This document shows positions 1 through 64,000 of a stretch of 64,000 bases of DNA, piece by piece (the stretch's first letter is position 1; each line of letters begins with the position of its first letter). The position numbers were made by a program, and so were the translations under genes. The notes beneath the pieces are model-generated. The model made no database searches, had not been told where the DNA came from, and saw only the letters and a list, made by a program, of their open reading frames with translations. This stretch comes from Enterobacter ludwigii (GTDB lineage Bacteria > Pseudomonadota > Gammaproteobacteria > Enterobacterales > Enterobacteriaceae): assembly GCA_900068845.1 (NCBI GenBank), contig CEFQ01000001.1, positions 190,983 to 254,982 on the forward strand, written 5' to 3'.

Positions 1-2075
1 TGCCCGGCTTCACGCGCCAGAATCAGCAGCTTCCGCGCCACATCCGTGCCGGAGAGATCGTCACGCGGATCCGGCTCGGTAAAGCCCATCTCACGTGCCA
101 TTTTGGTCGCTTCCGACAGCGAAACGCCTTCATCGAGCTTGCCGAAGATAAAGGAGAGCGAGCCCGAGAGAATACCGGAGAACTTGATCAGTTCATCACC
201 GGCATTCATCAGGTTTTGCAGGTTTTCGATCACCGGCAAACCGGCGCCGACGTTGGTGTCATACAGGAACTTACGGCGCGATTTCTCTGCGGCCGCACGC
301 ATCTGCTGGTAGTAATTCCACGACGAGGTATTGGCCTTTTTATTCGGCGTCACTACGTGGAACCCTTCGCCGAGGAAATCCGCATATTGATCGGCGACCG
401 CCTGGCTAGAGGTACAATCGACGATCACCGGGTTCAGCAAATGATACTCCTTCACCAAACGAATCAGACGCCCCAGATTGAACGGCTCTTTGGCTTCGCT
501 GAGTTCCGCCTTCCAGTTGCTGAGATCGATACCATGCACGTTGGTTAACAACGCACGCGAGTTAGCGATACCGCACACGCGCAGATCGATATGCTTCTGT
601 TTCAGCCACGTCTGCTGACGATGCAGCTGATCCAGCAGCGCCGCGCCAACACCGCCGACGCCCACCACGAACACTTCAATCACCTGATCGGTGGCGAACA
701 GCATCTGGTGCACCACACGTACGCCGGTGGTGACTTCATCGTTGCTCACGACGACCGAGATGGAGCGCTCAGACGAGCCCTGAGCAATTGCCACAATATT
801 GATATTCGCGCGCGCCAGCGCCGAGAAGAATTTGGCCGAGATGCCGCGCAGCGTACGCATGCCATCGCCAACCACCGAAATCACCGCCAGCTGTTCCAGC
901 ACGTCCAGCGGATCGAGTAAGCCATCTTTCAGCTCCAGATAGAACTCCTCTTCCAGCACGCGACGCGCCCGCGCCTGCTCGCTTTGCGGTACGCAGAAGC
1001 TGATGCTGTATTCCGAAGAAGATTGGGTGATCAGCACCACCGAAATGCCGGTGCGTGACATCGCCGCGAAGACGCGTGCCGCCATGCCCACCATGCCTTT
1101 CATGCCCGGACCCGAAACGTTGAACATCGCCATGTTATTCAGGTTGGTGATGCCTTTAACCGGATTTTCATCCAGCTCGCCTTCACCACCGATCAAGGTA
1201 CCCGGCGCTTGCGGGTTAGCGGTATTTTTGATCAGGCAAGGAATCTGGAACTGGGCGATCGGCGCGATAGTGCGAGGATGCAAAACTTTGGCGCCGAAGT
1301 AGGAGAGCTCCATCGCTTCCTGATACGACATCGATTTCAGTAAGCGCGCGTCCGGCACCTGACGCGGATCGCAGGTATACACGCCGTCGACGTCAGTCCA
1401 GATTTCACAACAGTCCGCACGCAAGCAAGCAGCCAACACGGCGGCAGAGTAGTCAGAGCCGTTACGGCCCAGTACCACTAACTCGCCCTTCTCATTGCCG
1501 GCAGTGAAACCAGCCATCAGAATAAAGTGATCCGCCGGAATCTGGCTGGCAGCGATGCGACGCGTGGATTCGGCAATATCGACGGTGGATTCGAGGTAAT
1601 GACCAATCGCCAGCAGTTTCTCCACCGGATCGATAACGGTCACTTTGTGGCCGCGCGCCTGCAGCAGCGCTTCCATAATGGCAATAGACAGTTTCTCGCC
1701 ACGGCAGATGATGGCGGCGTTGACGGCGTCCGGGCATTGGCCCAGCAGGCTGATACCGTGCAGCACTTGCTTCAGCTGCGCAAACTCCAGCTCAACGCGG
1801 GTTTTCAGTCCGTCATAATCAAAGCCTGGCTGCGCGTCACGCAAGCCTTGCAGCAGGTCGGCAAAAATACGTTCGGCATCGCTGATATTCGGTAACGTGT
1901 CCTGGCCGCTGATGGTTTTCTCAATCATTGCCACCAGATGGTTAGTAATTTTTGCTGGTGCAGAGAGAACGGTCGCGACCTGTCCCTGTTGTGCATTGCT
2001 TTCCAGAATGTCCGCCACACGGAGAAAACGATCCGCATTGGCTACTGAGGTTCCGCCGAATTTCAGCACTCGCAT
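1..2075 (-). CDS. thrA: Bifunctional aspartokinase I / homoserine dehydrogenase I (partial, 3' end outside window)
   Basis: ThrA carries out the first (aspartate phosphorylation) and third (aspartate semialdehyde reduction) steps toward threonine. Reading down from the ATG at 2073-2075, the protein starts [20 protein letters not shown], the lysine/glycine-rich N-terminus of the aspartokinase domain. About 691 codons lie in the window; the E. coli protein is 820 aa, so roughly the last 130 residues of the homoserine dehydrogenase domain are cut off by the window edge. The start is fixed by the leader arrangement: attenuator hairpin, then a GGAGAG ribosome site about 8 nt ahead of ATG. thrL and the thr attenuator lie directly upstream, so threonine/isoleucine attenuation is expected. 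thrB and thrC should follow outside the window. Identification is secure. Confidence 0.97.
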
Positions 2076-2102
2076 ATTTGAAGCTCTCCTGAATTTTTGC
2101 CG

Positions 2103-2138
2103 AAAAAAAAGCCCGCACTGTTTAGGTGCGGGCTTTTT
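2103..2138 (-). terminator. thr operon attenuator terminator
   Basis: An 8-bp perfect stem (2111-2118 with 2126-2133, gcccgcac/gtgcgggc) with a 7-nt loop is followed on the minus strand by eight T residues. It lies between the thrL stop and the thrA start, the position of the classical attenuator: it should form when charged Thr/Ile tRNAs let the ribosome finish the leader peptide. Confidence 0.93.
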
Positions 2139-2159
2139 TCTTTGTTTTTCCTGTATGCG

Positions 2160-2228
2160 TCAGCCCGCACCGTTACCTGTGGTAATGGTGGTAATAATAA
2201 TTGTGGTGTTCAGGCTGAGTTTACGCAT
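2160..2228 (-). CDS. thrL: thr operon leader peptide
   Basis: This is a 22-residue leader peptide, MRKLSLNTTIIITTITTGNG followed by AG and a stop. It carries six Thr and four Ile codons in one run, the regulatory codons that stall ribosomes when either charged tRNA is scarce. E. coli ThrL is 21 aa and ends in the same TTGNGAG. The terminator hairpin at 2103-2138 lies downstream, followed by thrA. The reading frame was found by translating the minus strand between the promoter and the attenuator. Confidence 0.93.
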   Translation of the reverse strand: MRKLSLNTTIIITTITTGNGAG

Positions 2229-2273
2229 TTAGATTTTTTTCTGTCTGTCTTTGTCTTGTCCGTCTGCCTTCCA

Positions 2274-2302
2274 GAAGTAAAGCAAAGCGCACGTTAAGTC
2301 AA
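2274..2302 (-). promoter_or_regulatory. Probable thrLABC promoter
   Basis: On the minus strand TTGACT (2297-2302) is followed by a 17-nt spacer and TACTTC (2274-2279). The -35 matches 5 of 6 consensus bases; the -10 is weak. It lies about 45 nt upstream of the thrL start, as in E. coli. Confidence 0.6.
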
Positions 2303-2417
2303 CGAATTTGTCTTAGCCGCGCCGCGCTGTCCGCTGCGCAGTGCTGCGCTTGCTGGCGCGATTCGTATCGGAATCGTTCAGCGGATGACGCGGTTTCCCC
2401 GATCTGTCACTAGCAAC

Positions 2418-3122
2418 TCAGGAATTATCCGAGCAATTATCTATAAGTTTTTTTTCTACATCGTGTAACAAGCGATGCAGCATGGCACTGTCACGCTGTT
2501 CCAGCAGACCGATACGTTGGTCAATCCAGTCAGCCATTTTCACGTCATCGCTGACCTCCAACCTGACCAGCAACTGATGAAAGCGTTGACGTAATGCTTG
2601 CAGCTGATGCTCATTCGCCACTTCCGCGGTCTCAGCCGCGATCTGATTGAGTGCCGAGAGTTGATAGCAATACACCATCACCGCCTGGCCAAGATTCAGC
2701 GACGGATAATCATTTGCCATTGGAATGCCGGTTAACAGATCGACCTGATCCAGCTCCTCATTGGTTAAGCCGCTGTCTTCACGGCCAAACACCAGCGCGA
2801 TACGGCTCAGCCATTGGCGCTTCTCCTGCAGGATGTTTTCGACCTGCGTCGGCGTGGCGTAATAGCGGAACTTCGCACGGCTGCGAGCAGTGGTCGCCAC
2901 TGAGAAGTCGACATCTTTCAGCGCCTCGCTCAGCGTGGCAAAGGTCTTGATGTTATCAAGGATCTCACCGGCCCCGTGCGCGACACGACGCGCGGCAGGA
3001 TCTTGCCAGGCATCACTCGCGACAATGCGCAGCTCGCTGAATCCCATTGTTTTCATGGCACGGGCAGCCGCACCGATATTTTCCGGACGGGCGGGAGAGA
3101 CAAGGATTAAGGGGAAATGCAT
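2418..3122 (-). CDS. yjtD: SpoU-family RNA 2'-O-methyltransferase (TrmJ-like YjtD/LasT)
   Basis: A 234-residue SPOUT/SpoU-type RNA methyltransferase that probably 2'-O-methylates tRNA or rRNA using S-adenosylmethionine through a trefoil knot. The N-terminus PLILVSPARPENIGAAARAM is the SpoU motif 1 (the NxGAAAR element), LVFGREDSGLTNEE near residues 110-125 is motif 2, and IPMANDYPSLNLGQAV near 133-148 is motif 3 (the S-LN element). Length fits E. coli YjtD (228 aa), which likewise sits between thrL and arcA. It is transcribed away from arcA. The gene is close to TrmJ, but TrmJ itself normally lies elsewhere, so the exact RNA target is unknown. Confidence 0.88.
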   Translation of the reverse strand: MHFPLILVSPARPENIGAAARAMKTMGFSELRIVASDAWQDPAARRVAHGAGEILDNIKTFATLSEALKDVDFSVATTARSRAKFRYYATPTQVENILQEKRQWLSRIALVFGREDSGLTNEELDQVDLLTGIPMANDYPSLNLGQAVMVYCYQLSALNQIAAETAEVANEHQLQALRQRFHQLLVRLEVSDDVKMADWIDQRIGLLEQRDSAMLHRLLHDVEKKLIDNCSDNS

Positions 3123-3711
3123 GATTTTTCCATCGAACTGTTAACAACTCGCATTATGTTGGCATGCAGGCGAGAAAATACCAAATGCGCTTAACAGAGA
3201 AAATAAGATGTTAACGATGTTAAAAGAGGGATAAATCCAGCGAGCGTAGAAATTCGCGGGCATAAGCGAAATTATAAGGCCTATTTAATATAAAACCCTT
3301 TTCTTTCATATTATTAAAATATAATTTTCCGCGGGTTTCAGTTTTGATTGTATAAGGTATAAATGTAGCAAAAATGCTGCTTTTTGTGAGCTAAACTAGC
3401 AATCCTGGAGAAGTTTTTCATAAAAGTGTTAACGTGCTACACTTGCATTTGATATAAGTCAACGAAGCGTTGTTTTTATGCTTATCGGTTGTTGTTGGTG
3501 CTGTTAGGTTGCTGTTAATACGGTTAGGATGAGCGCCTGTCCGATATCCTCGGGGCGTGCAAATATCCATCCTGACTGGCTGAGCTAACACTGAAGTTGA
3601 CGTAGATGGATGGTGTATTCCGAAGATTATTTCGTATACCGGTTACAGCAAAATAGCGTAACCGTCGTACGCCCTGTTTTCGATTTGTTGGCAAATTTTA
3701 GGTAGCGAAAC
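3123..3711. other. 589-bp intergenic region, divergent yjtD/arcA control region
   Basis: AT-rich stretch between the divergent starts of yjtD and arcA. I find no convincing gene, including no clear yjjY equivalent. It should hold the multiple arcA promoters; one FNR-like site is listed separately. The long arcA leader is a feature this locus shares with E. coli. Confidence 0.6.
3449..3462 (+). promoter_or_regulatory. FNR-like binding site upstream of arcA
   Basis: TTGATATAAGTCAA matches the FNR consensus TTGAT-N4-ATCAA at 9 of 10 defined positions. E. coli arcA is known to be activated by FNR under anaerobiosis, and the site is about 250 bp ahead of the arcA ATG. The exact start site is not visible to me. 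Confidence 0.6.
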
Positions 3712-4428
3712 ATGCAGACCCCGCACATTCTTATCGTTGAAGACGAACTGGTCACGCGTAACACCCTCAAAAGTATTTTTGAGGCAGAAGGTTACGTGGT
3801 CTATGAAGCCACCGACGGCGCCGAGATGCATCAGGTTTTGACGGAAAATGACGTCAATCTGGTGATTATGGATATTAACCTGCCAGGTAAAAACGGTTTG
3901 CTGTTAGCACGCGAACTGCGTGAACAAGCAAACGTTGCGCTGATGTTCCTGACAGGTCGTGATAATGAAGTGGATAAAATTCTCGGTCTGGAAATTGGTG
4001 CCGATGATTACATTACCAAACCCTTCAACCCGCGTGAGTTGACGATTCGTGCCCGCAATTTGCTGTCGCGCACCATGAATCTGGCCATGCCGAGTGAAGA
4101 GCGCCGCCAGGTTGAAAGCTATCGCTTTAACGGCTGGGAGTTGGATATTAACAGCCGTTCACTGATCAGCCCGAACGGCGATCAGTACAAGCTGCCGCGC
4201 AGTGAATTCCGCGCCATGCTGCACTTCTGCGAGAATCCAGGCAAAATTCAAACGCGTGGCGATTTGCTGAAGAAGATGACCGGTCGCGAGCTGAAACCGC
4301 ATGACCGCACCGTTGATGTCACCATCCGCCGCATCCGTAAGCATTTCGAATCCACGCCAGACACGCCAGAAATCATCGCCACTATTCACGGCGAAGGTTA
4401 CCGCTTCTGCGGCGAACTGCAGGATTAA
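3712..4428 (+). CDS. arcA: Two-component response regulator ArcA (anoxic redox control)
   Basis: ArcA is the OmpR/PhoB-type regulator phosphorylated by the ArcB sensor kinase when respiration is limited; it represses TCA cycle and aerobic respiratory genes. It is 238 aa, the E. coli length. The receiver domain (residues 3-118) has the acidic pair E10/D11, phospho-acceptor D54 in [10 protein letters not shown], and the conserved K in [12 protein letters not shown]. The winged-helix domain covers about 134-235, ending [16 protein letters not shown]. It stands alone between a long leader with an FNR-like site and a strong terminator. ArcB is not in the window. Confidence 0.98.
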
Positions 4429-4443
4429 GAGTTGAGTTGAAAG

Positions 4444-4470
4444 AAAAAACGCCCGTCAGGGCGTTTTTTT
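4444..4470. terminator. Bidirectional terminator between arcA and creA
   Basis: The stem cgccc (4450-4454) pairs with gggcg (4459-4463) around a gtca loop, flanked by six A residues on the left and seven T on the right. It can end transcripts from both arcA (+) and creA (-), whose stop codons are only 51 bp apart. Confidence 0.9.
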
Positions 4471-4479
4471 ATGCCTGTA

Positions 4480-4953
4480 TTAATGCCACGGCATAATCGG
4501 CACGGCACTCAGCGCATTCTTCGGCGAGCCGTCGACCACCTTATCGGAGTAGCTTAAATACACCAGCGCATGACGTTTCTGGTCAAAGAAACGTACCACC
4601 TGCAACTTCTTAAACACCAGCGATGTACGTTTTTTGAATACCACTTCACCCTGCGCCTTGCCTTGTGCGATTTTCTCGCTAAGCTCTACCGGTCCCACCT
4701 GTTGACAGGAGATGGCCGAGTCGGACGTGTCTTCCGCTAAACCTAATCCCCCTTTAATTCCGCCGGTTTTTGCCCGGCTGATATAACAGGTTACATTTTT
4801 TACATCGGGATCATCGAAGGCTTCGACCACGATTTTATGGTCGGGACCAAATATCTTGAACACCGTGTCAACTGAGCCGATTTCTTCGGCCTGAACGCCA
4901 GCGCTGAACACATAAGTTGCCAGCGTGATTATAAGAATACGAGCTATTGTCAT
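4480..4953 (-). CDS. creA: CreA family exported protein of unknown function
   Basis: A 157-residue protein, the exact length of E. coli CreA. A signal peptide (about residues 1-22, [20 protein letters not shown] then QA) precedes the conserved mature start [10 protein letters not shown]. The CreA signature [20 protein letters not shown] and the C-terminal AVPIMPW are present. I chose the ATG at 4953 over an upstream in-frame start at 5001 because it puts the signal peptide at the N-terminus, gives the family length and has a GGTAA-like ribosome site. In E. coli creA heads creABCD; here creBCD are absent and arcA follows directly in convergent orientation. Biochemical role unknown. Confidence 0.93.
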
Positions 4954-5147
4954 TGAGTTACCATTGCCAATCGAATAGATGAGACTGTAATGTACTGTCA
5001 ATCGAACCGAGAACCAAACCTAAACGGGTTTTAACCCGCATTGATTTAGCACACTCGATTAGCAAACCGCCCCCACGCTTTTGTGCATTTCGTGCTATTA
5101 TTCGACGACTTCATAGTTGCGCCACCAGAGAGTTATGAGGATGTTTT

Positions 5148-6026
5148 ATGGACCAAGCCGGTATCATTCGCGATTTGCTTGTCTGGCTGGAGAGCCATCT
5201 GGATCAACCGCTTTCATTAGATAACGTTGCGCAGAAAGCAGGCTATTCCAAATGGCATCTGCAGCGGATGTTCAAGGAAGTAACCAGCCACGCCATTGGC
5301 GCGTATATTCGCGCGCGTAGGCTGTCGAAAGCCGCGGTGGCGCTACGCCTGACCAGTCGGCCAATCCTCGACATCGCTCTACAATATCGCTTCGATTCAC
5401 AGCAAACGTTTACCCGTGCGTTCAAAAAGCAGTTCAATCAAACGCCCGCCTGGTATCGTCGCTCATCGGAGTGGAACTCGTTTGGCATTCGCCCGCCGAT
5501 TCGTCTCGACGATAACAGCATCCCGGAAGCCCAATTTGTCACGCTGCCGGAAACGGTGCTGGTCGGTCAAACGCAGAGCTACTCTTGCACGCTGGAACAG
5601 ATTTCCACCTACCGCGATGAGATGCGCATGCATTTCTGGAAGCAGTTCCTGCTGGAAACCGACACGGTGCCGCCGGTGCTGTATGGCCTGCATCAGGTAC
5701 GTGCCAGCCATGAAAAGGATGATGAGCAAGAGATTCTCTACACCACTGCAGTGCCCGCCGATCAGCTGGCAAAAAGCATGCAGTCGAATCAGAGCGTGGT
5801 GTTGGAAGCCGGGGATTACGTGCAGTTTACCTACAATGGTGCGCGTAGCGCCTTGGGTGAATTCATCCTGCTGCTGTACGGAACCTGCATGCCAACGCTC
5901 GGTTTAGTGCGTCGTCAGGGGCAAGACATCGAGCGCTTCTTCACGCACGGCGGCAAGAAGCGCAGCGAGCCGCCAACGGAAATCCGCTGCGAATACCTGA
6001 TTCCGATTCGTCCGCAACATAATTAG
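5148..6026 (+). CDS. rob: Right origin-binding protein / AraC-family regulator Rob
   Basis: Rob activates the SoxRS/MarA/Rob stress and efflux regulon and binds the right side of oriC. The 292-aa protein (E. coli 289) has the two-helix-turn-helix AraC/XylS domain at about residues 8-105 (the ALRLTSRPILDIALQYRFDSQ stretch carries the recognition helix of the second motif) and a GyrI-like effector-binding domain from about 120 to the end. It lies divergently from creA, as in E. coli, and convergent with gpmB. Confidence 0.96.
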   Translation: MDQAGIIRDLLVWLESHLDQPLSLDNVAQKAGYSKWHLQRMFKEVTSHAIGAYIRARRLSKAAVALRLTSRPILDIALQYRFDSQQTFTRAFKKQFNQTPAWYRRSSEWNSFGIRPPIRLDDNSIPEAQFVTLPETVLVGQTQSYSCTLEQISTYRDEMRMHFWKQFLLETDTVPPVLYGLHQVRASHEKDDEQEILYTTAVPADQLAKSMQSNQSVVLEAGDYVQFTYNGARSALGEFILLLYGTCMPTLGLVRRQGQDIERFFTHGGKKRSEPPTEIRCEYLIPIRPQHN

Positions 6027-6034
6027 TCATATCA

Positions 6035-6060
6035 GTAGGGTCGCCATTCCTGGCGACCAC
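6035..6060. repeat. Short palindromic intergenic repeat (GTAGGGTCGCCA type), single copy
   Basis: gtagg followed by ggtcgcca (6039-6046), ttcc, tggcgacc (6051-6058): a stem-loop between the convergent rob and gpmB genes. Related units occur at 17258-17317, 30298-30349 and 50262-50325, always outside genes. REP-like. Confidence 0.8.
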
Positions 6061-6064
6061 ACGT

Positions 6065-6712
6065 TTAGCGCTGCAACTCATCCAGCGCGGGCGCATCCAG
6101 ATGCGAGACATCGCCCGCCGTCTCCACCACCCAACCGGCCGCCAGCCATGCGCTCTGCTGATGATCCACGCGAGAGATCGAGCAGTTGCGCAGACGCAAA
6201 CGCCGTTCCGCATGCGCAGGCAAGCCGAGAATAGTGCTGACCAGCACGCCGAGCGCCATACCGTGGCTGACAATCAGCGGACGGCTGCCAGCAGGCAATT
6301 CCAGCAGCGCATTCAGCGCTTCATGCATACGCGCCGCCATCTCCGCCATTGATTCGCCACCCGGGATACGCCCCGCCGTGGTGCCATCCACCAGCGTTTT
6401 GCGCCAGTTTTCCTCTTCTTCCGTTAAACCATCGAGTGGACGTTGTTCCAGGCAGCCCATGTTGAGCTCACGCAGACGCGCATCGAGCGTAACGGTGCAG
6501 CCACACGCGTCGGCGATAATTTCTGCCGTGTGACGTGTACGCCCTAAATCGCTGGCAATCACGTGGGTAATGCCCAGCGATTTCACGCGCTCGCCCACTT
6601 GATGCGCCTGCTGCTCACCTTTTTCCGTTAACGGGCTGTCAGACTGCCCCTGAATGCGTCGAGCCGCATTCCATACCGTTTCACCGTGACGAACAAGATA
6701 GACCTGTAGCAT
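6065..6712 (-). CDS. gpmB: Histidine phosphatase family protein GpmB
   Basis: A 215-aa phosphoglycerate-mutase-like phosphatase, the same length as E. coli GpmB (YtjC). The catalytic LVRHGE motif at residues 6-11 gives phospho-acceptor His9, and VSHGMALG near residue 149 gives the second catalytic His. Despite the name, mutase activity of this family branch is doubtful and phosphatase activity on small phosphorylated metabolites is likelier. The neighbour order rob-gpmB-yjjX-trpR-slt matches E. coli. Confidence 0.93.
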   Translation of the reverse strand: MLQVYLVRHGETVWNAARRIQGQSDSPLTEKGEQQAHQVGERVKSLGITHVIASDLGRTRHTAEIIADACGCTVTLDARLRELNMGCLEQRPLDGLTEEEENWRKTLVDGTTAGRIPGGESMAEMAARMHEALNALLELPAGSRPLIVSHGMALGVLVSTILGLPAHAERRLRLRNCSISRVDHQQSAWLAAGWVVETAGDVSHLDAPALDELQR

Positions 6713-6763
6713 GCTTAATTTCCGTTATACTGCGACAAATTTGCCTCGAGGGTTCAACCAATT

Positions 6764-7285
6764 ATGTACCACGTTGTCGCAGCCACCATCAACCCGGCAA
6801 AAATTCGCGCGATTGCTCAGGCGTTCAACGACGTTTTCGGCGAAGGATCCTGCCACATTGAAGGGGTTGAGGTCGAGAGCGGCGTTGCAGCCCAGCCACT
6901 CAGTGATGCCGAAACGCGAACTGGCGCACGTCAACGCGTAACCAACGCCCGTCAGGAACGTCCGCAGGCCGATTATTGGGTGGCGATTGAAGCGGGCATT
7001 GAAGGCGATTGCGCCTTTGCATGGATGGTGATTGAAAACGCGCAGCAGCGCGGGGAATCGCGTTCGGCCAGCTTTACGCTGCCGCCGATTGTTGTGGCTG
7101 GCTTAGCGGCCGGGCATGAATTGGGTGATGAGATGGCACGCTTAACCGGCGTGGAGAATATCAAACACAAAGGTGGCGCGATCGGTGCCTTTACGCACGG
7201 CCTGCTGAGCCGCTCCAGCGTCTATCATCAGGCGTTAATTTTGGCGCTATGTCCGTTCACGCATCCGCTGTACAGCCAGCGTTAA
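6764..7285 (+). CDS. yjjX: Non-canonical purine NTP phosphatase (inosine/xanthosine triphosphatase) YjjX
   Basis: YjjX hydrolyses ITP and XTP to the diphosphates, cleaning damaged nucleotides. The 173-aa product (E. coli 170) begins [20 protein letters not shown], with the NPxK nucleotide-binding element, and has the conserved [20 protein letters not shown] segment near residues 46-65. It starts 51 bp from the divergent gpmB start, and its stop codon overlaps the trpR stop on the other strand by 4 nt. Confidence 0.95.
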
Positions 7286-7605
7286 TCGCGGCCGAGACGC
7301 GCTTCCAGCCAGCGTTTTAGCTCTGGCGGCGCTTCTTTCAGACTATTGGAGCCGCGCGTAATGGTGGCGATGCCGACGCCCAACTCATTCTTCAGTTCAC
7401 GCTGACTCAAATCGCCGTTCATCAACTCTTCAATAATGCGCAAACGCGTACCAAAGGATTCACGTTCATCCGGCGTCATCATCAGGTGTAACAACGGCAG
7501 CGCCACGCCATCGGCAAAGGCGTTTTGCATCAGTTCGATAAAACGCAGCCAGTTATCTTCAACAGGCTGAGCCGATTCCGGCTGGGAAGAAAGGGGTGGG
7601 CTCAT
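7282..7605 (-). CDS. trpR: Trp operon repressor
   Basis: TrpR is the tryptophan-activated repressor of trp, aroH, mtr and its own gene. 107 aa (E. coli 108). The dimer core [20 protein letters not shown] and the helix-turn-helix [20 protein letters not shown] then ITRGSNSLK are intact, including the Thr/Arg/Thr residues that contact operator and co-repressor. A trp operator lies directly upstream (7611-7640), so autoregulation is expected. Confidence 0.97.
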
Positions 7606-7610
7606 GAAGG

Positions 7611-7653
7611 GCTTCCGTACTCATTAACGAGTACGGAAGCATAGCACAGTCAA
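7611..7653 (-). promoter_or_regulatory. trpR promoter and trp operator
   Basis: CGTACTCATTAACGAGTACG at 7616-7635 is close to the trp operator consensus (half-sites GTACT/AGTAC), and the flanks extend it to an almost perfect 30-bp palindrome (7611-7640). On the minus strand TTGACT (7648-7653, at the slt stop) is a candidate -35, with TCGTTA or GTTAAT inside the operator as -10. Repressor binding would block RNA polymerase. Confidence 0.85.
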
Positions 7654-9569
7654 TACTGGCGATTCCACTCACTGTCGGCGAGAATCTTGTCCGGTTTGCC
7701 CATGAAGTAACGGTAATAGGCATCGTAGGCCAGCACATTTTTCACGTAGCCACGCGTTTCTGAGAACGGAATGGTCTCGATAAACGCCACGGCATCCAGA
7801 TTGCCCCCACTGGTTTTCTGCCAGCTGCGCACGCGTCCCGGGCCCGCGTTATAAGCGGCCGAGGCGAAGATGCGGTTCTGCCCAAACTGCTGATAGACAT
7901 ACTCCAGATACTGCGTACCGATCTGAATATTGGTCTGCGGATCCAGTAGCTGGCTGCTGTTTACATAGCCGGGAATGTTATACATCTTCACGGTATGCGT
8001 GGCCGTGCCGGGCATCACCTGCATTAATCCGCTGGCGCCCACCGGTGAACGCGCTTTTGGGTTCCACGCGCTCTCCTGACGCGAAATCGCCATCGCGTAA
8101 CTCGGTGGAATGCCTTTATCGCTGGTGTATTGCTGATAAAGATTTTGCCACGCCAGCGGGAAGCGCTCTTTCAGGCTATCCCACATTTTCGCGGTGATAG
8201 TGGCCTGCACGCTGAGATCCCACCAATCCTGCTCGTTGGCGTAACGCGCCAACATCTGCTGCTGCGCATGGGTTTTGCTGGCGATCAGATTGGCCCATTC
8301 GCTGCGCGCCAGGTTATCCAATCCCCAATACATCAGCTCGCGCACGCGCGCCATCTCGGCACCCTGCACCACGCTGTTGTCCGCTGCCGGTGCCTTATCG
8401 ACCTGCAACGGATACTCGACGCCAAGACGCTGCGCCGCCACCATCGGATAGAAGCCGCGCGCCTGCATCAGCTTGCGCAAAATATCGTTCGCTTCCTCTT
8501 TGCGGCCCTGCGAAAGCAGCAAATCGGCCTGCCAGTATTGCCACTCATCTTTCTCTTTAGCTTCCACTGGCAAACGTGCGATCCAGGTATTCAGACCACG
8601 ACGATCGTTCTGGCTCAGCGCCAGACGTACGCGACGCTCCACCAGCGCGGTAGATTCGCTGTTCATCACCACCGCATCACGCCAGCGCGCCTGCTCGCTG
8701 GTGAGATCCGCGCCCATCATGCGCCACACCACGGTCTCTTTCAGATCCTGCTCATCGGCCTGGCTCATCTTCTGCGCCTGCACCAGCTGCGGAATCATCA
8801 TGCGCGCATTGTCCATATCCTCACGCGCCACGCGGGCGAAAGCGTAGCTGGTCGCCATGCGGGTGAAATCGGTGGGGCCCATGCTGCTGGCAAAGGTGGT
8901 GACGGTTTGCGGATTCTGCTGCAGCGCAATCAGCGCGCTGGCGGTGGTTTGATAATCCGCCGGCAGCATTTTCGCCAGATAGTTTACCAGGCTGTCATTG
9001 CCGGCTTTCATCGCCAGACGGATGCGCTCCAGAATGGTGATCGGCGAAAGTTGCCCGCTGGCTTGCCATACCGAGAACAGCTTGTCGCAGTCATTTGGCA
9101 ATGCGGTGCCGCGCAGCCAAATCTCTTTCGCCCCGGCAAACGCCGCTTGCTGTTGCCCGGTCGCCCACTTGGCGTAGTACCAGTTACAGCGCGCCTGCAC
9201 CGGTTTCGGCTCATCCGGGCTGAAGCTGAGCACGCCCTGCCAGTCCTGACGATTGGCCAGCACATTCACAAAGCGCGTTGAGAGCGAGCGCGCCGGTGGC
9301 AGCGTGGGATATTGTTGAATAAAGTTTTTCACCGCCAGCGGCGTCTCTTGATCGAGATCCTGCGCCAGCAGCCGGTATTGCAGATACGGATAGAGCGGAT
9401 AATCCTGCAGCGTTGGCATCAGCTGCGTCACCTGGTCCATCTGTTTGTTATCCCAGGCTTGCTTGATTTGCGCATAGCGCTGTCGCTGCTGATCCAGCGA
9501 ATCGGCCCATGCGCTGCTGGCCGTGCTGACCAGACAGATCCCTAGCATCCAGTAACGCCACTTCTCCAT
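7650..9569 (-). CDS. slt: Soluble periplasmic lytic murein transglycosylase Slt70
   Basis: Slt cleaves the MurNAc-GlcNAc bond of peptidoglycan to leave 1,6-anhydromuropeptides. 639 aa (E. coli 645). A signal peptide (MEKWRYWMLGICLVSTASSA then WA) is followed by the alpha-superhelical U and L domains and a C-terminal lysozyme-like domain. The catalytic glutamate is E499 in ISRQESAWNPKARSPVGASG, followed by GLMQVMPGTA and AAYNAGPGRV, all family hallmarks. It sits next to trpR as in E. coli, but its usual upstream neighbour ettA is displaced by 17.7 kb of accessory DNA. Confidence 0.97.
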   Translation of the reverse strand: MEKWRYWMLGICLVSTASSAWADSLDQQRQRYAQIKQAWDNKQMDQVTQLMPTLQDYPLYPYLQYRLLAQDLDQETPLAVKNFIQQYPTLPPARSLSTRFVNVLANRQDWQGVLSFSPDEPKPVQARCNWYYAKWATGQQQAAFAGAKEIWLRGTALPNDCDKLFSVWQASGQLSPITILERIRLAMKAGNDSLVNYLAKMLPADYQTTASALIALQQNPQTVTTFASSMGPTDFTRMATSYAFARVAREDMDNARMMIPQLVQAQKMSQADEQDLKETVVWRMMGADLTSEQARWRDAVVMNSESTALVERRVRLALSQNDRRGLNTWIARLPVEAKEKDEWQYWQADLLLSQGRKEEANDILRKLMQARGFYPMVAAQRLGVEYPLQVDKAPAADNSVVQGAEMARVRELMYWGLDNLARSEWANLIASKTHAQQQMLARYANEQDWWDLSVQATITAKMWDSLKERFPLAWQNLYQQYTSDKGIPPSYAMAISRQESAWNPKARSPVGASGLMQVMPGTATHTVKMYNIPGYVNSSQLLDPQTNIQIGTQYLEYVYQQFGQNRIFASAAYNAGPGRVRSWQKTSGGNLDAVAFIETIPFSETRGYVKNVLAYDAYYRYFMGKPDKILADSEWNRQY

Positions 9570-9670
9570 TACGCTCTCCTCTCAGTGCTGCGATCCAGCT
9601 CATGCCAGACTTCCTTCATGCTAACCAGGCCAACCGCCTCTTGCCATGTTCTTCACAAAATTTACGCTCG

Positions 9671-9709
9671 CGCACCGCCATTGCGCACGGTTTGCGCCGT
9701 CGCTGTGCA
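9671..9709 (+). promoter_or_regulatory. Two NtrC-like enhancer sites
   Basis: Two 17-bp sites resemble the NtrC consensus TGCACC-N5-GGTGCA: CGCACCGCCATTGCGCA (9671-9687, 9 of 12) and TGCGCCGTCGCTGTGCA (9693-9709, 10 of 12). Their centres are 22 bp apart, two helical turns, on the same DNA face. They lie about 120 and 98 bp upstream of the start site predicted from the sigma-54 element at 9773-9788, a usual distance for NtrC enhancers. Confidence 0.65.
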
Positions 9710-9772
9710 ATTTATCATCTGAAAAACGTATTACACATCAATTAACTACGCGCTTTCATCGAGTTACAAAAA

Positions 9773-9788
9773 TGGCACGCGCTTTGCT
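9773..9788 (+). promoter_or_regulatory. Sigma-54 (RpoN) promoter of the urea operon
   Basis: TGGCACGCGCTTTGCT matches the sigma-54 consensus TGGCAC-N5-TTGCW at every defined base, with the -24 GG (9774-9775) and -12 GC (9786-9787) correctly spaced. Transcription should start near 9799, about 29 nt before the allophanate hydrolase ATG. Confidence 0.85.
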
Positions 9789-9792
9789 CTGT

Positions 9793-9824
9793 TGAATTCC
9801 ATCTTGTATACCAGTTGGAATTCA
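9793..9824. promoter_or_regulatory. Long palindrome over the predicted start site, candidate GntR operator
   Basis: An inverted repeat of 16 base pairs with only two mismatched pairs (9802/9815 and 9805/9812), exactly centred on GTATAC (9806-9811). The outer arms are gaattcca (9794-9801) and tggaattc (9816-9823). A GTATAC-type core is common in FadR/FCD-type GntR operators, and such a regulator is encoded in the operon at 15254-15952. The palindrome spans about -6 to +26 of the sigma-54 transcript. Confidence 0.65.
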
Positions 9825-9827
9825 CCC

Positions 9828-11624
9828 ATGGCATCGACCTTTGGCTTTACGCTCCAGGATTGGCAACGCAGTTACCAACAGGATCCACAGCACATTAGCG
9901 CGCTGCTGGCGGCACATCTCGAAGCAATCGACCCGCAGGATAACGCCTGGCTCTACCTCGCCACGCCCGCGCAGCTGCAGGCACAAATTGAACCGCTGCT
10001 GGCGAGCTACCAGCGCAATCCCGCCGCGCTCCCGCTATTCGGCGTACCGTTTGCAGTGAAAGACAATATTGATGTCGCCGGCTGGCCGACCAGCGCCGCC
10101 TGCCCGGCCTTCACCTACACCGCCGCCGCCGATGCCTTTGTCGTTGCACAGCTCAAAGCCGCGGGCGCCGTAGTGATTGGCAAAACCAACCTCGACCAAT
10201 ACGCCACCGGTTTAGTCGGCACCCGTTCGCCGTTTGGTGCGGTGAGCAACACCTTCAATCCAGATTACGTCAGCGGCGGCTCCAGCTCCGGTTCCGCATC
10301 GGTGCTGGCGCGCGGCCTGGTCGGCTTCTCGCTCGGCACCGACACCGCCGGTTCCGGCCGTGTACCGGCCGGTTTCAACAATATCGTCGGCCTCAAACCG
10401 ACCAAAGGCTGGTTCTCCGCCAGCGGCGTGGTGCCGGCTTGCCGCCTGAACGACACCATCTCCGTGTTCGCATTAACGGTGGAAGATGCCTTTGCCGTGG
10501 CCTCGGCCGCAGGCGGTTATGATGCCGGCGATGCCTATTCGCGCAGCAATCCGCATACCGCGCCCGCCAGTTTCAAAGCGCAGCCCGATTTCGCTATTCC
10601 CGCTACGCCCGAATTCTTCGGCGACCAGCAGGCCGAAGCCGCATGGCTGGCCGCGCTGGCGCAGTTACAAGCGGGCGGCGCGACGCTGCATCCCATCGAT
10701 TTCTCCGTGTTCCACCAGCTGGCCGAGCAGCTCTATTACGGCCCGTGGGTCGCCGAGCGCACCGTGGCGGTGGGCGAGATGATCAATCGTCCGGAAGAGA
10801 TGGACCCAGTGGTGTTTGGCATTGTCAGCAGCGGCCTGAAATATACGGCGGTGGAAGCCTATCAGGCGGAATACCTGCGCGCCGAACTGACGCGCCAGAT
10901 CCAGCAAACGCTGGCGCAGTTCGATGCGCTGGTGGTGCCGACTTCGCCCACCATCCACACGCTGGCAGAAATGCAGCAGGAGCCGGTGCACTACAACTCG
11001 CAGTTCGGCACCTACACCAACTTCACTAACCTTGCCGATCTCAGCGCGCTGGCGCTGCCAGCCCCGTTCCGCGCCGATGGTTTACCGGCGGGCATCACGC
11101 TGATTGCGCCCGCCTGGCAGGATCGTGCGCTGGCCGGTTTCGGTATCCGCTGGCAGCAGCAGATGGCGCTGCCGCTCGGCGCCACTGGCAAAGCACAGCC
11201 TGTTGAATCGGTAACGTTGCCGGTTTCTGCCGATCACGTGCGCGTGGCGGTGGTGGGCGCACATCTCACCGGCATGCCGCTTAACTTCCAGCTCACCACG
11301 CGTCAGGCGGTGCTGGTGGAAGAGACACAAACCGCCAGCAACTATCGCCTGTTTGCCCTGCTCGATGGCCCGATCAAAAAACCCGGCCTGCTGCGCGGCG
11401 AGAGCGGTGCGGCGATCACCGTCGAGCTGTGGGATATCCCGCTGGCGCGCTTTGGCGAGTTCGTGGCGGAAATCCCCGCCCCGCTCGGCATTGGCTCGTT
11501 AACACTGGCCGATGGACGCAGCGTTAAAGGCTTTATCTGTGAACCGGCGGTGCTGTCGCAGGCGCTGGAAATTACCGAATTTGGCGGCTGGCGCAACTGG
11601 CTGGCTTCTCAGGGGAGTAAATAA
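9828..11624 (+). CDS. atzF: Allophanate hydrolase
   Basis: Hydrolyses allophanate (urea-1-carboxylate) to ammonia and CO2, the second step of the urea amidolyase route. The 598-aa protein has an amidase-signature domain (about 1-430) with K78 in FAVKDNIDVAG, the Ser-rich loop SGGSSSGSAS (149-158) and the nucleophile region GTDTAGSGRVPAG with S176, forming the Ser-cisSer-Lys triad. The C-terminal domain (about 465-598, from VRVAVVGAHLTGMPLN) is the allophanate-hydrolase-specific part. I chose the ATG at 9828; an in-frame TTG at 9792 would lie before the predicted sigma-54 start site at about 9799, so it cannot be used from that promoter. The urea carboxylase gene follows after 2 nt. Confidence 0.93.
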   Translation: MASTFGFTLQDWQRSYQQDPQHISALLAAHLEAIDPQDNAWLYLATPAQLQAQIEPLLASYQRNPAALPLFGVPFAVKDNIDVAGWPTSAACPAFTYTAAADAFVVAQLKAAGAVVIGKTNLDQYATGLVGTRSPFGAVSNTFNPDYVSGGSSSGSASVLARGLVGFSLGTDTAGSGRVPAGFNNIVGLKPTKGWFSASGVVPACRLNDTISVFALTVEDAFAVASAAGGYDAGDAYSRSNPHTAPASFKAQPDFAIPATPEFFGDQQAEAAWLAALAQLQAGGATLHPIDFSVFHQLAEQLYYGPWVAERTVAVGEMINRPEEMDPVVFGIVSSGLKYTAVEAYQAEYLRAELTRQIQQTLAQFDALVVPTSPTIHTLAEMQQEPVHYNSQFGTYTNFTNLADLSALALPAPFRADGLPAGITLIAPAWQDRALAGFGIRWQQQMALPLGATGKAQPVESVTLPVSADHVRVAVVGAHLTGMPLNFQLTTRQAVLVEETQTASNYRLFALLDGPIKKPGLLRGESGAAITVELWDIPLARFGEFVAEIPAPLGIGSLTLADGRSVKGFICEPAVLSQALEITEFGGWRNWLASQGSK

Positions 11625-11626
11625 GC

Positions 11627-14600
11627 ATGTTCAGCACCGTTCTGATTGCTAACCGCGGCGAAATTGCCTGCCGTGCCATCCGCACCTTAAAACGCCTCGG
11701 CGTGAAAAGCGTTGCCGTCTATTCCGATGCCGATCGCAATGCGCGCCACGTCAAAGACGCCGATGTGGCCATCGCTCTCGGCGGCGACAAAGCCAGCGAC
11801 AGCTATTTACGCATCGATAAAATCCTCGCCGCCGCGCAGGAAACCGGTGCCGAAGCCATCTGGCCGGGCTACGGTTTTCTTTCGGAAAGCCTGCCGTTTG
11901 CCGATGCCTGTGAAAAAGCCGGTATCGCCTTTGTCGGCCCGACCGCGCAGCAGATTGGCGAGTTTGGCCTGAAACACCGCGCGCGTGAGTTAGCCGCCAG
12001 CGCGGGCGTGCCGATGACGCCGGGCACGCCGCTGTTGAATTCACTGGAAGACGCGCTGAGCGCCGCCGACACCATCGGTTATCCGGTGATGCTGAAAAGC
12101 ACCGCGGGCGGCGGTGGCATCGGCCTGACGCGCTGCGCCGATGCCGATGCGCTGCGCAATGCGTGGGAGAGCGTGCGTCGTCTTGGCGAGCAGTTCTTCA
12201 GTGATGCAGGGGTGTTTTTAGAGCGCTGTATCGACCGCGCGCGCCACGTTGAAGTGCAGATTTTTGGCGACGGCAGCGGCAAAGTGATCGCCCTCGGCGA
12301 ACGCGACTGCTCGCTGCAACGCCGCAACCAGAAAGTGGTGGAAGAAACCCCGGCACCGAATCTGCCGCAGGCGACGCGTGAAGCGCTGCTCTCTTCGGCG
12401 GTGCGCCTCGGCGAATTGGTGAATTATCGCAGCGCCGGTACGGTGGAATACATCTACGATGCCGAGCAGGATGCTTTTTACTTCCTCGAAGTGAACACCC
12501 GCCTTCAAGTGGAACATCCGGTCACCGAATGCGTCACCGGCCTCGATCTGGTGGAGTGCATGCTGAAAGTCGCCGCGGGCGATGCCATCGACTGGGCGCG
12601 GCTGCAACAAGCCCCACAGGGCGCGTCAATCGAAGTGCGCATTTACGCGGAAGATCCGCTGAAAAACTTCCAGCCCAGCCCCGGCGTGCTGACCCACGTT
12701 GGCTTCCCGGACGATGTGCGCGTTGATGGTTGGATCGACACCGGCACCGAAGTTTCGGCGTTTTACGATCCGATGGTCGCCAAACTGATCGTGCATGCTG
12801 AAACGCGCGAAGCGGCGCTGGCGAAAATGCAGCAGGCGCTCGACGCCACGCAACTGCACGGCATCGCCAGCAACCTCGACTATCTGCGCCAGATCGTCGC
12901 CACCGAGGCGTTCCGCAGCGGCAAGGTGTGGACGCGCTTCCTCGACAGCTTCACCCCCTCCGCCAGCGTGATTGAAGTGCTGCAACCCGGTACCTTCAGC
13001 AGCATTCAGGATTTCCCTGGCCGCCTCGGCTACTGGGATATCGGCGTGCCGCCGTCCGGCCCGATGGACGATTTCGCCTTCCGCCTGGCGAACCGCATTG
13101 TCGGCAACCACGACAGCGCTGCGGGCCTCGAATTTACCCTGCAAGGCCCGACGCTGCGCTTCCACAGCGAGGCGGTGATCGCCTTAACCGGTGCGGATTG
13201 CCCGGCCACGCTTGATGGCGACAGCATCGCCTACTGGCAACCTATCAGCGTCAAAGCGGGACAAACCCTGACATTAGGCCGCGCACAACACGGTTGCCGC
13301 ACCTATTTAGCGGTGCGCAACGGCTTCGACGTGCCGGAATATCTCGGCAGCCGCTCGACCTTCTCGCTCGGCCAGTTTGGCGGCCACGCCGGACGCACCT
13401 TGCGCGTTGCCGATATGCTGCCGATCTCCCAGCCGCAGCTGGCGGCCTGCACCACGCCCGCGCCGGTCAGCGCACCGCAGCCGCTCGATCGTGCACTGGT
13501 GCCACACTACGGCAGCGAATGGCGCATTGGTGTGCTGTACGGGCCGCACGGCGCGCCGGATTTCTTTACTCAGGCGGCGATTGATGAGTTCTTTGCCAGC
13601 GACTGGCAGGTGCACTACAACTCCAACCGCCTCGGCGTGCGGCTGGTTGGCCCGAAACCGACGTGGACGCGCGCCAACGGCGGCGAAGCCGGCCTGCACC
13701 CCTCTAACGTGCATGACTGCGAATATGCCATCGGCGCGGTGAACTTCACCGGCGACTTCCCGGTGATTCTGACGCACGACGGCCCCAGCCTCGGCGGCTT
13801 CGTCTGTCCGGTGACCATCGCTAAAGCCGAGCTGTGGAAAGTGGGCCAGGTGAAACCAGGTGATAAAATTCGCTTCCACCCGATCAGCGCCGACGAAGCG
13901 GTGGCGCTGGAAAAAGCCCAGGCGCACAGCGTAGCTACCCTGCGCAGCGCGCACGCACCCGCCTTTGCGGTGCCCTCTTTAGCGGCCAGCGCTATCGGTT
14001 CCGCGACTCTGCTGGCGGCGTTACCGGCCACGGCCACCACGCCCGCGGCGGTCTATCGTCAGGCGGGCGACAAATATGTGCTGATTGAGTACGGCGACAA
14101 CGTGCTGGATCTGGCGCTGCGTCTGCGCGTGCATCTGCTGATGAATGCGCTGCGTGAACGCGCGGTGCCGGGCGTGGAAGAGCTGTCGCCTGGCGTGCGC
14201 TCATTGCAGGTGCGCTACGACAGCCTGATCCTCAGCCAGAAACAGTTAATGCAGCTGCTGCTGGAGCTGGAAAGCGGATTGGGCGATGTCAGCCAGCTGA
14301 AAGTGCCGTCACGCATTGTCTGGCTACCGATGGCATTCGAAGACAGCGCCACGCTCGGCGCAGTCGAACGCTACAAAGAAACCGTGCGCGCCAGCGCGCC
14401 GTGGCTGCCGAACAACGTTGATTTTATTCAGCGTATTAATGGTTTAGCCAGCCGCGAAGCGGTGCGCGACACGATCTTTGACGCCAGCTACCTGATTCTC
14501 GGTCTCGGCGATGTCTATCTCGGCGCGCCGTGCGCGGTGCCGATCGATCCGCGCCATCGCCTGCTCAGTTCCAAATACAGCCCGGCGCGCACCTTCACCG

Positions 14601-15244
14601 CCGAAGGCACCGTCGGCATTGGCGGCATGTACATGTGCATCTACGGCATGGATTCCCCGGGCGGCTATCAGCTGGTGGGCCGCACTTTACCGATCTGGAA
14701 CAAGTTCCTCAAAAACCCGCAGTTCGCCGCCGACGAGCCGTGGCTGCTGCACTTCTTCGATCAGGTGCGCTTCTACCCGGTAACGGAAGATGAACTGACG
14801 CAGCTGCGCGATGACTTCCGTGAAGGCCGCGCCACGGTGCGCATCGAAGAAACGGTATTCGACTTCGCCGCTCATCACCAGTTCCTGGCGGAAAATGCCT
14901 CGTCGATCAGCGATTTCCGTCAGCGCCAGTCCACCGCCTTCGAACAGGAAGTGACGCTGTGGGCGCAGGAAGAGCAGAACGCGCCACTCACCAGTGAAGA
15001 GACGCTGGAGGTGGCGGAAGCCGACGACGATGCGCTGGCGGTGTGCGCCGATATGAACGGCAACATCTGGAAAGTGCTGGTACAGCCGGGCGACGTGGTG
15101 GAAGCCGGTCAAACGCTGATCATCGTGGAAGCGATGAAGATGGAACTGGCGATTGTCGCGCCACAGGCCGGCAAAGTGAAACGCATTGCCTGCCAGGCGG
15201 GACGTCCGGTGAGTCCGGGCGATGCCCTGCTGTGGCTGGAATAA
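11627..15244 (+). CDS. uca: Urea carboxylase (biotin-dependent)
   Basis: Carboxylates urea to allophanate using ATP and bicarbonate. 1205 aa, full length for bacterial urea carboxylases. Domains in order: biotin carboxylase (1-445; MFSTVLIANRGEIACRAIRT, GYGFLSES, ATP-grasp loop STAGGGGIGL, EVNTRLQVEHPVTE); carboxyltransferase made of KipA- and KipI-like halves (about 460-1100; VLQPGTFSSIQDFPGRLGYW, later YGDNVLDLALRLRVHLL); and a biotinyl domain with biotin lysine K1171 in VEAMKMEL. Some proteins annotated as urea carboxylase are guanidine carboxylases, but those usually sit beside carboxyguanidine deiminase genes, which are absent here; a urea transporter is encoded instead, favouring urea. 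Confidence 0.93.
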   Translation: MFSTVLIANRGEIACRAIRTLKRLGVKSVAVYSDADRNARHVKDADVAIALGGDKASDSYLRIDKILAAAQETGAEAIWPGYGFLSESLPFADACEKAGIAFVGPTAQQIGEFGLKHRARELAASAGVPMTPGTPLLNSLEDALSAADTIGYPVMLKSTAGGGGIGLTRCADADALRNAWESVRRLGEQFFSDAGVFLERCIDRARHVEVQIFGDGSGKVIALGERDCSLQRRNQKVVEETPAPNLPQATREALLSSAVRLGELVNYRSAGTVEYIYDAEQDAFYFLEVNTRLQVEHPVTECVTGLDLVECMLKVAAGDAIDWARLQQAPQGASIEVRIYAEDPLKNFQPSPGVLTHVGFPDDVRVDGWIDTGTEVSAFYDPMVAKLIVHAETREAALAKMQQALDATQLHGIASNLDYLRQIVATEAFRSGKVWTRFLDSFTPSASVIEVLQPGTFSSIQDFPGRLGYWDIGVPPSGPMDDFAFRLANRIVGNHDSAAGLEFTLQGPTLRFHSEAVIALTGADCPATLDGDSIAYWQPISVKAGQTLTLGRAQHGCRTYLAVRNGFDVPEYLGSRSTFSLGQFGGHAGRTLRVADMLPISQPQLAACTTPAPVSAPQPLDRALVPHYGSEWRIGVLYGPHGAPDFFTQAAIDEFFASDWQVHYNSNRLGVRLVGPKPTWTRANGGEAGLHPSNVHDCEYAIGAVNFTGDFPVILTHDGPSLGGFVCPVTIAKAELWKVGQVKPGDKIRFHPISADEAVALEKAQAHSVATLRSAHAPAFAVPSLAASAIGSATLLAALPATATTPAAVYRQAGDKYVLIEYGDNVLDLALRLRVHLLMNALRERAVPGVEELSPGVRSLQVRYDSLILSQKQLMQLLLELESGLGDVSQLKVPSRIVWLPMAFEDSATLGAVERYKETVRASAPWLPNNVDFIQRINGLASREAVRDTIFDASYLILGLGDVYLGAPCAVPIDPRHRLLSSKYSPARTFTAEGTVGIGGMYMCIYGMDSPGGYQLVGRTLPIWNKFLKNPQFAADEPWLLHFFDQVRFYPVTEDELTQLRDDFREGRATVRIEETVFDFAAHHQFLAENASSISDFRQRQSTAFEQEVTLWAQEEQNAPLTSEETLEVAEADDDALAVCADMNGNIWKVLVQPGDVVEAGQTLIIVEAMKMELAIVAPQAGKVKRIACQAGRPVSPGDALLWLE

Positions 15245-15253
15245 GGAGTTGGC

Positions 15254-15952
15254 ATGAACACGAGCCCGCGTAGCAAAGGCCGTCCTGAAGCGCTGGCCGA
15301 AAAGGTTTATCAGGCGCTGAAGCAGGACATTTTCGAGTTCCGCCTGATGCCGGGCGACCGCTTCAGCGAAAACGAAATCGCCGATCGGCTGGACGTCAGC
15401 CGCACGCCGGTACGTCAGGCGCTGTTCTGGCTGGAGCGCGAGGGCTACGTCGAAGTGTGGTTCCGCAGCGGCTGGCAGGTGAAGCCGTTCGACTTCGAAT
15501 ATTTCGAAGAGCTGTACGACTTCCGCACCGTGCTGGAGTGCGAAGCGGTGCGCCGCTTGTGCGCGCTGCCCGCACCACAATGCATCGACATGCTTACCGC
15601 GCTGAAAAGCTTCTGGATTGATGCGCCGCCGCAGGCCGATGGCAAAGCGGTCTCCGCGCAGGATGAAGACTTTCACATGGCGCTGGTGGCCGCTGCGGGC
15701 AATCAGGAGATGGCGCGCATTCACGCCGAATTGACCGAAAAGATTCGCATCATTCGTCGTCTCGATTTCACCCGTGACGACCGAATGGAGGCGACATACC
15801 GCGAACACGCCCAGATTTTACGGGCGATTTTCCAGCAACAGACCGAGGAGGCGCAGCGCATTTTAACCGACCACATCGCCGTCAGTAAGGCTGAGGTCAG
15901 AAAGATTACATTGCATATGTTACAGCAGGCTCGACTTCAACCCATTGAATAA
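15254..15952 (+). CDS. GntR-family (FCD/FadR-type) transcriptional regulator of the urea operon
   Basis: A 232-aa regulator with an N-terminal winged helix-turn-helix (about residues 10-80; LMPGDRFSENEIADRLDVSR then TPVRQALFWLEREGYV) and a C-terminal all-helical FCD ligand-binding domain. The FCD metal-binding residues appear present: D/H in DEDFHMALVAAAGN, H in YREHAQILRAI and H in ILTDHIAVSK. It lies 9 nt after urea carboxylase and 28 nt before urtA, inside the operon. It probably senses a urea-pathway metabolite and binds the GTATAC-centred palindrome at 9793-9824. Ligand and sign of regulation are unknown. Confidence 0.85.
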   Translation: MNTSPRSKGRPEALAEKVYQALKQDIFEFRLMPGDRFSENEIADRLDVSRTPVRQALFWLEREGYVEVWFRSGWQVKPFDFEYFEELYDFRTVLECEAVRRLCALPAPQCIDMLTALKSFWIDAPPQADGKAVSAQDEDFHMALVAAAGNQEMARIHAELTEKIRIIRRLDFTRDDRMEATYREHAQILRAIFQQQTEEAQRILTDHIAVSKAEVRKITLHMLQQARLQPIE

Positions 15953-15980
15953 CAACATAAACACAGTTAGGGGTTTACTG

Positions 15981-17249
15981 ATGAAAAGACGTTCGTTGCT
16001 CAAGGCTTTTGCGCTCTCTGCCTCTGTCGCCAGCATGGGCTTTGCCTTCGCGGCACAGGCTGCTGACACCATTAAGGTGGGCATTATGTCCTCGCTTTCC
16101 GGCACCATGGCGATCTCCGAAACGCCGCTGAAGGACGTGGCGCTGATGACCATCGATGAGATCAACGCCAAAGGCGGCGTGCTCGGCAAAAAACTGGAAC
16201 CGGTGGTGGTGGATCCCGCGTCTAACTGGCCGCTGTTCGCTGAGAAAGCGCGTCAGCTGCTGACGCAGGATAAAGTGGCAGCGGTGTTCGGTTGCTGGAC
16301 CTCGGTCTCGCGCAAATCGGTGCTGCCGGTGTTTGAGGAGCTGAACGGCCTGCTGTTCTACCCGGTGCAGTACGAAGGCGAAGAGATGTCGCCGAACGTG
16401 TTTTATACCGGTGCCGCGCCGAACCAACAGGCGATTCCGGCAGTGGAATACCTGATGAGTGAAGATGGCGGCAGCGCTAAACGCTTCTTCCTGCTGGGCA
16501 CCGACTACGTTTATCCGCGCACCACCAATAAGATCCTGCGCGCCTTCCTGCATACCAAAGGCGTGCAGGATAAAGACATCGAAGAGGTCTATACGCCGTT
16601 TGGCTACAGCGATTACCAGACCATTGTCTCCAACATTAAGAAGTTCTCTGCCGGGGGTAAAACCGCGGTGATCTCCACCATTAACGGCGACTCCAACGTA
16701 CCGTTCTACAAAGAGCTGGCGAACCAGGGCATTAAAGCCACCGATATTCCGGTCATCGCCTTCTCGGTCGGCGAGGAAGAGTTGCGCGGCATCGACACCA
16801 AACCGCTGGTCGGTCAGTTAGCGGCGTGGAACTACTTCGAGTCGGTGGATAATCCCACTAACACCAAGTTTGTTGCCGATTACCGCGCCTATGCCAAGGC
16901 ACACAATCTGCCGAACGCCAATACCGTGGTGACTAACGATCCGATGGAAGCCACCTACGTGGGCCTGCATATGTGGGCGCAGGCGGTTGAGAAAGCCGGC
17001 ACCACCGATGTAGACAAAGTACGCGCCGCGATGGCGGGCCAGACCTTCAAAGCGCCGGACGGTTTCACCCTGACCATGGATAAAACCAACCATCATCTGC
17101 ACAAGCCGGTAATGATTGGCGAAGTGGAAGAGAACGGCCAGTTCAACGTGGTGTGGCAAACCGAGCAACCGGTGCGCGCCCAGCCGTGGAGTCCGTACAT
17201 CGCGGGTAACGACAAGAAGCCCGATCATCCGGTGAAATCAACGCAGTAA
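15981..17249 (+). CDS. urtA: Urea ABC transporter, periplasmic substrate-binding protein UrtA
   Basis: Binds urea in the periplasm and delivers it to UrtBC. 422 aa, a type-I periplasmic binding protein starting (mature) ADTIKVGIMSSLSGTMAISE, the LivJ/AmiC-like UrtA signature. The signal peptide begins MKRRSLLKAFALSASVASMG, whose KRRSLLK matches a twin-arginine motif, so Tat export is possible. I chose the ATG at 15981 because it places the signal peptide at the start; an upstream in-frame ATG at 15945 would overlap the gntR end. A palindromic repeat separates urtA from urtB. Confidence 0.93.
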   Translation: MKRRSLLKAFALSASVASMGFAFAAQAADTIKVGIMSSLSGTMAISETPLKDVALMTIDEINAKGGVLGKKLEPVVVDPASNWPLFAEKARQLLTQDKVAAVFGCWTSVSRKSVLPVFEELNGLLFYPVQYEGEEMSPNVFYTGAAPNQQAIPAVEYLMSEDGGSAKRFFLLGTDYVYPRTTNKILRAFLHTKGVQDKDIEEVYTPFGYSDYQTIVSNIKKFSAGGKTAVISTINGDSNVPFYKELANQGIKATDIPVIAFSVGEEELRGIDTKPLVGQLAAWNYFESVDNPTNTKFVADYRAYAKAHNLPNANTVVTNDPMEATYVGLHMWAQAVEKAGTTDVDKVRAAMAGQTFKAPDGFTLTMDKTNHHLHKPVMIGEVEENGQFNVVWQTEQPVRAQPWSPYIAGNDKKPDHPVKSTQ

Positions 17250-17257
17250 GTGATAGC

Positions 17258-17317
17258 GGTCGCCATAAATGGCGCCCCTACATTAACCGTGCAGTAGGGT
17301 CGCCATTAATGGCGACC
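17258..17317. repeat. REP-like double palindrome inside the urt operon
   Basis: Two stem-loops in opposite orientation: ggtcgccataaatggcgcccc (17258-17278; inner stem cgcca/tggcg) and gtagggtcgccattaatggc ending gacc (17294-17317). They occupy most of the urtA-urtB gap. Such elements often stabilise upstream mRNA, which would favour high UrtA relative to the membrane subunits. Confidence 0.85.
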
Positions 17318-17341
17318 TCAATCTCCATCAGGGCCAGAACC

Positions 17342-18907
17342 ATGACAATTCGCCGTTATCTCTGCTGTCTGCTGTTACTGCTGCCCTGGCTCGCCCAGGC
17401 GGGCGCTGGCGCAGACTTCGCGGCCGCCAGCCGCACCCAACAAGCCACGCTGCTGCAACAGTGGGCCGCCGCGCCGCAGGCCAGCCGCTTGCCGCTGCTC
17501 GCCGCGTTGCGCAATGAAACTGTGGTCATCGACCAAAAACAACAGCCGTTCAGCAAACAGGGCGAGACATTGCAGCCGCTCGACAGCGCGCAACAGCCCA
17601 GCGGCGCGACTAAAAAGCTGTTTATAAATAACCGGCTGCGCGTATTGATCGCCAGCGCCCTCGCCGCCCACCAGCTGGTGAGTGAGGATCCGGCGATCCG
17701 CTTACGCGCGGCGCAACAGCTGCAAAACGACGGCGTCGCCGACCTGCTGCCATTGATTGAGCAGCGCCTCGCCAGCGAGCAAGACACGCAGGTACACGCG
17801 GTGCTGCTGATGGCAGCAGCCAACCTGCAACTCGCCAGCCCGGATGCGGCGCTGCGCCTTAAAGCAGTCAAACTGCTCGGTGAATCCAGCGATCCCAATA
17901 TGCAGGCCAGCCTCAACCGCTTAACCCAGACGAGTAATGAACCCGATGCCAACGTACGTGACGCCGCCACCGCCAGCCTGAAACAGATTAAACAGCGCCT
18001 GATGTGGGGCGATCTGCTCGGCCAGGCGTTTACCGGTTTGTCGCTGGGATCGATTTTGCTGCTGGCGGCACTCGGTTTGGCGATCACCTACGGGCTGCTG
18101 GGCGTGATCAATATGGCGCACGGCGAAATGCTGATGCTCGGCGCTTACGCCACCTGGTTTGTACAAAGTCTGTTTCAACAGTTTGCGCCGCAGTGGCTGG
18201 CCTGGTATCCGCTGCTGGCGCTGCCGGTGGCGTTTCTGGTCACCGCCTGCATGGGCATGTTGCTGGAGCGCACCATCATCCGCCATCTGTACGGTCGTCC
18301 ACTGGAAACCCTGCTCGCGACGTGGGGCATCAGCCTGATGCTGATTCAGCTGGTACGCATGCTGTTTGGCGCGCAGAACCTGGAAGTGGCTAACCCAAGC
18401 TGGCTCTCCGGCGGGCTGCAGCTACTGCCCAATCTGGTGCTGCCGTACAACCGCATTGCGGTGATTCTGTTCGTGTTTGCCGTGCTGGGGCTGACCTGGC
18501 TGCTGCTGAATAAAACCCGCCTCGGCCTCAGCGTACGCGCGGTGACGCAGAACCGTGCGATGGCTGACTGCTGTGGCGTACCGACCGGGCGCATCGATAT
18601 GCTGGCGTTTGGCCTTGGTTCGGGCATCGCCGGACTCGGCGGCGTGGCGTTATCACAGCTCGGCAACGTTGGGCCGGAGCTCGGCCAGGGCTACATCATC
18701 GACTCCTTCCTCGTGGTGGTATTGGGCGGCGTCGGCCAACTGGCGGGCACCGTGGTGGCCGCATTCGGTCTCGGCATTCTCAACAAAGTGCTGGAACCGC
18801 AGATTGGCGCGGTGCTGGGTAAAATCCTCATCCTCGTGCTGATCGTACTGTTTATCCAGAAACGTCCGCAGGGCCTGTTTGCCTTCAAAGGGAGGGTGAT
18901 TGACTGA
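17342..18907 (+). CDS. urtB: Urea ABC transporter permease UrtB
   Basis: LivH-like permease. 521 aa, long because, as usual for proteobacterial UrtB, it has a signal peptide and a periplasmic helical-repeat region (about 25-215) before the membrane domain. The permease part starts near 220 with LGQAFTGLSLGSILLLAALG and contains YGLLGVINMAHGEMLMLGAY, the conserved NxAHGxxxMxGAY loop. I chose ATG 17342 (MTIRRYLCCLLLLLPWLAQA) over the in-frame ATG at 17309, which lies inside the repeat. Its stop overlaps the urtC start (TGATG). Confidence 0.92.
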   Translation: MTIRRYLCCLLLLLPWLAQAGAGADFAAASRTQQATLLQQWAAAPQASRLPLLAALRNETVVIDQKQQPFSKQGETLQPLDSAQQPSGATKKLFINNRLRVLIASALAAHQLVSEDPAIRLRAAQQLQNDGVADLLPLIEQRLASEQDTQVHAVLLMAAANLQLASPDAALRLKAVKLLGESSDPNMQASLNRLTQTSNEPDANVRDAATASLKQIKQRLMWGDLLGQAFTGLSLGSILLLAALGLAITYGLLGVINMAHGEMLMLGAYATWFVQSLFQQFAPQWLAWYPLLALPVAFLVTACMGMLLERTIIRHLYGRPLETLLATWGISLMLIQLVRMLFGAQNLEVANPSWLSGGLQLLPNLVLPYNRIAVILFVFAVLGLTWLLLNKTRLGLSVRAVTQNRAMADCCGVPTGRIDMLAFGLGSGIAGLGGVALSQLGNVGPELGQGYIIDSFLVVVLGGVGQLAGTVVAAFGLGILNKVLEPQIGAVLGKILILVLIVLFIQKRPQGLFAFKGRVID

Positions 18908-19983
18908 TGAGCCAGCCAATGACGTTAACCATGGCGCGCAAAGCGCCGCGCCTGACCCTCAGCCTTGGCGTGGTGATTACCGTGCTGCTGCTGGCGCTGC
19001 CGTTCTGCGCCCTGCTGCCCGCCACGCATCCGCTGGCGATCTCCACCTACACGCTGACGCTGGTTGGCAAAATTCTCTGTTATGCCGTGGTCGCGGTGGC
19101 GCTCGATCTGGTGTGGGGTTACGCCGGTTTGCTGTCGCTCGGTCACGGTTTGTTCTTCGCGCTCGGCGGCTATGCGATGGGCATGTATCTGATGCGTCAG
19201 GCATCTGGCGACGGCTTGCCGGCGTTTATGTCCTTCCTTTCGTGGAGCGAACTGCCGTGGTTCTGGGCCGGCACGCAGCATTTTGCCTGGGCGCTGTGCC
19301 TGATCATGCTGGTGCCGGGTGTGCTGGCCTTGGTGTTTGGCTTCTTCGCCTTCCGCTCAAAAATCAAAGGCGTCTACTTCTCAATCATGACGCAGGCGCT
19401 GACCTACGCCGGTATGCTGCTGTTTTTCCGCAATGAAACCGGCTTCGGCGGCAACAACGGTTTTACCGGCTTCACCACGCTACTCGGCTTTAATGTCACC
19501 GCCACCGGCACGCGCATCGGGCTGTTCGTTGCCACGGTGCTGCTGCTGCTGGTAAGCCTCGGCATTGGCTTCGCGCTGGCACGCAGCAAGTTTGGCCGGG
19601 TGCTGACGGCAGTGCGCGATGCGGAAAATCGCCTGATGTTCGTCGGTTACGATCCCAAAGGCTTCAAGCTGTTTGTCTGGACGCTCTCGGCGGTGCTATG
19701 CGGACTGGCGGGTGCGCTCTATGTACCGCAGGTCGGCATTATCAACCCGAGTGAAATGTCGCCGACCAACTCGATTGAAGCAGCGATTTGGGTGGCGCTG
19801 GGCGGACGCGGCACGCTGATTGGTCCGCTGCTCGGTGCCGCCATCGTCAACGGTGCCAAGAGCTGGTTTACCGTCGCCTTCCCGGAATACTGGCTGTTCT
19901 TCCTCGGTCTGATGTTTATCCTGGTCACGCTGTTCCTGCCGCGTGGCGTGATTGGCCTGCTGCGCCGGAGGCGTGATGACTGA
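18907..19983 (+). CDS. urtC: Urea ABC transporter permease UrtC
   Basis: LivM-like second permease, 358 aa, with about eight to ten hydrophobic segments. The motif LVWGYAGLLSLGHGLFFALG near residues 67-86 is the LivM-type coupling segment, and AIWVALGGRGTLIGPLLGAA near 295-314 is the second conserved loop. It is translationally coupled at both ends: the start overlaps the urtB stop, and the last 8 nt overlap urtD. Confidence 0.93.
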   Translation: MSQPMTLTMARKAPRLTLSLGVVITVLLLALPFCALLPATHPLAISTYTLTLVGKILCYAVVAVALDLVWGYAGLLSLGHGLFFALGGYAMGMYLMRQASGDGLPAFMSFLSWSELPWFWAGTQHFAWALCLIMLVPGVLALVFGFFAFRSKIKGVYFSIMTQALTYAGMLLFFRNETGFGGNNGFTGFTTLLGFNVTATGTRIGLFVATVLLLLVSLGIGFALARSKFGRVLTAVRDAENRLMFVGYDPKGFKLFVWTLSAVLCGLAGALYVPQVGIINPSEMSPTNSIEAAIWVALGGRGTLIGPLLGAAIVNGAKSWFTVAFPEYWLFFLGLMFILVTLFLPRGVIGLLRRRRDD

Positions 19984-20767
19984 ACACCTGTTTACCCAAC
20001 CTCATCCTTCAGATCGCCATCGCCAACAAAGCGATCCGGTGTTGCAGCTGGAGAAGATCAACGTGTCGTTCGATGGCTTCCGCGCGCTAACCGATCTTTC
20101 ACTGAAGATCGGCGTCGGTGAACTGCGCTGCGTGATCGGCCCCAACGGCGCGGGCAAAACCACGCTGATGGATGTGATCACCGGTAAAACCCGACCGGAC
20201 AACGGTCAGGTGATCTACGACCAGGATACCGATCTCACTAAAATGTCGCCCGTGGAGATCGCGCGCGCCGGCATTGGCCGCAAATTCCAGAAACCTACGG
20301 TATTTGAAGCGCTCACGGTGTTTGAGAATCTGGAAATTGCGCTGAAAAATGACAAATCGGTGTGGGCCAGCCTGCGCGCACGGCTGAACGGCGAGCAGCA
20401 GGATCGCATTGATGAGGTACTGAAACTGTTGCGGCTGGGCGGCGAGCGTCAGCGCAAAGCCGGTTTGCTATCGCACGGTCAGAAGCAGTTTCTGGAAATC
20501 GGTATGCTGCTGGTGCAGGACCCGCATCTGCTGCTGCTGGATGAACCGGCGGCGGGCATGACCGATGCCGAAACCGAATACACCGCCGAGCTGTTTCGCA
20601 GTCTCGCCGGGAAGCATTCACTGATGGTGGTTGAGCACGACATGGGTTTTGTTGAAACCATTGCCGATCACGTGACCGTGCTGCATCAGGGCCAGGTGCT
20701 GGCCGAGGGATCGTTACGCGAAGTGCAAGCGGACGATCGGGTTATCGACGTTTATCTGGGGCGCTAA
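19976..20767 (+). CDS. urtD: Urea ABC transporter ATP-binding protein UrtD
   Basis: LivG-like ATPase, 263 aa. Walker A GPNGAGKTT at 55-63, signature LLSHGQKQFLEIG and Walker B LLLLDEPAAGM are intact. I chose the ATG at 19976 (MTEHLFTQ), 8 nt inside the end of urtC, rather than the in-frame ATG at 19952. It partners UrtE as the ATPase heterodimer. Confidence 0.94.
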   Translation: MTEHLFTQPHPSDRHRQQSDPVLQLEKINVSFDGFRALTDLSLKIGVGELRCVIGPNGAGKTTLMDVITGKTRPDNGQVIYDQDTDLTKMSPVEIARAGIGRKFQKPTVFEALTVFENLEIALKNDKSVWASLRARLNGEQQDRIDEVLKLLRLGGERQRKAGLLSHGQKQFLEIGMLLVQDPHLLLLDEPAAGMTDAETEYTAELFRSLAGKHSLMVVEHDMGFVETIADHVTVLHQGQVLAEGSLREVQADDRVIDVYLGR

Positions 20768-20768
20768 C

Positions 20769-21467
20769 ATGCTGCAAGTGGCGGAACTGAATCAATATTA
20801 CGGCGGCAGCCACATTTTGCGCGGCCTGTCGTTTGAGGCCAAAGCGGGTGAAATCACCTGCCTGCTCGGACGCAACGGCGTGGGCAAAACCACGCTGCTG
20901 AAATGCCTGATGGGGCTGATTCCGGCTAAGTCCGGCGAAATTCGCTGGCAGGATAAAGTGATTAACAGCCGCAAACCGCACCAGCGCGTGCAGGCGGGCA
21001 TCGCTTATGTGCCGCAGGGGCGCGAAATCTTCCCGCGTTTGACGGTAGAAGAGAATCTGCTGATGGGGCTGGCGCGTTTTTCTGGCACCCAGGCCAAAGC
21101 GGTGCCGGAGGAGATCTACCAGCTGTTCCCGGTGCTGCGTGAGATGAAAGCGCGACGCGGCGGCGATCTGTCAGGCGGCCAGCAGCAGCAGCTGGCGATT
21201 GGCCGCGCCCTCGCCTGCAAACCAACGTTGTTGATCCTCGATGAACCCACCGAAGGGATCCAGCCCTCGGTGATCAAGGAGATCGGCGCGGTGATCCGCC
21301 AGCTGGCGCAGCGCGGCGATATGGCGATCTTGCTGGTGGAGCAGTTTTATGATTTCGCCGCCGAACTGGCCGACAGCTATCTGGTGATGTCACGCGGCGA
21401 GATCGTGCAGCGCGGTGCCGGATCCAGCATGGAAGCCGACGGCGTGCGGGGATTGGTGGCGATTTGA
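20769..21467 (+). CDS. urtE: Urea ABC transporter ATP-binding protein UrtE
   Basis: LivF-like ATPase, 232 aa. Walker A GRNGVGKTT (34-42), signature LSGGQQQQLAIGRAL and Walker B LLILDEPTEGIQPS are present; EGIQPS after Walker B is typical of UrtE/LivF. It starts 1 nt after the urtD stop and is the last gene of the operon. Confidence 0.95.
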   Translation: MLQVAELNQYYGGSHILRGLSFEAKAGEITCLLGRNGVGKTTLLKCLMGLIPAKSGEIRWQDKVINSRKPHQRVQAGIAYVPQGREIFPRLTVEENLLMGLARFSGTQAKAVPEEIYQLFPVLREMKARRGGDLSGGQQQQLAIGRALACKPTLLILDEPTEGIQPSVIKEIGAVIRQLAQRGDMAILLVEQFYDFAAELADSYLVMSRGEIVQRGAGSSMEADGVRGLVAI

Positions 21468-21489
21468 TTGCGTTGATGAATACAAATGG

Positions 21490-21505
21490 GCGGCCTAACG
21501 GCCGC
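21490..21505 (+). terminator. Possible terminator after urtE
   Basis: A perfect 6-bp GC stem (gcggcc 21490-21495, ggccgc 21500-21505) with a taac loop, 22 nt after the urtE stop. The T-tract is poor (ttcta), so termination may be weak or need Rho. Confidence 0.5.
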
Positions 21506-21588
21506 TTCTAAACATTGCAGTGCTTTATTAAATTTAGCGATTTGAAGGGATGGGGATCAAACGCGTTTAAATCAGTACAACATTTTAA

Positions 21589-21990
21589 TTACTGTTCAAA
21601 TTCAAAATCCGCCTTGCCCACTTTATTGCTTACCGCAACGATTTTCCCACTCCATCCGAAAGTGACATTACCATCAGATGCGATATTAATTGAATGGATA
21701 GATCCAACGCCTTCAATGAGAGGTTCAAGTGTTTTAAGTTTCTTTAGAATCTGCTGATCATCACCTGTAATCTCACTTGTTAAATAGTAGCGATAAACAA
21801 CAGGAACGGTGGCTCCCCCAGCATTATATTCTGTCATATAAAGCCATAAAGATTGATTGATTTTTTGACTTCGTTTCAACACATCATTACTGTGTGGATT
21901 TTCATTTCCTATGACTAAAAAAATAATAATAACGAGCAAAAGAAGAGTCAGTATAAAGTGAAACCTTTTAATAACCGTGCTGTTTAGCAT
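21589..21990 (-). CDS. Small single-pass membrane protein, candidate immunity protein for the toxin-44 gene
   Basis: A 133-aa protein not recognised by family. The N-terminus MLNSTVIKRFHFILTLLLLV then IIIFLVIG is one strong membrane segment (about residues 9-28) with a positive cytoplasmic end, followed by a soluble roughly 100-residue domain predicted outside the cytoplasm. I chose the ATG at 21990, which overlaps the end of the toxin-44 gene by 23 nt; an in-frame ATG at 22110 would lie deep inside that gene. The tight overlap and co-direction suggest a toxin-immunity pair; function is inferred from context only. Its AT-richness contrasts with the urt genes. Confidence 0.6.
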   Translation of the reverse strand: MLNSTVIKRFHFILTLLLLVIIIFLVIGNENPHSNDVLKRSQKINQSLWLYMTEYNAGGATVPVVYRYYLTSEITGDDQQILKKLKTLEPLIEGVGSIHSINIASDGNVTFGWSGKIVAVSNKVGKADFEFEQ

Positions 21991-22354
21991 ACTCGATTCC
22001 TTCGCGTATATTGCGTTGGTCTGTTGGGTCATCGCCATAGGGAGGAACATGATACCACTTTCCCCAGCGCGGTTTAGATGTGCCAGACATTGTTTGTGCA
22101 AATCCTGCACCCATCAGTAAAATATTGTCCGGAATGCCTGCCGCTCTGCCAGCAGCCCCAAAATTGAAGTTTCCAAAAGCCGCCCAATTGTAGTCAAATT
22201 GTTTGTAGTCCCAGGGACCTCGGTTTCGTACTTTTTGATAAAACCAGTAATAAGTTGTGGGTGTTGCCATACCTCCCGGCATTCCATTACATCTCGCTTC
22301 CCGCATATTATTTTGAATAATTAATGCGCCAGGTCCTACCGGTACAAATGCCAT
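21968..22354 (-). CDS. Polymorphic toxin type 44 domain protein (stand-alone)
   Basis: 128 aa. The segment YYWFYQKVRNRGPWDYKQFD then YNWAAFGNFNFGAAGRAAGI and the ending PPYGDDPTDQRNIREGIEYA match the conserved core of bacterial toxin 44 (a predicted peptidase/hydrolase toxin domain found at the C-termini of T6SS and other polymorphic toxins), as I remember the family. Here it is a free-standing protein with its own AGGAAGGG ribosome site 3 nt before ATG and no trafficking domain. The next gene overlaps it and may encode immunity. Delivery route and target are unknown. Confidence 0.72.
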   Translation of the reverse strand: MAFVPVGPGALIIQNNMREARCNGMPGGMATPTTYYWFYQKVRNRGPWDYKQFDYNWAAFGNFNFGAAGRAAGIPDNILLMGAGFAQTMSGTSKPRWGKWYHVPPYGDDPTDQRNIREGIEYAKQHGY

Positions 22355-22682
22355 AAACCCTTCCTGGGTGCGTCATAAAATAAGATATCCATAATGCACA
22401 TCTTATTATTACATTATTTGATCTATATCATTAGCCTATTAAAATCAGGAAAGAAGAGATGGTTTGAACGATGAAATAAAATAGTTAATTAAGACGTTTA
22501 AAATGCCAACATCAGTAATACTATTTTTCCTAAAATGACGACCAAAAGACTAATACCGATCAGTTAAGGACTGGAAAAAACATCGCACATACCGTAGCGG
22601 CGCAATTTATTGCGCAATATACAGGTCAAATGCGCGCAATAAATTGCGCCGCTACGTTCAGTGCAAATGTTGGCAACTATAC
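22355..22682. other. Intergenic region upstream of the toxin-44 gene
   Basis: AT-rich 328 bp between deoX (ends here on the minus strand) and the toxin-44 gene. It holds the toxin gene's control region and the inverted repeat at 22593-22656. I see no gene. Confidence 0.6.
22593..22656. repeat. Long inverted repeat of the GTAGCGGCGC family
   Basis: Two perfect 23-bp arms (22593-22615 and 22634-22656, starting CGTAGCGGCGCAATTTATTG) around an 18-nt spacer. Relatives lie at 50179-50218, 53748-53789 and 56682-56758. All are between genes. It may also act as a transcript end for deoKPX. Confidence 0.88.
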
Positions 22683-23696
22683 CTATAAAATTCCGGTCTC
22701 AACGCTGAATTGGCGCTGTTCGCCGGGGGCCAGTTCAATCAAGGTGCCGGCGCGCTGCGCTGCTTTGAATCCTTCCGGGCGGCAAGTAGCCGGCAGCACG
22801 TAGGCGGCGACCTGCTGATCGCGGTTATGCAGCATCCAGCGCGTAGCGTGCGGGAATTGCTGGCTGGAGAAGCGCGTCATCAAGGCAAAGCCCTGCGGCG
22901 CGTGCAACTCAAACTGCATCTCATCGCCATACTGCTGAAGATCATCAGCGAAAAACACGATCTCCGGATCGCACATCTCGGGCTGATCCAACTGCTGAAA
23001 TGCCAGCGGATCGGCGGCCAGTTTATCGGTGTAAGCGCGCCACTGCGGCGTCGGCTTGACGTGCGCCGGGATCGAGGTGCGCAGTTGAAACGCATCCGTC
23101 GGGATCGATTGCTGAAACCGGCCCTGCTCAATCCACGCGCTATTGAGATGACACATGTACTGCAGCGGCATCGGCGCACCGGCCAGATTGGTGACGTTCA
23201 TCTCGATATGTAAGCGGGCAGCATTGGCCTCAATGCGTACCGCAGGTGCGGCAAGATAATGATGGCCGAAGCCCTTCACATACTCGGTTTCGCCCTCCAG
23301 CGACAGGCGATCGTTTTCCAGCACAATCCACGCGCTGTCCATGCGCGCGCAGGCCATTTCGCCGTGCAGCGGATGATCGTCATCGGCCGCTGGGCAGCCG
23401 TTGGCCAGCAGGCCAGAATGGAAAGCAAAACAACCGTAGGTATCAATGATCGAACTGCCGGGCAGCGGCTGCTTAAAGCTGTGACCCATGGTCAGCGAAT
23501 GGCCGTCAAAGTGGGCGTCCCACACCATCTGACCGTAAAACGGCAATACGATCACCGTGCCGCGTGGGTTGCTGATGCGCACAGCTTCCACGCCCGCTGG
23601 GTAGCGAAACAGCTCGACGTGGAACGTCTCATTGCGCAGCAGCGTGCTCGGCGTGTCATGGAACTGTTCACGGCGTAACGGTAAACGGGTTTTCAT
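22683..23696 (-). CDS. deoX: Aldose 1-epimerase family protein (DUF4432) of the deoxyribose cluster, DeoX-like
   Basis: 337 aa, galactose-mutarotase-like fold of the DUF4432 group. Conserved pieces visible are PRGTVIVLPFYGQMVWDAHF near 45-64 and DDHPLHGEMACARMDSAWIV near 105-124, with the active-site His of the HGE motif. In Salmonella and some E. coli, deoX is the last gene of deoK-deoP-deoX; the same order occurs here, with the start overlapping the deoP stop by 4 nt. A mutarotase role on deoxyribose is inferred from context. Confidence 0.85.
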   Translation of the reverse strand: MKTRLPLRREQFHDTPSTLLRNETFHVELFRYPAGVEAVRISNPRGTVIVLPFYGQMVWDAHFDGHSLTMGHSFKQPLPGSSIIDTYGCFAFHSGLLANGCPAADDDHPLHGEMACARMDSAWIVLENDRLSLEGETEYVKGFGHHYLAAPAVRIEANAARLHIEMNVTNLAGAPMPLQYMCHLNSAWIEQGRFQQSIPTDAFQLRTSIPAHVKPTPQWRAYTDKLAADPLAFQQLDQPEMCDPEIVFFADDLQQYGDEMQFELHAPQGFALMTRFSSQQFPHATRWMLHNRDQQVAAYVLPATCRPEGFKAAQRAGTLIELAPGEQRQFSVETGIL

Positions 23697-25018
23697 GGCA
23701 TCTCCTCGACTAAACGACCGGCCGCTTCAGCCTGCTTTTTATGGCGCAGCTCGCCCCAGAAGAAGTAACCCACCCAGGCAAAGCACAGCAGCGACACGCC
23801 AAACGCCAGCTGCATCGATCCCACATGATCGGAAACGAAGCCCTGAATCGCAGGAATAAAGGCAGCGCCGACAATCGACATCACGATAAACGCCCCCGCC
23901 ACTTCGGTGTATTTGTTATCGACGGTGGCCAGCGTTCCAGCATAGATGGTTGCCCAACAAGGGCCGAACAGCGCGCTGACAAAGATGGCGGCATACACGG
24001 CGGTAAAGTTCGGCATCAACATCACATACGCCAATGCAAGAACACCCAATAGCGAGTAGGCGATCAGCACTTTTTCGGCACGGAAGCGCGTCATCAGGAA
24101 GTTGGCAATGAATTTACCGATAAAGAAGCCGATGAAGCTATAAATCATAAAGTTAGACGCATGGCGCTCATTGGTAGCACCCAGCGTTAGCGCCAGACGA
24201 ATGGTGAATGACCACACCGCGACCTGCATGCCGACATACAGGAACTGCGCCACAATGCCGCGCTTAAAATGACGGTTACCGGCCAGATAGCGGAAGGTCT
24301 CGCCGAGCGACGGCAGGGATTTTTCACTGCTTTCCGGTTTGCAGCGCGGATAGCGGGTGAACAGGAACAGCAGCATCACCACCACCAGCACCATGACCAG
24401 ATATTTGTACGGCTCCAGCGTGTGCTCCAGCATGGTAAGGCGGAACGCATGCGCCTGTTCAGCATTCATGCCCGCCAGCTGGCTTTCCAGGCTGTCACCC
24501 TCCTGGAACACCAGATATTTGCCCAGCACGATGCCCATCAACGCGCCCACCGGATAGAACGTCTGGCTGATATTCAGGCGCAGCGTGGCATGATCGCGAT
24601 GACCAATCATCGAGCTATAGGTATTAGCAGCGGTTTCCAGAAAACTTAACCCAATGGCGATAGCGAAAATTGCTGCCAGGAACATGGTGTAAGTTGCCAT
24701 GTGCGAAGCGGGATAGAACAGCACACAGCCTACGATATACAGCGCCAGCCCCAGCAAAATCGCCAGTTTATAACTGGCCTTGCGGATCACCAGCGAAGCC
24801 GGAATAGCGATCAGGAAGTAGCCGCCGTAGAACGCGCTTTGCACCAGCGCACTGGCGAAATCGCTCAACGCGAACACGCTTTTAAACTGGGTGATCAGGA
24901 TATCGTTGAGACTCGCCGCACAGCCCCACAACGGGAACAGGCACGAGAGCAAAATGAACTGAAACAGCGGCGTTTTATTCAAATAGCCATCAGGTTGCTG
25001 AACAATGTTCGGTTGCAT
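23693..25018 (-). CDS. deoP: Deoxyribose permease, FucP-type MFS transporter
   Basis: 441 aa with about 12 membrane segments, resembling the L-fucose/H+ symporter subfamily (LFPLWGCAASLNDILITQFK near the N-terminus, GLSFLETAANTYSSMIG near 143-159). Between deoK (9 nt upstream) and deoX (overlap), it corresponds to DeoP, which imports 2-deoxy-D-ribose. Confidence 0.88.
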   Translation of the reverse strand: MQPNIVQQPDGYLNKTPLFQFILLSCLFPLWGCAASLNDILITQFKSVFALSDFASALVQSAFYGGYFLIAIPASLVIRKASYKLAILLGLALYIVGCVLFYPASHMATYTMFLAAIFAIAIGLSFLETAANTYSSMIGHRDHATLRLNISQTFYPVGALMGIVLGKYLVFQEGDSLESQLAGMNAEQAHAFRLTMLEHTLEPYKYLVMVLVVVMLLFLFTRYPRCKPESSEKSLPSLGETFRYLAGNRHFKRGIVAQFLYVGMQVAVWSFTIRLALTLGATNERHASNFMIYSFIGFFIGKFIANFLMTRFRAEKVLIAYSLLGVLALAYVMLMPNFTAVYAAIFVSALFGPCWATIYAGTLATVDNKYTEVAGAFIVMSIVGAAFIPAIQGFVSDHVGSMQLAFGVSLLCFAWVGYFFWGELRHKKQAEAAGRLVEEMP

Positions 25019-25027
25019 AACTCGACC

Positions 25028-25945
25028 TCAGTGAACGTTGATAAAACGCTGGAAGGTTTCCGCGTCGGGATAGGAGCGCTGCGTGCCGCGACCGGTCACG
25101 CTGCAGGCGGCATAAGCAGAGGCTTGCACCATCGCGGCCGGGATATCGCCGCTTTTCACCAGTTCGTGAGCGAAGCAGCCGATAAAGGCATCGCCCGCAC
25201 CGCTGGTGTCCACCGCTTTTACTGCTGTCGGTGCAACCTGATGCACCGTGTCGCCAGACATCCACAGCGAACCGCGTCCGCCCAGCGTGATGATCAGGTT
25301 TTTCAGCCCGCGCTTAAGCAGCGATTGTCCCGCCAGCTTGACCTCTTCATCTGTGGTGACGGGCATGCCGGTGAGAATCTCCAGTTCGGTTTCATTCGGC
25401 ATGAAAAAGTCGCATTTGCAGGCATATTCGATATTGAGATCCGCCACCGCCGGTGCCGGATTGAGGATCACTTTGATGTCATGCTGACGGGCAAAATCAA
25501 TGGCGTAATAGACGGTTTCCAGCGGGATCTCCAGCTGCAGGATGATCAACTTACACGTCTTCAGCGCCTCGGCGGCGGCATCGATATCCGCCGGTTTCAG
25601 CTGCTGATTGGCACCCTTGATAATCAGAATGCGGTTCTGCGATTGTTCGTCAACGAAGATCGGCGCCACGCCGCTGGAGGTGCCGGACGCGGTGGTGACA
25701 AAGCGGGTATCAACGCCCTGCTGTTGCAAATTGGCCACGGTGTTAGGCGCAAACAGATCGTCGCCCACTTTGCTGACCATCATCACACTGCCGCCCATCT
25801 TCGCCGCCGCAACGGCCTGATTCGCACCTTTACCGCCACAGCCAATGGCAAAATCGGGTGCTTCCAGCGTTTCGCCCGCTTTAGGTAGCTGATTGGTATA
25901 GGTAATGAGGTCCACCATATTTGACCCAATAACCGCAATATCCAT
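25028..25945 (-). CDS. deoK: Deoxyribokinase (ribokinase/PfkB family)
   Basis: Phosphorylates 2-deoxy-D-ribose at O5 to feed deoxyribose-5-phosphate aldolase. 305 aa (Salmonella DeoK 306). Start MDIAVIGSNMVDLITYTNQL is nearly that of Salmonella DeoK; the sugar-binding GCGGKGANQAVAAAKMGG and the catalytic DTSGAGDAFIGCFAHEL (PfkB signature 2, catalytic Asp in GAGD) are intact. It is divergent from deoQ across a 354-bp region with a perfect CRP box. The aldolase gene deoC is not in this window. Confidence 0.92.
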   Translation of the reverse strand: MDIAVIGSNMVDLITYTNQLPKAGETLEAPDFAIGCGGKGANQAVAAAKMGGSVMMVSKVGDDLFAPNTVANLQQQGVDTRFVTTASGTSSGVAPIFVDEQSQNRILIIKGANQQLKPADIDAAAEALKTCKLIILQLEIPLETVYYAIDFARQHDIKVILNPAPAVADLNIEYACKCDFFMPNETELEILTGMPVTTDEEVKLAGQSLLKRGLKNLIITLGGRGSLWMSGDTVHQVAPTAVKAVDTSGAGDAFIGCFAHELVKSGDIPAAMVQASAYAACSVTGRGTQRSYPDAETFQRFINVH

Positions 25946-26299
25946 TGTTTTCTCCCGGTAAATTCTTAAGGTTATAATGTTATTAAAATCACAATATCAG
26001 GTTAATAAAGTTAATTATGTGATAAATTTCACACCTCACAACTGTGAAAAAAAGCAGATAAACAGCCATTCATTTAGAAAAATGAATGTTATTATTCTAA
26101 CAACGCAACAACATTGAGAGCGTAAGCGGGTGATGCGCGAAGCGCGGGGATTTCGGCAATGCGTGACGTTTGCGGGCCGATCTCATTACAGGTAAGATTG
26201 AAAACTGGCCTGCTGGATACGTCGCAAATCATTAAAATATGTGAGATTTATCGTGATTTTTGACCAGGCAACTTCGACCTCAGGATTAATTACGCAGAG
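25946..26299. promoter_or_regulatory. Divergent deoK/deoQ control region
   Basis: 354 bp, AT-rich toward deoK, no gene. It contains the CRP box described separately, TATAAT-like sequence on the deoK side (gttataatgttatt near 25971-25984), and TGTGAGATTTATCGTGA near 26239-26255, a weaker CRP-like half-site arrangement on the deoQ side. DeoQ operators are expected here but I cannot define them. Confidence 0.6.
26018..26033. promoter_or_regulatory. CRP-cAMP binding site
   Basis: TGTGATAAATTTCACA, a perfect match to TGTGA-N6-TCACA. Its centre is 80 bp upstream of the deoK start codon, so it probably activates deoKPX under carbon limitation. Confidence 0.85.
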
Positions 26300-27070
26300 A
26301 TGATCATGGAAACCCGGCGCGACGAACGTATTCACAAGTTGGCTCAGGCGCTGAAACGCACCGATAAACTGCACCTGAAAGACGCGGCGCAGCTGCTGGG
26401 TGTGTCGGAGATGACCATCCGCCGCGATCTCACTGAACCGGCTTCAACGGTGGTGCTGCTTGGCGGCTATATCGTCAGCGATCCGAAAAGCCACGCAGGA
26501 CATTATTTCATCTCCGACCAGCACGGACAGAACGCGGCACGCAAACAGCGCCTGGCGCAGGCGGCGGCGGATCTGATCGGTGCAAATGACACGGTGTTTT
26601 TTGATTGCGGCACCACGCTGCCCTACATCGTTGATGCGATCCCTGACGGCTTGCCGTTCACGGCGATCTGCTGCGCCATGAACACCTTTCTGGCGCTGAA
26701 AGAGAAACCGGCCTGCAACGTGATCCTCAGCGGCGGCGAATTCCATGCCGACAACGCGCTGTTCACACCGATTGGTGCCCATTCGATCCTCGATGATCTC
26801 TGCCCGACGCTGGCCTTTATTTCGGCAGCAGGCATCGATCAGGAACAAGGGGCGACCTGCTACAACATCAACGAACTGGCGATGAAGCACCACGCGATGC
26901 TGCGGGCGCGTCAGCGCGTGCTGGTGGCCGACAGCAGCAAATTTGGCAAAGTGCTGCCGGCGCGTATTGGCGAACTGCGCAGTTTTGACTTGCTGGTGAG
27001 CGATAGCGCGCCGGAAGCGGCGCTGAAACACTGGCTGGCGCAACACAATATCCCGCTGCGCCTGCCATAA
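26300..27070 (+). CDS. deoQ: DeoR-family repressor of the deoxyribose cluster
   Basis: 256 aa. N-terminal HTH (about residues 10-55; DKLHLKDAAQLLGVSEMTIR then RDL) and a C-terminal sugar-phosphate-isomerase-like sensor domain with DTVFFDCGTTLPYIVDAIPD and VLVADSSKFGKVLPARIGEL, the DeoR effector motifs. Two in-frame ATGs, 26300 and 26306, are 2 codons apart; either is possible. Divergent from deoK, matching deoQ in enterobacterial deoQKPX clusters. Confidence 0.87.
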   Translation: MIMETRRDERIHKLAQALKRTDKLHLKDAAQLLGVSEMTIRRDLTEPASTVVLLGGYIVSDPKSHAGHYFISDQHGQNAARKQRLAQAAADLIGANDTVFFDCGTTLPYIVDAIPDGLPFTAICCAMNTFLALKEKPACNVILSGGEFHADNALFTPIGAHSILDDLCPTLAFISAAGIDQEQGATCYNINELAMKHHAMLRARQRVLVADSSKFGKVLPARIGELRSFDLLVSDSAPEAALKHWLAQHNIPLRLP

Positions 27071-27109
27071 GATCATAGTTCCTGTATTTTCAATAATCTG
27101 CTCACCATC

Positions 27110-27236
27110 CATACCCTAAATAATTCGAGCTGCAGCAAGGCGGCAAGTGGGTTCATCCCCAGGAGCATACACAAGTATGTGACTGGGGTGGACACACGCA
27201 GCCAACGCCGCTGCAGCTCGAAGTATGACGGGTATG
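27110..27236. repeat. ERIC element (127 bp, full length)
   Basis: Exactly 127 bp from cataccc to gggtatg. The central part, tcatccccaggagcatacac then aagtatgtgactggggtg, matches the ERIC consensus core. It fills most of the deoQ-ettA gap, at the right boundary of the accessory block. It can fold into a long hairpin. Confidence 0.95.
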
Positions 27237-27308
27237 AATAAAGGGTGAAAACGGCTAAACTTCTGCATCAGTTGTCCACCACTCACAGACCAAAAGGCTC
27301 AATACAAC

Positions 27309-28976
27309 GTGGCTCAATTCGTCTATAGCATGCATCGCGTCGGCAAGGTCGTTCCGCCGAAGCGTCACATCCTGAAGAATATTTCTCTTAGCTTCTTCCC
27401 TGGAGCAAAAATCGGTGTCCTCGGCCTGAACGGCTCGGGTAAATCGACGCTGCTGCGCATCATGGCCGGTATCGATACCGATATCGAAGGGGAAGCTCGC
27501 CCACAGCCAGGCATCAATGTCGGTTACCTGCCGCAGGAACCGCAGCTGAACCCGGAGCACACCGTACGTGAATCCGTGGAAGAAGCGGTTTCGGAAGTGG
27601 TTGGCGCGCTGAAGCGTCTCGACGAGGTGTATGCGCTGTACGCCGATCCGGATGCCGATTTCGACAAGCTGGCCGCCGAACAGGGTCGTCTGGAAGAAGT
27701 GATCCAGGCGCACGATGGTCATAACCTCGATACGCAGCTAAACCGTGCGGCCGATGCGATGCGTCTGCCAGACTGGGACGCCAAAATCGCCACCTTGTCC
27801 GGTGGTGAACGCCGCCGCGTCGCGCTGTGCCGTCTGCTGTTGGAAAAGCCAGACATGCTGCTGCTCGACGAACCGACGAACCACCTGGATGCCGAATCCG
27901 TGGCGTGGCTGGAACGCTTCCTGCATGACTTCGAAGGCACCGTGGTGGCGATTACGCACGACCGTTACTTCCTTGATAACGTAGCCGGCTGGATTCTGGA
28001 GCTGGACCGCGGCGAAGGTATTCCGTGGGAAGGTAACTACTCTTCCTGGCTGGAGCAGAAAGATCAGCGTCTGGCGCAGGAAGCCTCTTCCGAAGCCGCA
28101 CGTCGCAAATCGATTGAGAAAGAGCTGGAATGGGTGCGTCAGGGCGCGAAAGGCCGTCAGTCGAAGGGCAAAGCCCGTCTGGCACGCTTTGAAGAGCTGA
28201 ACAACACCGATTACCAGAAACGTAACGAAACCAACGAACTCTTCATTCCACCTGGTGCGCGCCTTGGCGACAAAGTACTGGAAGTGACCAACCTGAAGAA
28301 ATCGTATGGCGATCGTGTGCTGATTGACGATCTGACTTTCTCCGTACCGAAAGGCGCAATTGTCGGCATCATCGGTCCGAACGGCGCGGGTAAATCGACG
28401 CTGTTCCGCATGATGTCAGGCCAGGAGCAGCCGGATTCCGGCACCATCGAGCTGGGCGAAACCGTCAAGCTGGCGTCGGTGGATCAGTTCCGTGACGCGA
28501 TGGACAATTCCAAAACCGTGTTTGAAGAAGTTTCAGGCGGCCAGGACATTATGCGTGTCAGCAACACCGAGATGCCAAGCCGTGCTTACGTCGGTCGCTT
28601 TAACTTCAAAGGCACCGATCAGGGCAAACGCGTGGGTGAGCTGTCAGGTGGTGAACGCGGTCGTCTGCACCTCGCCAAGCTGCTGCAAGTCGGCGGCAAC
28701 CTGTTGCTGCTCGATGAACCGACCAACGACCTCGACATCGAAACCCTGCGCGCGCTGGAAAACGCCCTGCTGGAATTCCCAGGCTGTGCCATGGTGATCT
28801 CGCATGACCGTTGGTTCCTCGACCGTATCGCCACCCATATCATCGATTATCAGGATGAAGGCAAGGTGGAGTTCTTCGAAGGTAACTTTACCGAGTACGA
28901 AGAGTACAAGAAACGCACCCTCGGCGCCGACGCGCTGGAGCCGAAGCGTATCAAGTACAAGCGTATGACGAAGTAA
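27309..28976 (+). CDS. ettA: Energy-dependent translational throttle protein EttA (ABC-F)
   Basis: ABC-F ATPase that binds the ribosomal E site and gates entry into elongation according to ATP/ADP ratio. 555 aa, the E. coli length. Two ABC domains: Walker A GLNGSGKST near 39-47 and GPNGAGKST near 357-365, two LSGGERRRVAL / LSGGERGRLHL signatures, and Walker B LLLDEPTNHLDAES and LLLDEPTNDLDIET. The charged linker around residues 242-302 is the P-site-tRNA interaction motif. In E. coli it lies next to slt; here 17.7 kb separates them. Confidence 0.98.
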   Translation: MAQFVYSMHRVGKVVPPKRHILKNISLSFFPGAKIGVLGLNGSGKSTLLRIMAGIDTDIEGEARPQPGINVGYLPQEPQLNPEHTVRESVEEAVSEVVGALKRLDEVYALYADPDADFDKLAAEQGRLEEVIQAHDGHNLDTQLNRAADAMRLPDWDAKIATLSGGERRRVALCRLLLEKPDMLLLDEPTNHLDAESVAWLERFLHDFEGTVVAITHDRYFLDNVAGWILELDRGEGIPWEGNYSSWLEQKDQRLAQEASSEAARRKSIEKELEWVRQGAKGRQSKGKARLARFEELNNTDYQKRNETNELFIPPGARLGDKVLEVTNLKKSYGDRVLIDDLTFSVPKGAIVGIIGPNGAGKSTLFRMMSGQEQPDSGTIELGETVKLASVDQFRDAMDNSKTVFEEVSGGQDIMRVSNTEMPSRAYVGRFNFKGTDQGKRVGELSGGERGRLHLAKLLQVGGNLLLLDEPTNDLDIETLRALENALLEFPGCAMVISHDRWFLDRIATHIIDYQDEGKVEFFEGNFTEYEEYKKRTLGADALEPKRIKYKRMTK

Positions 28977-28990
28977 TTGTTATAACGTGG

Positions 28991-29016
28991 AAAAGGCGCC
29001 GATTGGCGCCTTTTTT
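28991..29016. terminator. Terminator after ettA (bidirectional with nadR)
   Basis: Stem ggcgcc (28995-29000)/ggcgcc (29005-29010), gatt loop, extended by A/T pairs and followed by six T. It is 14 nt after the ettA stop and 10 nt before the end of nadR on the other strand. Confidence 0.92.
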
Positions 29017-29025
29017 ATCGCTGCA

Positions 29026-30252
29026 TTAACTGCCCAGCATCTGCTTAACCAACTCCACACAGCGCAGGAACCGCGCGTCGTAGTCATCTTCTTTAACGTG
29101 AACAAACTCGATATTGTTTTCGCGCAGCATGGTGATCAGCATGGTCTGGAACTCGCGGCGATCCATTGAGCTGCCAAGGCTGCGTAAGCCATCCGCCACC
29201 CACGGCACGTTATTCTCCAGCAAAATCACTAAATCAAAACGGTACTCATCAATCAGCGCCTGTACAAACGGATGTTCACGCCCTTCGTACTTGAGGCAAA
29301 ACGCCTGCGTGGTGATGAAGTCGGTATCGATAAAAGCCACTTTGCTGGCGTATTTCACCGCGAAATCGATGTACTGCGCCTGGCCGAGCGCGATTTTGTC
29401 ATAGTCGGAATATTGCAGCGCCATCTCATCCCCGCCAAGGTGCGAGAAGACATAATCGCGGCCATATTCCCACGCGCTGGTGGTATTGAAGATGTTTGCC
29501 AGCTTGTTCACCAGCGTCGATTTTCCGCTCGATTCGCCGCCCAACACCGCGACGGTGCGCACGAAGAACGGCTTCACTTCGGTGGGAATGTATTCCCAGT
29601 AGCGGAACGGATCCTGACGAATCTGGCCGCCGCTGATGTTCATAAAGGATCGATTGGGATCGACAACCACCGCCGGAATACCAAGGTGCTGTTCATACAT
29701 CGCGGCGTCGGGTTCTTCACTGGTGTACACACAGTTCGGCTCGATGCCCTGCTCGGCCAGAAAAGTTTTCACCCCGCCGCTCCACACGTCCCAACCGTGC
29801 GGATAAGGTTCGATGCCCTCTTCGTCGAACGAGTGGATGCGGATATTTTTCTGGTATTTGAAGGTTTGCAGCAGCCAGCGCAGACGATCGCTAATGGTCG
29901 GCTGTTGCGACATGGCGCTGTTTTCAAACAGTTCGCGATCGCGCGGATCGTCGTGGCCCATGATGATGTGCAGTTCATCCACCTGGCTGCAGGCGCGCTG
30001 GATCAAATAGATGTGGCCGGTATGCAGCGGATAAAATTTTCCGAACACCACGCCCACGGTTTTATCGCGGCGCGGAAATTCCAGGCCAAGAAAACGGTGC
30101 AACGCTTCCAGCTTCTGCGCGCTTGGGCTTTTGATTTTGGCGTTGAGCAGCTGGCTTAAGTAGCCTTTGGTCATTCCGCTGGCGTCGGCAACCTGCTGCA
30201 GCGTGTGGCCTTGCTGGCGAATGGCTGTTTTCAGGTAGTCAAACGATGACAT
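29026..30252 (-). CDS. nadR: Trifunctional NAD biosynthesis regulator NadR
   Basis: Repressor of NAD synthesis genes, NMN adenylyltransferase and ribosylnicotinamide kinase in one protein. 408 aa (E. coli 410). HTH at about 15-40 (QQVADASGMTKGYLSQLLNA), adenylyltransferase motif GKFYPLHTGH at 71-80, and the kinase P-loop GGESSGKST at 238-246. Last gene of serB-radA-nadR, with a 105-bp gap holding a palindromic repeat before it. Confidence 0.97.
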   Translation of the reverse strand: MSSFDYLKTAIRQQGHTLQQVADASGMTKGYLSQLLNAKIKSPSAQKLEALHRFLGLEFPRRDKTVGVVFGKFYPLHTGHIYLIQRACSQVDELHIIMGHDDPRDRELFENSAMSQQPTISDRLRWLLQTFKYQKNIRIHSFDEEGIEPYPHGWDVWSGGVKTFLAEQGIEPNCVYTSEEPDAAMYEQHLGIPAVVVDPNRSFMNISGGQIRQDPFRYWEYIPTEVKPFFVRTVAVLGGESSGKSTLVNKLANIFNTTSAWEYGRDYVFSHLGGDEMALQYSDYDKIALGQAQYIDFAVKYASKVAFIDTDFITTQAFCLKYEGREHPFVQALIDEYRFDLVILLENNVPWVADGLRSLGSSMDRREFQTMLITMLRENNIEFVHVKEDDYDARFLRCVELVKQMLGS

Positions 30253-30297
30253 TTAGTGCCTCCTGCGTGGAATAAAGGGCGGTGCGGCCTTTAAGGC

Positions 30298-30349
30298 GGT
30301 GCGCATAAATGCGCACCCTACGAACGTAGGGTCGGCATTCATGCCGACC
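30298..30349. repeat. REP-like double palindrome between radA and nadR
   Basis: ggtgcgcataaatgcgcacc (30298-30317) then ctacgaacgtag and ggtcggcattcatgccgacc (30330-30349). Two perfect hairpins joined by a small palindrome. Same family as 17258-17317 and 50262-50325, but with different stem bases kept complementary. Confidence 0.85.
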
Positions 30350-30357
30350 GGTAAAAC

Positions 30358-31743
30358 TTACAACTCATCCAGAATCGCTAACGCATCCGCCAGCTTCTTC
30401 GCGCTGTACACCTTCATGCCTTCAACCGGTTTTTTCGGTGCATTACCGGCCGGCACGATGGCGCGCTTAAAGCCGTGCTTGGCCGCTTCGGAAATACGCT
30501 CCTGGCCGCTCGGCACCGGGCGAATTTCACCCGCGAGCCCCACTTCGCCGAAGATCACCAGATCCTGCGGCAGCGGACGATCGCGGAAGCTCGACACCAT
30601 CGCCATCAGCAGCGCTAAATCGACGCTGGTTTCAGTGACTTTTACGCCGCCCACCACGTTGACGAACACATCCTGATCCGCCATCTGCAAACCGCCGTGA
30701 CGATGCAGCACCGCAAGTAAGATCGCCAGGCGATTCTGCTCCAGGCCCACCGCCACGCGACGGGGATTACCCATCATCGAGTGATCGACCAGCGCCTGAA
30801 TCTCCACCAGCAGCGGGCGCGTGCCTTCCCACAACACCATCACCGAACTGCCCGAGGTGATCTCATCCCCACGTGACAGGAAAATGGCGGAAGGATTGCT
30901 GACTTCGCGCATGCCCTGTTCGGTCATCGCAAACACGCCCAGCTCATTCACCGCGCCGAAGCGGTTTTTATGGCTGCGCAAGGTGCGGAAACGGGAATCG
31001 GCATCGCCATCCAGCATCACCGAACAGTCAATGCAGTGTTCCAACACCTTCGGGCCGGCCAGCGAGCCGTCTTTGGTGACGTGACCAACCATAATAATCG
31101 CCACGCCGCGCGTTTTGGCGAAGCGCGTCAGGTACGCGGCGGTTTCACGCACCTGCGCCACGCTGCCTGGCGACGACTGGATCTCCGCCATGTGCATCAC
31201 CTGGATCGAGTCGATCACCATCAGTTTCGGCTGCTCCTGCTCGGCGATCAGGCAGATCTGCTCGATGCTGGTTTCCGACAACATATTCAGGTTTTCGGTG
31301 GGTAATCCCAGACGATGAGCGCGCATCGCGACCTGCTGCAGCGATTCTTCGCCGGTGACGTACAGGGTTTTCATCCCTTCTGCCAATTTGCACATTACCT
31401 GCAGCAGCAGCGTCGATTTACCGGCACCCGGATTACCACCAATCAAAATGGCGCTGCCCGGCACCACGCCGCCGCCCAACACGCGATCGAACTCTTTGAA
31501 ACTGGTGGAGAAACGCGGCAAGGCTTCGAGACTGATCTCAGAAAGCTTCTGCACGCGACTGACGCCCGCGTTGCCGCCGGCATAGCCGCTCAGGCGCTCG
31601 TTACGCGCCGCCGCAGGCGAGGCGGCAATGCGCACCTCGGTAATGGTGTTCCACGCATGGCAGGCGCTGCATTGCCCCTGCCAGCGCGGGTAATCAGCGC
31701 CGCATTCGTTACAAACGAAGGCGCGTTTTGCCGCTTTGGCCAA
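30358..31743 (-). CDS. radA: DNA repair protein RadA/Sms
   Basis: Hexameric DnaB-like branch-migration helicase in homologous recombination. 461 aa (E. coli 460). Zinc finger C11-x2-C14...C25-x2-C28, Walker A GGNPGAGKST at 102-111, the RadA-specific KNRFG motif (SHKNRFGAVNELGVF), and a Lon-protease-like C-terminal domain from about 290. It starts 13 nt after serB. Confidence 0.97.
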   Translation of the reverse strand: MAKAAKRAFVCNECGADYPRWQGQCSACHAWNTITEVRIAASPAAARNERLSGYAGGNAGVSRVQKLSEISLEALPRFSTSFKEFDRVLGGGVVPGSAILIGGNPGAGKSTLLLQVMCKLAEGMKTLYVTGEESLQQVAMRAHRLGLPTENLNMLSETSIEQICLIAEQEQPKLMVIDSIQVMHMAEIQSSPGSVAQVRETAAYLTRFAKTRGVAIIMVGHVTKDGSLAGPKVLEHCIDCSVMLDGDADSRFRTLRSHKNRFGAVNELGVFAMTEQGMREVSNPSAIFLSRGDEITSGSSVMVLWEGTRPLLVEIQALVDHSMMGNPRRVAVGLEQNRLAILLAVLHRHGGLQMADQDVFVNVVGGVKVTETSVDLALLMAMVSSFRDRPLPQDLVIFGEVGLAGEIRPVPSGQERISEAAKHGFKRAIVPAGNAPKKPVEGMKVYSAKKLADALAILDEL

Positions 31744-31756
31744 ATCAAATCCTCAG

Positions 31757-32734
31757 TTAACGCTCTTCGTGAATCAGGCTGCCGGTCAGGATGCAGAACA
31801 CGCCCATCAGGTCAGCATGGCGGATAACGATCTCCGTCTGCTCATTCACTTTAGGTTTAGCATGATAGGCGATACCCAGCGCCGCGGTTTTAATCATCGG
31901 CAGATCGTTCGCGCCATCGCCAATCGCTACGGTTTGTTCCGGGGCGATGTCAAAGCGTTGTGCCAGATCGTTCAGGGTATCGGCTTTATATTGGGCATCG
32001 ACAATCTGCCCCAGCACCTGGCCGGTCAGCTTGCCGTCGCGAATTTCCAGCTCGTTGGCTACCGCCGCCGCTAAATGTAGCGTCTGACGTAAATAGTCGG
32101 CATAGAAGGTGAAGCCACCGGAGGCAATCGCCACCTGCCAGCCCAGCGCCTGCAGTTTCTGCACCAGCGTGGTTAAGCCTGGCATCAGCGGCAGCGCATC
32201 GCGCACCTGCATCAGGATGTTGGCATCGGCGCCCGCTAAGGTGCCCACGCGCTCGCGCAGGCTGGCTTTGAAATCCAGCTCGCCGCGCATCGCGCGTTCG
32301 GTGACGTCCGCCACCTGCTCGCCGCAGCCCGCCAGTTTGGCGATCTCATCAATGCACTCAATCTGGATCGCCGTGGAATCCATGTCCATCACCAGCAAAC
32401 CTGGGGTTTTCAGATGCGGGATTTTGCCGAGCGGCGCGACATCAAAACCGGCCTCATGCGCCAGTTTGCTGGCGCGCGGCGTCAGCGAGCCGGCTAAGCG
32501 TACCACCTGATACTCATCGACGTTCCAGGCGCTGACGATCACCATCGCCGCCCCCAGCTTATGCTGGTAATCGGTGAGCTTTTGTTTATCGAGTCCGCGC
32601 CCATACAGCAACCAGCCAGTCCGACCAGCACGGTAATCCAGCGGCATCACTTCATCACCGCTGAGGGAAAGGGGTAAACCCGGCCAAAGTGAGACATCGG
32701 CGGGCAGATCGCACCAGGTAAGACGATTTGGCAT
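31757..32734 (-). CDS. serB: Phosphoserine phosphatase
   Basis: Final step of serine synthesis. 325 aa (E. coli 322). The HAD motif I DMDST gives catalytic D117 and D119; motif III/IV GDGANDLPMIKTA is present near the C-terminus; the N-terminal part is the SerB-specific region starting MPNRLTWCDLPADVSLWPGL. I chose the ATG at 32734, with AGGAG 6 nt upstream and family-matching sequence, over one at 32767. Divergent from ytjB. Confidence 0.97.
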   Translation of the reverse strand: MPNRLTWCDLPADVSLWPGLPLSLSGDEVMPLDYRAGRTGWLLYGRGLDKQKLTDYQHKLGAAMVIVSAWNVDEYQVVRLAGSLTPRASKLAHEAGFDVAPLGKIPHLKTPGLLVMDMDSTAIQIECIDEIAKLAGCGEQVADVTERAMRGELDFKASLRERVGTLAGADANILMQVRDALPLMPGLTTLVQKLQALGWQVAIASGGFTFYADYLRQTLHLAAAVANELEIRDGKLTGQVLGQIVDAQYKADTLNDLAQRFDIAPEQTVAIGDGANDLPMIKTAALGIAYHAKPKVNEQTEIVIRHADLMGVFCILTGSLIHEER

Positions 32735-32841
32735 TACAGCTCCTGTAGGGACAACAAAACCACGCAAGAGGCTACCTTGTCTGCGCGGGTTCTGGCAACA
32801 TAATTGCCAGCCTTTCTGCTGTTACATCACACGGGTTTCTG

Positions 32842-33504
32842 ATGGTCAAAACCGCACTGAAATTTCGCCTGCATCGCACGGTGATTGTTCTTATCTCGCT
32901 GGCACTGTTAGTGGTGCTGATGCAAGGCGCATCCTGGTTTAGCCTCGGCCATCAAATGGCGCGATCTGAGCAAGTGGAAGAACTGGCGCGCACGTTGACA
33001 AAACAGGTGGCGTTCAGCCTGAAACCGTTGATGGATAACAGCGACGATAACCGCTCGCAGATTGCCGCCATCCTCAATCAAATGACCGACAACAGCCGCA
33101 TTCTGGATGCATCGGTGTATGCCGATGATGGCAGTTTGGTGGCGCACAGCGGCGAAGGCATTAATGTGCGCGATCGTTTGGCGCTGGATGGCAAACGCGC
33201 GGGTAGCTATTTCAATCACCAAATCGTGCAGCCTTTGGAAGGCAAAGAGGGGCCGCAAGGTTTTCTGCGCGTCACGCTGGACACCCATGTGCTGGTGACG
33301 GAATCGCGCCAGGTGGATAACACCACCAATATCCTGCGTCTTATGATGTTACTGGCGCTGGCGATTGGCATCATCCTGACGCGCACGCTATTGCGCGACC
33401 GCCGCACCCGCTGGCAGCAATCGCCGTTCCTGCTGACGGCAAGCCGCACGGTGAAAGAGGATAAAGAGGAAGATGCCGCGACTGAATCCGAGAAGAACAG
33501 TTAG
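32842..33504 (+). CDS. ytjB: Membrane protein YtjB (Smp family)
   Basis: 220 aa, Smp/YtjB family of unknown function. A membrane segment at about residues 13-33 (RTVIVLISLALLVVLMQGAS) and a second near 170-190 (LRLMMLLALAIGIILTRTLL) bracket a periplasmic domain of about 130 residues that looks like a sensor-type fold. Divergent from serB as in E. coli; the next E. coli gene (lplA) is missing. Confidence 0.9.
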   Translation: MVKTALKFRLHRTVIVLISLALLVVLMQGASWFSLGHQMARSEQVEELARTLTKQVAFSLKPLMDNSDDNRSQIAAILNQMTDNSRILDASVYADDGSLVAHSGEGINVRDRLALDGKRAGSYFNHQIVQPLEGKEGPQGFLRVTLDTHVLVTESRQVDNTTNILRLMMLLALAIGIILTRTLLRDRRTRWQQSPFLLTASRTVKEDKEEDAATESEKNS

Positions 33505-33805
33505 GCCATTTTGTTTAGCGTGGCGTCTAATGCATCCAGCTGCTGAAGGGCGAGTAAGATGGTGCTTCAAGCCTTTCAGCGGCTCATCCTTGCCATCCTG
33601 CCTTGCCTTCACTTTATGGTTAAAAAGATTCCCAAAACCAGAGCATGCATAAACACTGATAAAACATCACGTTGACGTTTTTTTCATCACTATGGTGAAA
33701 AGATACTCTGCAGTTCGCTCCTCATCAAATCCGTACTTCTTTATTGCCCGTTTGCATAATCATGCTGCTTACCTTTTAACGGCACCCACCTCTGACGCCT
33801 TGCTT
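33505..33805. other. Intergenic region after ytjB, no gene seen
   Basis: About 300 bp between ytjB and the first array leader. It has no convincing ORF. A loose inverted pair gctgaaggg / cctttcagc (about 33540-33580) may be a transcript end. Marks the left edge of the adhesin-like array. Confidence 0.5.
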
Positions 33806-33908
33806 CCAGACGTTTCTCGTAATGGCTGACTAACGCCTTCCACTACTCTTCACTCGGAATTTTCCCACTACCAGAAAACAGGCCTCCGCAGCGCGGTTGC
33901 CTGTTTTT
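33806..33908 (+). promoter_or_regulatory. Conserved leader 1 with terminator-like hairpin (class A)
   Basis: The 18-nt motif CCAGACGTTTCTCGTAAT (33806-33823) is followed by a hairpin: aaaacaggc (33875-33883) pairs perfectly with gcctgtttt (33899-33907), inner stem ccgc/gcgg, T-tract. The start codon is 47 nt beyond. The same arrangement precedes all five array genes. Confidence 0.75.
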
Positions 33909-33955
33909 AACTCCCCGATACGGCCATTTTCGACAACAACAGGAAGCACTACGCT

Positions 33956-36487
33956 ATGGAAATTTTAGACTTTACGGGTACCAAATATCTCGAACGCGCG
34001 GATACGCGCCCTACCTTCGGCGGCACCGCCGCCAGTGAAATTGGTAAAACCGGCTCCGTCGCGCTGATTCAGTTCGGCGGCCAGAACTACACCGTGAATA
34101 TCGGTATGGACGGCAAGTTCAGCTGGACCTCGCCGGTTGACGTCGCCGACGGTGAATACAGCCTGTCGATCATCATCCAGGATCGCGCCGGCAACCAGTC
34201 GTCACCGATCCTGCGCACCGCCATCATCGACACCACGCCGCCGGAAGCGCCAAAACTGCTGAAGCTTACCGACAACGTCGGCGATATTCAGGGCAGCTTT
34301 GATGAAAGCAAACCGACCGATGACAAAACCCCGACGCTGACCGGTATTGCGCAGAAAGGCGCGACCGTGTTCCTTAAAGACGAAGCGGGCAGCGTGATTG
34401 GCAGCGCGGTGGCGGATAAAGAGAGCGGCGTGTGGGTGATCACCCCAGTCACCGAACTGAGCGACGGCACCAATAACCTGACGCTGAGCACCCAGGAACT
34501 GTTTGCTGGCGAGACGCGCGTCAGCGCTGAATCACCGCTGGTGATCACTGTGGCACCGGATGCCGACAACGGCGGAGAACTGCCGCCGAACACCATTATC
34601 ATCACCAACGCCTGGGATGATGCAGGAGAAAACACCGGCATTCTGAACAACGGCGCGCTGACCGATGATGCGCAGCCGGAACTGCGCGGCTTTGCTTCCG
34701 CTGGCAGCACGGTGGTGATTTATTTCCGTGAAGTCGGCAGCGATGCCTGGGCAGGCAGCGCCACCGCCACGCTGAGCGGCCAGCAGTGGAGCTGGACACC
34801 TTCTGAAGCACTGCAGGCCGGCTACTATGAGTTCCAGGCCAGCATTGGTGATTACACCTCCGCGCTGTTCAGCCTGGAAATCGCCAGCCCGGACGATGCC
34901 GCGCGCCTGACGCGTATCGAATCCGCCTACGATAACTTCGGTAATGACGTCGGCTCGCTGGGCGACGGTGCCTATACCGATGACACCACGCCAACCCTGC
35001 GCGGGCGCGCTGAAGCCAACAGCCAGATTGTATTGCGTTATACCATGCTGGAGGGCGTAAGCGGTTCTGTGACGGTGGATGTTGACAACAGAGGAAACTG
35101 GAGCTGGACTCCAGATTCGGAACTGGAGATAGGTGACTGGATATTTGAGGTTCAAGCCTCTGATAAAGCAACCTGGAGTAAATCATTTAGTCTGCATATC
35201 AGTGGAGCAGAAGGACTCTTACCCGTCATTGATTATGTTTATGACGATTATGGTTACAGTGTCGGTAAACGCGTTAATGGTTCCACTACCGATGATGCAA
35301 AACCTACAGTGCATGGACATGGTGAAGCCAATAGCGAAATCATCTTAAGTTACCAAATCGCGGAAGGAACACCTGCTTCAGTTAGCGTACGCGTAGATGA
35401 AAATGGTAAATGGCAATGGACGCCTTCAGAAAAACTTCAGGATGGAAAGTGGACATTTGAAATTCAAAATTCGCAAGGTGCTAAAAATAATAGTTTTGAA
35501 TTGACCATTAATACCGAGTTATCAGGCGGCACGGAGTCCTATTTAGACTTTAGAGATGTTGCTAACAAGAACTATGACAATGGGCTTATTTTCAATATTG
35601 GTCGTTTTAAGGGTAATTGGCATGATTTTCTATCCATTTATAAATTATCTGAAAATGAACAGGGACTTACAATAACAGGAAAAAAAGGTGGCACTGCTCA
35701 CGTAGATTTGGAGTTAAGTTACAAAGCGACTACAGCTGTTTTTTTACTTGGTGCTTACAGTCCAACATCCAATGGACACATTAATGCATTTGATGAAGAC
35801 AACAATTTAATCGCACGGATACCTTATACTTACTCTAAAACGAGTGAGTATCATGTTATTAAAACCCAGACACCATTTACAAAATTACAATTTATCGCTC
35901 TTGAAGGTACGAGAGTATATTTATTTGACATTGAACTTAAACTCACCGGAGAACCTAATCCTAACGCCACTTGGCTGAATACATCTGAAGTTAATCATGA
36001 TGAAAGCATTAATTCCACCCTGCATATGATTGACGCTAACGACGACGATTCAGGCTACGAATTAACTCAAACCCAATCCGACAATTCAGCGGAAAATAAC
36101 AGCGCCACAACGCAAACCGACACCTTAACGCTGCTCGGTAAAGATCAACTTATCGATCTCAGCGTGGATAACGCGAAGTTTGAGGAAGTGAAAATTGTTG
36201 ATCTCACCGGCAAAGGCGATAACACGCTGAAACTCGATCTCAGCGCCCTGCTCGCCCACGGCGAACAGGATCTGCTGATCGAAGATGGCAAAACCCAACT
36301 TGTCGTCAAAGGCGACGCCGGCGACGTAGTGCAGCTCAAAGATATCCTGCCGGAAGGCAGCGACCTCAGCGAGTGGCAGCATCAGGACGGCACTGTCACC
36401 GTCGCGGGCGTCGAGTATCAGGTTTACAGCCACGGCGATGACGCGGAACTGCTGGTGCAGCAAGGCGTGAAAACCGAACTGATTTAA
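33956..36487 (+). CDS. Array gene 1: Ig-like repeat protein with T1SS-adhesin-type C-terminus
   Basis: 843 aa, no Sec signal peptide. The N-terminal beta domain (1-98; MEILDFTGTKYLERADTRPT, ending IIDTTPPEAP) is nearly identical in all five paralogues. Four Ig-like domains of about 100 residues follow (about 99-515), each with a [T]DD-x-PTLxGxA strand, a central VVIYYR/VVLRY strand and WSWTP. A variable AT-richer segment (about 525-680; INAFDEDNNLIARIPY ... VYLFDIELKL) looks like a ligand-binding beta-sandwich. The C-terminal part (about 690-843) resembles that of BapA-type type I secreted adhesins: KLDLSALLAHGEQDLLIEDG, VVKGDAGDVVQLKDILPEGS, ending LLVQQGVKTELI. AGGAAG precedes ATG by 8 nt. 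Secretion by a T1SS encoded elsewhere is inferred. Confidence 0.8.
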   Translation: MEILDFTGTKYLERADTRPTFGGTAASEIGKTGSVALIQFGGQNYTVNIGMDGKFSWTSPVDVADGEYSLSIIIQDRAGNQSSPILRTAIIDTTPPEAPKLLKLTDNVGDIQGSFDESKPTDDKTPTLTGIAQKGATVFLKDEAGSVIGSAVADKESGVWVITPVTELSDGTNNLTLSTQELFAGETRVSAESPLVITVAPDADNGGELPPNTIIITNAWDDAGENTGILNNGALTDDAQPELRGFASAGSTVVIYFREVGSDAWAGSATATLSGQQWSWTPSEALQAGYYEFQASIGDYTSALFSLEIASPDDAARLTRIESAYDNFGNDVGSLGDGAYTDDTTPTLRGRAEANSQIVLRYTMLEGVSGSVTVDVDNRGNWSWTPDSELEIGDWIFEVQASDKATWSKSFSLHISGAEGLLPVIDYVYDDYGYSVGKRVNGSTTDDAKPTVHGHGEANSEIILSYQIAEGTPASVSVRVDENGKWQWTPSEKLQDGKWTFEIQNSQGAKNNSFELTINTELSGGTESYLDFRDVANKNYDNGLIFNIGRFKGNWHDFLSIYKLSENEQGLTITGKKGGTAHVDLELSYKATTAVFLLGAYSPTSNGHINAFDEDNNLIARIPYTYSKTSEYHVIKTQTPFTKLQFIALEGTRVYLFDIELKLTGEPNPNATWLNTSEVNHDESINSTLHMIDANDDDSGYELTQTQSDNSAENNSATTQTDTLTLLGKDQLIDLSVDNAKFEEVKIVDLTGKGDNTLKLDLSALLAHGEQDLLIEDGKTQLVVKGDAGDVVQLKDILPEGSDLSEWQHQDGTVTVAGVEYQVYSHGDDAELLVQQGVKTELI

Positions 36488-36525
36488 TCCTCTCCCTCTG
36501 CTGGCATCCTGCCAACCGAGACAAA

Positions 36526-36560
36526 GGGTGCGTGAACATGAAGGTCACGCACTCTTTTTT
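36526..36560 (+). terminator. Terminator of array gene 1
   Basis: gtgcgtga (36528-36535) pairs with tcacgcac (36545-36552), with two further closing pairs and six T. 38 nt after the stop codon. Confidence 0.9.
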
Positions 36561-36615
36561 ATTGAATATCAACTATCACTCCTCATTTTTTCCTCCGTCA
36601 TTGCGCTACCTGCTT

Positions 36616-36712
36616 ACAGACGTTTCTGGTAATTCCCGACTAACACCTTCCACTAACCTTCACTGGCATTTTTCCTTCCCTAAAAGCGGCTGCCGCTATG
36701 CGACGCTTTTTT
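36616..36712 (+). promoter_or_regulatory. Conserved leader 2 with terminator-like hairpin (class B)
   Basis: ACAGACGTTTCTGGTAAT (36616-36633), then aaaagcg (36682-36688) pairing with cgctttt (36704-36710) and a T-run ending at 36712. The ATG is 42 nt downstream. Hairpin sequence shared with leader 3, not with leaders 1 and 4. Confidence 0.72.
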
Positions 36713-36753
36713 CTCTAACCGGCACCTTCCGATAACACAGGAAGCAACACACT

Positions 36754-39270
36754 ATGGAACTTTTAAACTTTACGGGTACACGCTATCTCGAACGCGCGGA
36801 TTCGCGCCCCACCTTCGGCGGCACCGCCGCCAGTGAAATTGGTAAAACCGGCTCCATCGCGCTGATTCAGTTCGGCGGCCAGAACTACACCGTGCAAATT
36901 GGTCTGGACGGCAAGTTCAGCTGGACCTCGCCGGTTGACGTTCCCGACGGTGAATACAGCCTGTCGATCATCATCAAGGACCGTGCCGGCAACCAGTCGG
37001 CACCGATCTTGCGCACCGCCATCATCGACACCACGCCGCCGGAAGCACCAACGCTGCTCAGCTTGTATGACGATCAGGGCGAGAAGAAAGCCTTCCTGCC
37101 AGGCGATACCACCGATGACAAAACGCCAACCTTGACCGGCCTTGCACAGAAAGGTAGTACCGTATTTTTGAAAAACGGTGATGAAATTATCGGCAGCGTG
37201 GTCGCGGACAAAGTCACCGGCGAATGGGTAATAACCCCTGCCATCGAACTGAATGACGGCATCAATAACCTAACACTGAGCACTCAGGAAGTATTTGACG
37301 GCAAGACGCGCGTCAGCGCTGAATCACCGCTGATCATCAACGTGGCGCCGGACGGGGATAATGGCGGCGAACTGCCGCCGAATATCGTTACCATCAACTA
37401 TGCCATTGATAACCAAGGTGTTAACACAGGTGTGATTAGCAGTGGCGCACTGACCGATGACGATACGCCGGAATTACGCGGTGCGGTATCAGCCAGCAGC
37501 AACGTGGTGGTTTATTATCGCCTCGCCGGCAATGACGTGTGGGCCGGTAGCGCTGTCGCCACGATTGAGGGTCAGAACTGGCGCTGGACACCACCTTCAG
37601 CGCTGGCAAGCGGCAGCTATGAATTCCAGGCCAGCACCGGTGATTTTTCTTCTGCTCCCTTTATTCTGCAAATTGCCAGCCCGCAAGATTTGATTGCCAA
37701 AACGACCGTTGATTACGCCATTGATAATGTCGGAGTAAATACCGGACTGCTGACAGATGGTGCCTGGACGGATGATGCGAATCCAGAACTACATGGTCGC
37801 GGCGAGGCCAACAGCACCGTATGGCTTTACTATCGCAATGATGCCGGTGCCTGGTCCGCGCTGGCGTCGGTAAAAGTGGGCGCAGATGGCAACTGGATTT
37901 ATACCACCGAACGTTTGCTAAGAGGTGAGTACGAATTTAAAGTGCTGCCCACTAACGATAGCGACATTGAGACAACGTCACTGCATGTAAAAGTGATTGC
38001 TGAAGGCAATAATGTGCCTGAGATACTCTATGCCGACGATAATGTAGGTGGCTATCGCGGACCGATTTTTTCAGGTGAAAAGACCGACGATAAAACGCCT
38101 GTAATTGTTGGTAAAGCGGAAGCCCACAGTATTATTTTTATTGAATATCAGACGGTTGGAGGTCAGTGGCAGAGCGGCTATTCCGCTCAAGCAGACAGCA
38201 GCGGCGTGTGGAGAATTAAAGACATTCCTGATCTAGCGGCAGGTCATTATCTCTTCCGAGCCAAGAGTTCCGATAGTAATGGTTACAGTAATGACTTTGG
38301 GCTGGAAGTATTAAGAAATGATGAAACGTCAACTATCATTGAAGACTTTAATCGGTTTAAAGGACATAACGTTGAGTCAGGTACAATATTTAATATTGGC
38401 AGAATAACAAGCGGCGACGACAGTGTATTACGTGTTTCCGGAACCAATCTAAATGTTGACTCAACAAATACGTATTACACCATTGACTTGAATTACGAGG
38501 CTTTATCGGTCTCCATGATTTTATATGATTATATTGGTTCAGGAAGAAATCAAGCAAGCATATTGGTATTTGATGCCAAAGATAGGCTACTTGAAAGAAG
38601 ATATATCGATATTAGCCAAAATGCCTATAATGACATATTCATACAGCCCGTGGTCCCCCTTACAAGAATCGTAATTTATAGCGGAAAACAGGCAATTAGA
38701 AGCATTGATAACATCAAGGTTGAATCAAATGGAGAAATCAATCCTAATGCAACCTGGCTGAATGATAAATCCAATGAAGATAATAGCAACATTAATTCGA
38801 CCCTTCATATGATTGACGTGAATGACGAAGACTCAAGCTACAAATTGACCCGAACCCAATCCGACAAAACAGCGGACAATAACATCATTACAACTCAAAC
38901 CGACACCTTAACGTTGTTCGGTAAAGATCAGCTTATCGATCTCACCGTGGATAACGCGAAGTTTGAGCAAGTGAAAATTATTGACCTCACCGGCAAAGGG
39001 GATAATGCGCTTAAGCTCGATCTCAACGCCTTATTGCAACATGGCGAAAAAGATCTGTTTATTGAAGATGGCAAAACCCAGCTGATAGTCAAAGGCGACG
39101 CCGGCGACGTGGTGAAACTCAAAGACATCCTGCCGGAAGGCAGCGACATCAGCGAGTGGCAGCATCAGGAAGGTACTGTCACCGTCGCGGGCGTCGAGTA
39201 TCAGGTTTACAGCCACGGCGATGACGCGGAACTGCTGGTGCAGCAGGGCGTGAAAACCGAACTGATTTAA
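36754..39270 (+). CDS. Array gene 2: Ig-like repeat protein with T1SS-adhesin-type C-terminus
   Basis: 838 aa. Constant N-terminus (MELLNFTGTRYLERADSRPT), Ig-like domains at about 99-520, a variable segment at about 525-675 (IEDFNRFKGHNVESGTIFNI ... AIRSIDNIKV, whose IDN-IKV end is common in carbohydrate-binding beta-sandwich domains), and constant C-terminus. Domain 2 carries INNLTLSTQEVFDGKTRVSA and GGELPPN, shared with gene 1, so 1 and 2 are close relatives there; the variable segment is not alike. No signal peptide. Same predicted role as gene 1. Confidence 0.8.
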   Translation: MELLNFTGTRYLERADSRPTFGGTAASEIGKTGSIALIQFGGQNYTVQIGLDGKFSWTSPVDVPDGEYSLSIIIKDRAGNQSAPILRTAIIDTTPPEAPTLLSLYDDQGEKKAFLPGDTTDDKTPTLTGLAQKGSTVFLKNGDEIIGSVVADKVTGEWVITPAIELNDGINNLTLSTQEVFDGKTRVSAESPLIINVAPDGDNGGELPPNIVTINYAIDNQGVNTGVISSGALTDDDTPELRGAVSASSNVVVYYRLAGNDVWAGSAVATIEGQNWRWTPPSALASGSYEFQASTGDFSSAPFILQIASPQDLIAKTTVDYAIDNVGVNTGLLTDGAWTDDANPELHGRGEANSTVWLYYRNDAGAWSALASVKVGADGNWIYTTERLLRGEYEFKVLPTNDSDIETTSLHVKVIAEGNNVPEILYADDNVGGYRGPIFSGEKTDDKTPVIVGKAEAHSIIFIEYQTVGGQWQSGYSAQADSSGVWRIKDIPDLAAGHYLFRAKSSDSNGYSNDFGLEVLRNDETSTIIEDFNRFKGHNVESGTIFNIGRITSGDDSVLRVSGTNLNVDSTNTYYTIDLNYEALSVSMILYDYIGSGRNQASILVFDAKDRLLERRYIDISQNAYNDIFIQPVVPLTRIVIYSGKQAIRSIDNIKVESNGEINPNATWLNDKSNEDNSNINSTLHMIDVNDEDSSYKLTRTQSDKTADNNIITTQTDTLTLFGKDQLIDLTVDNAKFEQVKIIDLTGKGDNALKLDLNALLQHGEKDLFIEDGKTQLIVKGDAGDVVKLKDILPEGSDISEWQHQEGTVTVAGVEYQVYSHGDDAELLVQQGVKTELI

Positions 39271-39308
39271 TCCTCTTCCTCTGCTGGCATCCTGCCAACC
39301 GGGACAAA

Positions 39309-39344
39309 GGGTGTGTGAACATAAAGGTTCACGCACTCTTTTTT
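39309..39344 (+). terminator. Terminator of array gene 2
   Basis: gtgtgtgaac (39311-39320) pairs with gttcacgcac (39327-39336) through ten base pairs (one G-U), then tctttttt. 41 nt after the stop. Confidence 0.92.
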
Positions 39345-39398
39345 ATTGAATATCAATTAACAACCCTCTTTTCTCCTCCTCCACCGCGATACCTGCTT

Positions 39399-39496
39399 AC
39401 AGACGTTTCTCGTAATTCCCGTCTAACACCTTCCACTAACCTTCACTGGCATTTTTCTTTCCCTAAAAGCGGTTTCCGCTATGCGGACGCTTTTTT
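39399..39496 (+). promoter_or_regulatory. Conserved leader 3 with terminator-like hairpin (class B)
   Basis: ACAGACGTTTCTCGTAAT (39399-39416), then aaaagcg (39465-39471) pairing with cgctttt (39488-39494), T-run to 39496. ATG at 39539. Nearly the same as leader 2 over its whole length. Confidence 0.72.
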
Positions 39497-39538
39497 CCTC
39501 TCAATGGCAACTTCGGATAACACAGGAAACAACACATT

Positions 39539-42109
39539 ATGGAAATTTTAGACTTTACGGGTACACGCTACCTCGAACGCGCGGATGCGCGCCCTACCTT
39601 CGGCGGCACCGCCGCCAGTGAAATTGGCAAAACCGGCTCCGTCGCGCTGATTCAGTTCGGCGGCCAGAACTACACCGTAGAAATCGGTATGGACGGCAAG
39701 TTCAGCTGGACCTCGCCGGTTGACGTCGCCGACGGTGAATACAGCCTGTCGATCATCATCCAGGACCGCGCCGGCAACCAGTCGGCACCGATCCTGCGCA
39801 CCGCCATCATTGATACCACGCCGCCGGAAGCGCCAACACTGCTGAATCTGTATGACGATCAGGGTCATAAGAAAGCCTTCCTGCCGGGCGAAACCACTGA
39901 TGATAAGCGTCCAACTCTTACCGGCTCAGCCCAAAAAGGCAGCATTGTGATTCTGCGCGACGCAGAAGACACCATCATCGGCAGCGCAAAAACCGGGGCA
40001 GATGGTATCTGGAAGATGGATCCGAGCGTTGATCTCAAAGACGGAACCAATAATCTGACGCTGGAAGCGCAGGAAACCTTCGCCGGTGCAGAGCGCACCA
40101 GCGGTAAATCTCAGCCGTTCAGCATCATCATCGCCAGCGACGGCGTAGCTCCCGGCACCATCACCATTAATAACGCCTACGATGATGCAGGCGAAGCGAT
40201 GGGAACGCTGAGCGATGGCGCACTCACCAACGACACCACCCCAACCCTGAACGGCGATGTGTCTACCGGTGAATCCGTGGTTGTCTATTATCGCCTGGCA
40301 GGCAGCAATGTGTGGGCCGGTAGCGCCACTGCAACCATCAGCGGCGATAGCTGGAGCTGGACGCCTGACAGCGCACTGGGCAATGGGCTGTATGAGTTTC
40401 AGGCGAGCAGCGGTGACGTCAGCAGCGCCTTGTTCTCGCTGGATATCGCCTCAGCAGAGCAGATTCTTCAGCGCACGCGCATCGAATCGGCGCTGGATGA
40501 TTTTGGTCAGGATCGCGGGCCGCTGGCCGATGGCGCCATCACTGATGATGCTACGCCGACGCTGCTAGGCCGGGCCGAAGCCAACGGCCGCGTTGTAATA
40601 CGCTATTCTGTGCCAAATGGCGATATTGCCACCGTAGTGGTGGATGCCGACAGTGGCGGGAACTGGCGCTGGACACCTGAAAGTCAACTTGCGAGCGGTA
40701 TCTGGTCATTTGACGTTCAACCGCAGGGTGAATCGGCATGGAGCAAGGCATTTACGCTGCAGATCAGCGGCAGCGGAGAAAATGATTTCAAACCCGAAAT
40801 CAGCTACGCCTTTGATGATGTTGGTAGTTCCACTGGCGCACGCTATAACGGCGATACAACCGATGACACCACCCCAACGCTGCACGGTAAAGCACAGGCC
40901 AACAGCGTGGTGTATATTCAGGCAACGCAGGGTGCAGAAGTGCAGGTGTTTAGCGTGCAGACCGATGCGGCAAGCAACTGGCAGTGGACGCCACCGGCGG
41001 AATTAACCAAAGGCAGTTGGTCGTTCCAGGTGAGTAAAGGCGCAGGCGATGGCTGGGGTGAGGCGTTTAGATTAAATATTGGCAGCACCGGGAGTTATTC
41101 TGGTGAAGTGGACTTTGAAAATCCCCCACCGGGATTTGCATTCGATTATGTAGTGACTAATCCATTCGGAAACCGAACCTACATCTATAAAACTCATATA
41201 GAGGGTATCTCACTCGTTTATACCGATAATGAACGTGCTCCTAAAATTGGAAAGGTAGTTGGCGGTCCAACATCCTTTGGAAGTCATGCGTTAATATTAT
41301 GCGAACCATCTTTAACCAATAAAGTTAGTGACTTAACATTTGACTTGCATAATTATCTGACAAGCAGACAAACAATAAAAAGCTTTAGCTTTGAAGTTTA
41401 TAACCCATCATCCTCCACGCAAAAAATGTATTTAAATATGAAGGGTAACTTTATAGGCCTTTCTGAAGATAAAAATTTCACATTCGTGACCATAGGAGCA
41501 AAACAAACACGTATAATTACTGAAAAAGATTTCCCAAAAGGATTCCTTGACAAATCGACTCAGGAAATAACCATAGGAAGTAATAGCAGCAGTGAAGTTT
41601 GGATTGATAATTTCAAATATCAGATTGGCGACTTTGAAAAAAAAACCACTGTTGCCAGCGAAGATGACCAAAGCTTGCATTATTTAAACGGCGTTGACGA
41701 GCTGACCAACCTTTCCCTTATTGGCAACGAACAGCAAATCGATACGCTAATTATTAACGGCAAAGATCAGGTTATCGATTTAACCACGCTCGAGCATAAA
41801 CTCGAATCGGTTGAAGTTATCGATATTACTGGCAGCGGTGACAACACGTTGAAGCTGGATCTCAGCGCCCTGTTGCTGCACGGCGAAAAAGATCTGTTTA
41901 TCGCAGACGGCAAAACCCAACTAGTCGTCAAAGGCGATGCCGGCGACGTAGTGCAGCTCAAAGACATCCTGCCGGAAGGCAGTGACCTCAGCGAGTGGCA
42001 GCATCAGGAAGGCAGCGTTACCGTTGCAGGCGTCGAGTATCAGGTTTACAGCCACGGCGATGACGCGGAACTGTTGGTGCAGCAGGGCGTGAAAACCGAA
42101 CTGATTTAA
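39539..42109 (+). CDS. Array gene 3: Ig-like repeat protein with T1SS-adhesin-type C-terminus
   Basis: 856 aa. Constant N-terminus with TRYLERAD, as in gene 2. Ig-like domains at about 99-515, including DDATPTLLGRAEANGRVVIR. The variable segment (about 518-700; SGEVDFENPPPGFAFDYVVT ... SEVWIDNFKYQIGD) is unrelated at a glance to those of genes 1, 2 and 5 but is also lower in GC and ends in a WIDNFKY strand. The C-terminal block starts later (NGKDQVIDLTTLEHKLESVE) and joins the constant end at KLDLSALLLHGEKDLF. No signal peptide. Confidence 0.8.
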   Translation: MEILDFTGTRYLERADARPTFGGTAASEIGKTGSVALIQFGGQNYTVEIGMDGKFSWTSPVDVADGEYSLSIIIQDRAGNQSAPILRTAIIDTTPPEAPTLLNLYDDQGHKKAFLPGETTDDKRPTLTGSAQKGSIVILRDAEDTIIGSAKTGADGIWKMDPSVDLKDGTNNLTLEAQETFAGAERTSGKSQPFSIIIASDGVAPGTITINNAYDDAGEAMGTLSDGALTNDTTPTLNGDVSTGESVVVYYRLAGSNVWAGSATATISGDSWSWTPDSALGNGLYEFQASSGDVSSALFSLDIASAEQILQRTRIESALDDFGQDRGPLADGAITDDATPTLLGRAEANGRVVIRYSVPNGDIATVVVDADSGGNWRWTPESQLASGIWSFDVQPQGESAWSKAFTLQISGSGENDFKPEISYAFDDVGSSTGARYNGDTTDDTTPTLHGKAQANSVVYIQATQGAEVQVFSVQTDAASNWQWTPPAELTKGSWSFQVSKGAGDGWGEAFRLNIGSTGSYSGEVDFENPPPGFAFDYVVTNPFGNRTYIYKTHIEGISLVYTDNERAPKIGKVVGGPTSFGSHALILCEPSLTNKVSDLTFDLHNYLTSRQTIKSFSFEVYNPSSSTQKMYLNMKGNFIGLSEDKNFTFVTIGAKQTRIITEKDFPKGFLDKSTQEITIGSNSSSEVWIDNFKYQIGDFEKKTTVASEDDQSLHYLNGVDELTNLSLIGNEQQIDTLIINGKDQVIDLTTLEHKLESVEVIDITGSGDNTLKLDLSALLLHGEKDLFIADGKTQLVVKGDAGDVVQLKDILPEGSDLSEWQHQEGSVTVAGVEYQVYSHGDDAELLVQQGVKTELI

Positions 42110-42145
42110 TCGCGCTCGCCGCTGGTATTCTGCCAGCCTCTGACA

Positions 42146-42181
42146 AGGGTGTGCCAACCTGCGCGTTGCACACCCTTTTTT
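42146..42181 (+). terminator. Terminator of array gene 3
   Basis: gggtgtg-c-caac pairs with gttgcacaccc with one bulged C, followed by six T (agggtgtg begins at 42146). About 40 nt after the stop codon. Confidence 0.88.
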
Positions 42182-42233
42182 ATTGCTTGCACAACAAACT
42201 TCACACCCGCTTCCCGTATAGCGGCGGCCGCTT

Positions 42234-42336
42234 CCAGACGTTTCTCGTAATGGCTGACTTACGTCTTCCACTACTCTTCACTCGGAATTTTCTCACTACA
42301 AAAAAACAGGCTTCCGCAGCGCGGTTGCCTGTTTTT
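42234..42336 (+). promoter_or_regulatory. Conserved leader 4 with terminator-like hairpin (class A)
   Basis: CCAGACGTTTCTCGTAAT (42234-42251), then aaaacaggc (42303-42311) pairing with gcctgtttt (42327-42335). ATG at 42384. Nearly identical to leader 1, although the genes are 8 kb apart with two class B units between them. Confidence 0.75.
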
Positions 42337-42383
42337 AACTCCCCGACACGGCAATTTTTGACAACAACAGGAAGCACTACGCT

Positions 42384-45300
42384 ATGGAAATTTTAGACTT
42401 TACAGGTACCAAATATCTCGAACGCGCGGATTCGCGCCCCACCTTCGGCGGCACCGCCACCAGTGAAATTGGTAAAACCGGCTCCGTCGCGCTGATTCAG
42501 TTCGGCGGCCAGAACTACACCGTGGAAATTGGTCTGGACGGCAAGTTCAGCTGGACCTCGCCGGTTGACGTCGCCGACGGTGAATACAGCCTGTCGATCA
42601 TCATCCAGGACCGCGCCGGCAACCAGTCGTCACCGATCCTGCGCACCGCCATCATCGACACCACCCCGCCGGAAGCGCCAACGCTGCTCAATCTGTATGA
42701 CGACCACGGCGACCTGCAGGGCAGCTTTGACAGCGGAAAAATCACCGATGATGCGCGCCCGACCCTGACCGGTATTGCGCAGAAAGGCAGCGTGGTGATG
42801 CTGCTGAACAGCGACAATCAGGTTATTGGCAGCGCCCAGGCCGACAGCAAAACTGGCGTCTGGGTGCTAGAACCCGCGCAGGATTTACCCGACGGTGACA
42901 ATGCGCTGCACCTTGTGGCCAGCGAAGTTTTTGCTAACACTCCGCGTACCGGTTCGGATTCGGCCGTGTTCCACATCGTCGTCGGTCAGGACGGCCTGCC
43001 GCCCGGCAGCATCAGCATCAGCGACGCCTTTGACGATGCTGGCAGCGTAACCGGCACGCTCAGCGACGGCGCACTGACCGATGACGTCACGCCAACCCTC
43101 AACGGCACGGCCACTGCGGGCAGCACCGTGGTAATTTACTATCGCCTCGCGGGCTCGGATATTTGGGCCGGCAGCGCTACTGCCACGCTCACTGGTGAAA
43201 AATGGAGCTGGACGCCGGACGCCGCCCTAGCCGCCGGTCACTATGAGTTCCAGGCCCGCAATGCCGATAAAGCCTCAGCGCTGTTCACGCTGGAGATTGC
43301 TAACCAAGACGATATCCTGGCCCGTACCCGCATCGACAGCGTGTTCGACGACGTGGCCCCCAGCACCGGCCTGCTGGAAAGCGGTGCCCTCACCGACGAC
43401 AGTACGCCAGCCTTCCGCGGCAGCGCCGAAGCCAACAGCCAGATTACACTGCGCTATACCCTGGCAGGTGGCGAAAGCGCCACCCTGACGGTCAATGCCG
43501 ACAGCCGGGGCCAGTGGAACTGGACGCCGCAGCCGGCCCTCGCCGCAGGCAGCTGGATCTTTGAGGTTCAGGCGCAGGGACAGACAGCATGGAGCGACGC
43601 GTTCAGCCTGCAGATTGCAGCCGGCGGCGACAGCAGCCTCGATCCCGTCATTCTTTACGCAGACGATAACGCCGGAGCCGACACCGGCCAGCGCAATCAT
43701 GGTGACGTTACGGATGACACCACACCAACGCTGCACGGCCGTGCTGAAGCGAACAGTGTGGTTTACCTGCGCTACAGCAGCGCGGGCATGGATCCGCAGC
43801 TGATCAGCGTGACCGCTGATGCCGCCAGCAACTGGGCCTGGGAACCGCCGACCGACCTGGCAATCGGAGACTGGCTGTTTGAGGTTTCAGCCAGCGGCAC
43901 GTCCGACTGGCAGGCCTTTTCACTGTCAATCGCCCCGGACGTCTCCACCGACCCGCTGATTACCCACGTGTGGGATGACGTGGGCGTGACGGGTAACGTG
44001 CCGGAAAATGGCCGCACGAACGACACCCGTCCGACTGTGCACGGCACCGGCATTGCGGATAGCACCATCATTCTGAAATACACCCCGGCGAGCGGTGCAG
44101 CCGCTTCCGTTACGGTTAATGTCGGGGCAGACGGCAGCTGGGCGTGGACGCCTTCCGCTAACCTTAAAAAAGGCGGCTGGACGTTTGAGGTGTTTAAAAC
44201 AGGAGAGACTAGCGGCGACAGCTTCACACTGATCATTGATTCCACTTTTGATCGCAACGCGGTGATAACCAAGGCTTTCGATAACGTTGGATTTGAACAA
44301 CAGGATCTGATGAAAGGGGATACCACCGACGACACCCGACCGGAGCTGGTGGGCACCGGTCCTGCGGATACGGTGATTCAGCTGCGTTATCGCCTCGCCA
44401 GCGGTGAATATGCTCAAGCCAGCGTGACCACGGATGCCAGCGGCAACTGGCGCTGGACGCCAGACAGCGATTTAGCTACTGGCACCTGGACCTTTGAGGC
44501 GCAGAAAGCGGGACAGAGCGATTGGAGCAGTTTCTCACTCAAAATCGATCCGGAATCCGGCAATAACCCTACGATACTTTACGCAGAAGACAATTTTGGT
44601 AACGAAACTGGCGCTATTTATAGCGGGGATTCTACAGATGATAAAACCCCAACGTTTATCGGACAGGGTGAGCCCAACAGCATTATCGTTCTGAGATTGA
44701 AAAAAGCCAGCGCGGTAACTTATACGGTAAAAGTGGATGCAGACGGCACCTGGCGCTATTCCGACTTAGGTAATTTGTCAAACGGCGCTTACGAGCTTTC
44801 CGTAAGGAAAAACACTCAAGATTCAGCATGGAGTGATATTTTTAAATTAAAAATTGATGATGGTATCATTCCTCTTCCTTCCGCCCCATCATTTGTAATA
44901 TATGATGATTTCGGTCCTGTCAGTAATCATGCTATTGGTCATTATGGCTTCAGTGATGATTTTACCCCCACCCTAAAGGGAGATTCTGCGCCGCCTAATG
45001 GCATTGTTTATATTGAAGGCTTTTTAAAATATTCCCCATGGAATTCTTTAGGATCCGTCGTCGCGGATAGCAATGGTAAATGGGAGTTCAATCCTGGCAC
45101 TTTAAATAAATCGGGTCCATGGTGGTTCCGTGCGAATACTTTAGCTCCGGACGCCGAAGTCAAAAGTAAATGGACACCAGCTTACATCGTCAATATCCAT
45201 GCGCCAGGCGACCATTTTAAAGCAAAGATTACAAGTGTTTTAGGTGACAATGGAGAAGTGGTTGAAAACGGCTCAGTAGTAACAAACGAGATTTCAGTTA

Positions 45301-46013
45301 AAGGAACTGCATTGCCCTATGAAAAAATACACCTTTCTATAACAAAGGAGAACGGTGGAGGAAAATCATATTCAATTTCAGCAGATATTAATGGTAACTG
45401 GGATTTAATGACGACTTTTATGAGCCAAGGGTCGGGGCGCTACACAATTACGGCTAGTACCTCGGATACTGCAGGTGTAAACTACTCCACCACATTTGCA
45501 TTCAGAATAGTTAGTAGCACCTCGTCACTGAATGATATACAGGAAAATGATGGCGGAGAGGTTATGTTAATTGACAGCAACGATGAAGACTCGGGTTATC
45601 AATTATTGAGTAGTCACCAATCCTCCGACGGTAAAACAGCGGAAGATACGCTGGTATTACTGGGTAAAGACCAAATGATTAATTTATCTGAAGCTAACAC
45701 GCTACTCGATAATATAACCCATTTTGATATCACTGGAACCGGTGATAACACCATCCAGCTCGATCTCAGCGCCCTGCTCGCCCACAGTAAACAGGATCTG
45801 CTGATCGAAGACGGCAAAACCCAACTTGTCGTCAAAGGCGACGCCGGCGACGTAGTGCAGCTCAAAGATATCCTGCCGGAAGGCAGCGACCTCAGCGAGT
45901 GGCAGCATCAGGAAGGCACTGTCACCGTGGCCGGCGTCGAGTATCAGGTTTACAGCCACGGCGATGACGCGGAACTGTTGGTGCAGCAGGGCGTGAAGAC
46001 TGAACTGATTTAA
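42384..46013 (+). CDS. Array gene 4: longest Ig-like repeat protein, about ten Ig-like domains
   Basis: 1209 aa. Constant N-terminus (TKYLERAD as in gene 1), then about nine more Ig-like units of about 100 residues up to about 1035. Domains to about 810 are GC-rich and regular (for example DDTTPTLHGRAEANSVVYLR, TNDTRPTVHGTGIADSTIIL); the last two (PSAPSFVIYDDFGPVSNHAI ..., GEVVENGSVVTNEISVKGTA ...) are AT-richer and divergent, and take the place of the beta-sandwich segment of the other paralogues. Constant C-terminus ends QQGVKTELI. The sixth domain is nearly the same as the third domain of gene 5. Confidence 0.8.
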   Translation: MEILDFTGTKYLERADSRPTFGGTATSEIGKTGSVALIQFGGQNYTVEIGLDGKFSWTSPVDVADGEYSLSIIIQDRAGNQSSPILRTAIIDTTPPEAPTLLNLYDDHGDLQGSFDSGKITDDARPTLTGIAQKGSVVMLLNSDNQVIGSAQADSKTGVWVLEPAQDLPDGDNALHLVASEVFANTPRTGSDSAVFHIVVGQDGLPPGSISISDAFDDAGSVTGTLSDGALTDDVTPTLNGTATAGSTVVIYYRLAGSDIWAGSATATLTGEKWSWTPDAALAAGHYEFQARNADKASALFTLEIANQDDILARTRIDSVFDDVAPSTGLLESGALTDDSTPAFRGSAEANSQITLRYTLAGGESATLTVNADSRGQWNWTPQPALAAGSWIFEVQAQGQTAWSDAFSLQIAAGGDSSLDPVILYADDNAGADTGQRNHGDVTDDTTPTLHGRAEANSVVYLRYSSAGMDPQLISVTADAASNWAWEPPTDLAIGDWLFEVSASGTSDWQAFSLSIAPDVSTDPLITHVWDDVGVTGNVPENGRTNDTRPTVHGTGIADSTIILKYTPASGAAASVTVNVGADGSWAWTPSANLKKGGWTFEVFKTGETSGDSFTLIIDSTFDRNAVITKAFDNVGFEQQDLMKGDTTDDTRPELVGTGPADTVIQLRYRLASGEYAQASVTTDASGNWRWTPDSDLATGTWTFEAQKAGQSDWSSFSLKIDPESGNNPTILYAEDNFGNETGAIYSGDSTDDKTPTFIGQGEPNSIIVLRLKKASAVTYTVKVDADGTWRYSDLGNLSNGAYELSVRKNTQDSAWSDIFKLKIDDGIIPLPSAPSFVIYDDFGPVSNHAIGHYGFSDDFTPTLKGDSAPPNGIVYIEGFLKYSPWNSLGSVVADSNGKWEFNPGTLNKSGPWWFRANTLAPDAEVKSKWTPAYIVNIHAPGDHFKAKITSVLGDNGEVVENGSVVTNEISVKGTALPYEKIHLSITKENGGGKSYSISADINGNWDLMTTFMSQGSGRYTITASTSDTAGVNYSTTFAFRIVSSTSSLNDIQENDGGEVMLIDSNDEDSGYQLLSSHQSSDGKTAEDTLVLLGKDQMINLSEANTLLDNITHFDITGTGDNTIQLDLSALLAHSKQDLLIEDGKTQLVVKGDAGDVVQLKDILPEGSDLSEWQHQEGTVTVAGVEYQVYSHGDDAELLVQQGVKTELI

Positions 46014-46047
46014 TCGCTCAACAGATTGTCACTTAGCCAATGACTGC

Positions 46048-46085
46048 AAAGGGTGGGCGAGCTTAGGCTTCGCCCACCCTTTTTT
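46048..46085 (+). terminator. Terminator of array gene 4
   Basis: Perfect 10-bp stem gggtgggcga (46051-46060)/tcgcccaccc (46070-46079) with A residues before and six T after. 38 nt after the stop. Confidence 0.93.
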
Positions 46086-46121
46086 ATATACATTACCCCT
46101 CGCGCCCGACTCGCCCCGCTT

Positions 46122-46220
46122 CCAGACGTTTCTCGTAATCATTAACTTACTGATTCCACTAATCTCTTCCAGGATTTTTCCCATTAAACAAAGAGCGCCC
46201 GCATGTCTGCGCCTCTTTTT
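46122..46220 (+). promoter_or_regulatory. Conserved leader 5 with terminator-like hairpin (diverged)
   Basis: CCAGACGTTTCTCGTAAT (46122-46139), then aaagagcgc (46190-46198) pairing with gcgcctcttt (46209-46218) with one bulged C, T-run to 46220. ATG at 46268. The motif is exact but the rest of the leader has diverged, while the hairpin shape is kept. Confidence 0.7.
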
Positions 46221-46267
46221 ATCTTCATTTGACAGCAAGTTGCGACAACTTCAGGACGCATGACATT

Positions 46268-48436
46268 ATGGATATTTTTGAATTTATGGACACGCAATAC
46301 ATTGAGTGGGCAGATGCGCGTCCAATCATCAGCGGCACAGCAGCCACTGAAGTGGGCAAACTGGGCTCACAGGCGCTTATTCAGTTCGGTGGCCAAAATT
46401 ACACGGTGGATATCGATATTAATGGCCTTTTTAGCTGGACCTCGCCCGTAGATATCGCTGACGGGGAATACAGTTTGTCGATCATCATTCGCGATGCCGC
46501 GGGCAACCTATCTCCTCCTCTCCTGCGCACCGTCATCGTGGACACCACGCCGCCTGAAGCGCCCGCATTGCTCAACCTTTACGATGACCAGGGCGACGTA
46601 ACGGGCAGCTTTGACAGCGGTAAAAGAACCGATGACGCGCGTCCAACCCTAAGCGGTGCAGCGCAGAAAGGCAGCCTGGTCATGCTTCTGAACAGCGATA
46701 ATGAGGTGATTGGCAGCGCACGGGCCGATAGCGAAACCGGCGTCTGGGTACTGGAGCCTTCACAGGATTTACCGGAGGGTGACAACGCGCTCCATCTGGT
46801 TGCCAGCGAAGTTTTTGCCAACGTCGAGCGCACCGGTTCGGATTCAGCGGTATTTCACATTGTAGTCGGCCCGGACGCACCACCCGAGCCGCAGATCACC
46901 TACGTTTGGGATGACGTTGGCGTTACTGGCAATGTGCCGGAAAATGGTCGCACCAATGACACGCGTCCGACCTTACACGGCACCGGCCTTGCCGACAGCA
47001 TCATCATTCTGAAGTACACACCCGAGCGCGGCGCAGCGGCCTCCGTCACGGTTCAGATCGGGGCGGATGGCAGCTGGCAGTGGACGCCGCCGACCAATCT
47101 TAAAAATGGCGGATGGACGTTTGAAGTGTACCGTAGCGAAGAAAGTGCGCATGACAGCTTTGCACTGGTCATTGATCCGACCGCTGACCTTAGCGCTAGC
47201 ATTGATTTTATTTACGATAACCTTGATGACCTCACTCCCGCTGGCTACCTTAAAAATGGTGATACAACCGATGACACCACACCGTCACTGTCAGGTATGG
47301 CCAGAGCAGCAACGGTGGTCAATATCTATGACGATGGCAAATTAATAGGTTCTACACTTTCAGATGCCAAAGGTCACTGGAGCTGGACACCCTCGCAGCC
47401 GTTAGCAAATAATCATTATGAGTTTAATGTCGCTCAGGTAATTGATGGAAAAGTGACTCAGCATTCTGAAAATTGGGCGATAGATATTAACTCGCTAAAA
47501 GGTGATGGTACGATCGAACGCTTTGATTACAAAAAAGCTATAGACTTAAAAGCGGGTGATACCGTTACTTTGAGTCACACAGGTCTTCAGCTTGAAGTCT
47601 CAGAAAATATATGGTTCAAGAATAACAACTCACGAATAGCCACCGATAGTAATTATTATGATAAAAGAGCGAACGCAGATAGCGGTGTTTTACAAATTGG
47701 CGTGGGCGCCATTATGCGTTTCACCCTTCCAGAAAAAGGTCATGACATAGTATTAACTTTCCATAATAAATTTCAAAATTATAGAAGTAGCGATGCCAGA
47801 ATTAAAGCTTATGATGAGGATAATAATGAGGTGGCAAATTATGAATTAAAATTTAGCCCCGATCCTTTTGGCTCAGCCTCGAGTGTTTTTTATGGCCGCG
47901 ATAGAACCGAAAACGTTAAAACCATTGTCATCGTTGGTGACACTAAAAACCCTCTAGATATACTTTCTCTGGGATGGAAGAAATATCCAACATCCGTGCA
48001 AACGCTTTCTGATAACGCTACTGAAAACTATGACAAACATGCTTATTCTGATGAAAAAGAAATAAACACTACTTATATTCTCCACGGGCAAGACCAGCGT
48101 ATCGATGCCTCGTTAATCGTTAAAGATCAAGCGGAAATCAATACTTTCGACATTACCGGAAGTGGTAACAATACCTTAATCATTGATGTTGCAACGCTAT
48201 TGCAAAATGGTGAACAGGATCTGTTTATTCAGGATGGTAAAACCCAGCTTATGGTCAAAGGCGATGCCGGTGACGTGGTGCAGCTCAAAGATATTCTGCC
48301 GGAAGTCAGCGACATCAGCGGGTGGCAGTATCAGGACGCGACTATTACCGTTGCCGGCATTGAGTATCAGATCTACAGCCACGGCGATGACGCGGAACTG
48401 CTGGTGCAGCAGGGCGTAAAAACTGAACTGATTTAA
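46268..48436 (+). CDS. Array gene 5: Ig-like repeat protein, most divergent paralogue
   Basis: 722 aa from the ATG at 46268 (MDIFEFMDTQYIEWADARPI); an in-frame TTG at 46229 lies further upstream and lacks family similarity. N-terminus is about two-thirds identical to the others by eye, so this copy has diverged or escaped conversion. Three Ig-like domains follow (about 99-400), including VWDDVGVTGNVPENGRTNDT shared with gene 4, then a variable segment (about 415-590; GAIMRFTLPEKGHDIVLTFH ... IKAYDEDNNEVANYELK) and the constant C-terminus, ending QQGVKTELI. Same predicted secretion. Confidence 0.78.
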   Translation: MDIFEFMDTQYIEWADARPIISGTAATEVGKLGSQALIQFGGQNYTVDIDINGLFSWTSPVDIADGEYSLSIIIRDAAGNLSPPLLRTVIVDTTPPEAPALLNLYDDQGDVTGSFDSGKRTDDARPTLSGAAQKGSLVMLLNSDNEVIGSARADSETGVWVLEPSQDLPEGDNALHLVASEVFANVERTGSDSAVFHIVVGPDAPPEPQITYVWDDVGVTGNVPENGRTNDTRPTLHGTGLADSIIILKYTPERGAAASVTVQIGADGSWQWTPPTNLKNGGWTFEVYRSEESAHDSFALVIDPTADLSASIDFIYDNLDDLTPAGYLKNGDTTDDTTPSLSGMARAATVVNIYDDGKLIGSTLSDAKGHWSWTPSQPLANNHYEFNVAQVIDGKVTQHSENWAIDINSLKGDGTIERFDYKKAIDLKAGDTVTLSHTGLQLEVSENIWFKNNNSRIATDSNYYDKRANADSGVLQIGVGAIMRFTLPEKGHDIVLTFHNKFQNYRSSDARIKAYDEDNNEVANYELKFSPDPFGSASSVFYGRDRTENVKTIVIVGDTKNPLDILSLGWKKYPTSVQTLSDNATENYDKHAYSDEKEINTTYILHGQDQRIDASLIVKDQAEINTFDITGSGNNTLIIDVATLLQNGEQDLFIQDGKTQLMVKGDAGDVVQLKDILPEVSDISGWQYQDATITVAGIEYQIYSHGDDAELLVQQGVKTELI

Positions 48437-48456
48437 TCTTATCCAGCTAAAAATAA

Positions 48457-48486
48457 AGCCGCATCCCTTCCGGGTGCGGCTTTTTC
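48457..48486. terminator. Terminator after array gene 5 (also serves yjjG)
   Basis: gccgcatcc pairs with gggtgcggc (one G-U) between A-rich and T-rich flanks (aaataaa / ttttt). Placed between convergent array gene 5 and yjjG. Confidence 0.88.
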
Positions 48487-48506
48487 ATTTAAACCCCGCG
48501 CGCTGT

Positions 48507-49190
48507 TTAACCCTGCGTCAGCAGCGCTTCCAGCTCGGCCAGATTTTTCACCTGCCAGGTCGGCGTAATGTGTTCCGGCAATGGACGCGTGCCGTGATCG
48601 ATCCAACAGGTTTTCAGGCCGGCATTCATGCCGCCGAGAATATCTGATTCCGGCGTATCGCCGACCATCAGCACGCGGCTGCGATCCGGGTTGCCGAGCA
48701 ACGCCAGCGTATGATCGAAAATCGCCACGTCGGGTTTTGGTACGCCAACCTGCTCTGAAATAACCAACGCATCAAACACATCGCGGAAGCCGGTGCGCTC
48801 CAGGCGCGCCTGCTGCAACGCGGTAAAACCGTTGGTGATGATGGCGATCTTCACCTTGCCTTTCAGCGTCGCCAATAGATGCGCGGCACCTTCCAGCGGC
48901 AGGCAAATCTCGGCCATCGCGCTGAGGAAATCGCTGTTCAATACTTCCGGCGCTACGCTGAGCTTTTCGCCCCACAAGGTGAAGCGGCGCGTTTGCAGCT
49001 GCAAGGCGGAAATGGTGCCGTTCTGGTAATCGACCCACAGCGGTTTGTTGATCGCCTGATAATCGCTGTAATCCTGCGCGCTGAACTGCACGTCATACTG
49101 CGCGAACATGCGCTGCAAACCGGCGTAGGCATCAAAATGGAAAAGCGTGTCGTCTGCATCGAACAGGATGCAGTCCCAATCGTTTAGCAT
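48507..49190 (-). CDS. yjjG: Pyrimidine 5'-nucleotidase YjjG
   Basis: HAD-family nucleotidase that removes non-canonical pyrimidine nucleotides. 227 aa (E. coli 225). Motif [11 protein letters not shown] near residues 11-20, motif II in [10 protein letters not shown], motif [22 protein letters not shown]. Last gene of holD-rimI-yjjG, transcribed leftward; starts 8 nt after rimI. Confidence 0.96.
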
Positions 49191-49198
49191 GGTGCTCC

Positions 49199-49639
49199 TT
49201 ACAGGGTTAGCGCCATAATGATGGCATCTTCTCGTCCGCTGGCAGTGGGATAATAGTTGGGGCGAATGCTCACCTGATGGAACTCCAGCTGCTCATATAA
49301 GGCGATCGCCGGCGTATTCGAGGCGCGCACTTCCAGCCACAGCGTCAACACATCGCGCTGCTCCAGCTCGGCAATCAGGTGCTGCAACAGCTGGCGCGCC
49401 AGGCCACGGCGCTGGAAATCAGGATCGATGGCAATGTTGAACAGCGAAGCTTCATCCAGCACCACTTGGGTGATGGCGAATCCGGCCAGCTTACCTTCAA
49501 CTTCAATACGGAAATTAACAAAACGTTCGCCCTGATTGCTGGTGAAGGTTTGTTCGCTCCACGGAAAGGCATGCGCGCGGCGCTCAATCGCCAGCAGCTG
49601 CGGCTGGTCTTCAGGGGTGACTAAAGAGATGGCTGTCAT
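49199..49639 (-). CDS. rimI: Ribosomal protein S18-alanine N-acetyltransferase
   Basis: GNAT acetyltransferase modifying the N-terminus of S18. 146 aa (E. coli 148). Acetyl-CoA loop [20 protein letters not shown] near 72-91, and the C-terminal region [20 protein letters not shown] then GREDAIIM, typical of RimI. Its start overlaps the end of holD by 29 nt, suggesting translational coupling. Confidence 0.96.
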
Positions 49640-50021
49640 GGTTACACATCTGTTGCCACAGCGCGCGTTTGGCCGCGCCGCTGCTGATCAGTTCATTGAA
49701 AACGGCGGTGTTAAAGGTAATGCCGTTAAAGGGATGTTCGCTCTCCACGCCCAGCAGCCAACCGGCGCAATCGACCTGCTCCGGTAGCATTTGCAGTTGC
49801 TCTGGCGTTAACGCCATCACCTGCGTGGGCTGAATATTCAGTGCGCGCAGCACGTCGCGAATCAGCGGTTCTTGTAGCGTTGGCGCCTGTTCGGCCACCA
49901 AAATCAAACGTGTATCGGGCGAAAGCGTGACGGCAATTTCCCCTTGCAGCACGCGTGGACGCCGCAGCTGATACTGCGTGATCCCCATTTGCTGTAGAAG
50001 CCAGTCGCGCCTTGTGCTCAT
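49611..50021 (-). CDS. holD: DNA polymerase III psi subunit
   Basis: Psi links the clamp loader to chi and SSB. 136 aa (E. coli 137). Start MSTRRDWLLQQMGITQYQLR then RPRVLQGEIAV matches HolD. I chose the ATG at 50021 because of this match; an in-frame ATG at 50177 would add 52 unrelated residues reaching into a repeat. Less conserved than its neighbours, as usual for HolD. Confidence 0.93.
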   Translation of the reverse strand: MSTRRDWLLQQMGITQYQLRRPRVLQGEIAVTLSPDTRLILVAEQAPTLQEPLIRDVLRALNIQPTQVMALTPEQLQMLPEQVDCAGWLLGVESEHPFNGITFNTAVFNELISSGAAKRALWQQMCNHDSHLFSHP

Positions 50022-50178
50022 GCTATTACCCGTTATGCTGCCAGAATGCGACGCTATGCTAGCAAACCCATCGAACATGCGCCAACAAAGCACTCGACAC
50101 AAAATAATTCGAGTCCCCTCTTCGGGATAATGCTCGTCAGTTAAGAGATGAAAACCCCAACGACCTGGCGCACACATT

Positions 50179-50218
50179 GTAGCGGCGCAATTTATTGCGC
50201 GATAAATCGCGCCGCTAC
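50179..50218. repeat. GTAGCGGCGC-family palindrome
   Basis: gtagcggcgc (50179-50188) ... gcgccgctac (50209-50218) with inner gcgcaatttattgcgcgata then aatcgcgc. Same family as 22593-22656. Confidence 0.85.
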
Positions 50219-50261
50219 GTTATGTACGGTAATTAATATGGCGCTTAACTGATCGGCATTA

Positions 50262-50325
50262 CGCCATAAATGGCGACCCTACGTTATAGCGCGGGGTTTT
50301 CGTAGGGTGCGCATTCATGCGCACC
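50262..50325. repeat. REP-like double palindrome
   Basis: cgccataaatggcg with accctac, then a GC-rich bridge, then gtagggtgcgcattcatgcg with cacc (50302-50325). Related to 30298-30349. Confidence 0.82.
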
Positions 50326-50367
50326 TGCATAACCCGGCACTTTTTTGCTGAAGTGAGCGGCATTCCC

Positions 50368-50494
50368 CCGCATGGGACCTACTTTTGCTACAGCAAGGCG
50401 GCAAACGCGTTCACCCGATGAGCTTTCTTCAAATAAGTGATTCGGGTGAGCGAGAGCAGCCAACGCACCTGTAACTTGCAGTATGACGTGTATA
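50368..50494. repeat. Degenerate ERIC element upstream of rsmC
   Basis: aaggcggcaaacgcgttcac, then aagtgattcgggtgagcgag and agcagccaacgcacctgtaa align with the ERIC consensus; the right end is gtatgacgtgtata. The left 25 bp are poorly conserved. Aligning it with the copy at 27110 gives 127 bp. Confidence 0.82.
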
Positions 50495-50498
50495 TAAT
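50493..50498 (+). promoter_or_regulatory. Probable -10 box of rsmC at the ERIC right end
   Basis: TATAAT begins inside the last two bases of the ERIC-like element, 29 nt before the rsmC ATG. A good -35 is not evident (TGTAAC at 50470-50475, 17-nt spacer). Confidence 0.45.
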
Positions 50499-50526
50499 CG
50501 CCCCACTGATTTAACAGGAGTGTTCC

Positions 50527-51558
50527 ATGTCTGCTTTTACCCCGGCCAGCGAAGTGATTCTGCGCCACAGTGATGAATTTACCGCCCGCCACGTGTTGTT
50601 TGCTGGCGACCTGCAGGATGACCTGCCCGCCCAGCTAGAAACCGCGTCGAGCCGCGTGCATACCCAGCAATATCATCACTGGCAGAACCTGAGCCATCGC
50701 CTTGGTGAACGTGCGGTTTACAGCATGGTCGCAACCGCTGCCGATGTTGAAGGCTGCGATACGCTGGTTTATTACTGGTCGAAGAACAAACCCGAAGCGC
50801 AGTTCCAGCTACAAAACCTGCTGTCATTGCTGCCGGTGGGCTGCGATATCTTCGTGGTGGGTGAAAACCGCAGCGGCGTGCGCAGCGCCGAAGGCATGCT
50901 GGAAGCATGGGCGACGCTAGAGAAAGTCGATAGCGCGCGTCGTTGCGGCCTGTATCACGGTCGTCTCGACAAGCAGCCAACCTTTGATGCCAGTGGCTAT
51001 GGCAACACCTATCAGCTTGAAGATCTCACCATCCACACCTTGCCGGGCGTGTTCAGCCGCGATGGTCTGGATATCGGTAGCGATCTGCTGCTCTCCACCT
51101 TAACGCCGCATTTCCGTGGCAAAGTGTTGGATATTGGCTGTGGCAGCGGCGTGCTGGCAACCGTGATGGCGAAAGTGTCCCCGCGCGTGCGTTTGTGGCT
51201 GTGTGATGTGCATGCCGCCGCGATTGAAGCGAGTAAAGCCACGCTGGCGGCCAACGATCTGGAAGGCGAAGTGTTTGCCAGTAACGTGTTCTCTGACGTC
51301 ACCGGTCGTTTCGACATGATCATCTCCAACCCGCCGTTCCACGATGGCCTGCAAACCAGCCTGGAAGCCGCTAACACGCTGATTCGCGGGGCGCTGAAAC
51401 ACCTGAACAGCGGCGGCGAGCTGCGTATCGTCGCCAACGCCTTCCTGCCCTATCCGCAGATTCTGGATGAAACCTTCGGTAACCACGAAGTGCTGGCACA
51501 AACCGGCCGCTTCAAAGTCTATCGCGCCGTTTATGGTCGCGGTGCCAAAACGCGTTAA
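50527..51558 (+). CDS. rsmC: 16S rRNA m2G1207 methyltransferase
   Basis: Methylates G1207 of 16S rRNA. 343 aa, the E. coli length. Two MTase-like domains; the C-terminal one is active, with SAM motif [20 protein letters not shown] near 199-218 and the catalytic NPPF motif in [14 protein letters not shown] lies 8 nt before ATG. Divergent from holD as in E. coli. Confidence 0.97.
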
Positions 51559-51631
51559 TCCGCGATAATACCCGCGCGGCGGCAGAAACGTTGTTTTTTA
51601 CAGCGATCGTTTTGTCGCCGCGAAATATGTG

Positions 51632-51659
51632 TTGACGCAATGAGTAAAATCTCTAAAAT
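51632..51659 (+). promoter_or_regulatory. Promoter of the leucine tRNA cluster
   Basis: TTGACG (51632-51637), 16-nt spacer, TAAAAT (51654-51659), then a GC-rich discriminator gcgcctccg, the hallmark of stringently controlled stable-RNA promoters. Confidence 0.82.
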
Positions 51660-51700
51660 GCGCCTCCGTGGTTAGCAATACTTTAGAGTGTTGTTAGTTT

Positions 51701-51787
51701 GCGATGGTGGCGGAATTGGTAGACGCGCTAGCTTCAGGTGTTAGTGTTCTTACGGACGTGAGGGTTCAAGTCCCTCCCTTCGCACCA
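51701..51787 (+). tRNA. leuV: tRNA-Leu (CAG), copy 1
   Basis: 87 nt, class II tRNA with long variable arm and encoded CCA. Anticodon CAG at 51735-51737. Acceptor GCGATGG pairs with CCTTCGC (one G-U or mismatch tolerated); T-loop GGTTCAAGTCC. Copy assignment within leuV/P/Q is arbitrary. Confidence 0.97.
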
Positions 51788-51823
51788 AACTAACTAATCA
51801 CGATGTTTGTATCTGCGCACTGA

Positions 51824-51910
51824 GCGATGGTGGCGGAATTGGTAGACGCGCTAGCTTCAGGTGTTAGTGTTCTTACGGACGTGAGGGTTCAAGTCCCTCC
51901 CTTCGCACCA
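51824..51910 (+). tRNA. leuP: tRNA-Leu (CAG), copy 2
   Basis: Identical to copy 1 over all 87 nt, anticodon CAG at 51858-51860, CCA encoded. Spacer of 36 bp from copy 1 is not repetitive. Confidence 0.97.
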
Positions 51911-51940
51911 ATGCGACGATATAAACAAGACAACTAAGAT

Positions 51941-52027
51941 GCGATGGTGGCGGAATTGGTAGACGCGCTAGCTTCAGGTGTTAGTGTTCTTACGGACGTG
52001 AGGGTTCAAGTCCCTCCCTTCGCACCA
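51941..52027 (+). tRNA. leuQ: tRNA-Leu (CAG), copy 3
   Basis: Third identical copy, anticodon CAG at 51975-51977, CCA encoded. 30 bp after copy 2. The three form one transcript under the promoter at 51632. Confidence 0.97.
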
Positions 52028-52120
52028 ACAGTTGTCACGCCTTTCAAGCAGTACATTCCCAGATAGTTTTTCCAACGAACTTCACGCTCTCAGCGTGATG
52101 TTGTCGTTTCTGCGATTTGA

Positions 52121-52405
52121 TCAGATGACGTGGAAATTGACCGACACCGCCGCTAACCCGCCCGCCAATGCCAGACAAGACGGCAACAACAGATAGTGAC
52201 GCAGACGATGGTGAAACAGCATCACGACGGTGAGCAGCAGCGCCACGATCATCACCACGCGCCATTGGCTGAAACTCGGTTCCCATAACGCGAAAACCGG
52301 CATCGCTGCGCAAGGTAATAACACGCCCCAACCGCTATCCAGACGTTTACCCATTATCCAGCTCACGCCCCATAAGCCGCAGGCGGCCATCATCGCCATG
52401 ATCAT
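52121..52405 (-). CDS. yjjZ: DUF1435 family inner membrane protein YjjZ
   Basis: 94 aa with two or three membrane segments. SGWGVLLPCAAMPVFALWEP and RHYLLLPSCLALAGGLAAVS are characteristic of DUF1435, the family of E. coli YjjZ, which also neighbours the leuVPQ tRNAs and fhuF. The ATG at 52405 has GAGG 7 nt upstream, which supports it over an internal ATG at 52354 that would give a product closer to the E. coli length. A Fur-like box lies just upstream. Function unknown. Confidence 0.75.
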   Translation of the reverse strand: MIMAMMAACGLWGVSWIMGKRLDSGWGVLLPCAAMPVFALWEPSFSQWRVVMIVALLLTVVMLFHHRLRHYLLLPSCLALAGGLAAVSVNFHVI

Positions 52406-52420
52406 CGCGCAACCTCAAAT

Positions 52421-52439
52421 GATAAATATTCGTATTATC
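52421..52439 (-). promoter_or_regulatory. Fur-like box upstream of yjjZ
   Basis: GATAAATATTCGTATTATC matches 13 of 19 bases of the Fur consensus GATAATGATAATCATTATC, with the outer five bases on both sides exact. It lies 16 bp upstream of the yjjZ start. Confidence 0.6.
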
Positions 52440-52632
52440 ATATGACAATATTTCTCATCTTGCAGCGACTTTTTCATGCAAAGTCCTGCCGGATGACAGA
52501 AATACTGGAAAATGCTAAATTGCCGCCGATAACCTTATCGCTAACACAACAATAACGTGCTCTCTATCCGGGCAGGCAAGCTATTAGCTGCGGGTAGCGC
52601 TTTGATATATCAGGGCTGTCACGAGAATAATA

Positions 52633-53727
52633 ATGAAATTACAATCTTATGATGAGTTGAAACAGAGTAAATATCGGCTATCGCTGATGCTCTTTCTGTT
52701 TCTCAATGTCGCCGTTTCGCTTTTTTTCCTGCTGCCTATTTTAGGCAGTGATAACCCAATACGGTCGTTGCCGGTGGCCGTTGTGGCGGGCTTCAGCAGC
52801 ACACTGCTGGTTATTTGCTTAATGGCGTCAAAACAAAAATTACCGCTATTAAATCCTGTCGCTTTTATATTGGGTGCGCTGTGGGCGTGGCATATTAACC
52901 ACAGATATCATCTGGTTTATTATTTTGATGGCAGTTTTCTACTCATCAGCCTGTTAAGCGTCTTTTTTATCAGTGCCATTGCCTTAAGTGATTATTTAAT
53001 CGCATTTTGTTTACACATCGCACCGCCGGTATTCACCGTGCTGTTATTGGATGATGGTCAGCATTTAATGATGATCTTATTCACTATAATGCTGCCTTTA
53101 ATCGGTTTTTCACTGCACCATTTAATGCGTCGTCGTTTTGATACCTTTACCCGTCGGCTGGTGAGCCAACTGTACGAGGAAAAAGAGAGCTTCAGCGATT
53201 TGAGCATGCTCGATCCGCTTACCGGCTTGTATAATCGCCGTGGATTGAAAAATCGCCTCGATACCATCATGGAAAACCACGCTGGCAGCCACTTTGTGCT
53301 GCTGCTGGATATCGATCACTTCAAGGCCTACAACGACAATTACGGTCATGCGATGGGCGATCAGGCGCTGGCACGCGTGTCGGTGGCGATTCGCGACGCG
53401 GTGCGGTCGCGGGATGTGGTGACGCGCTACGGCGGCGAAGAGTTTTTGGTGTTGATGACCAACGTCAACGCCTCAATTGCGATGAAATTGGCTGAACGTA
53501 TTCGCCAGTACGTGGTGGATTTGGAGATTCCGCATCGCTTCAATGAGAAAGTCTCGACGCATGTCACCGTCAGTGCCGGGATTGCCCCGATTTTCGATGA
53601 AGATTTTGACCAGGCGGTGATCAACGCCGACCGCGCGCTGTATGTCGCGAAAAATCAGGGACGTAACACTATCCTGGCGTGGGAAGATTTGCCGAAAGTG
53701 ACGCAGGTGAGTAGCGAAGTTTCGTAA
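52633..53727 (+). CDS. Membrane-bound diguanylate cyclase (GGDEF)
   Basis: Synthesises cyclic di-GMP. 364 aa: a hydrophobic N-terminal sensor region (about 15-165) with roughly six membrane segments, a short coiled stretch, and a GGDEF domain (about 193-355) starting DPLTGLYNRRGL. The active site is GGEEF (267-271), and the inhibitory site RxxD is present as RSRD (258-261), five residues upstream, so product feedback is expected. Absent from this position in E. coli, where yjjZ and fhuF are adjacent. Cyclic di-GMP commonly controls adhesin export, but no direct link to the array is visible. Confidence 0.93.
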   Translation: MKLQSYDELKQSKYRLSLMLFLFLNVAVSLFFLLPILGSDNPIRSLPVAVVAGFSSTLLVICLMASKQKLPLLNPVAFILGALWAWHINHRYHLVYYFDGSFLLISLLSVFFISAIALSDYLIAFCLHIAPPVFTVLLLDDGQHLMMILFTIMLPLIGFSLHHLMRRRFDTFTRRLVSQLYEEKESFSDLSMLDPLTGLYNRRGLKNRLDTIMENHAGSHFVLLLDIDHFKAYNDNYGHAMGDQALARVSVAIRDAVRSRDVVTRYGGEEFLVLMTNVNASIAMKLAERIRQYVVDLEIPHRFNEKVSTHVTVSAGIAPIFDEDFDQAVINADRALYVAKNQGRNTILAWEDLPKVTQVSSEVS

Positions 53728-53747
53728 ATATCACAGATTGCACACAT

Positions 53748-53789
53748 CGTAGCGGCGCAATTTATTGCGCGATAAATCGCGCCGCTACG
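53748..53789. repeat. GTAGCGGCGC-family palindrome
   Basis: cgtagcggcgc (53748-53758) ... gcgccgctacg (53779-53789), almost the same as the copy at 50179. The flanks tgcacacat / atgtgtaca prolong the dyad. Confidence 0.85.
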
Positions 53790-53867
53790 GAATGTGTACA
53801 CTATTATTCCGCGTATTATGTCATTCACCTCTCGCACCGCACATGCAGAAAAGTTGTGCAACAAACC

Positions 53868-53886
53868 GGGAACGATTATCATTTGT
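53868..53886 (+). promoter_or_regulatory. Fur-like box upstream of fhuF
   Basis: GGGAACGATTATCATTTGT shares about 12 of 19 bases with the Fur consensus, with a strong core ATTATCATT. It lies about 32 bp upstream of the fhuF ATG; E. coli fhuF is Fur-repressed. Confidence 0.5.
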
Positions 53887-53917
53887 CTCTCGATTCCCGT
53901 TATCACTCAGGACCGGC

Positions 53918-54712
53918 ATGGCCATCATCACGCGTCAGGATCATCGCTTCAGCGAGCATCCCCTGATCTTTATGCAGAGCGATCGCAGTTTAGCGAGCGC
54001 GCTGGAAGATCTGATGCGCGATCAACGCAGCTACCTGCTGGATAACCTCAAGCTCCGCCAACCGGCGCCCGCCGGGACATTAACGCTGGCTGAGTGGTCA
54101 AACCCGGAAAATTATCGTCGCCTGACGCAGCGTTACAGCGATTATCTCTACCGCGATCACCCCGATGTGCAGCAGGAAGCCAAGCCGCTGCAATCACTGT
54201 GGGCGCAATGGTATTTTGGCTTGTTGCTGCCGCCGCTGATGATGGCGTTATTGCTGGAACCGCGCGCGTTGAACTGCTCGCCGCATCTGATCCACGTTGA
54301 ATTCCATGAAAACGGCCATCCGTGCGCGTTCTGGCTGGATGTGCAGGAAGATGAAGATGCGCGCTACCTGAATGCGCAACAGCGTATCGATCGCCTGATC
54401 CAGCAATGCCTCATTCCGGCGGTTAATGGCATGGTGCAGCACGGCGACATCAACGCCAAACTCATCTGGAACAACATGGGCTTTTCGTTCTACTGGTTCC
54501 TCGGCGAGCTGAAAGCCCAACTGCCAGAACACACGGTTTTACAGCTGGAACAAGCACTGTTTTTCAGCAAATCCCTGCTGGATGGCAGTGATAACCCGCT
54601 GTATCGCACCATGATCCCGCGCAACGGTGAAATGGAACGGCGCAGCTGCTGCCAGCGCTATCGCATCCCCGATGTGGAACGTTGCGGTAACTGCACGTTA
54701 AAAGCGGTGTAG
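53918..54712 (+). CDS. fhuF: Siderophore-iron reductase FhuF
   Basis: Reduces ferric siderophores such as ferrioxamine in the cytoplasm. 264 aa (E. coli 262). The unusual [2Fe-2S] motif C-C-x10-C-x2-C is at C244, C245, C256 and C259 in CCQRYRIPDVERCGNC. I chose the ATG at 53918 (MAIITRQDHRF); an in-frame ATG at 53765 would run through the palindrome and Fur-like box. Confidence 0.94.
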   Translation: MAIITRQDHRFSEHPLIFMQSDRSLASALEDLMRDQRSYLLDNLKLRQPAPAGTLTLAEWSNPENYRRLTQRYSDYLYRDHPDVQQEAKPLQSLWAQWYFGLLLPPLMMALLLEPRALNCSPHLIHVEFHENGHPCAFWLDVQEDEDARYLNAQQRIDRLIQQCLIPAVNGMVQHGDINAKLIWNNMGFSFYWFLGELKAQLPEHTVLQLEQALFFSKSLLDGSDNPLYRTMIPRNGEMERRSCCQRYRIPDVERCGNCTLKAV

Positions 54713-54807
54713 CGCTCGCGCATTCTGTTACAGATTCTCCTTTTCTCCCGTTTACACTTTTTAAGGCTTATGGCATTTTTCTGACTCTGTTTTTACCGGA
54801 GAAAAAA

Positions 54808-55272
54808 ATGAGCCTGGAGTCGGTACGTCACTTCTTTGCCGAACATGCACCGGATATCGACATCATCGAGATGCCGGAAAGCACCGCCACCGTTGAGCTG
54901 GCCGCTCGCGTTCATGGCGTTCAGCCGGGGCAAATCGCCAAAACCTTGTCGCTGAAAGTGAAAGATGCCATCGTGCTGATCGTGACGCGCGGCGATGCGC
55001 GTCTCGACAACCGCAAGCTGAAAGCCGCACTCGGTGCCAAGGCGCGCATGTTAAGCGTGGATGAAGTGGTGAACTGGACCGGACATCCGGTCGGCGGCGT
55101 CTGTCCGTTCGGGCTGGAAAATCCGCTTACCGTCTACTGCGATGTGTCGCTCCGCGGCTACGATGAAGTGCTGCCGGCAGCCGGTTCGATTCATAGCGCG
55201 GTACGCATTTCGCCGCAGCGCATGGCAGAGCTTACTGCGGCGCAATGGGTTGACGTCTGCGAAGCGCTTTAA
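54808..55272 (+). CDS. YbaK/EbsC-family aminoacyl-tRNA deacylase-like protein
   Basis: 154 aa, one YbaK/ProRS-associated domain. The catalytic-type lysine in GQIAKTLSLKVKDAIVLIVT, RLDNRKLKAALGAKARMLS and the G-GG-P loop TGHPVGGVCPFGLEN are present. Such proteins hydrolyse mischarged tRNAs (often Pro or Cys related); the exact substrate cannot be told. It overlaps the convergent MFS gene by 4 nt. Confidence 0.88.
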   Translation: MSLESVRHFFAEHAPDIDIIEMPESTATVELAARVHGVQPGQIAKTLSLKVKDAIVLIVTRGDARLDNRKLKAALGAKARMLSVDEVVNWTGHPVGGVCPFGLENPLTVYCDVSLRGYDEVLPAAGSIHSAVRISPQRMAELTAAQWVDVCEAL

Positions 55273-56489
55273 TGCGACTCGCGCGCGGCAGCACCGGAGA
55301 TCTCGATGCCGCGCGTCTCCCGACCAAACGCCACAAACACGCAAATCAGCACTGCCACCGTCCCAGCGACAATCGCCATGCCCAAGCCATAATTACCGCC
55401 GTGCGCCTCGGCAATACGTGATTGCAACGTCGCATTGACGGAAGCCAGTAAATTCCCCAGCTGATAGACAAAGCCCGGCAGCACCGCACGCGCATTGGCC
55501 GGCACCAGTTCCGTGAGATAGGTCGGCACCACGCCCCACGCGCCCTGCACCATAAACTGCATCAGAAACGCGCCGATTCCGATCATCCAGGAACCGCTTG
55601 AGAATGCCCACAGCGGCAGCACCGGCAGCGCGAGGAATGACGCCAGAATAATTGCTTTCTTGCGGCCAATGCGTTCCGACAGCGCCCCGAAGGTGATGCC
55701 GCCCAACATCGCCGCAATGTTATAGCTAATGGCGATGATGCTGACGGTGTGCGGATCAAACTGATGCTGCACTTTCAGGAAAGTGGGATAGAGATCCTGC
55801 GTGCCGTGGCTGAAGAAGTTAAAGCAGGCCATCAGCAGCACCATGTAGATACAGAGTTTCCAGTGCTGGCGGATAATCGGCAGTAATGCCGTGCTCTCTT
55901 TGCGCTCGCGCGCCGCCAGCCATACCGGCGATTCCGGTACTTTGAAGTAGATGAATGGCAGCAGCAGAATGGGCATCGCGCCAATCAGGAACATGCCGCG
56001 CCAGCCGACCGTTTCGAAGAACAGACCAAAAATCACCGACGCCAGCAGATAGCCGCACGGATAACCGGCCTGGAAAATGCCAGACATTAAACCGCGTGAG
56101 CGATCCGGTATGGTTTCCAGCGCCAGCGACGACGCCACGCCCCAAATCCCACCCATCGCCACGCCGTAAATCACGCGGAAAGCGAGGAACGCGACGAAAG
56201 TGGGTGACCACGCCGACAGCAGCTCAAACGCCGAGAACATCACAATGTTGAGCATCAGAATCGGTCGGCGGCCATACTTCTCCGCCAGCCGACCAAACAG
56301 CAGCGCGCCGATTGGGCGCACGGCGAGTGTGAGCATGATGGCAATGGAAACATCGGAGACGCTGGTATGAAAATATTGGGCAAGATCGCTGAGGACAAAC
56401 ACTAAGATGAAGAAGTCGAACGCATCCAGCGTCCAGCTCGCGAAACTGGCAAAAGCCACGTTGCGCTGGGTCGCAGTCCAGTTGAACAT
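55269..56489 (-). CDS. MFS transporter, carboxylate/sialate-type (SHS-like)
   Basis: 406 aa, about 12 membrane segments. TLDAFDFFILVFVLSDLAQY at the N-terminus and FGRLAEKYGRRPILMLNIVM (the loop 2-3 MFS motif G-x3-D/E-R/K-x-G-R-R) resemble the sialate:H+ / lactate-pyruvate symporters. Single gene. Substrate unknown; a short-chain carboxylate is a reasonable guess. Confidence 0.83.
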   Translation of the reverse strand: MFNWTATQRNVAFASFASWTLDAFDFFILVFVLSDLAQYFHTSVSDVSIAIMLTLAVRPIGALLFGRLAEKYGRRPILMLNIVMFSAFELLSAWSPTFVAFLAFRVIYGVAMGGIWGVASSLALETIPDRSRGLMSGIFQAGYPCGYLLASVIFGLFFETVGWRGMFLIGAMPILLLPFIYFKVPESPVWLAARERKESTALLPIIRQHWKLCIYMVLLMACFNFFSHGTQDLYPTFLKVQHQFDPHTVSIIAISYNIAAMLGGITFGALSERIGRKKAIILASFLALPVLPLWAFSSGSWMIGIGAFLMQFMVQGAWGVVPTYLTELVPANARAVLPGFVYQLGNLLASVNATLQSRIAEAHGGNYGLGMAIVAGTVAVLICVFVAFGRETRGIEISGAAARESH

Positions 56490-56681
56490 GTTGGTATCCT
56501 GTCTGATTAGCTTCCGGATCGATGGCCGGATTTATTGTAGAAGTTACCGCGCGAATAATTCCACGAGTTACTATTTTGTTAACTATTTGTATATAGCATG
56601 TCAGAAAGGCGGCTTGGGGCGGGAATTGTCAGCGAGTGATTCGGGGTGTAAAAAAGCGTGTCATGCATGTAAGCACCCACT

Positions 56682-56758
56682 CGTAGCGGCGCGATTTATC
56701 GCGCTCTTTTCAACCGCTGCATCGCTGCTAAATAAGCGCGATAAATCGCGCCGCTACG
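56682..56758. repeat. GTAGCGGCGC-family long inverted repeat
   Basis: Perfect 23-bp arms (56682-56704 and 56736-56758, starting cgtagcggcgcgatttatcg) with a 31-bp spacer. It sits 19 bp past the nucleoside hydrolase stop, so it may end that operon's mRNA. The arms carry gcgatttatcgc where the other long copy has gcaatttattgc, a compensated change. Confidence 0.87.
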
Positions 56759-56777
56759 AAGGGTGCAATTATCTGTT

Positions 56778-57755
56778 TTACAGCTGATTAAACGCCTTCT
56801 CAATCATATCGAGCAGCAGCGCGTTATTGACGGTTTGAATCACATGCACCAACGCGCCGGTTTGCGGCGGTACGCCAATATCCAGTCGTAGCGGCGCGCG
56901 ATAACGCCAGCTTTTGCCGCGCGTCGCACCCGGACGCAACTCAATATCAACTTGATAATCAACGCCGTCGGCCACGCGCTGATTCAGTAGCCAGGCCACC
57001 ACCAGCGCATCATGAATCCAGCAACCTGGCAGATGGCGGGTACGAATCGAATAATCAATCCACGGGCGCAGCGTCTCACGTACAAACTGCGTGAGCGGAT
57101 GATCGTTGGCAGTCAGTCGCGTGAGATCCTGCTGCGTCAGTAAGGTTTGCGTGGTGGCGTCCATCGGCACCAGCGTAATGGTCGCGCCGCTGTGCAGCAC
57201 CTGATGCGCCGCTTCCGGATCGAGACCAAAATTGGTGTCTTTGATGTAATCATCGAGTGCGAACACGCCGCCCATAATGACAATCTCTGCCACCGATTCT
57301 GCCATCTCGGGATAACGCTGCAGCGCCAGCGCCACGTTGGTCAGCGGACCGATCGCCACCAGCGTAAACTCGCCGGGATTATCACAAATCAGTTGGCCCA
57401 TCACGCCAGCCGCGTCATGCCCATCCGCCGGAATGCGCTGCGGTTGGCGCACGCCGCGCCACAGCTCACCCAGCTTTTCATCGGCAACATGATCCAGACG
57501 CGCACGCCACGGCGCAGGATCTTCGCGCAATGCCTGCAAGGCACCCTGTACCACGGGAATGTTGCGTCCCAGCCGCTGCAGCAGATCTTTCGCCACCTGC
57601 GCACCGACCGCGCTCGGTGTATTGCCGGTCACCGTGGTAATCAGTTCCAGCGACAGCGACGTTGAGGCCAATGCTAACGCCAGCGCGAGCCCGTCGTCCG
57701 TGTTGGCGCCCGCTATACCGTTTCCCGGATCACAATCGATAATCAATCTTTTCAT
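56778..57755 (-). CDS. Nucleoside hydrolase (inosine-uridine preferring type)
   Basis: Cleaves the N-glycosidic bond of ribonucleosides. 325 aa. The calcium-binding N-terminal motif, usually DxDPGxDDxxAL, appears as DCDPGNGIAGANTDDGLAL, an expanded form in which six extra residues separate DxDPG from DD. The second metal residue region VAIGPLTNVALAL and the C-terminal CWIHDALVVAWLL (active-site His-Asp) are present. Last gene of the MHS-LacI-hydrolase operon, 12 nt after lacI. Confidence 0.88.
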   Translation of the reverse strand: MKRLIIDCDPGNGIAGANTDDGLALALALASTSLSLELITTVTGNTPSAVGAQVAKDLLQRLGRNIPVVQGALQALREDPAPWRARLDHVADEKLGELWRGVRQPQRIPADGHDAAGVMGQLICDNPGEFTLVAIGPLTNVALALQRYPEMAESVAEIVIMGGVFALDDYIKDTNFGLDPEAAHQVLHSGATITLVPMDATTQTLLTQQDLTRLTANDHPLTQFVRETLRPWIDYSIRTRHLPGCWIHDALVVAWLLNQRVADGVDYQVDIELRPGATRGKSWRYRAPLRLDIGVPPQTGALVHVIQTVNNALLLDMIEKAFNQL

Positions 57756-57767
57756 AAAGTTATAGTT

Positions 57768-58790
57768 TTATTCTTGTTGAGTAAGCTGGCAGCCACAGGA
57801 CTCACCAATTTCTAAATGGTGAGGGAATTCCGCCAGTTTTGCGTCGCCATCCCAATTTTTCAGCATGGCAATCGCACTGCGCGCCATATCGCGCAGCGGC
57901 TGACGGACGGTGGTGAGGGTCGGCAGATGAAACGCCGACTGATCGGTACCGTTAAAACACACCAGCGCGACATCCTGCGGCACGCGCAGTCCATGCTCCG
58001 ACAGCGCGCGAATGCAGCCAATCGCCTGGCCTTCATTACTGGTAAACAGCGCGCGCGGCACACGACCGCTTGCCACCATGCGCTGCGTAGCGTCATAACC
58101 GCCCTGCCGCGTGTAGCTGGCCGGGAAAATCATGGCCTCGTCGGCCAGCAACCCCTTCTGCGCCAGCGCATCGCGCCAGCCCTGAATACGATCTTGCGCA
58201 TTCAGCATGTCTAGCGGACCGCTGATCATGCCCACCTGCTGATAACCGTGGCTGAGCAGATGCGCTGTCACCTGACACGCCGCTTCGCGCTCATTGACGC
58301 GTAGCATGCTGACGCCCGGGCGCGGCTCTATCCGATCCAGCATTACCAACGGCGTGCCGCTGGCCTGAATCACATCAATATAGGGATGGCGATCGACGCT
58401 GTTGTAAAACAGGCCATCGACCTGACGATTTAACAGGCTCTGAATAATCTCCAGCTCGCGTTTACGATCGTCGCCGGCATCACCCAACAGCATGACATGG
58501 CCGTGATTCATCGACTCCTGCAACAGCATGTGCGCCATCGAGGCCACAAAGGGGTTACCAATGTTCGGCACCACTAACCCAAAGGTTTTGGTGCTGCCTG
58601 AAGCTAACGCGCGAGCCACCGCATTGGGGCGATAGCCGGTCTGTTTGATCGCCTCCAGCACGCGCTGACGCGTGGCTTCAGCCACTGGACGCGGGCCGTT
58701 ATTGATCACGTAACTGACCACCGCCACCGAGGTACCGGCGATTTTTGCCACGTCCGTACGCGTTACGTTTCCGGTTGGAGATTTCGCCAT
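57768..58790 (-). CDS. LacI-family transcriptional regulator of the nucleoside operon
   Basis: 340 aa from ATG at 58790 (MAKSPTGNVTRTDVAKIAGT); an in-frame start at 58835 is possible but lacks the family pattern. HTH at about 9-30 (TRTDVAKIAGTSVAVVSYVI) and hinge helix VARALASGST; a periplasmic-binding-protein-like core follows. Located between the transporter and the hydrolase it probably controls; the palindrome at 60514-60531 is the likely operator. Effector perhaps a nucleoside or base. Confidence 0.88.
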   Translation of the reverse strand: MAKSPTGNVTRTDVAKIAGTSVAVVSYVINNGPRPVAEATRQRVLEAIKQTGYRPNAVARALASGSTKTFGLVVPNIGNPFVASMAHMLLQESMNHGHVMLLGDAGDDRKRELEIIQSLLNRQVDGLFYNSVDRHPYIDVIQASGTPLVMLDRIEPRPGVSMLRVNEREAACQVTAHLLSHGYQQVGMISGPLDMLNAQDRIQGWRDALAQKGLLADEAMIFPASYTRQGGYDATQRMVASGRVPRALFTSNEGQAIGCIRALSEHGLRVPQDVALVCFNGTDQSAFHLPTLTTVRQPLRDMARSAIAMLKNWDGDAKLAEFPHHLEIGESCGCQLTQQE

Positions 58791-58865
58791 TCCTTTGCCC
58801 CTGCGTAAATGCCATTGGCCGGAATCGCCGGCCAATGAGGGTTATGATTTACGCGATCCTGCTGG

Positions 58866-60248
58866 TCAGATGGCATCTTCCGGCAGATTGAGATCGCGTC
58901 CGCGCGTTTCCGGCGCCACGAAGGTGGTAAGGAAACCGATGCTGGCCATCGCTGAGAAGTAGACCGCAATTGGCCACCAGTGCCCGGTAAACGTCAGCAG
59001 CGCCGCCGCCACCAATGGCGCGGTGCCTCCTGAAAGGATAGACCCCAGCTCTTTCGCCACCGCCATCTTGGTGTAACGACGTTTCACACCGAACATCTCG
59101 ACGCCCCACGCCGCCTGCACGCCGAAAATACCCAATGATGCCAGCGCCATGCCGACCACAATCACGGCGATGACAGTGGTAGGATCGCGGCTGTCCATCA
59201 GGCTAAAGGCGGGCCAGGCGTAGACCATCAGCAGCAGGCAGAAGCAGCGATAGGTAATACGGCGACCAAAGCGGTCCGATAACCAGCCGGCAAACGGAAT
59301 GATCAGGAAACCCAGCAGCGAGGCAATGAACACCGCCGTGGTCGGTACTGATTTGTCGAGCATCAGCACTTTCGCCACGTAACCGACGATAAAGCCCTGC
59401 GCCAAATAAGAGGGGCCGTTTTCGCCGATGCGTAAACCGACCATGGTCCAGAAGGCGCGAGTGCGCCGCCAGAAGCTGCGGGTGTCCACTTCATCTTCAA
59501 CTTTCGCCAGCGTCGTGCTGCGCTCGGCCTGCAATTCTGCCTGCTGGCGCTCAAATACCGGCGTTTCACGCAGGTTACGTCGAATCCACAACGCCACCAC
59601 CGCAATCAGCACGCTACTGAGGAACGGAATACGCCAGCCCCACGCCAGCAAACTCTCTTTGTCCATCTGAATCACCGCCAGCCATACCAGCGAGGCAATC
59701 AGCGTGCCGCTGTTTGAGCCCAGCGCAATCACCGACGAGACCAGACCGCGACGCTCGACCGGCGCATATTCACCCAGCATCACCGTGCCACCGGACAACT
59801 CTGCGCCCGCCCCCAAACCCTGGGTAAAGCGCAGCAGCACCAGACACGCCGGTGCCCAGACGCCAATGGTGGCATAAGAAGGAATCAAACCGATTAATGT
59901 CGTGGAGGCGCCCATCAGAATGATGGTGGCGATCATCACCGTTTTGCGGCCTTTACGATCGCCGATCCAGCCAAACAGCAAGGCACCAATCGGGCGGGCA
60001 ATAAAGCCAACCGACCAGGTGGCAAAACTTGAGAGTAAGGCGATAGCGGGCGTGGCTTCGGGGAAGAAGACGTCGCCAAAGATAATGCCAGCAGCGAGGC
60101 CATAGAGCGCAAAATCCGCATATTCCATCGCGGTGCCGAGCCAGCAGGAGAAGGTGGCGCGCCAGAAATCTTTGCGGCCGGAAGAACTTTCAAGCCGCGC
60201 GTCGGCAGCTGAGGAGGATGTCAGTGAGCTTTGTTGCGAAACCGTCAT
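58866..60248 (-). CDS. MFS transporter of the metabolite:H+ symporter (MHS) family
   Basis: 460 aa, 12 membrane segments, of the ProP/ShiA/KgtP group. The signatures ATFSCWLGTAMEYADFALYG, FGWIGDRKGRKTVMIATIIL and RFTQGLGAGAELSGGTVMLG are present. I chose the ATG at 60248 (MTVSQQSSLTSSSAADARLE) over an in-frame ATG at 60347, which would add a 33-residue extension lacking family similarity. First gene of an operon with LacI and nucleoside hydrolase, so it probably imports nucleosides or a related base; ordinary MHS proteins carry organic acids. Confidence 0.86.
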   Translation of the reverse strand: MTVSQQSSLTSSSAADARLESSSGRKDFWRATFSCWLGTAMEYADFALYGLAAGIIFGDVFFPEATPAIALLSSFATWSVGFIARPIGALLFGWIGDRKGRKTVMIATIILMGASTTLIGLIPSYATIGVWAPACLVLLRFTQGLGAGAELSGGTVMLGEYAPVERRGLVSSVIALGSNSGTLIASLVWLAVIQMDKESLLAWGWRIPFLSSVLIAVVALWIRRNLRETPVFERQQAELQAERSTTLAKVEDEVDTRSFWRRTRAFWTMVGLRIGENGPSYLAQGFIVGYVAKVLMLDKSVPTTAVFIASLLGFLIIPFAGWLSDRFGRRITYRCFCLLLMVYAWPAFSLMDSRDPTTVIAVIVVGMALASLGIFGVQAAWGVEMFGVKRRYTKMAVAKELGSILSGGTAPLVAAALLTFTGHWWPIAVYFSAMASIGFLTTFVAPETRGRDLNLPEDAI

Positions 60249-60830
60249 AACCCAATCCCTGAATGAGGTAAAAACAGCAAACGCCCTTCCCTGGGTCAGT
60301 TCCCTTGCAACGAGCGGAACTCCCCGGTGACGACGTTCAGTAGGCAAACCTGGATGAAAAATCAGTAATGAATTCCCTGGTGCTGGAATCCGCTTCTTCG
60401 CCTGTTCCCGCCGATGTAATTTTCATCGATCGCATTAGTGAGGCAAATGTAACTGGGTCATCTCAAGGCCAACTTTGTCTCTGGCACCGTGAGTTATCAC
60501 TGTGAATACAGTCTATCTACGCGCGTAGATAAATCAAGCATTAATAGCGAAATTTATAAATTAAACTTCACTATATCTCACGGGTAAAAGACAAAAAGGC
60601 ATGAATTCATGACATTACAACCAATGCGCGTGCGAAAAAATATCTGATCACCGCGTAATTAACGATTATTGCTTACCAATTTAAGGCGAAGAGTAATTCT
60701 TCATCGCGCTGTTTTTCGCACACTTCAATGAAGGTTTAATGACATTCACGCATTACTCTTAAATTCCGCCACAGGTTAACGATTTACGCAGCATCTGCAT
60801 TACACTGGAAAAAGATCACTCAGGAGCGCT
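60249..60830. other. 582-bp intergenic control region
   Basis: Divergent region between the MHS operon and the histidine phosphatase gene. No gene seen. Contains the promoter/operator at 60510-60537; a long leader of about 255 nt would precede the MHS start. The part near 60560-60800 is AT-rich and should hold the phosphatase promoter. Confidence 0.6.
60510..60537 (-). promoter_or_regulatory. Operator-promoter of the MHS-LacI-nucleoside hydrolase operon
   Basis: TATCTACGCGCGTAGATA (60514-60531) is a perfect 18-bp palindrome with a central CG, the style of LacI-family operators. On the minus strand TTGATT (60532-60537) and TAGACT (60510-60515), 16 nt apart, form a plausible promoter whose spacer is the palindrome. 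Confidence 0.7.
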
Positions 60831-61385
60831 ATGACCATTATTCTCATGCGACACGGCAAACCCGATCATCCGGTCACTGGGCGCTTCACCGCGCGGGCAT
60901 TGGCTGACTGGTGTGCAGGTTACGATCAGGCTGCTATTTGCGACTCCCCGCCGCCGCGCAGTCAGACGATTGCACGCCTGGCGAACGTGATCGCCACCAG
61001 CCCGCTGCCGCGTGCCCAATCGTCATTGACCCGTCTTGGTTTGCAGCCACACGCCGTAGATGCGGTGTTCAGTGAAGTGGCGATACCCTCGCTACCCTTT
61101 GCGCGCCTCCACCTCCCCCTCAACGTCTGGCTAGCGCTCTTGCGTTTATTATGGCTATGCGGCTACGCCGGACATGTCGAATCGGTGCAACATGCGCGTG
61201 AACGCGCCCGTCTGGCGGCAGATAAACTGGTGGCGCTGTCTCAGCAAGGGACCGTGTTATTGGTGGGACACGGCATCATGAACAAGCTGATTGCGCGCGA
61301 GTTACGCAAGCGCGGCTGGCAGGCAGAAAAACACGCCAGCAGCCGCCACTGGAGCAGTGCGATTTATCACCGCCCATTTATTTGA
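60831..61385 (+). CDS. Histidine phosphatase family protein
   Basis: 184 aa. The catalytic start MTIILMRHGKPDHPVTG (His8) and the later VLLVGHGIMNKLIARELRKR (second His) identify the branch-1 histidine phosphatases. It is short and lacks clear substrate-specific inserts. It ends inside the last 19 nt of the convergent beta-propeller gene. Substrate unknown. Confidence 0.85.
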   Translation: MTIILMRHGKPDHPVTGRFTARALADWCAGYDQAAICDSPPPRSQTIARLANVIATSPLPRAQSSLTRLGLQPHAVDAVFSEVAIPSLPFARLHLPLNVWLALLRLLWLCGYAGHVESVQHARERARLAADKLVALSQQGTVLLVGHGIMNKLIARELRKRGWQAEKHASSRHWSSAIYHRPFI

Positions 61386-62341
61386 TCCAGAGGGTTAAGC
61401 TGGAAATAGCTCAATACTTCACAACCGGTACCGGCCTGCGGCGTGGCAATCACCTTCATCTGCTGCAGATCGATTAGGCTGAGCGAACCGTCGCCCTCAT
61501 TCGCAATCAGCAAGCTGTGATTGTCCTCACTGAAGCAGCCATCCATCGGCTTGTTGCCGACATGAATATCGCCGAGCGGATTAAGCAGATCGTCAAACAG
61601 CGTCACCACCGGCTCCTGATCGCCAATTGCCACCAGCCGCTCGCCGTTGGCACTGAAGCGCACCACCTGACACGGTTGCTGATGGCCCGGCAGCGTCAGG
61701 CGCTGACGGATGCGGTGGCTTTGCCGATCCACCACATACAGCAGCGGCGCATCGGCGGCGCTCGCCACCAGATAAGGATGTTTAGGCGAGGCGGCGATAC
61801 CGGAAATCGGGCCTGGCATCAGAATATTGTCAATAATCCGCCCTTCGGCTTCACACAAATCCACCACGGTAATGCTGGCGTCCTCTTCATTCTCAGTAAA
61901 CAGCTTGCGGCCGCTGGGCGACAACGTGAGTCGATGCGCATTGTGCGAAGGCAACTGAATAACTTTCTCCACGCGATCGCTCACCGGATCAATCACCGCT
62001 ACCGCCGCGCTATTTTCACAGCAGAGATAGACTTTGCCATCGCGTCCTAACTGGCCGCTGTGCGGCGCTTTTAACGGCGACAAATCGATGAAGCCACTGA
62101 TCTGACGCAAGCGTAAATCGATGATCGCCACTTTATGGCCGGGATGCGGATTGTCACCGTGAATGCCGTCGCCGTAGATCGGCACGTAAGCTTTCTCCCA
62201 TTGCGGCAGCATCAGAAGTTCGTGTGGGCGTGGCGGAAAGGCATTTAACTCTTGCTCCACGGCAAAGGTCTCGGGATTGAGAAACAGCACGCGATTGCCC
62301 TGCTTATCGACCGCCAATAATCCACGGTTGTGTCGCTGCAT
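61367..62341 (-). CDS. YncE-like beta-propeller protein, no signal peptide
   Basis: 324 aa of repeated propeller blades with patterns such as AVAVIDPVSDRVEKVIQLPS, ASITVVDLCEAEGRIIDNIL and SLSLIDLQQMKVIATPQAGT. This suits the YncE / lactonase-type seven-bladed fold. The sequence starts MQRHNRGLLAVDKQGNRVLF without a hydrophobic leader, so it is probably cytoplasmic. No enzymatic function can be assigned. Confidence 0.78.
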   Translation of the reverse strand: MQRHNRGLLAVDKQGNRVLFLNPETFAVEQELNAFPPRPHELLMLPQWEKAYVPIYGDGIHGDNPHPGHKVAIIDLRLRQISGFIDLSPLKAPHSGQLGRDGKVYLCCENSAAVAVIDPVSDRVEKVIQLPSHNAHRLTLSPSGRKLFTENEEDASITVVDLCEAEGRIIDNILMPGPISGIAASPKHPYLVASAADAPLLYVVDRQSHRIRQRLTLPGHQQPCQVVRFSANGERLVAIGDQEPVVTLFDDLLNPLGDIHVGNKPMDGCFSEDNHSLLIANEGDGSLSLIDLQQMKVIATPQAGTGCEVLSYFQLNPLDQINGR

Positions 62342-62753
62342 AGTGTCTCCTTTTTTTCATTACCTCCTTTAAGCGTAGCTAACCCTCACTCACGGTGGGA
62401 TTTTCATGGCAGGCCAGTGAAAAATGCAGCAGATTAATACGTGATCTGACGCCCAATTTTTAATAAGAGCCACGACTTGCGCCACGTCATGGCTATTTTA
62501 TTAGGAATATTCTTAATGAGAAAAAATAGAATAAACAACAATTCAGTATTTTATTTTTGGTTTATTTAAAGCTTAACGGATCCTTGATTTTCCGGTTTAT
62601 CTGAAAGGATCAAAAAGTGATAGCCGCGCCGCACAGAATGTTTTATTAAGCATAGGAGATGACTTTTTACACACAGCCTAAAGGACAATCAAGAGCGCTC
62701 AGCGCCGCGATCAGGGAAGCCTTGCCACCATAATCACAATAATCAGGTGCATC
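62342..62753. other. AT-rich 412-bp intergenic region
   Basis: Between divergent genes. AT-rich from about 62510 to 62660, perhaps silenced by H-NS-like proteins, matching the lower GC of the glycosyltransferase gene. No gene or clear motif seen. Confidence 0.5.
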
Positions 62754-63767
62754 ATGAATAAAAAACGCCTCCAGCCAGCGTTAACCCTCTGGCACAACTG
62801 GAAAAGACTCGCTTTTACCAGCCAGACTTTCCTGCAGAAAAAGCAGCATAACGCGCTCTGTGCGCCGGAATATGATCCCAATGAAGAAGACAATATCGTG
62901 TTACTTTCTGGCGAAAAAGATCTGCCAGAGATTCCAAAAAAAGTCTGGATGTATTGGGATAATGAGTATTTACCGAAATCAATGGCGTTAAATATTAAAA
63001 AGATTCGTCAGGATAATCCCGATCATGAAATCCATTTATTAAATCGTTTAACGGTAAAAGAAGTTTTACCGGATTTTATATTTACCTCGCCCCAATTAAC
63101 TGCACAGCAAAGAAGCGAAGTCATTCGCCTGGAATTATTATTGCGTTATGGCGGCATTGCCATTGATTGCAGCACCTTATTATTTGAAGATCTTTCCTGG
63201 GTTCATCGTGCGCATCAGGAACGTTGTATGGATGTGATTGGTTATTATCACGAAAACGCCACCGTTAATTATCTGGCACCGGTGATTGAGAGCTGGTTCC
63301 TGGCGGCTACCGCCAATAATCCGTTTATCCGTGAATGGCAAAAACATTACGCACCGATCAAACATCTCGGCGCACAGAATTACTTCAGCGAATTAACCAA
63401 GCGAGATGATTATTCTCTGCTGACGCAGAAGATTACGCAGCCGGAGCAGCAATTAGGTTCGCTGGCACAACAGATCGCCATGCGCGAACATCGCCGGGTT
63501 AATCTCTATCTGCGTAAATGCGAGGCCAATGCTTATTACTATCAGCGTTTAAGCGGCTGGAAAAGCGAGGCATTTGCCCATGCGGTGTTGTTTCACCAGC
63601 GTCCCCATACGCCACCGCCGGTGATTAAACTCAGTGGCAATGAGCAGCTGCATCTCGACTTCAACCTGCGTCTCGGCAATTACAACCGCAGCAGCCTGTT
63701 AGGACAGATGATGCAGCCGCATGCGCCGATCGCGCTGGCTTCACCCATCAACAAAGCGCGCGCGTAA
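62754..63767 (+). CDS. Putative glycosyltransferase, capsular polysaccharide synthesis family
   Basis: 337 aa. IPKKVWMYWDNEYLPKSMAL (about 60-79) and RSEVIRLELLLRYGGIAIDC then STLL (about 121-144) are the typical start and the sugar-nucleotide motif of the Caps_synth / GT32-like glycosyltransferases. The acidic motif is D-C-S rather than DxD. It stands alone with an AT-rich upstream region and lower GC in its first half, suggesting acquired DNA. Acceptor and sugar unknown. Confidence 0.75.
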   Translation: MNKKRLQPALTLWHNWKRLAFTSQTFLQKKQHNALCAPEYDPNEEDNIVLLSGEKDLPEIPKKVWMYWDNEYLPKSMALNIKKIRQDNPDHEIHLLNRLTVKEVLPDFIFTSPQLTAQQRSEVIRLELLLRYGGIAIDCSTLLFEDLSWVHRAHQERCMDVIGYYHENATVNYLAPVIESWFLAATANNPFIREWQKHYAPIKHLGAQNYFSELTKRDDYSLLTQKITQPEQQLGSLAQQIAMREHRRVNLYLRKCEANAYYYQRLSGWKSEAFAHAVLFHQRPHTPPPVIKLSGNEQLHLDFNLRLGNYNRSSLLGQMMQPHAPIALASPINKARA

Positions 63768-64000
63768 CCAGTGGATTAAGGTCGTCACCGCCCGTGGCAC
63801 CTGTGCGGCATACGGGCGCACCACCCACAGACGATCGGCGAAAGCATCCACCGCTTGCCACTGCGGCAGCACCTGCTGCAGCGTGCCGCTGGCTAATGCC
63901 GCGCTGGCGCTGAAATCCGGCAGCATCGCAATGCCTAAACCTTGCAATGCGGCATCGCGGATCGACTCACTATTATTGGTGGCAAAATTGCCCTGAATCT
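63741..64000 (-). CDS. LysR-family regulator, C-terminal part (5' end outside window)
   Basis: Reading in from the window edge, the frame gives NFATNNSESIRDAALQGLGI followed by AMLPDFSASAALASGTLQQV, the typical second half of a LysR co-inducer domain, then RLWVVRPYAAQVPRAVTTLI and a stop at 63741-63743. About 86 residues are visible. Its end overlaps the 3' end of the glycosyltransferase gene by 27 nt. Target genes unknown. Confidence 0.85.
   Translation of the reverse strand, partial: IQGNFATNNSESIRDAALQGLGIAMLPDFSASAALASGTLQQVLPQWQAVDAFADRLWVVRPYAAQVPRAVTTLIHWLRARFVDG

Follow-up and report, generated by a model that had tools for sequence, protein, structure and literature searches.

A tandem array of five probable secreted adhesin genes with shared ends and variable, predicted sugar-binding tips in Enterobacter ludwigii

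The window, the whole 64,000-nucleotide stretch of Enterobacter ludwigii DNA that was analysed, carries between smp (ytjB) and yjjG an array of five genes on the forward strand: g1 (33956..36487, 843 aa), g2 (36754..39270, 838 aa), g3 (39539..42109, 856 aa), g4 (42384..46013, 1209 aa) and g5 (46268..48436, 722 aa from the ATG at 46268). These coordinates and lengths agree with those of an earlier note on the sequence. The genes g1, g2 and g3 have a common architecture of N block, Ig-like stalk, tip of putative jelly-roll type and C block. The longest stalk of the five is that of g4, which lacks a separate tip, while g5 is the most divergent gene and has the shortest stalk and a tip. The N blocks (aa 1-98) lie at 33956..34249 in g1 and at 36754-37047, 39539-39832, 42384-42677 and 46268-46561 in g2 to g5, and the C blocks, a putative type I secretion end, at 36191..36484 in g1 and at 38974-39267, 41813-42106, 45720-46010 and 48143-48433 in the others. 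Three to ten Ig-like units per gene were counted with a family profile. Pfam found Big_13 in all five proteins, and all five scored above the cut-off of 50 bits for NF033510, a family of Ca2+-stabilised repeat adhesins (72.6-121 bits). By inspection, the N block is Ig-like and no Sec signal was seen at the N-termini of the five proteins.

Intergenic gaps are 254-274 bp long and a conserved leader precedes every array gene, with the motif CAGACGTTTCTNGTAAT on the forward strand at 33807..33823 before g1 and its counterparts at 36617-36633, 39400-39416, 42235-42251 and 46123-46139 before g2 to g5. The pattern CAGACGTTTCT-N-GTAAT has exactly five exact copies in the genome, each before an array gene; with two mismatches, this leader motif was found at four further places, equal to the count in a reversed control. 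A shorter motif, AGAC-NNN-TCT, was read by eye about 100-170 nt 5' of the ATG in 17/17 aligned leaders (five from this genome, four from G004, three from G056, two from G057 and three from G074, G numbers denoting compared genomes); it is absent 5' of all four G096 genes and of an orphan relative on contig C5 of the present genome. A hairpin with a T-run 5' of the ATG, clearest in g1 and g4, was considered as a leader attenuator but left out of the explanation because it is missing in the leaders of G056, G057 and G074; an Rfam search gave one chance match. Terminator-like stem-loops were called 3' of three of the five genes (39306..39341 on the forward strand after g2, 46048-46082 after g4 and 48455-48483 after g5) by a consensus scan whose yield was little above that of shuffles (23 versus 17.5).

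At the borders of the array, smp and yjjG are adjacent in six of ten relatives checked, and in G004 and G054 another gene directly follows smp. That gene encodes 443 aa and is probably HipA/YjjJ-like. Its end resembles, by eye, window positions 33505-33570 just 3' of smp, so it may have been displaced by the array. Urea carboxylase and urea ABC transporter genes were noted elsewhere in the window (9792-21467).

Divergence among the five genes was compared block by block, with dS estimated by the Nei-Gojobori method with Jukes-Cantor correction on script alignments. For the six g1-g4 pairs, N blocks were 90-96% identical in amino acids and 93-97% in nucleotides (dS 0.07-0.17) and C blocks (last 98 aa) were 83-90% identical in amino acids (dS 0.25-0.68), while the first Ig unit fell to 50-66% (dS 0.83-1.94) and the tip region to 12-28% (dS above 2 or saturated), the tips being beyond alignment in most pairs. 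The final 20 residues are identical in all five proteins. Windows of 60 nt starting at about +24 to +217 were 90-100% identical among g1-g4 and those starting at about +324 to +397 dropped to 48-60%, with the change at the N-block end spanning about 100-150 nt. In neither this array nor the sister pair described below were the flanking blocks as divergent as the middles. The values for g5 were lower, with 68-71% for its N block (dS 0.89-1.27) and 73-76% for its C block (dS 0.70-1.01) against the other genes. However, g4 and g5 agree at 85% in the first Ig unit, which indicates separate block histories. With dS of about 0.9-1.3 in the N block, g5 is either older or was not homogenised there. 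The 'nearly invariant' termini of the earlier note are thus borne out for g1-g4 and hold less well for g5, and the likeness of the constant blocks at nucleotide level was confirmed. A variable middle is likewise evident in the tip region of g1-g4, except that g4 has an Ig-like unit there and no separate tip.

In four of the five genes, the stalk is followed by an AT-rich tip that precedes the C block, located together with its linker at 35522..36190 in g1 (tip GC about 0.36), 38323..38973 in g2, 41087..41812 in g3 and 47498..48142 in g5. The last unit of g4 before its C block (45207..45719) is a diverged Ig-like unit that scores 26.3 bits with Big_13, against a cut-off of 27. In ten genes of three other genomes, GC was 0.33-0.40 in tips and 0.51-0.60 in stalks. 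Tips had no significant match in Pfam; a CBM_56 match at first assigned to a tip proved to fall within the Ig stalk and did not reach the cut-off. Structure prediction, which the earlier note had proposed for the variable domains, gave jelly rolls like carbohydrate-binding modules (CBMs) for both tips modelled, those of g2 and g3, and the best structural match of the g2 tip was 9q5u, a CBM of the split-domain RTX adhesin type. On these models, the tips are predicted to be jelly rolls of the CBM kind, and different tips are predicted to bind different sugars.

Comparison of related genomes was informative about how the tips vary. Genomes G056 and G057 are close (dS 0.035-0.088 in five flanking genes), and position and stalk alike mark the genes G056_3 and G057_2 as orthologues. 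Their stalks (aa 99-415) are 96% identical in amino acids with a dS of 0.18 and their C blocks are 97% identical, while the tips share 27% (dS 1.9, dN 0.75). The N blocks are only 74% identical because the N block of G056_3 is that of its own siblings. The same pattern was observed for G056_1 and G057_1 (stalk 91%, tip 28%, C block 99%). Tips also differ between paralogues, as in two genes of G074 (N block 99%, tip 43%, C block 95%) and in G004_3 and G004_4 (N block 36%, stalk 90%, tip 34%, C block 97%). Two observations complicate this picture. Several G056/G057 comparisons gave a higher dS for stalk and C block than for the flanking genes, and G056_1 and G056_2 have tips that are 88% identical behind an Ig unit of 59% identity, indicating that it is not the tips alone that move. 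Shared ends, Ig-like stalks and the replacement of tips between close relatives, with stalk and C block kept, are clear at the level of sequence.

The extent of tip diversity was assessed in 122 proteins (the best 120 of 268 hits and two from the present genome), of which 108 were kept because they scored above 95 bits for the C block and had a tip no shorter than 150 aa, the end unit of g4 being counted as a tip. Among these 108 proteins there were 64 tip clusters at 50% identity and 14 at 30% identity, the biggest with 74 members. The C block matched in all 5778 protein pairs (median 62%) and the N block in 5683 (median 43%), while a tip match was missing in 4154. Silent copies of the g3 tip were sought in 61 genomes, in which it occurred once in its own genome and as one 33% match in G057, and the G056_3 tip was present once in 16 genomes. 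As neither tip has a second copy in its own genome, the source of tips is likely to be outside.

An alternative is that no cassettes are exchanged: diversifying selection would drive rapid point substitution in the tips of secreted adhesins, and gene conversion would homogenise ends and stalks. The dN of 0.7-0.8 for tips of orthologous pairs agrees with this, the ends are plainly homogenised between paralogues, and the single-linkage group of 74 of the 108 tips at 30% identity fits one old superfamily. However, tip dS is saturated (1.3-1.9) where that of the stalk is 0.18 and that of the flanking genes 0.035-0.088, and the boundaries are sharp, which makes divergence by substitution unlikely.

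Of the 61 genomes of the genus, ten gave a match to a C-block profile (E at most 1e-8), so the array is not fixed across the genus; in a sample of 343 genomes of the taxonomic family, the profile matched the present genome and five others that belong to four further genera (E<=1e-10). Named database hits were to Pantoea, with a few entries labelled Enterobacter, Kluyvera or Enterobacteriaceae. Among 72,556 plasmid records, a single one, from Pantoea sp. SOD02, contained the C block; phage and plasmid matches run through the Ig repeats and are mostly weak. A search for loci in named relatives gave 25 pattern matches, none of which was confirmed. Tandem sets occur in five other genomes of the genus (four genes in G004, three in G056 and two each in G057, G074 and G065) and in two other genera (four genes in G096, two in G103), copy numbers in draft genomes being lower bounds. 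C-block genes at contig ends in G054 (C21, C6 and C27) are probably arrays broken by assembly. Neighbouring genes, named by eye, differ among genomes. The G004 array has a hydantoinase-like pair on one side and an Lrp-like gene on the other, those of G056 and G057 are flanked by an RND efflux operon and by a phosphoethanolamine-transferase-like gene, and the pairs of G074 and G065 (383 and 1191 aa in the latter) adjoin a MocR-like regulator. Single family genes stand at the MocR-like place in G001 and at the place of the G004 array in G074. This suggests that arrays arose or inserted at several places. Copy number as well as the middle part varies between close relatives, in support of the diversifying set proposed in the earlier note.

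The present genome has two further C-block proteins, the orphan relative on C5 (C5:651331, 1035 aa) and a more distant one at C4:196 kb (1045 aa). Genes that appear OmpA-like by eye adjoin C-block adhesin genes at three places (L039 8047-8925, L133 10789-11679 and L135) and may anchor or assist these adhesins. Four more Ig-repeat proteins of this genome (L043-L046; 1186, 621, 1576 and 503 aa) have C-termini unlike the C block; by eye, three of these four resemble one another in their final part.

As the earlier note had stated, there is no type I exporter beside the array; candidates are encoded elsewhere in the genome (C4, C5). The search for an orphan type I secretion system (T1SS) that it had proposed led to T1SS-A at C4:144617, a set of LssB-type ABC, HlyD and TolC-like genes with no adhesin among the listed neighbours. 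Its ABC protein scores 866 bits with TIGR03375 (cut-off 693.1). An orthologue (88% or more) is present in 11 of the 61 genus genomes, namely the ten C-block carriers and G051, giving 10/10 carriers versus 1/51 others (Fisher P=1.2e-10, kinship ignored). Outside the genus, relatives at 64-79% were found in 5/5 carriers (four genera), while ten non-carriers picked from the 337 genomes without a match had a relative of 58% at best. In addition, G004, G054, G056 and G057 each encode a 69-70% paralogue of this ABC protein. In every case its gene shares contig and strand with that of a large C-block adhesin, and its coding end is within about 11 kb of the latter. Only two small same-strand genes separate the two in G004 (70% paralogue); in G057 several genes do, some on the opposite strand. 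Co-occurrence and linkage therefore suggest that the LssB-type T1SS-A is the likely exporter of the array proteins. A GGDEF-like gene (by eye) near the LssB-type exporter (L047 3812-5290) and a diguanylate cyclase gene near the array (window 52633-53727) were also noted, which points to a possible link with c-di-GMP.

Two other systems could be the exporter instead. In T1SS-B (G000:C4:352435-368154, L040-L042), a BapA orthologue of 5239 aa is accompanied by tolC, ABC and hlyD genes, the ABC protein being 67% identical to that of Salmonella BapA, and T1SS-C is a third ABC-HlyD pair (L048 7798-11796) beside a 597-aa protein. Both are in the genome, and T1SS-B is in all ten carriers, but it is widespread as well and its substrate, the BapA orthologue, has an unrelated C-terminus. 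T1SS-C does not track the carriers: its orthologue was not reported in four of the ten (G001, G065, G013 and G070) and is common in non-carriers. The adhesin of G004, moreover, is linked to the paralogue of LssB type. Export by either system is improbable.

The likeness of the C-terminus to BapA put forward in the earlier note was not upheld. When compared with the final 200 residues of Salmonella BapA, the C-block profile scored only 2.1 bits (E 0.048 in a search of four sequences), and the BapA orthologue proper of this genome is the separate 5239-aa protein with its own exporter. The array proteins resemble BapA in their Ig-like repeats, their presumed type I class of exporter and the apparent lack of a Sec start, and full-length g1 matches bapA records via the repeats. 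However, BapA is a protein of 3824 aa with an RTX-type end that adjoins its own tolC-ABC-hlyD genes, while the array consists of tandem genes for proteins of 722-1209 aa with an unrelated C block, a probably remote exporter and swapped tips. Small type I secreted proteins, several per genome and thought to bind polysaccharide, occur in Rhizobium as the Rap proteins; these have cadherin-like domains, unlike the array, and we know of no constant-end tandem array among them. A profile match to 2yn3, presumably SiiE, was also obtained. Membership of Blp2 (NCBIfam NF040520), with Ig-like repeats of a similar size class, was rejected (90.8-193 bits versus a cut-off of 750).

Type I adhesins with Ig-like stalks and RTX adhesins with CBMs are already known. 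Two reports describe CBMs in split domains of RTX adhesins, in the 5047-residue AhLap of Aeromonas hydrophila (PMC12077191) and in FrhA of Vibrio cholerae and in A. veronii (PMC10865825). These share with the array proteins an Ig-like extender stalk and, as predicted for the array, a ligand module near the C-terminal end and type I secretion, but they are single giants, whereas the module of the array sits on short separate tandem proteins and is replaced between close relatives. Salmonella SiiE has a stalk of BIg domains and type I export and is one 595-kDa protein with its own exporter (PMC5466336); it is not known to form a tandem set. BapP of Pseudoalteromonas tunicata, a mid-sized (1,600 aa) beta-sandwich adhesin with potential type I export that is needed for biofilms, differs by a predicted Sec signal, an N-terminal propeller and a single gene (PMC12153261). 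The literature searched contained no tandem set of short rod proteins in which the ends are constant and whole tips are replaced.

Taken together, the five genes probably encode a set of rod-like adhesins for secretion, and the main difference among these would be a tip that can be exchanged and is predicted to bind sugar. The C block would be the signal for the LssB-type system encoded elsewhere, the Ig units would form a calcium-stiffened stalk and the tip would bind a glycan or other surface ligand. Near-identical flanks may let homologous recombination duplicate genes and swap in tips from other strains, and the outcome would be an own tip set for each cell lineage. A role in competition, with the variable part a toxin or receptor decoy of the polymorphic kind, would share the constant body, variable domain and recent swapping, but it is very improbable, as the variable part is internal and the C-terminus constant, the array genes do not follow the polymorphic toxin plan of a variable C-terminus and then an immunity gene, the short gaps without an ORF of 100 aa leave no room for usual immunity genes, and the two modelled tips resemble binding modules. 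A repertoire of tip-swapping adhesins would be the adhesion counterpart of polymorphic toxins.

A broader and more tentative proposal, about as open to doubt as to belief, is that short type I secreted rods are maintained in a lineage as an array of cassettes in which export end and stalk are fixed, while the AT-rich tips are replaced wholesale from a large exchanged pool, so that its surface specificities are strain-specific. If so, plant- and animal-associated Pantoea would own a library of binding heads that can be exchanged while rod and exporter are shared, and the specificity of type I adhesins could be tested per short soluble protein, not in 5000-residue giants. It would also place a large set of uncharacterised binding modules on offer (the 64 clusters at 50% identity) and provide a natural system in which the range of hosts or surfaces could be related to the exchange of tips among sister strains.
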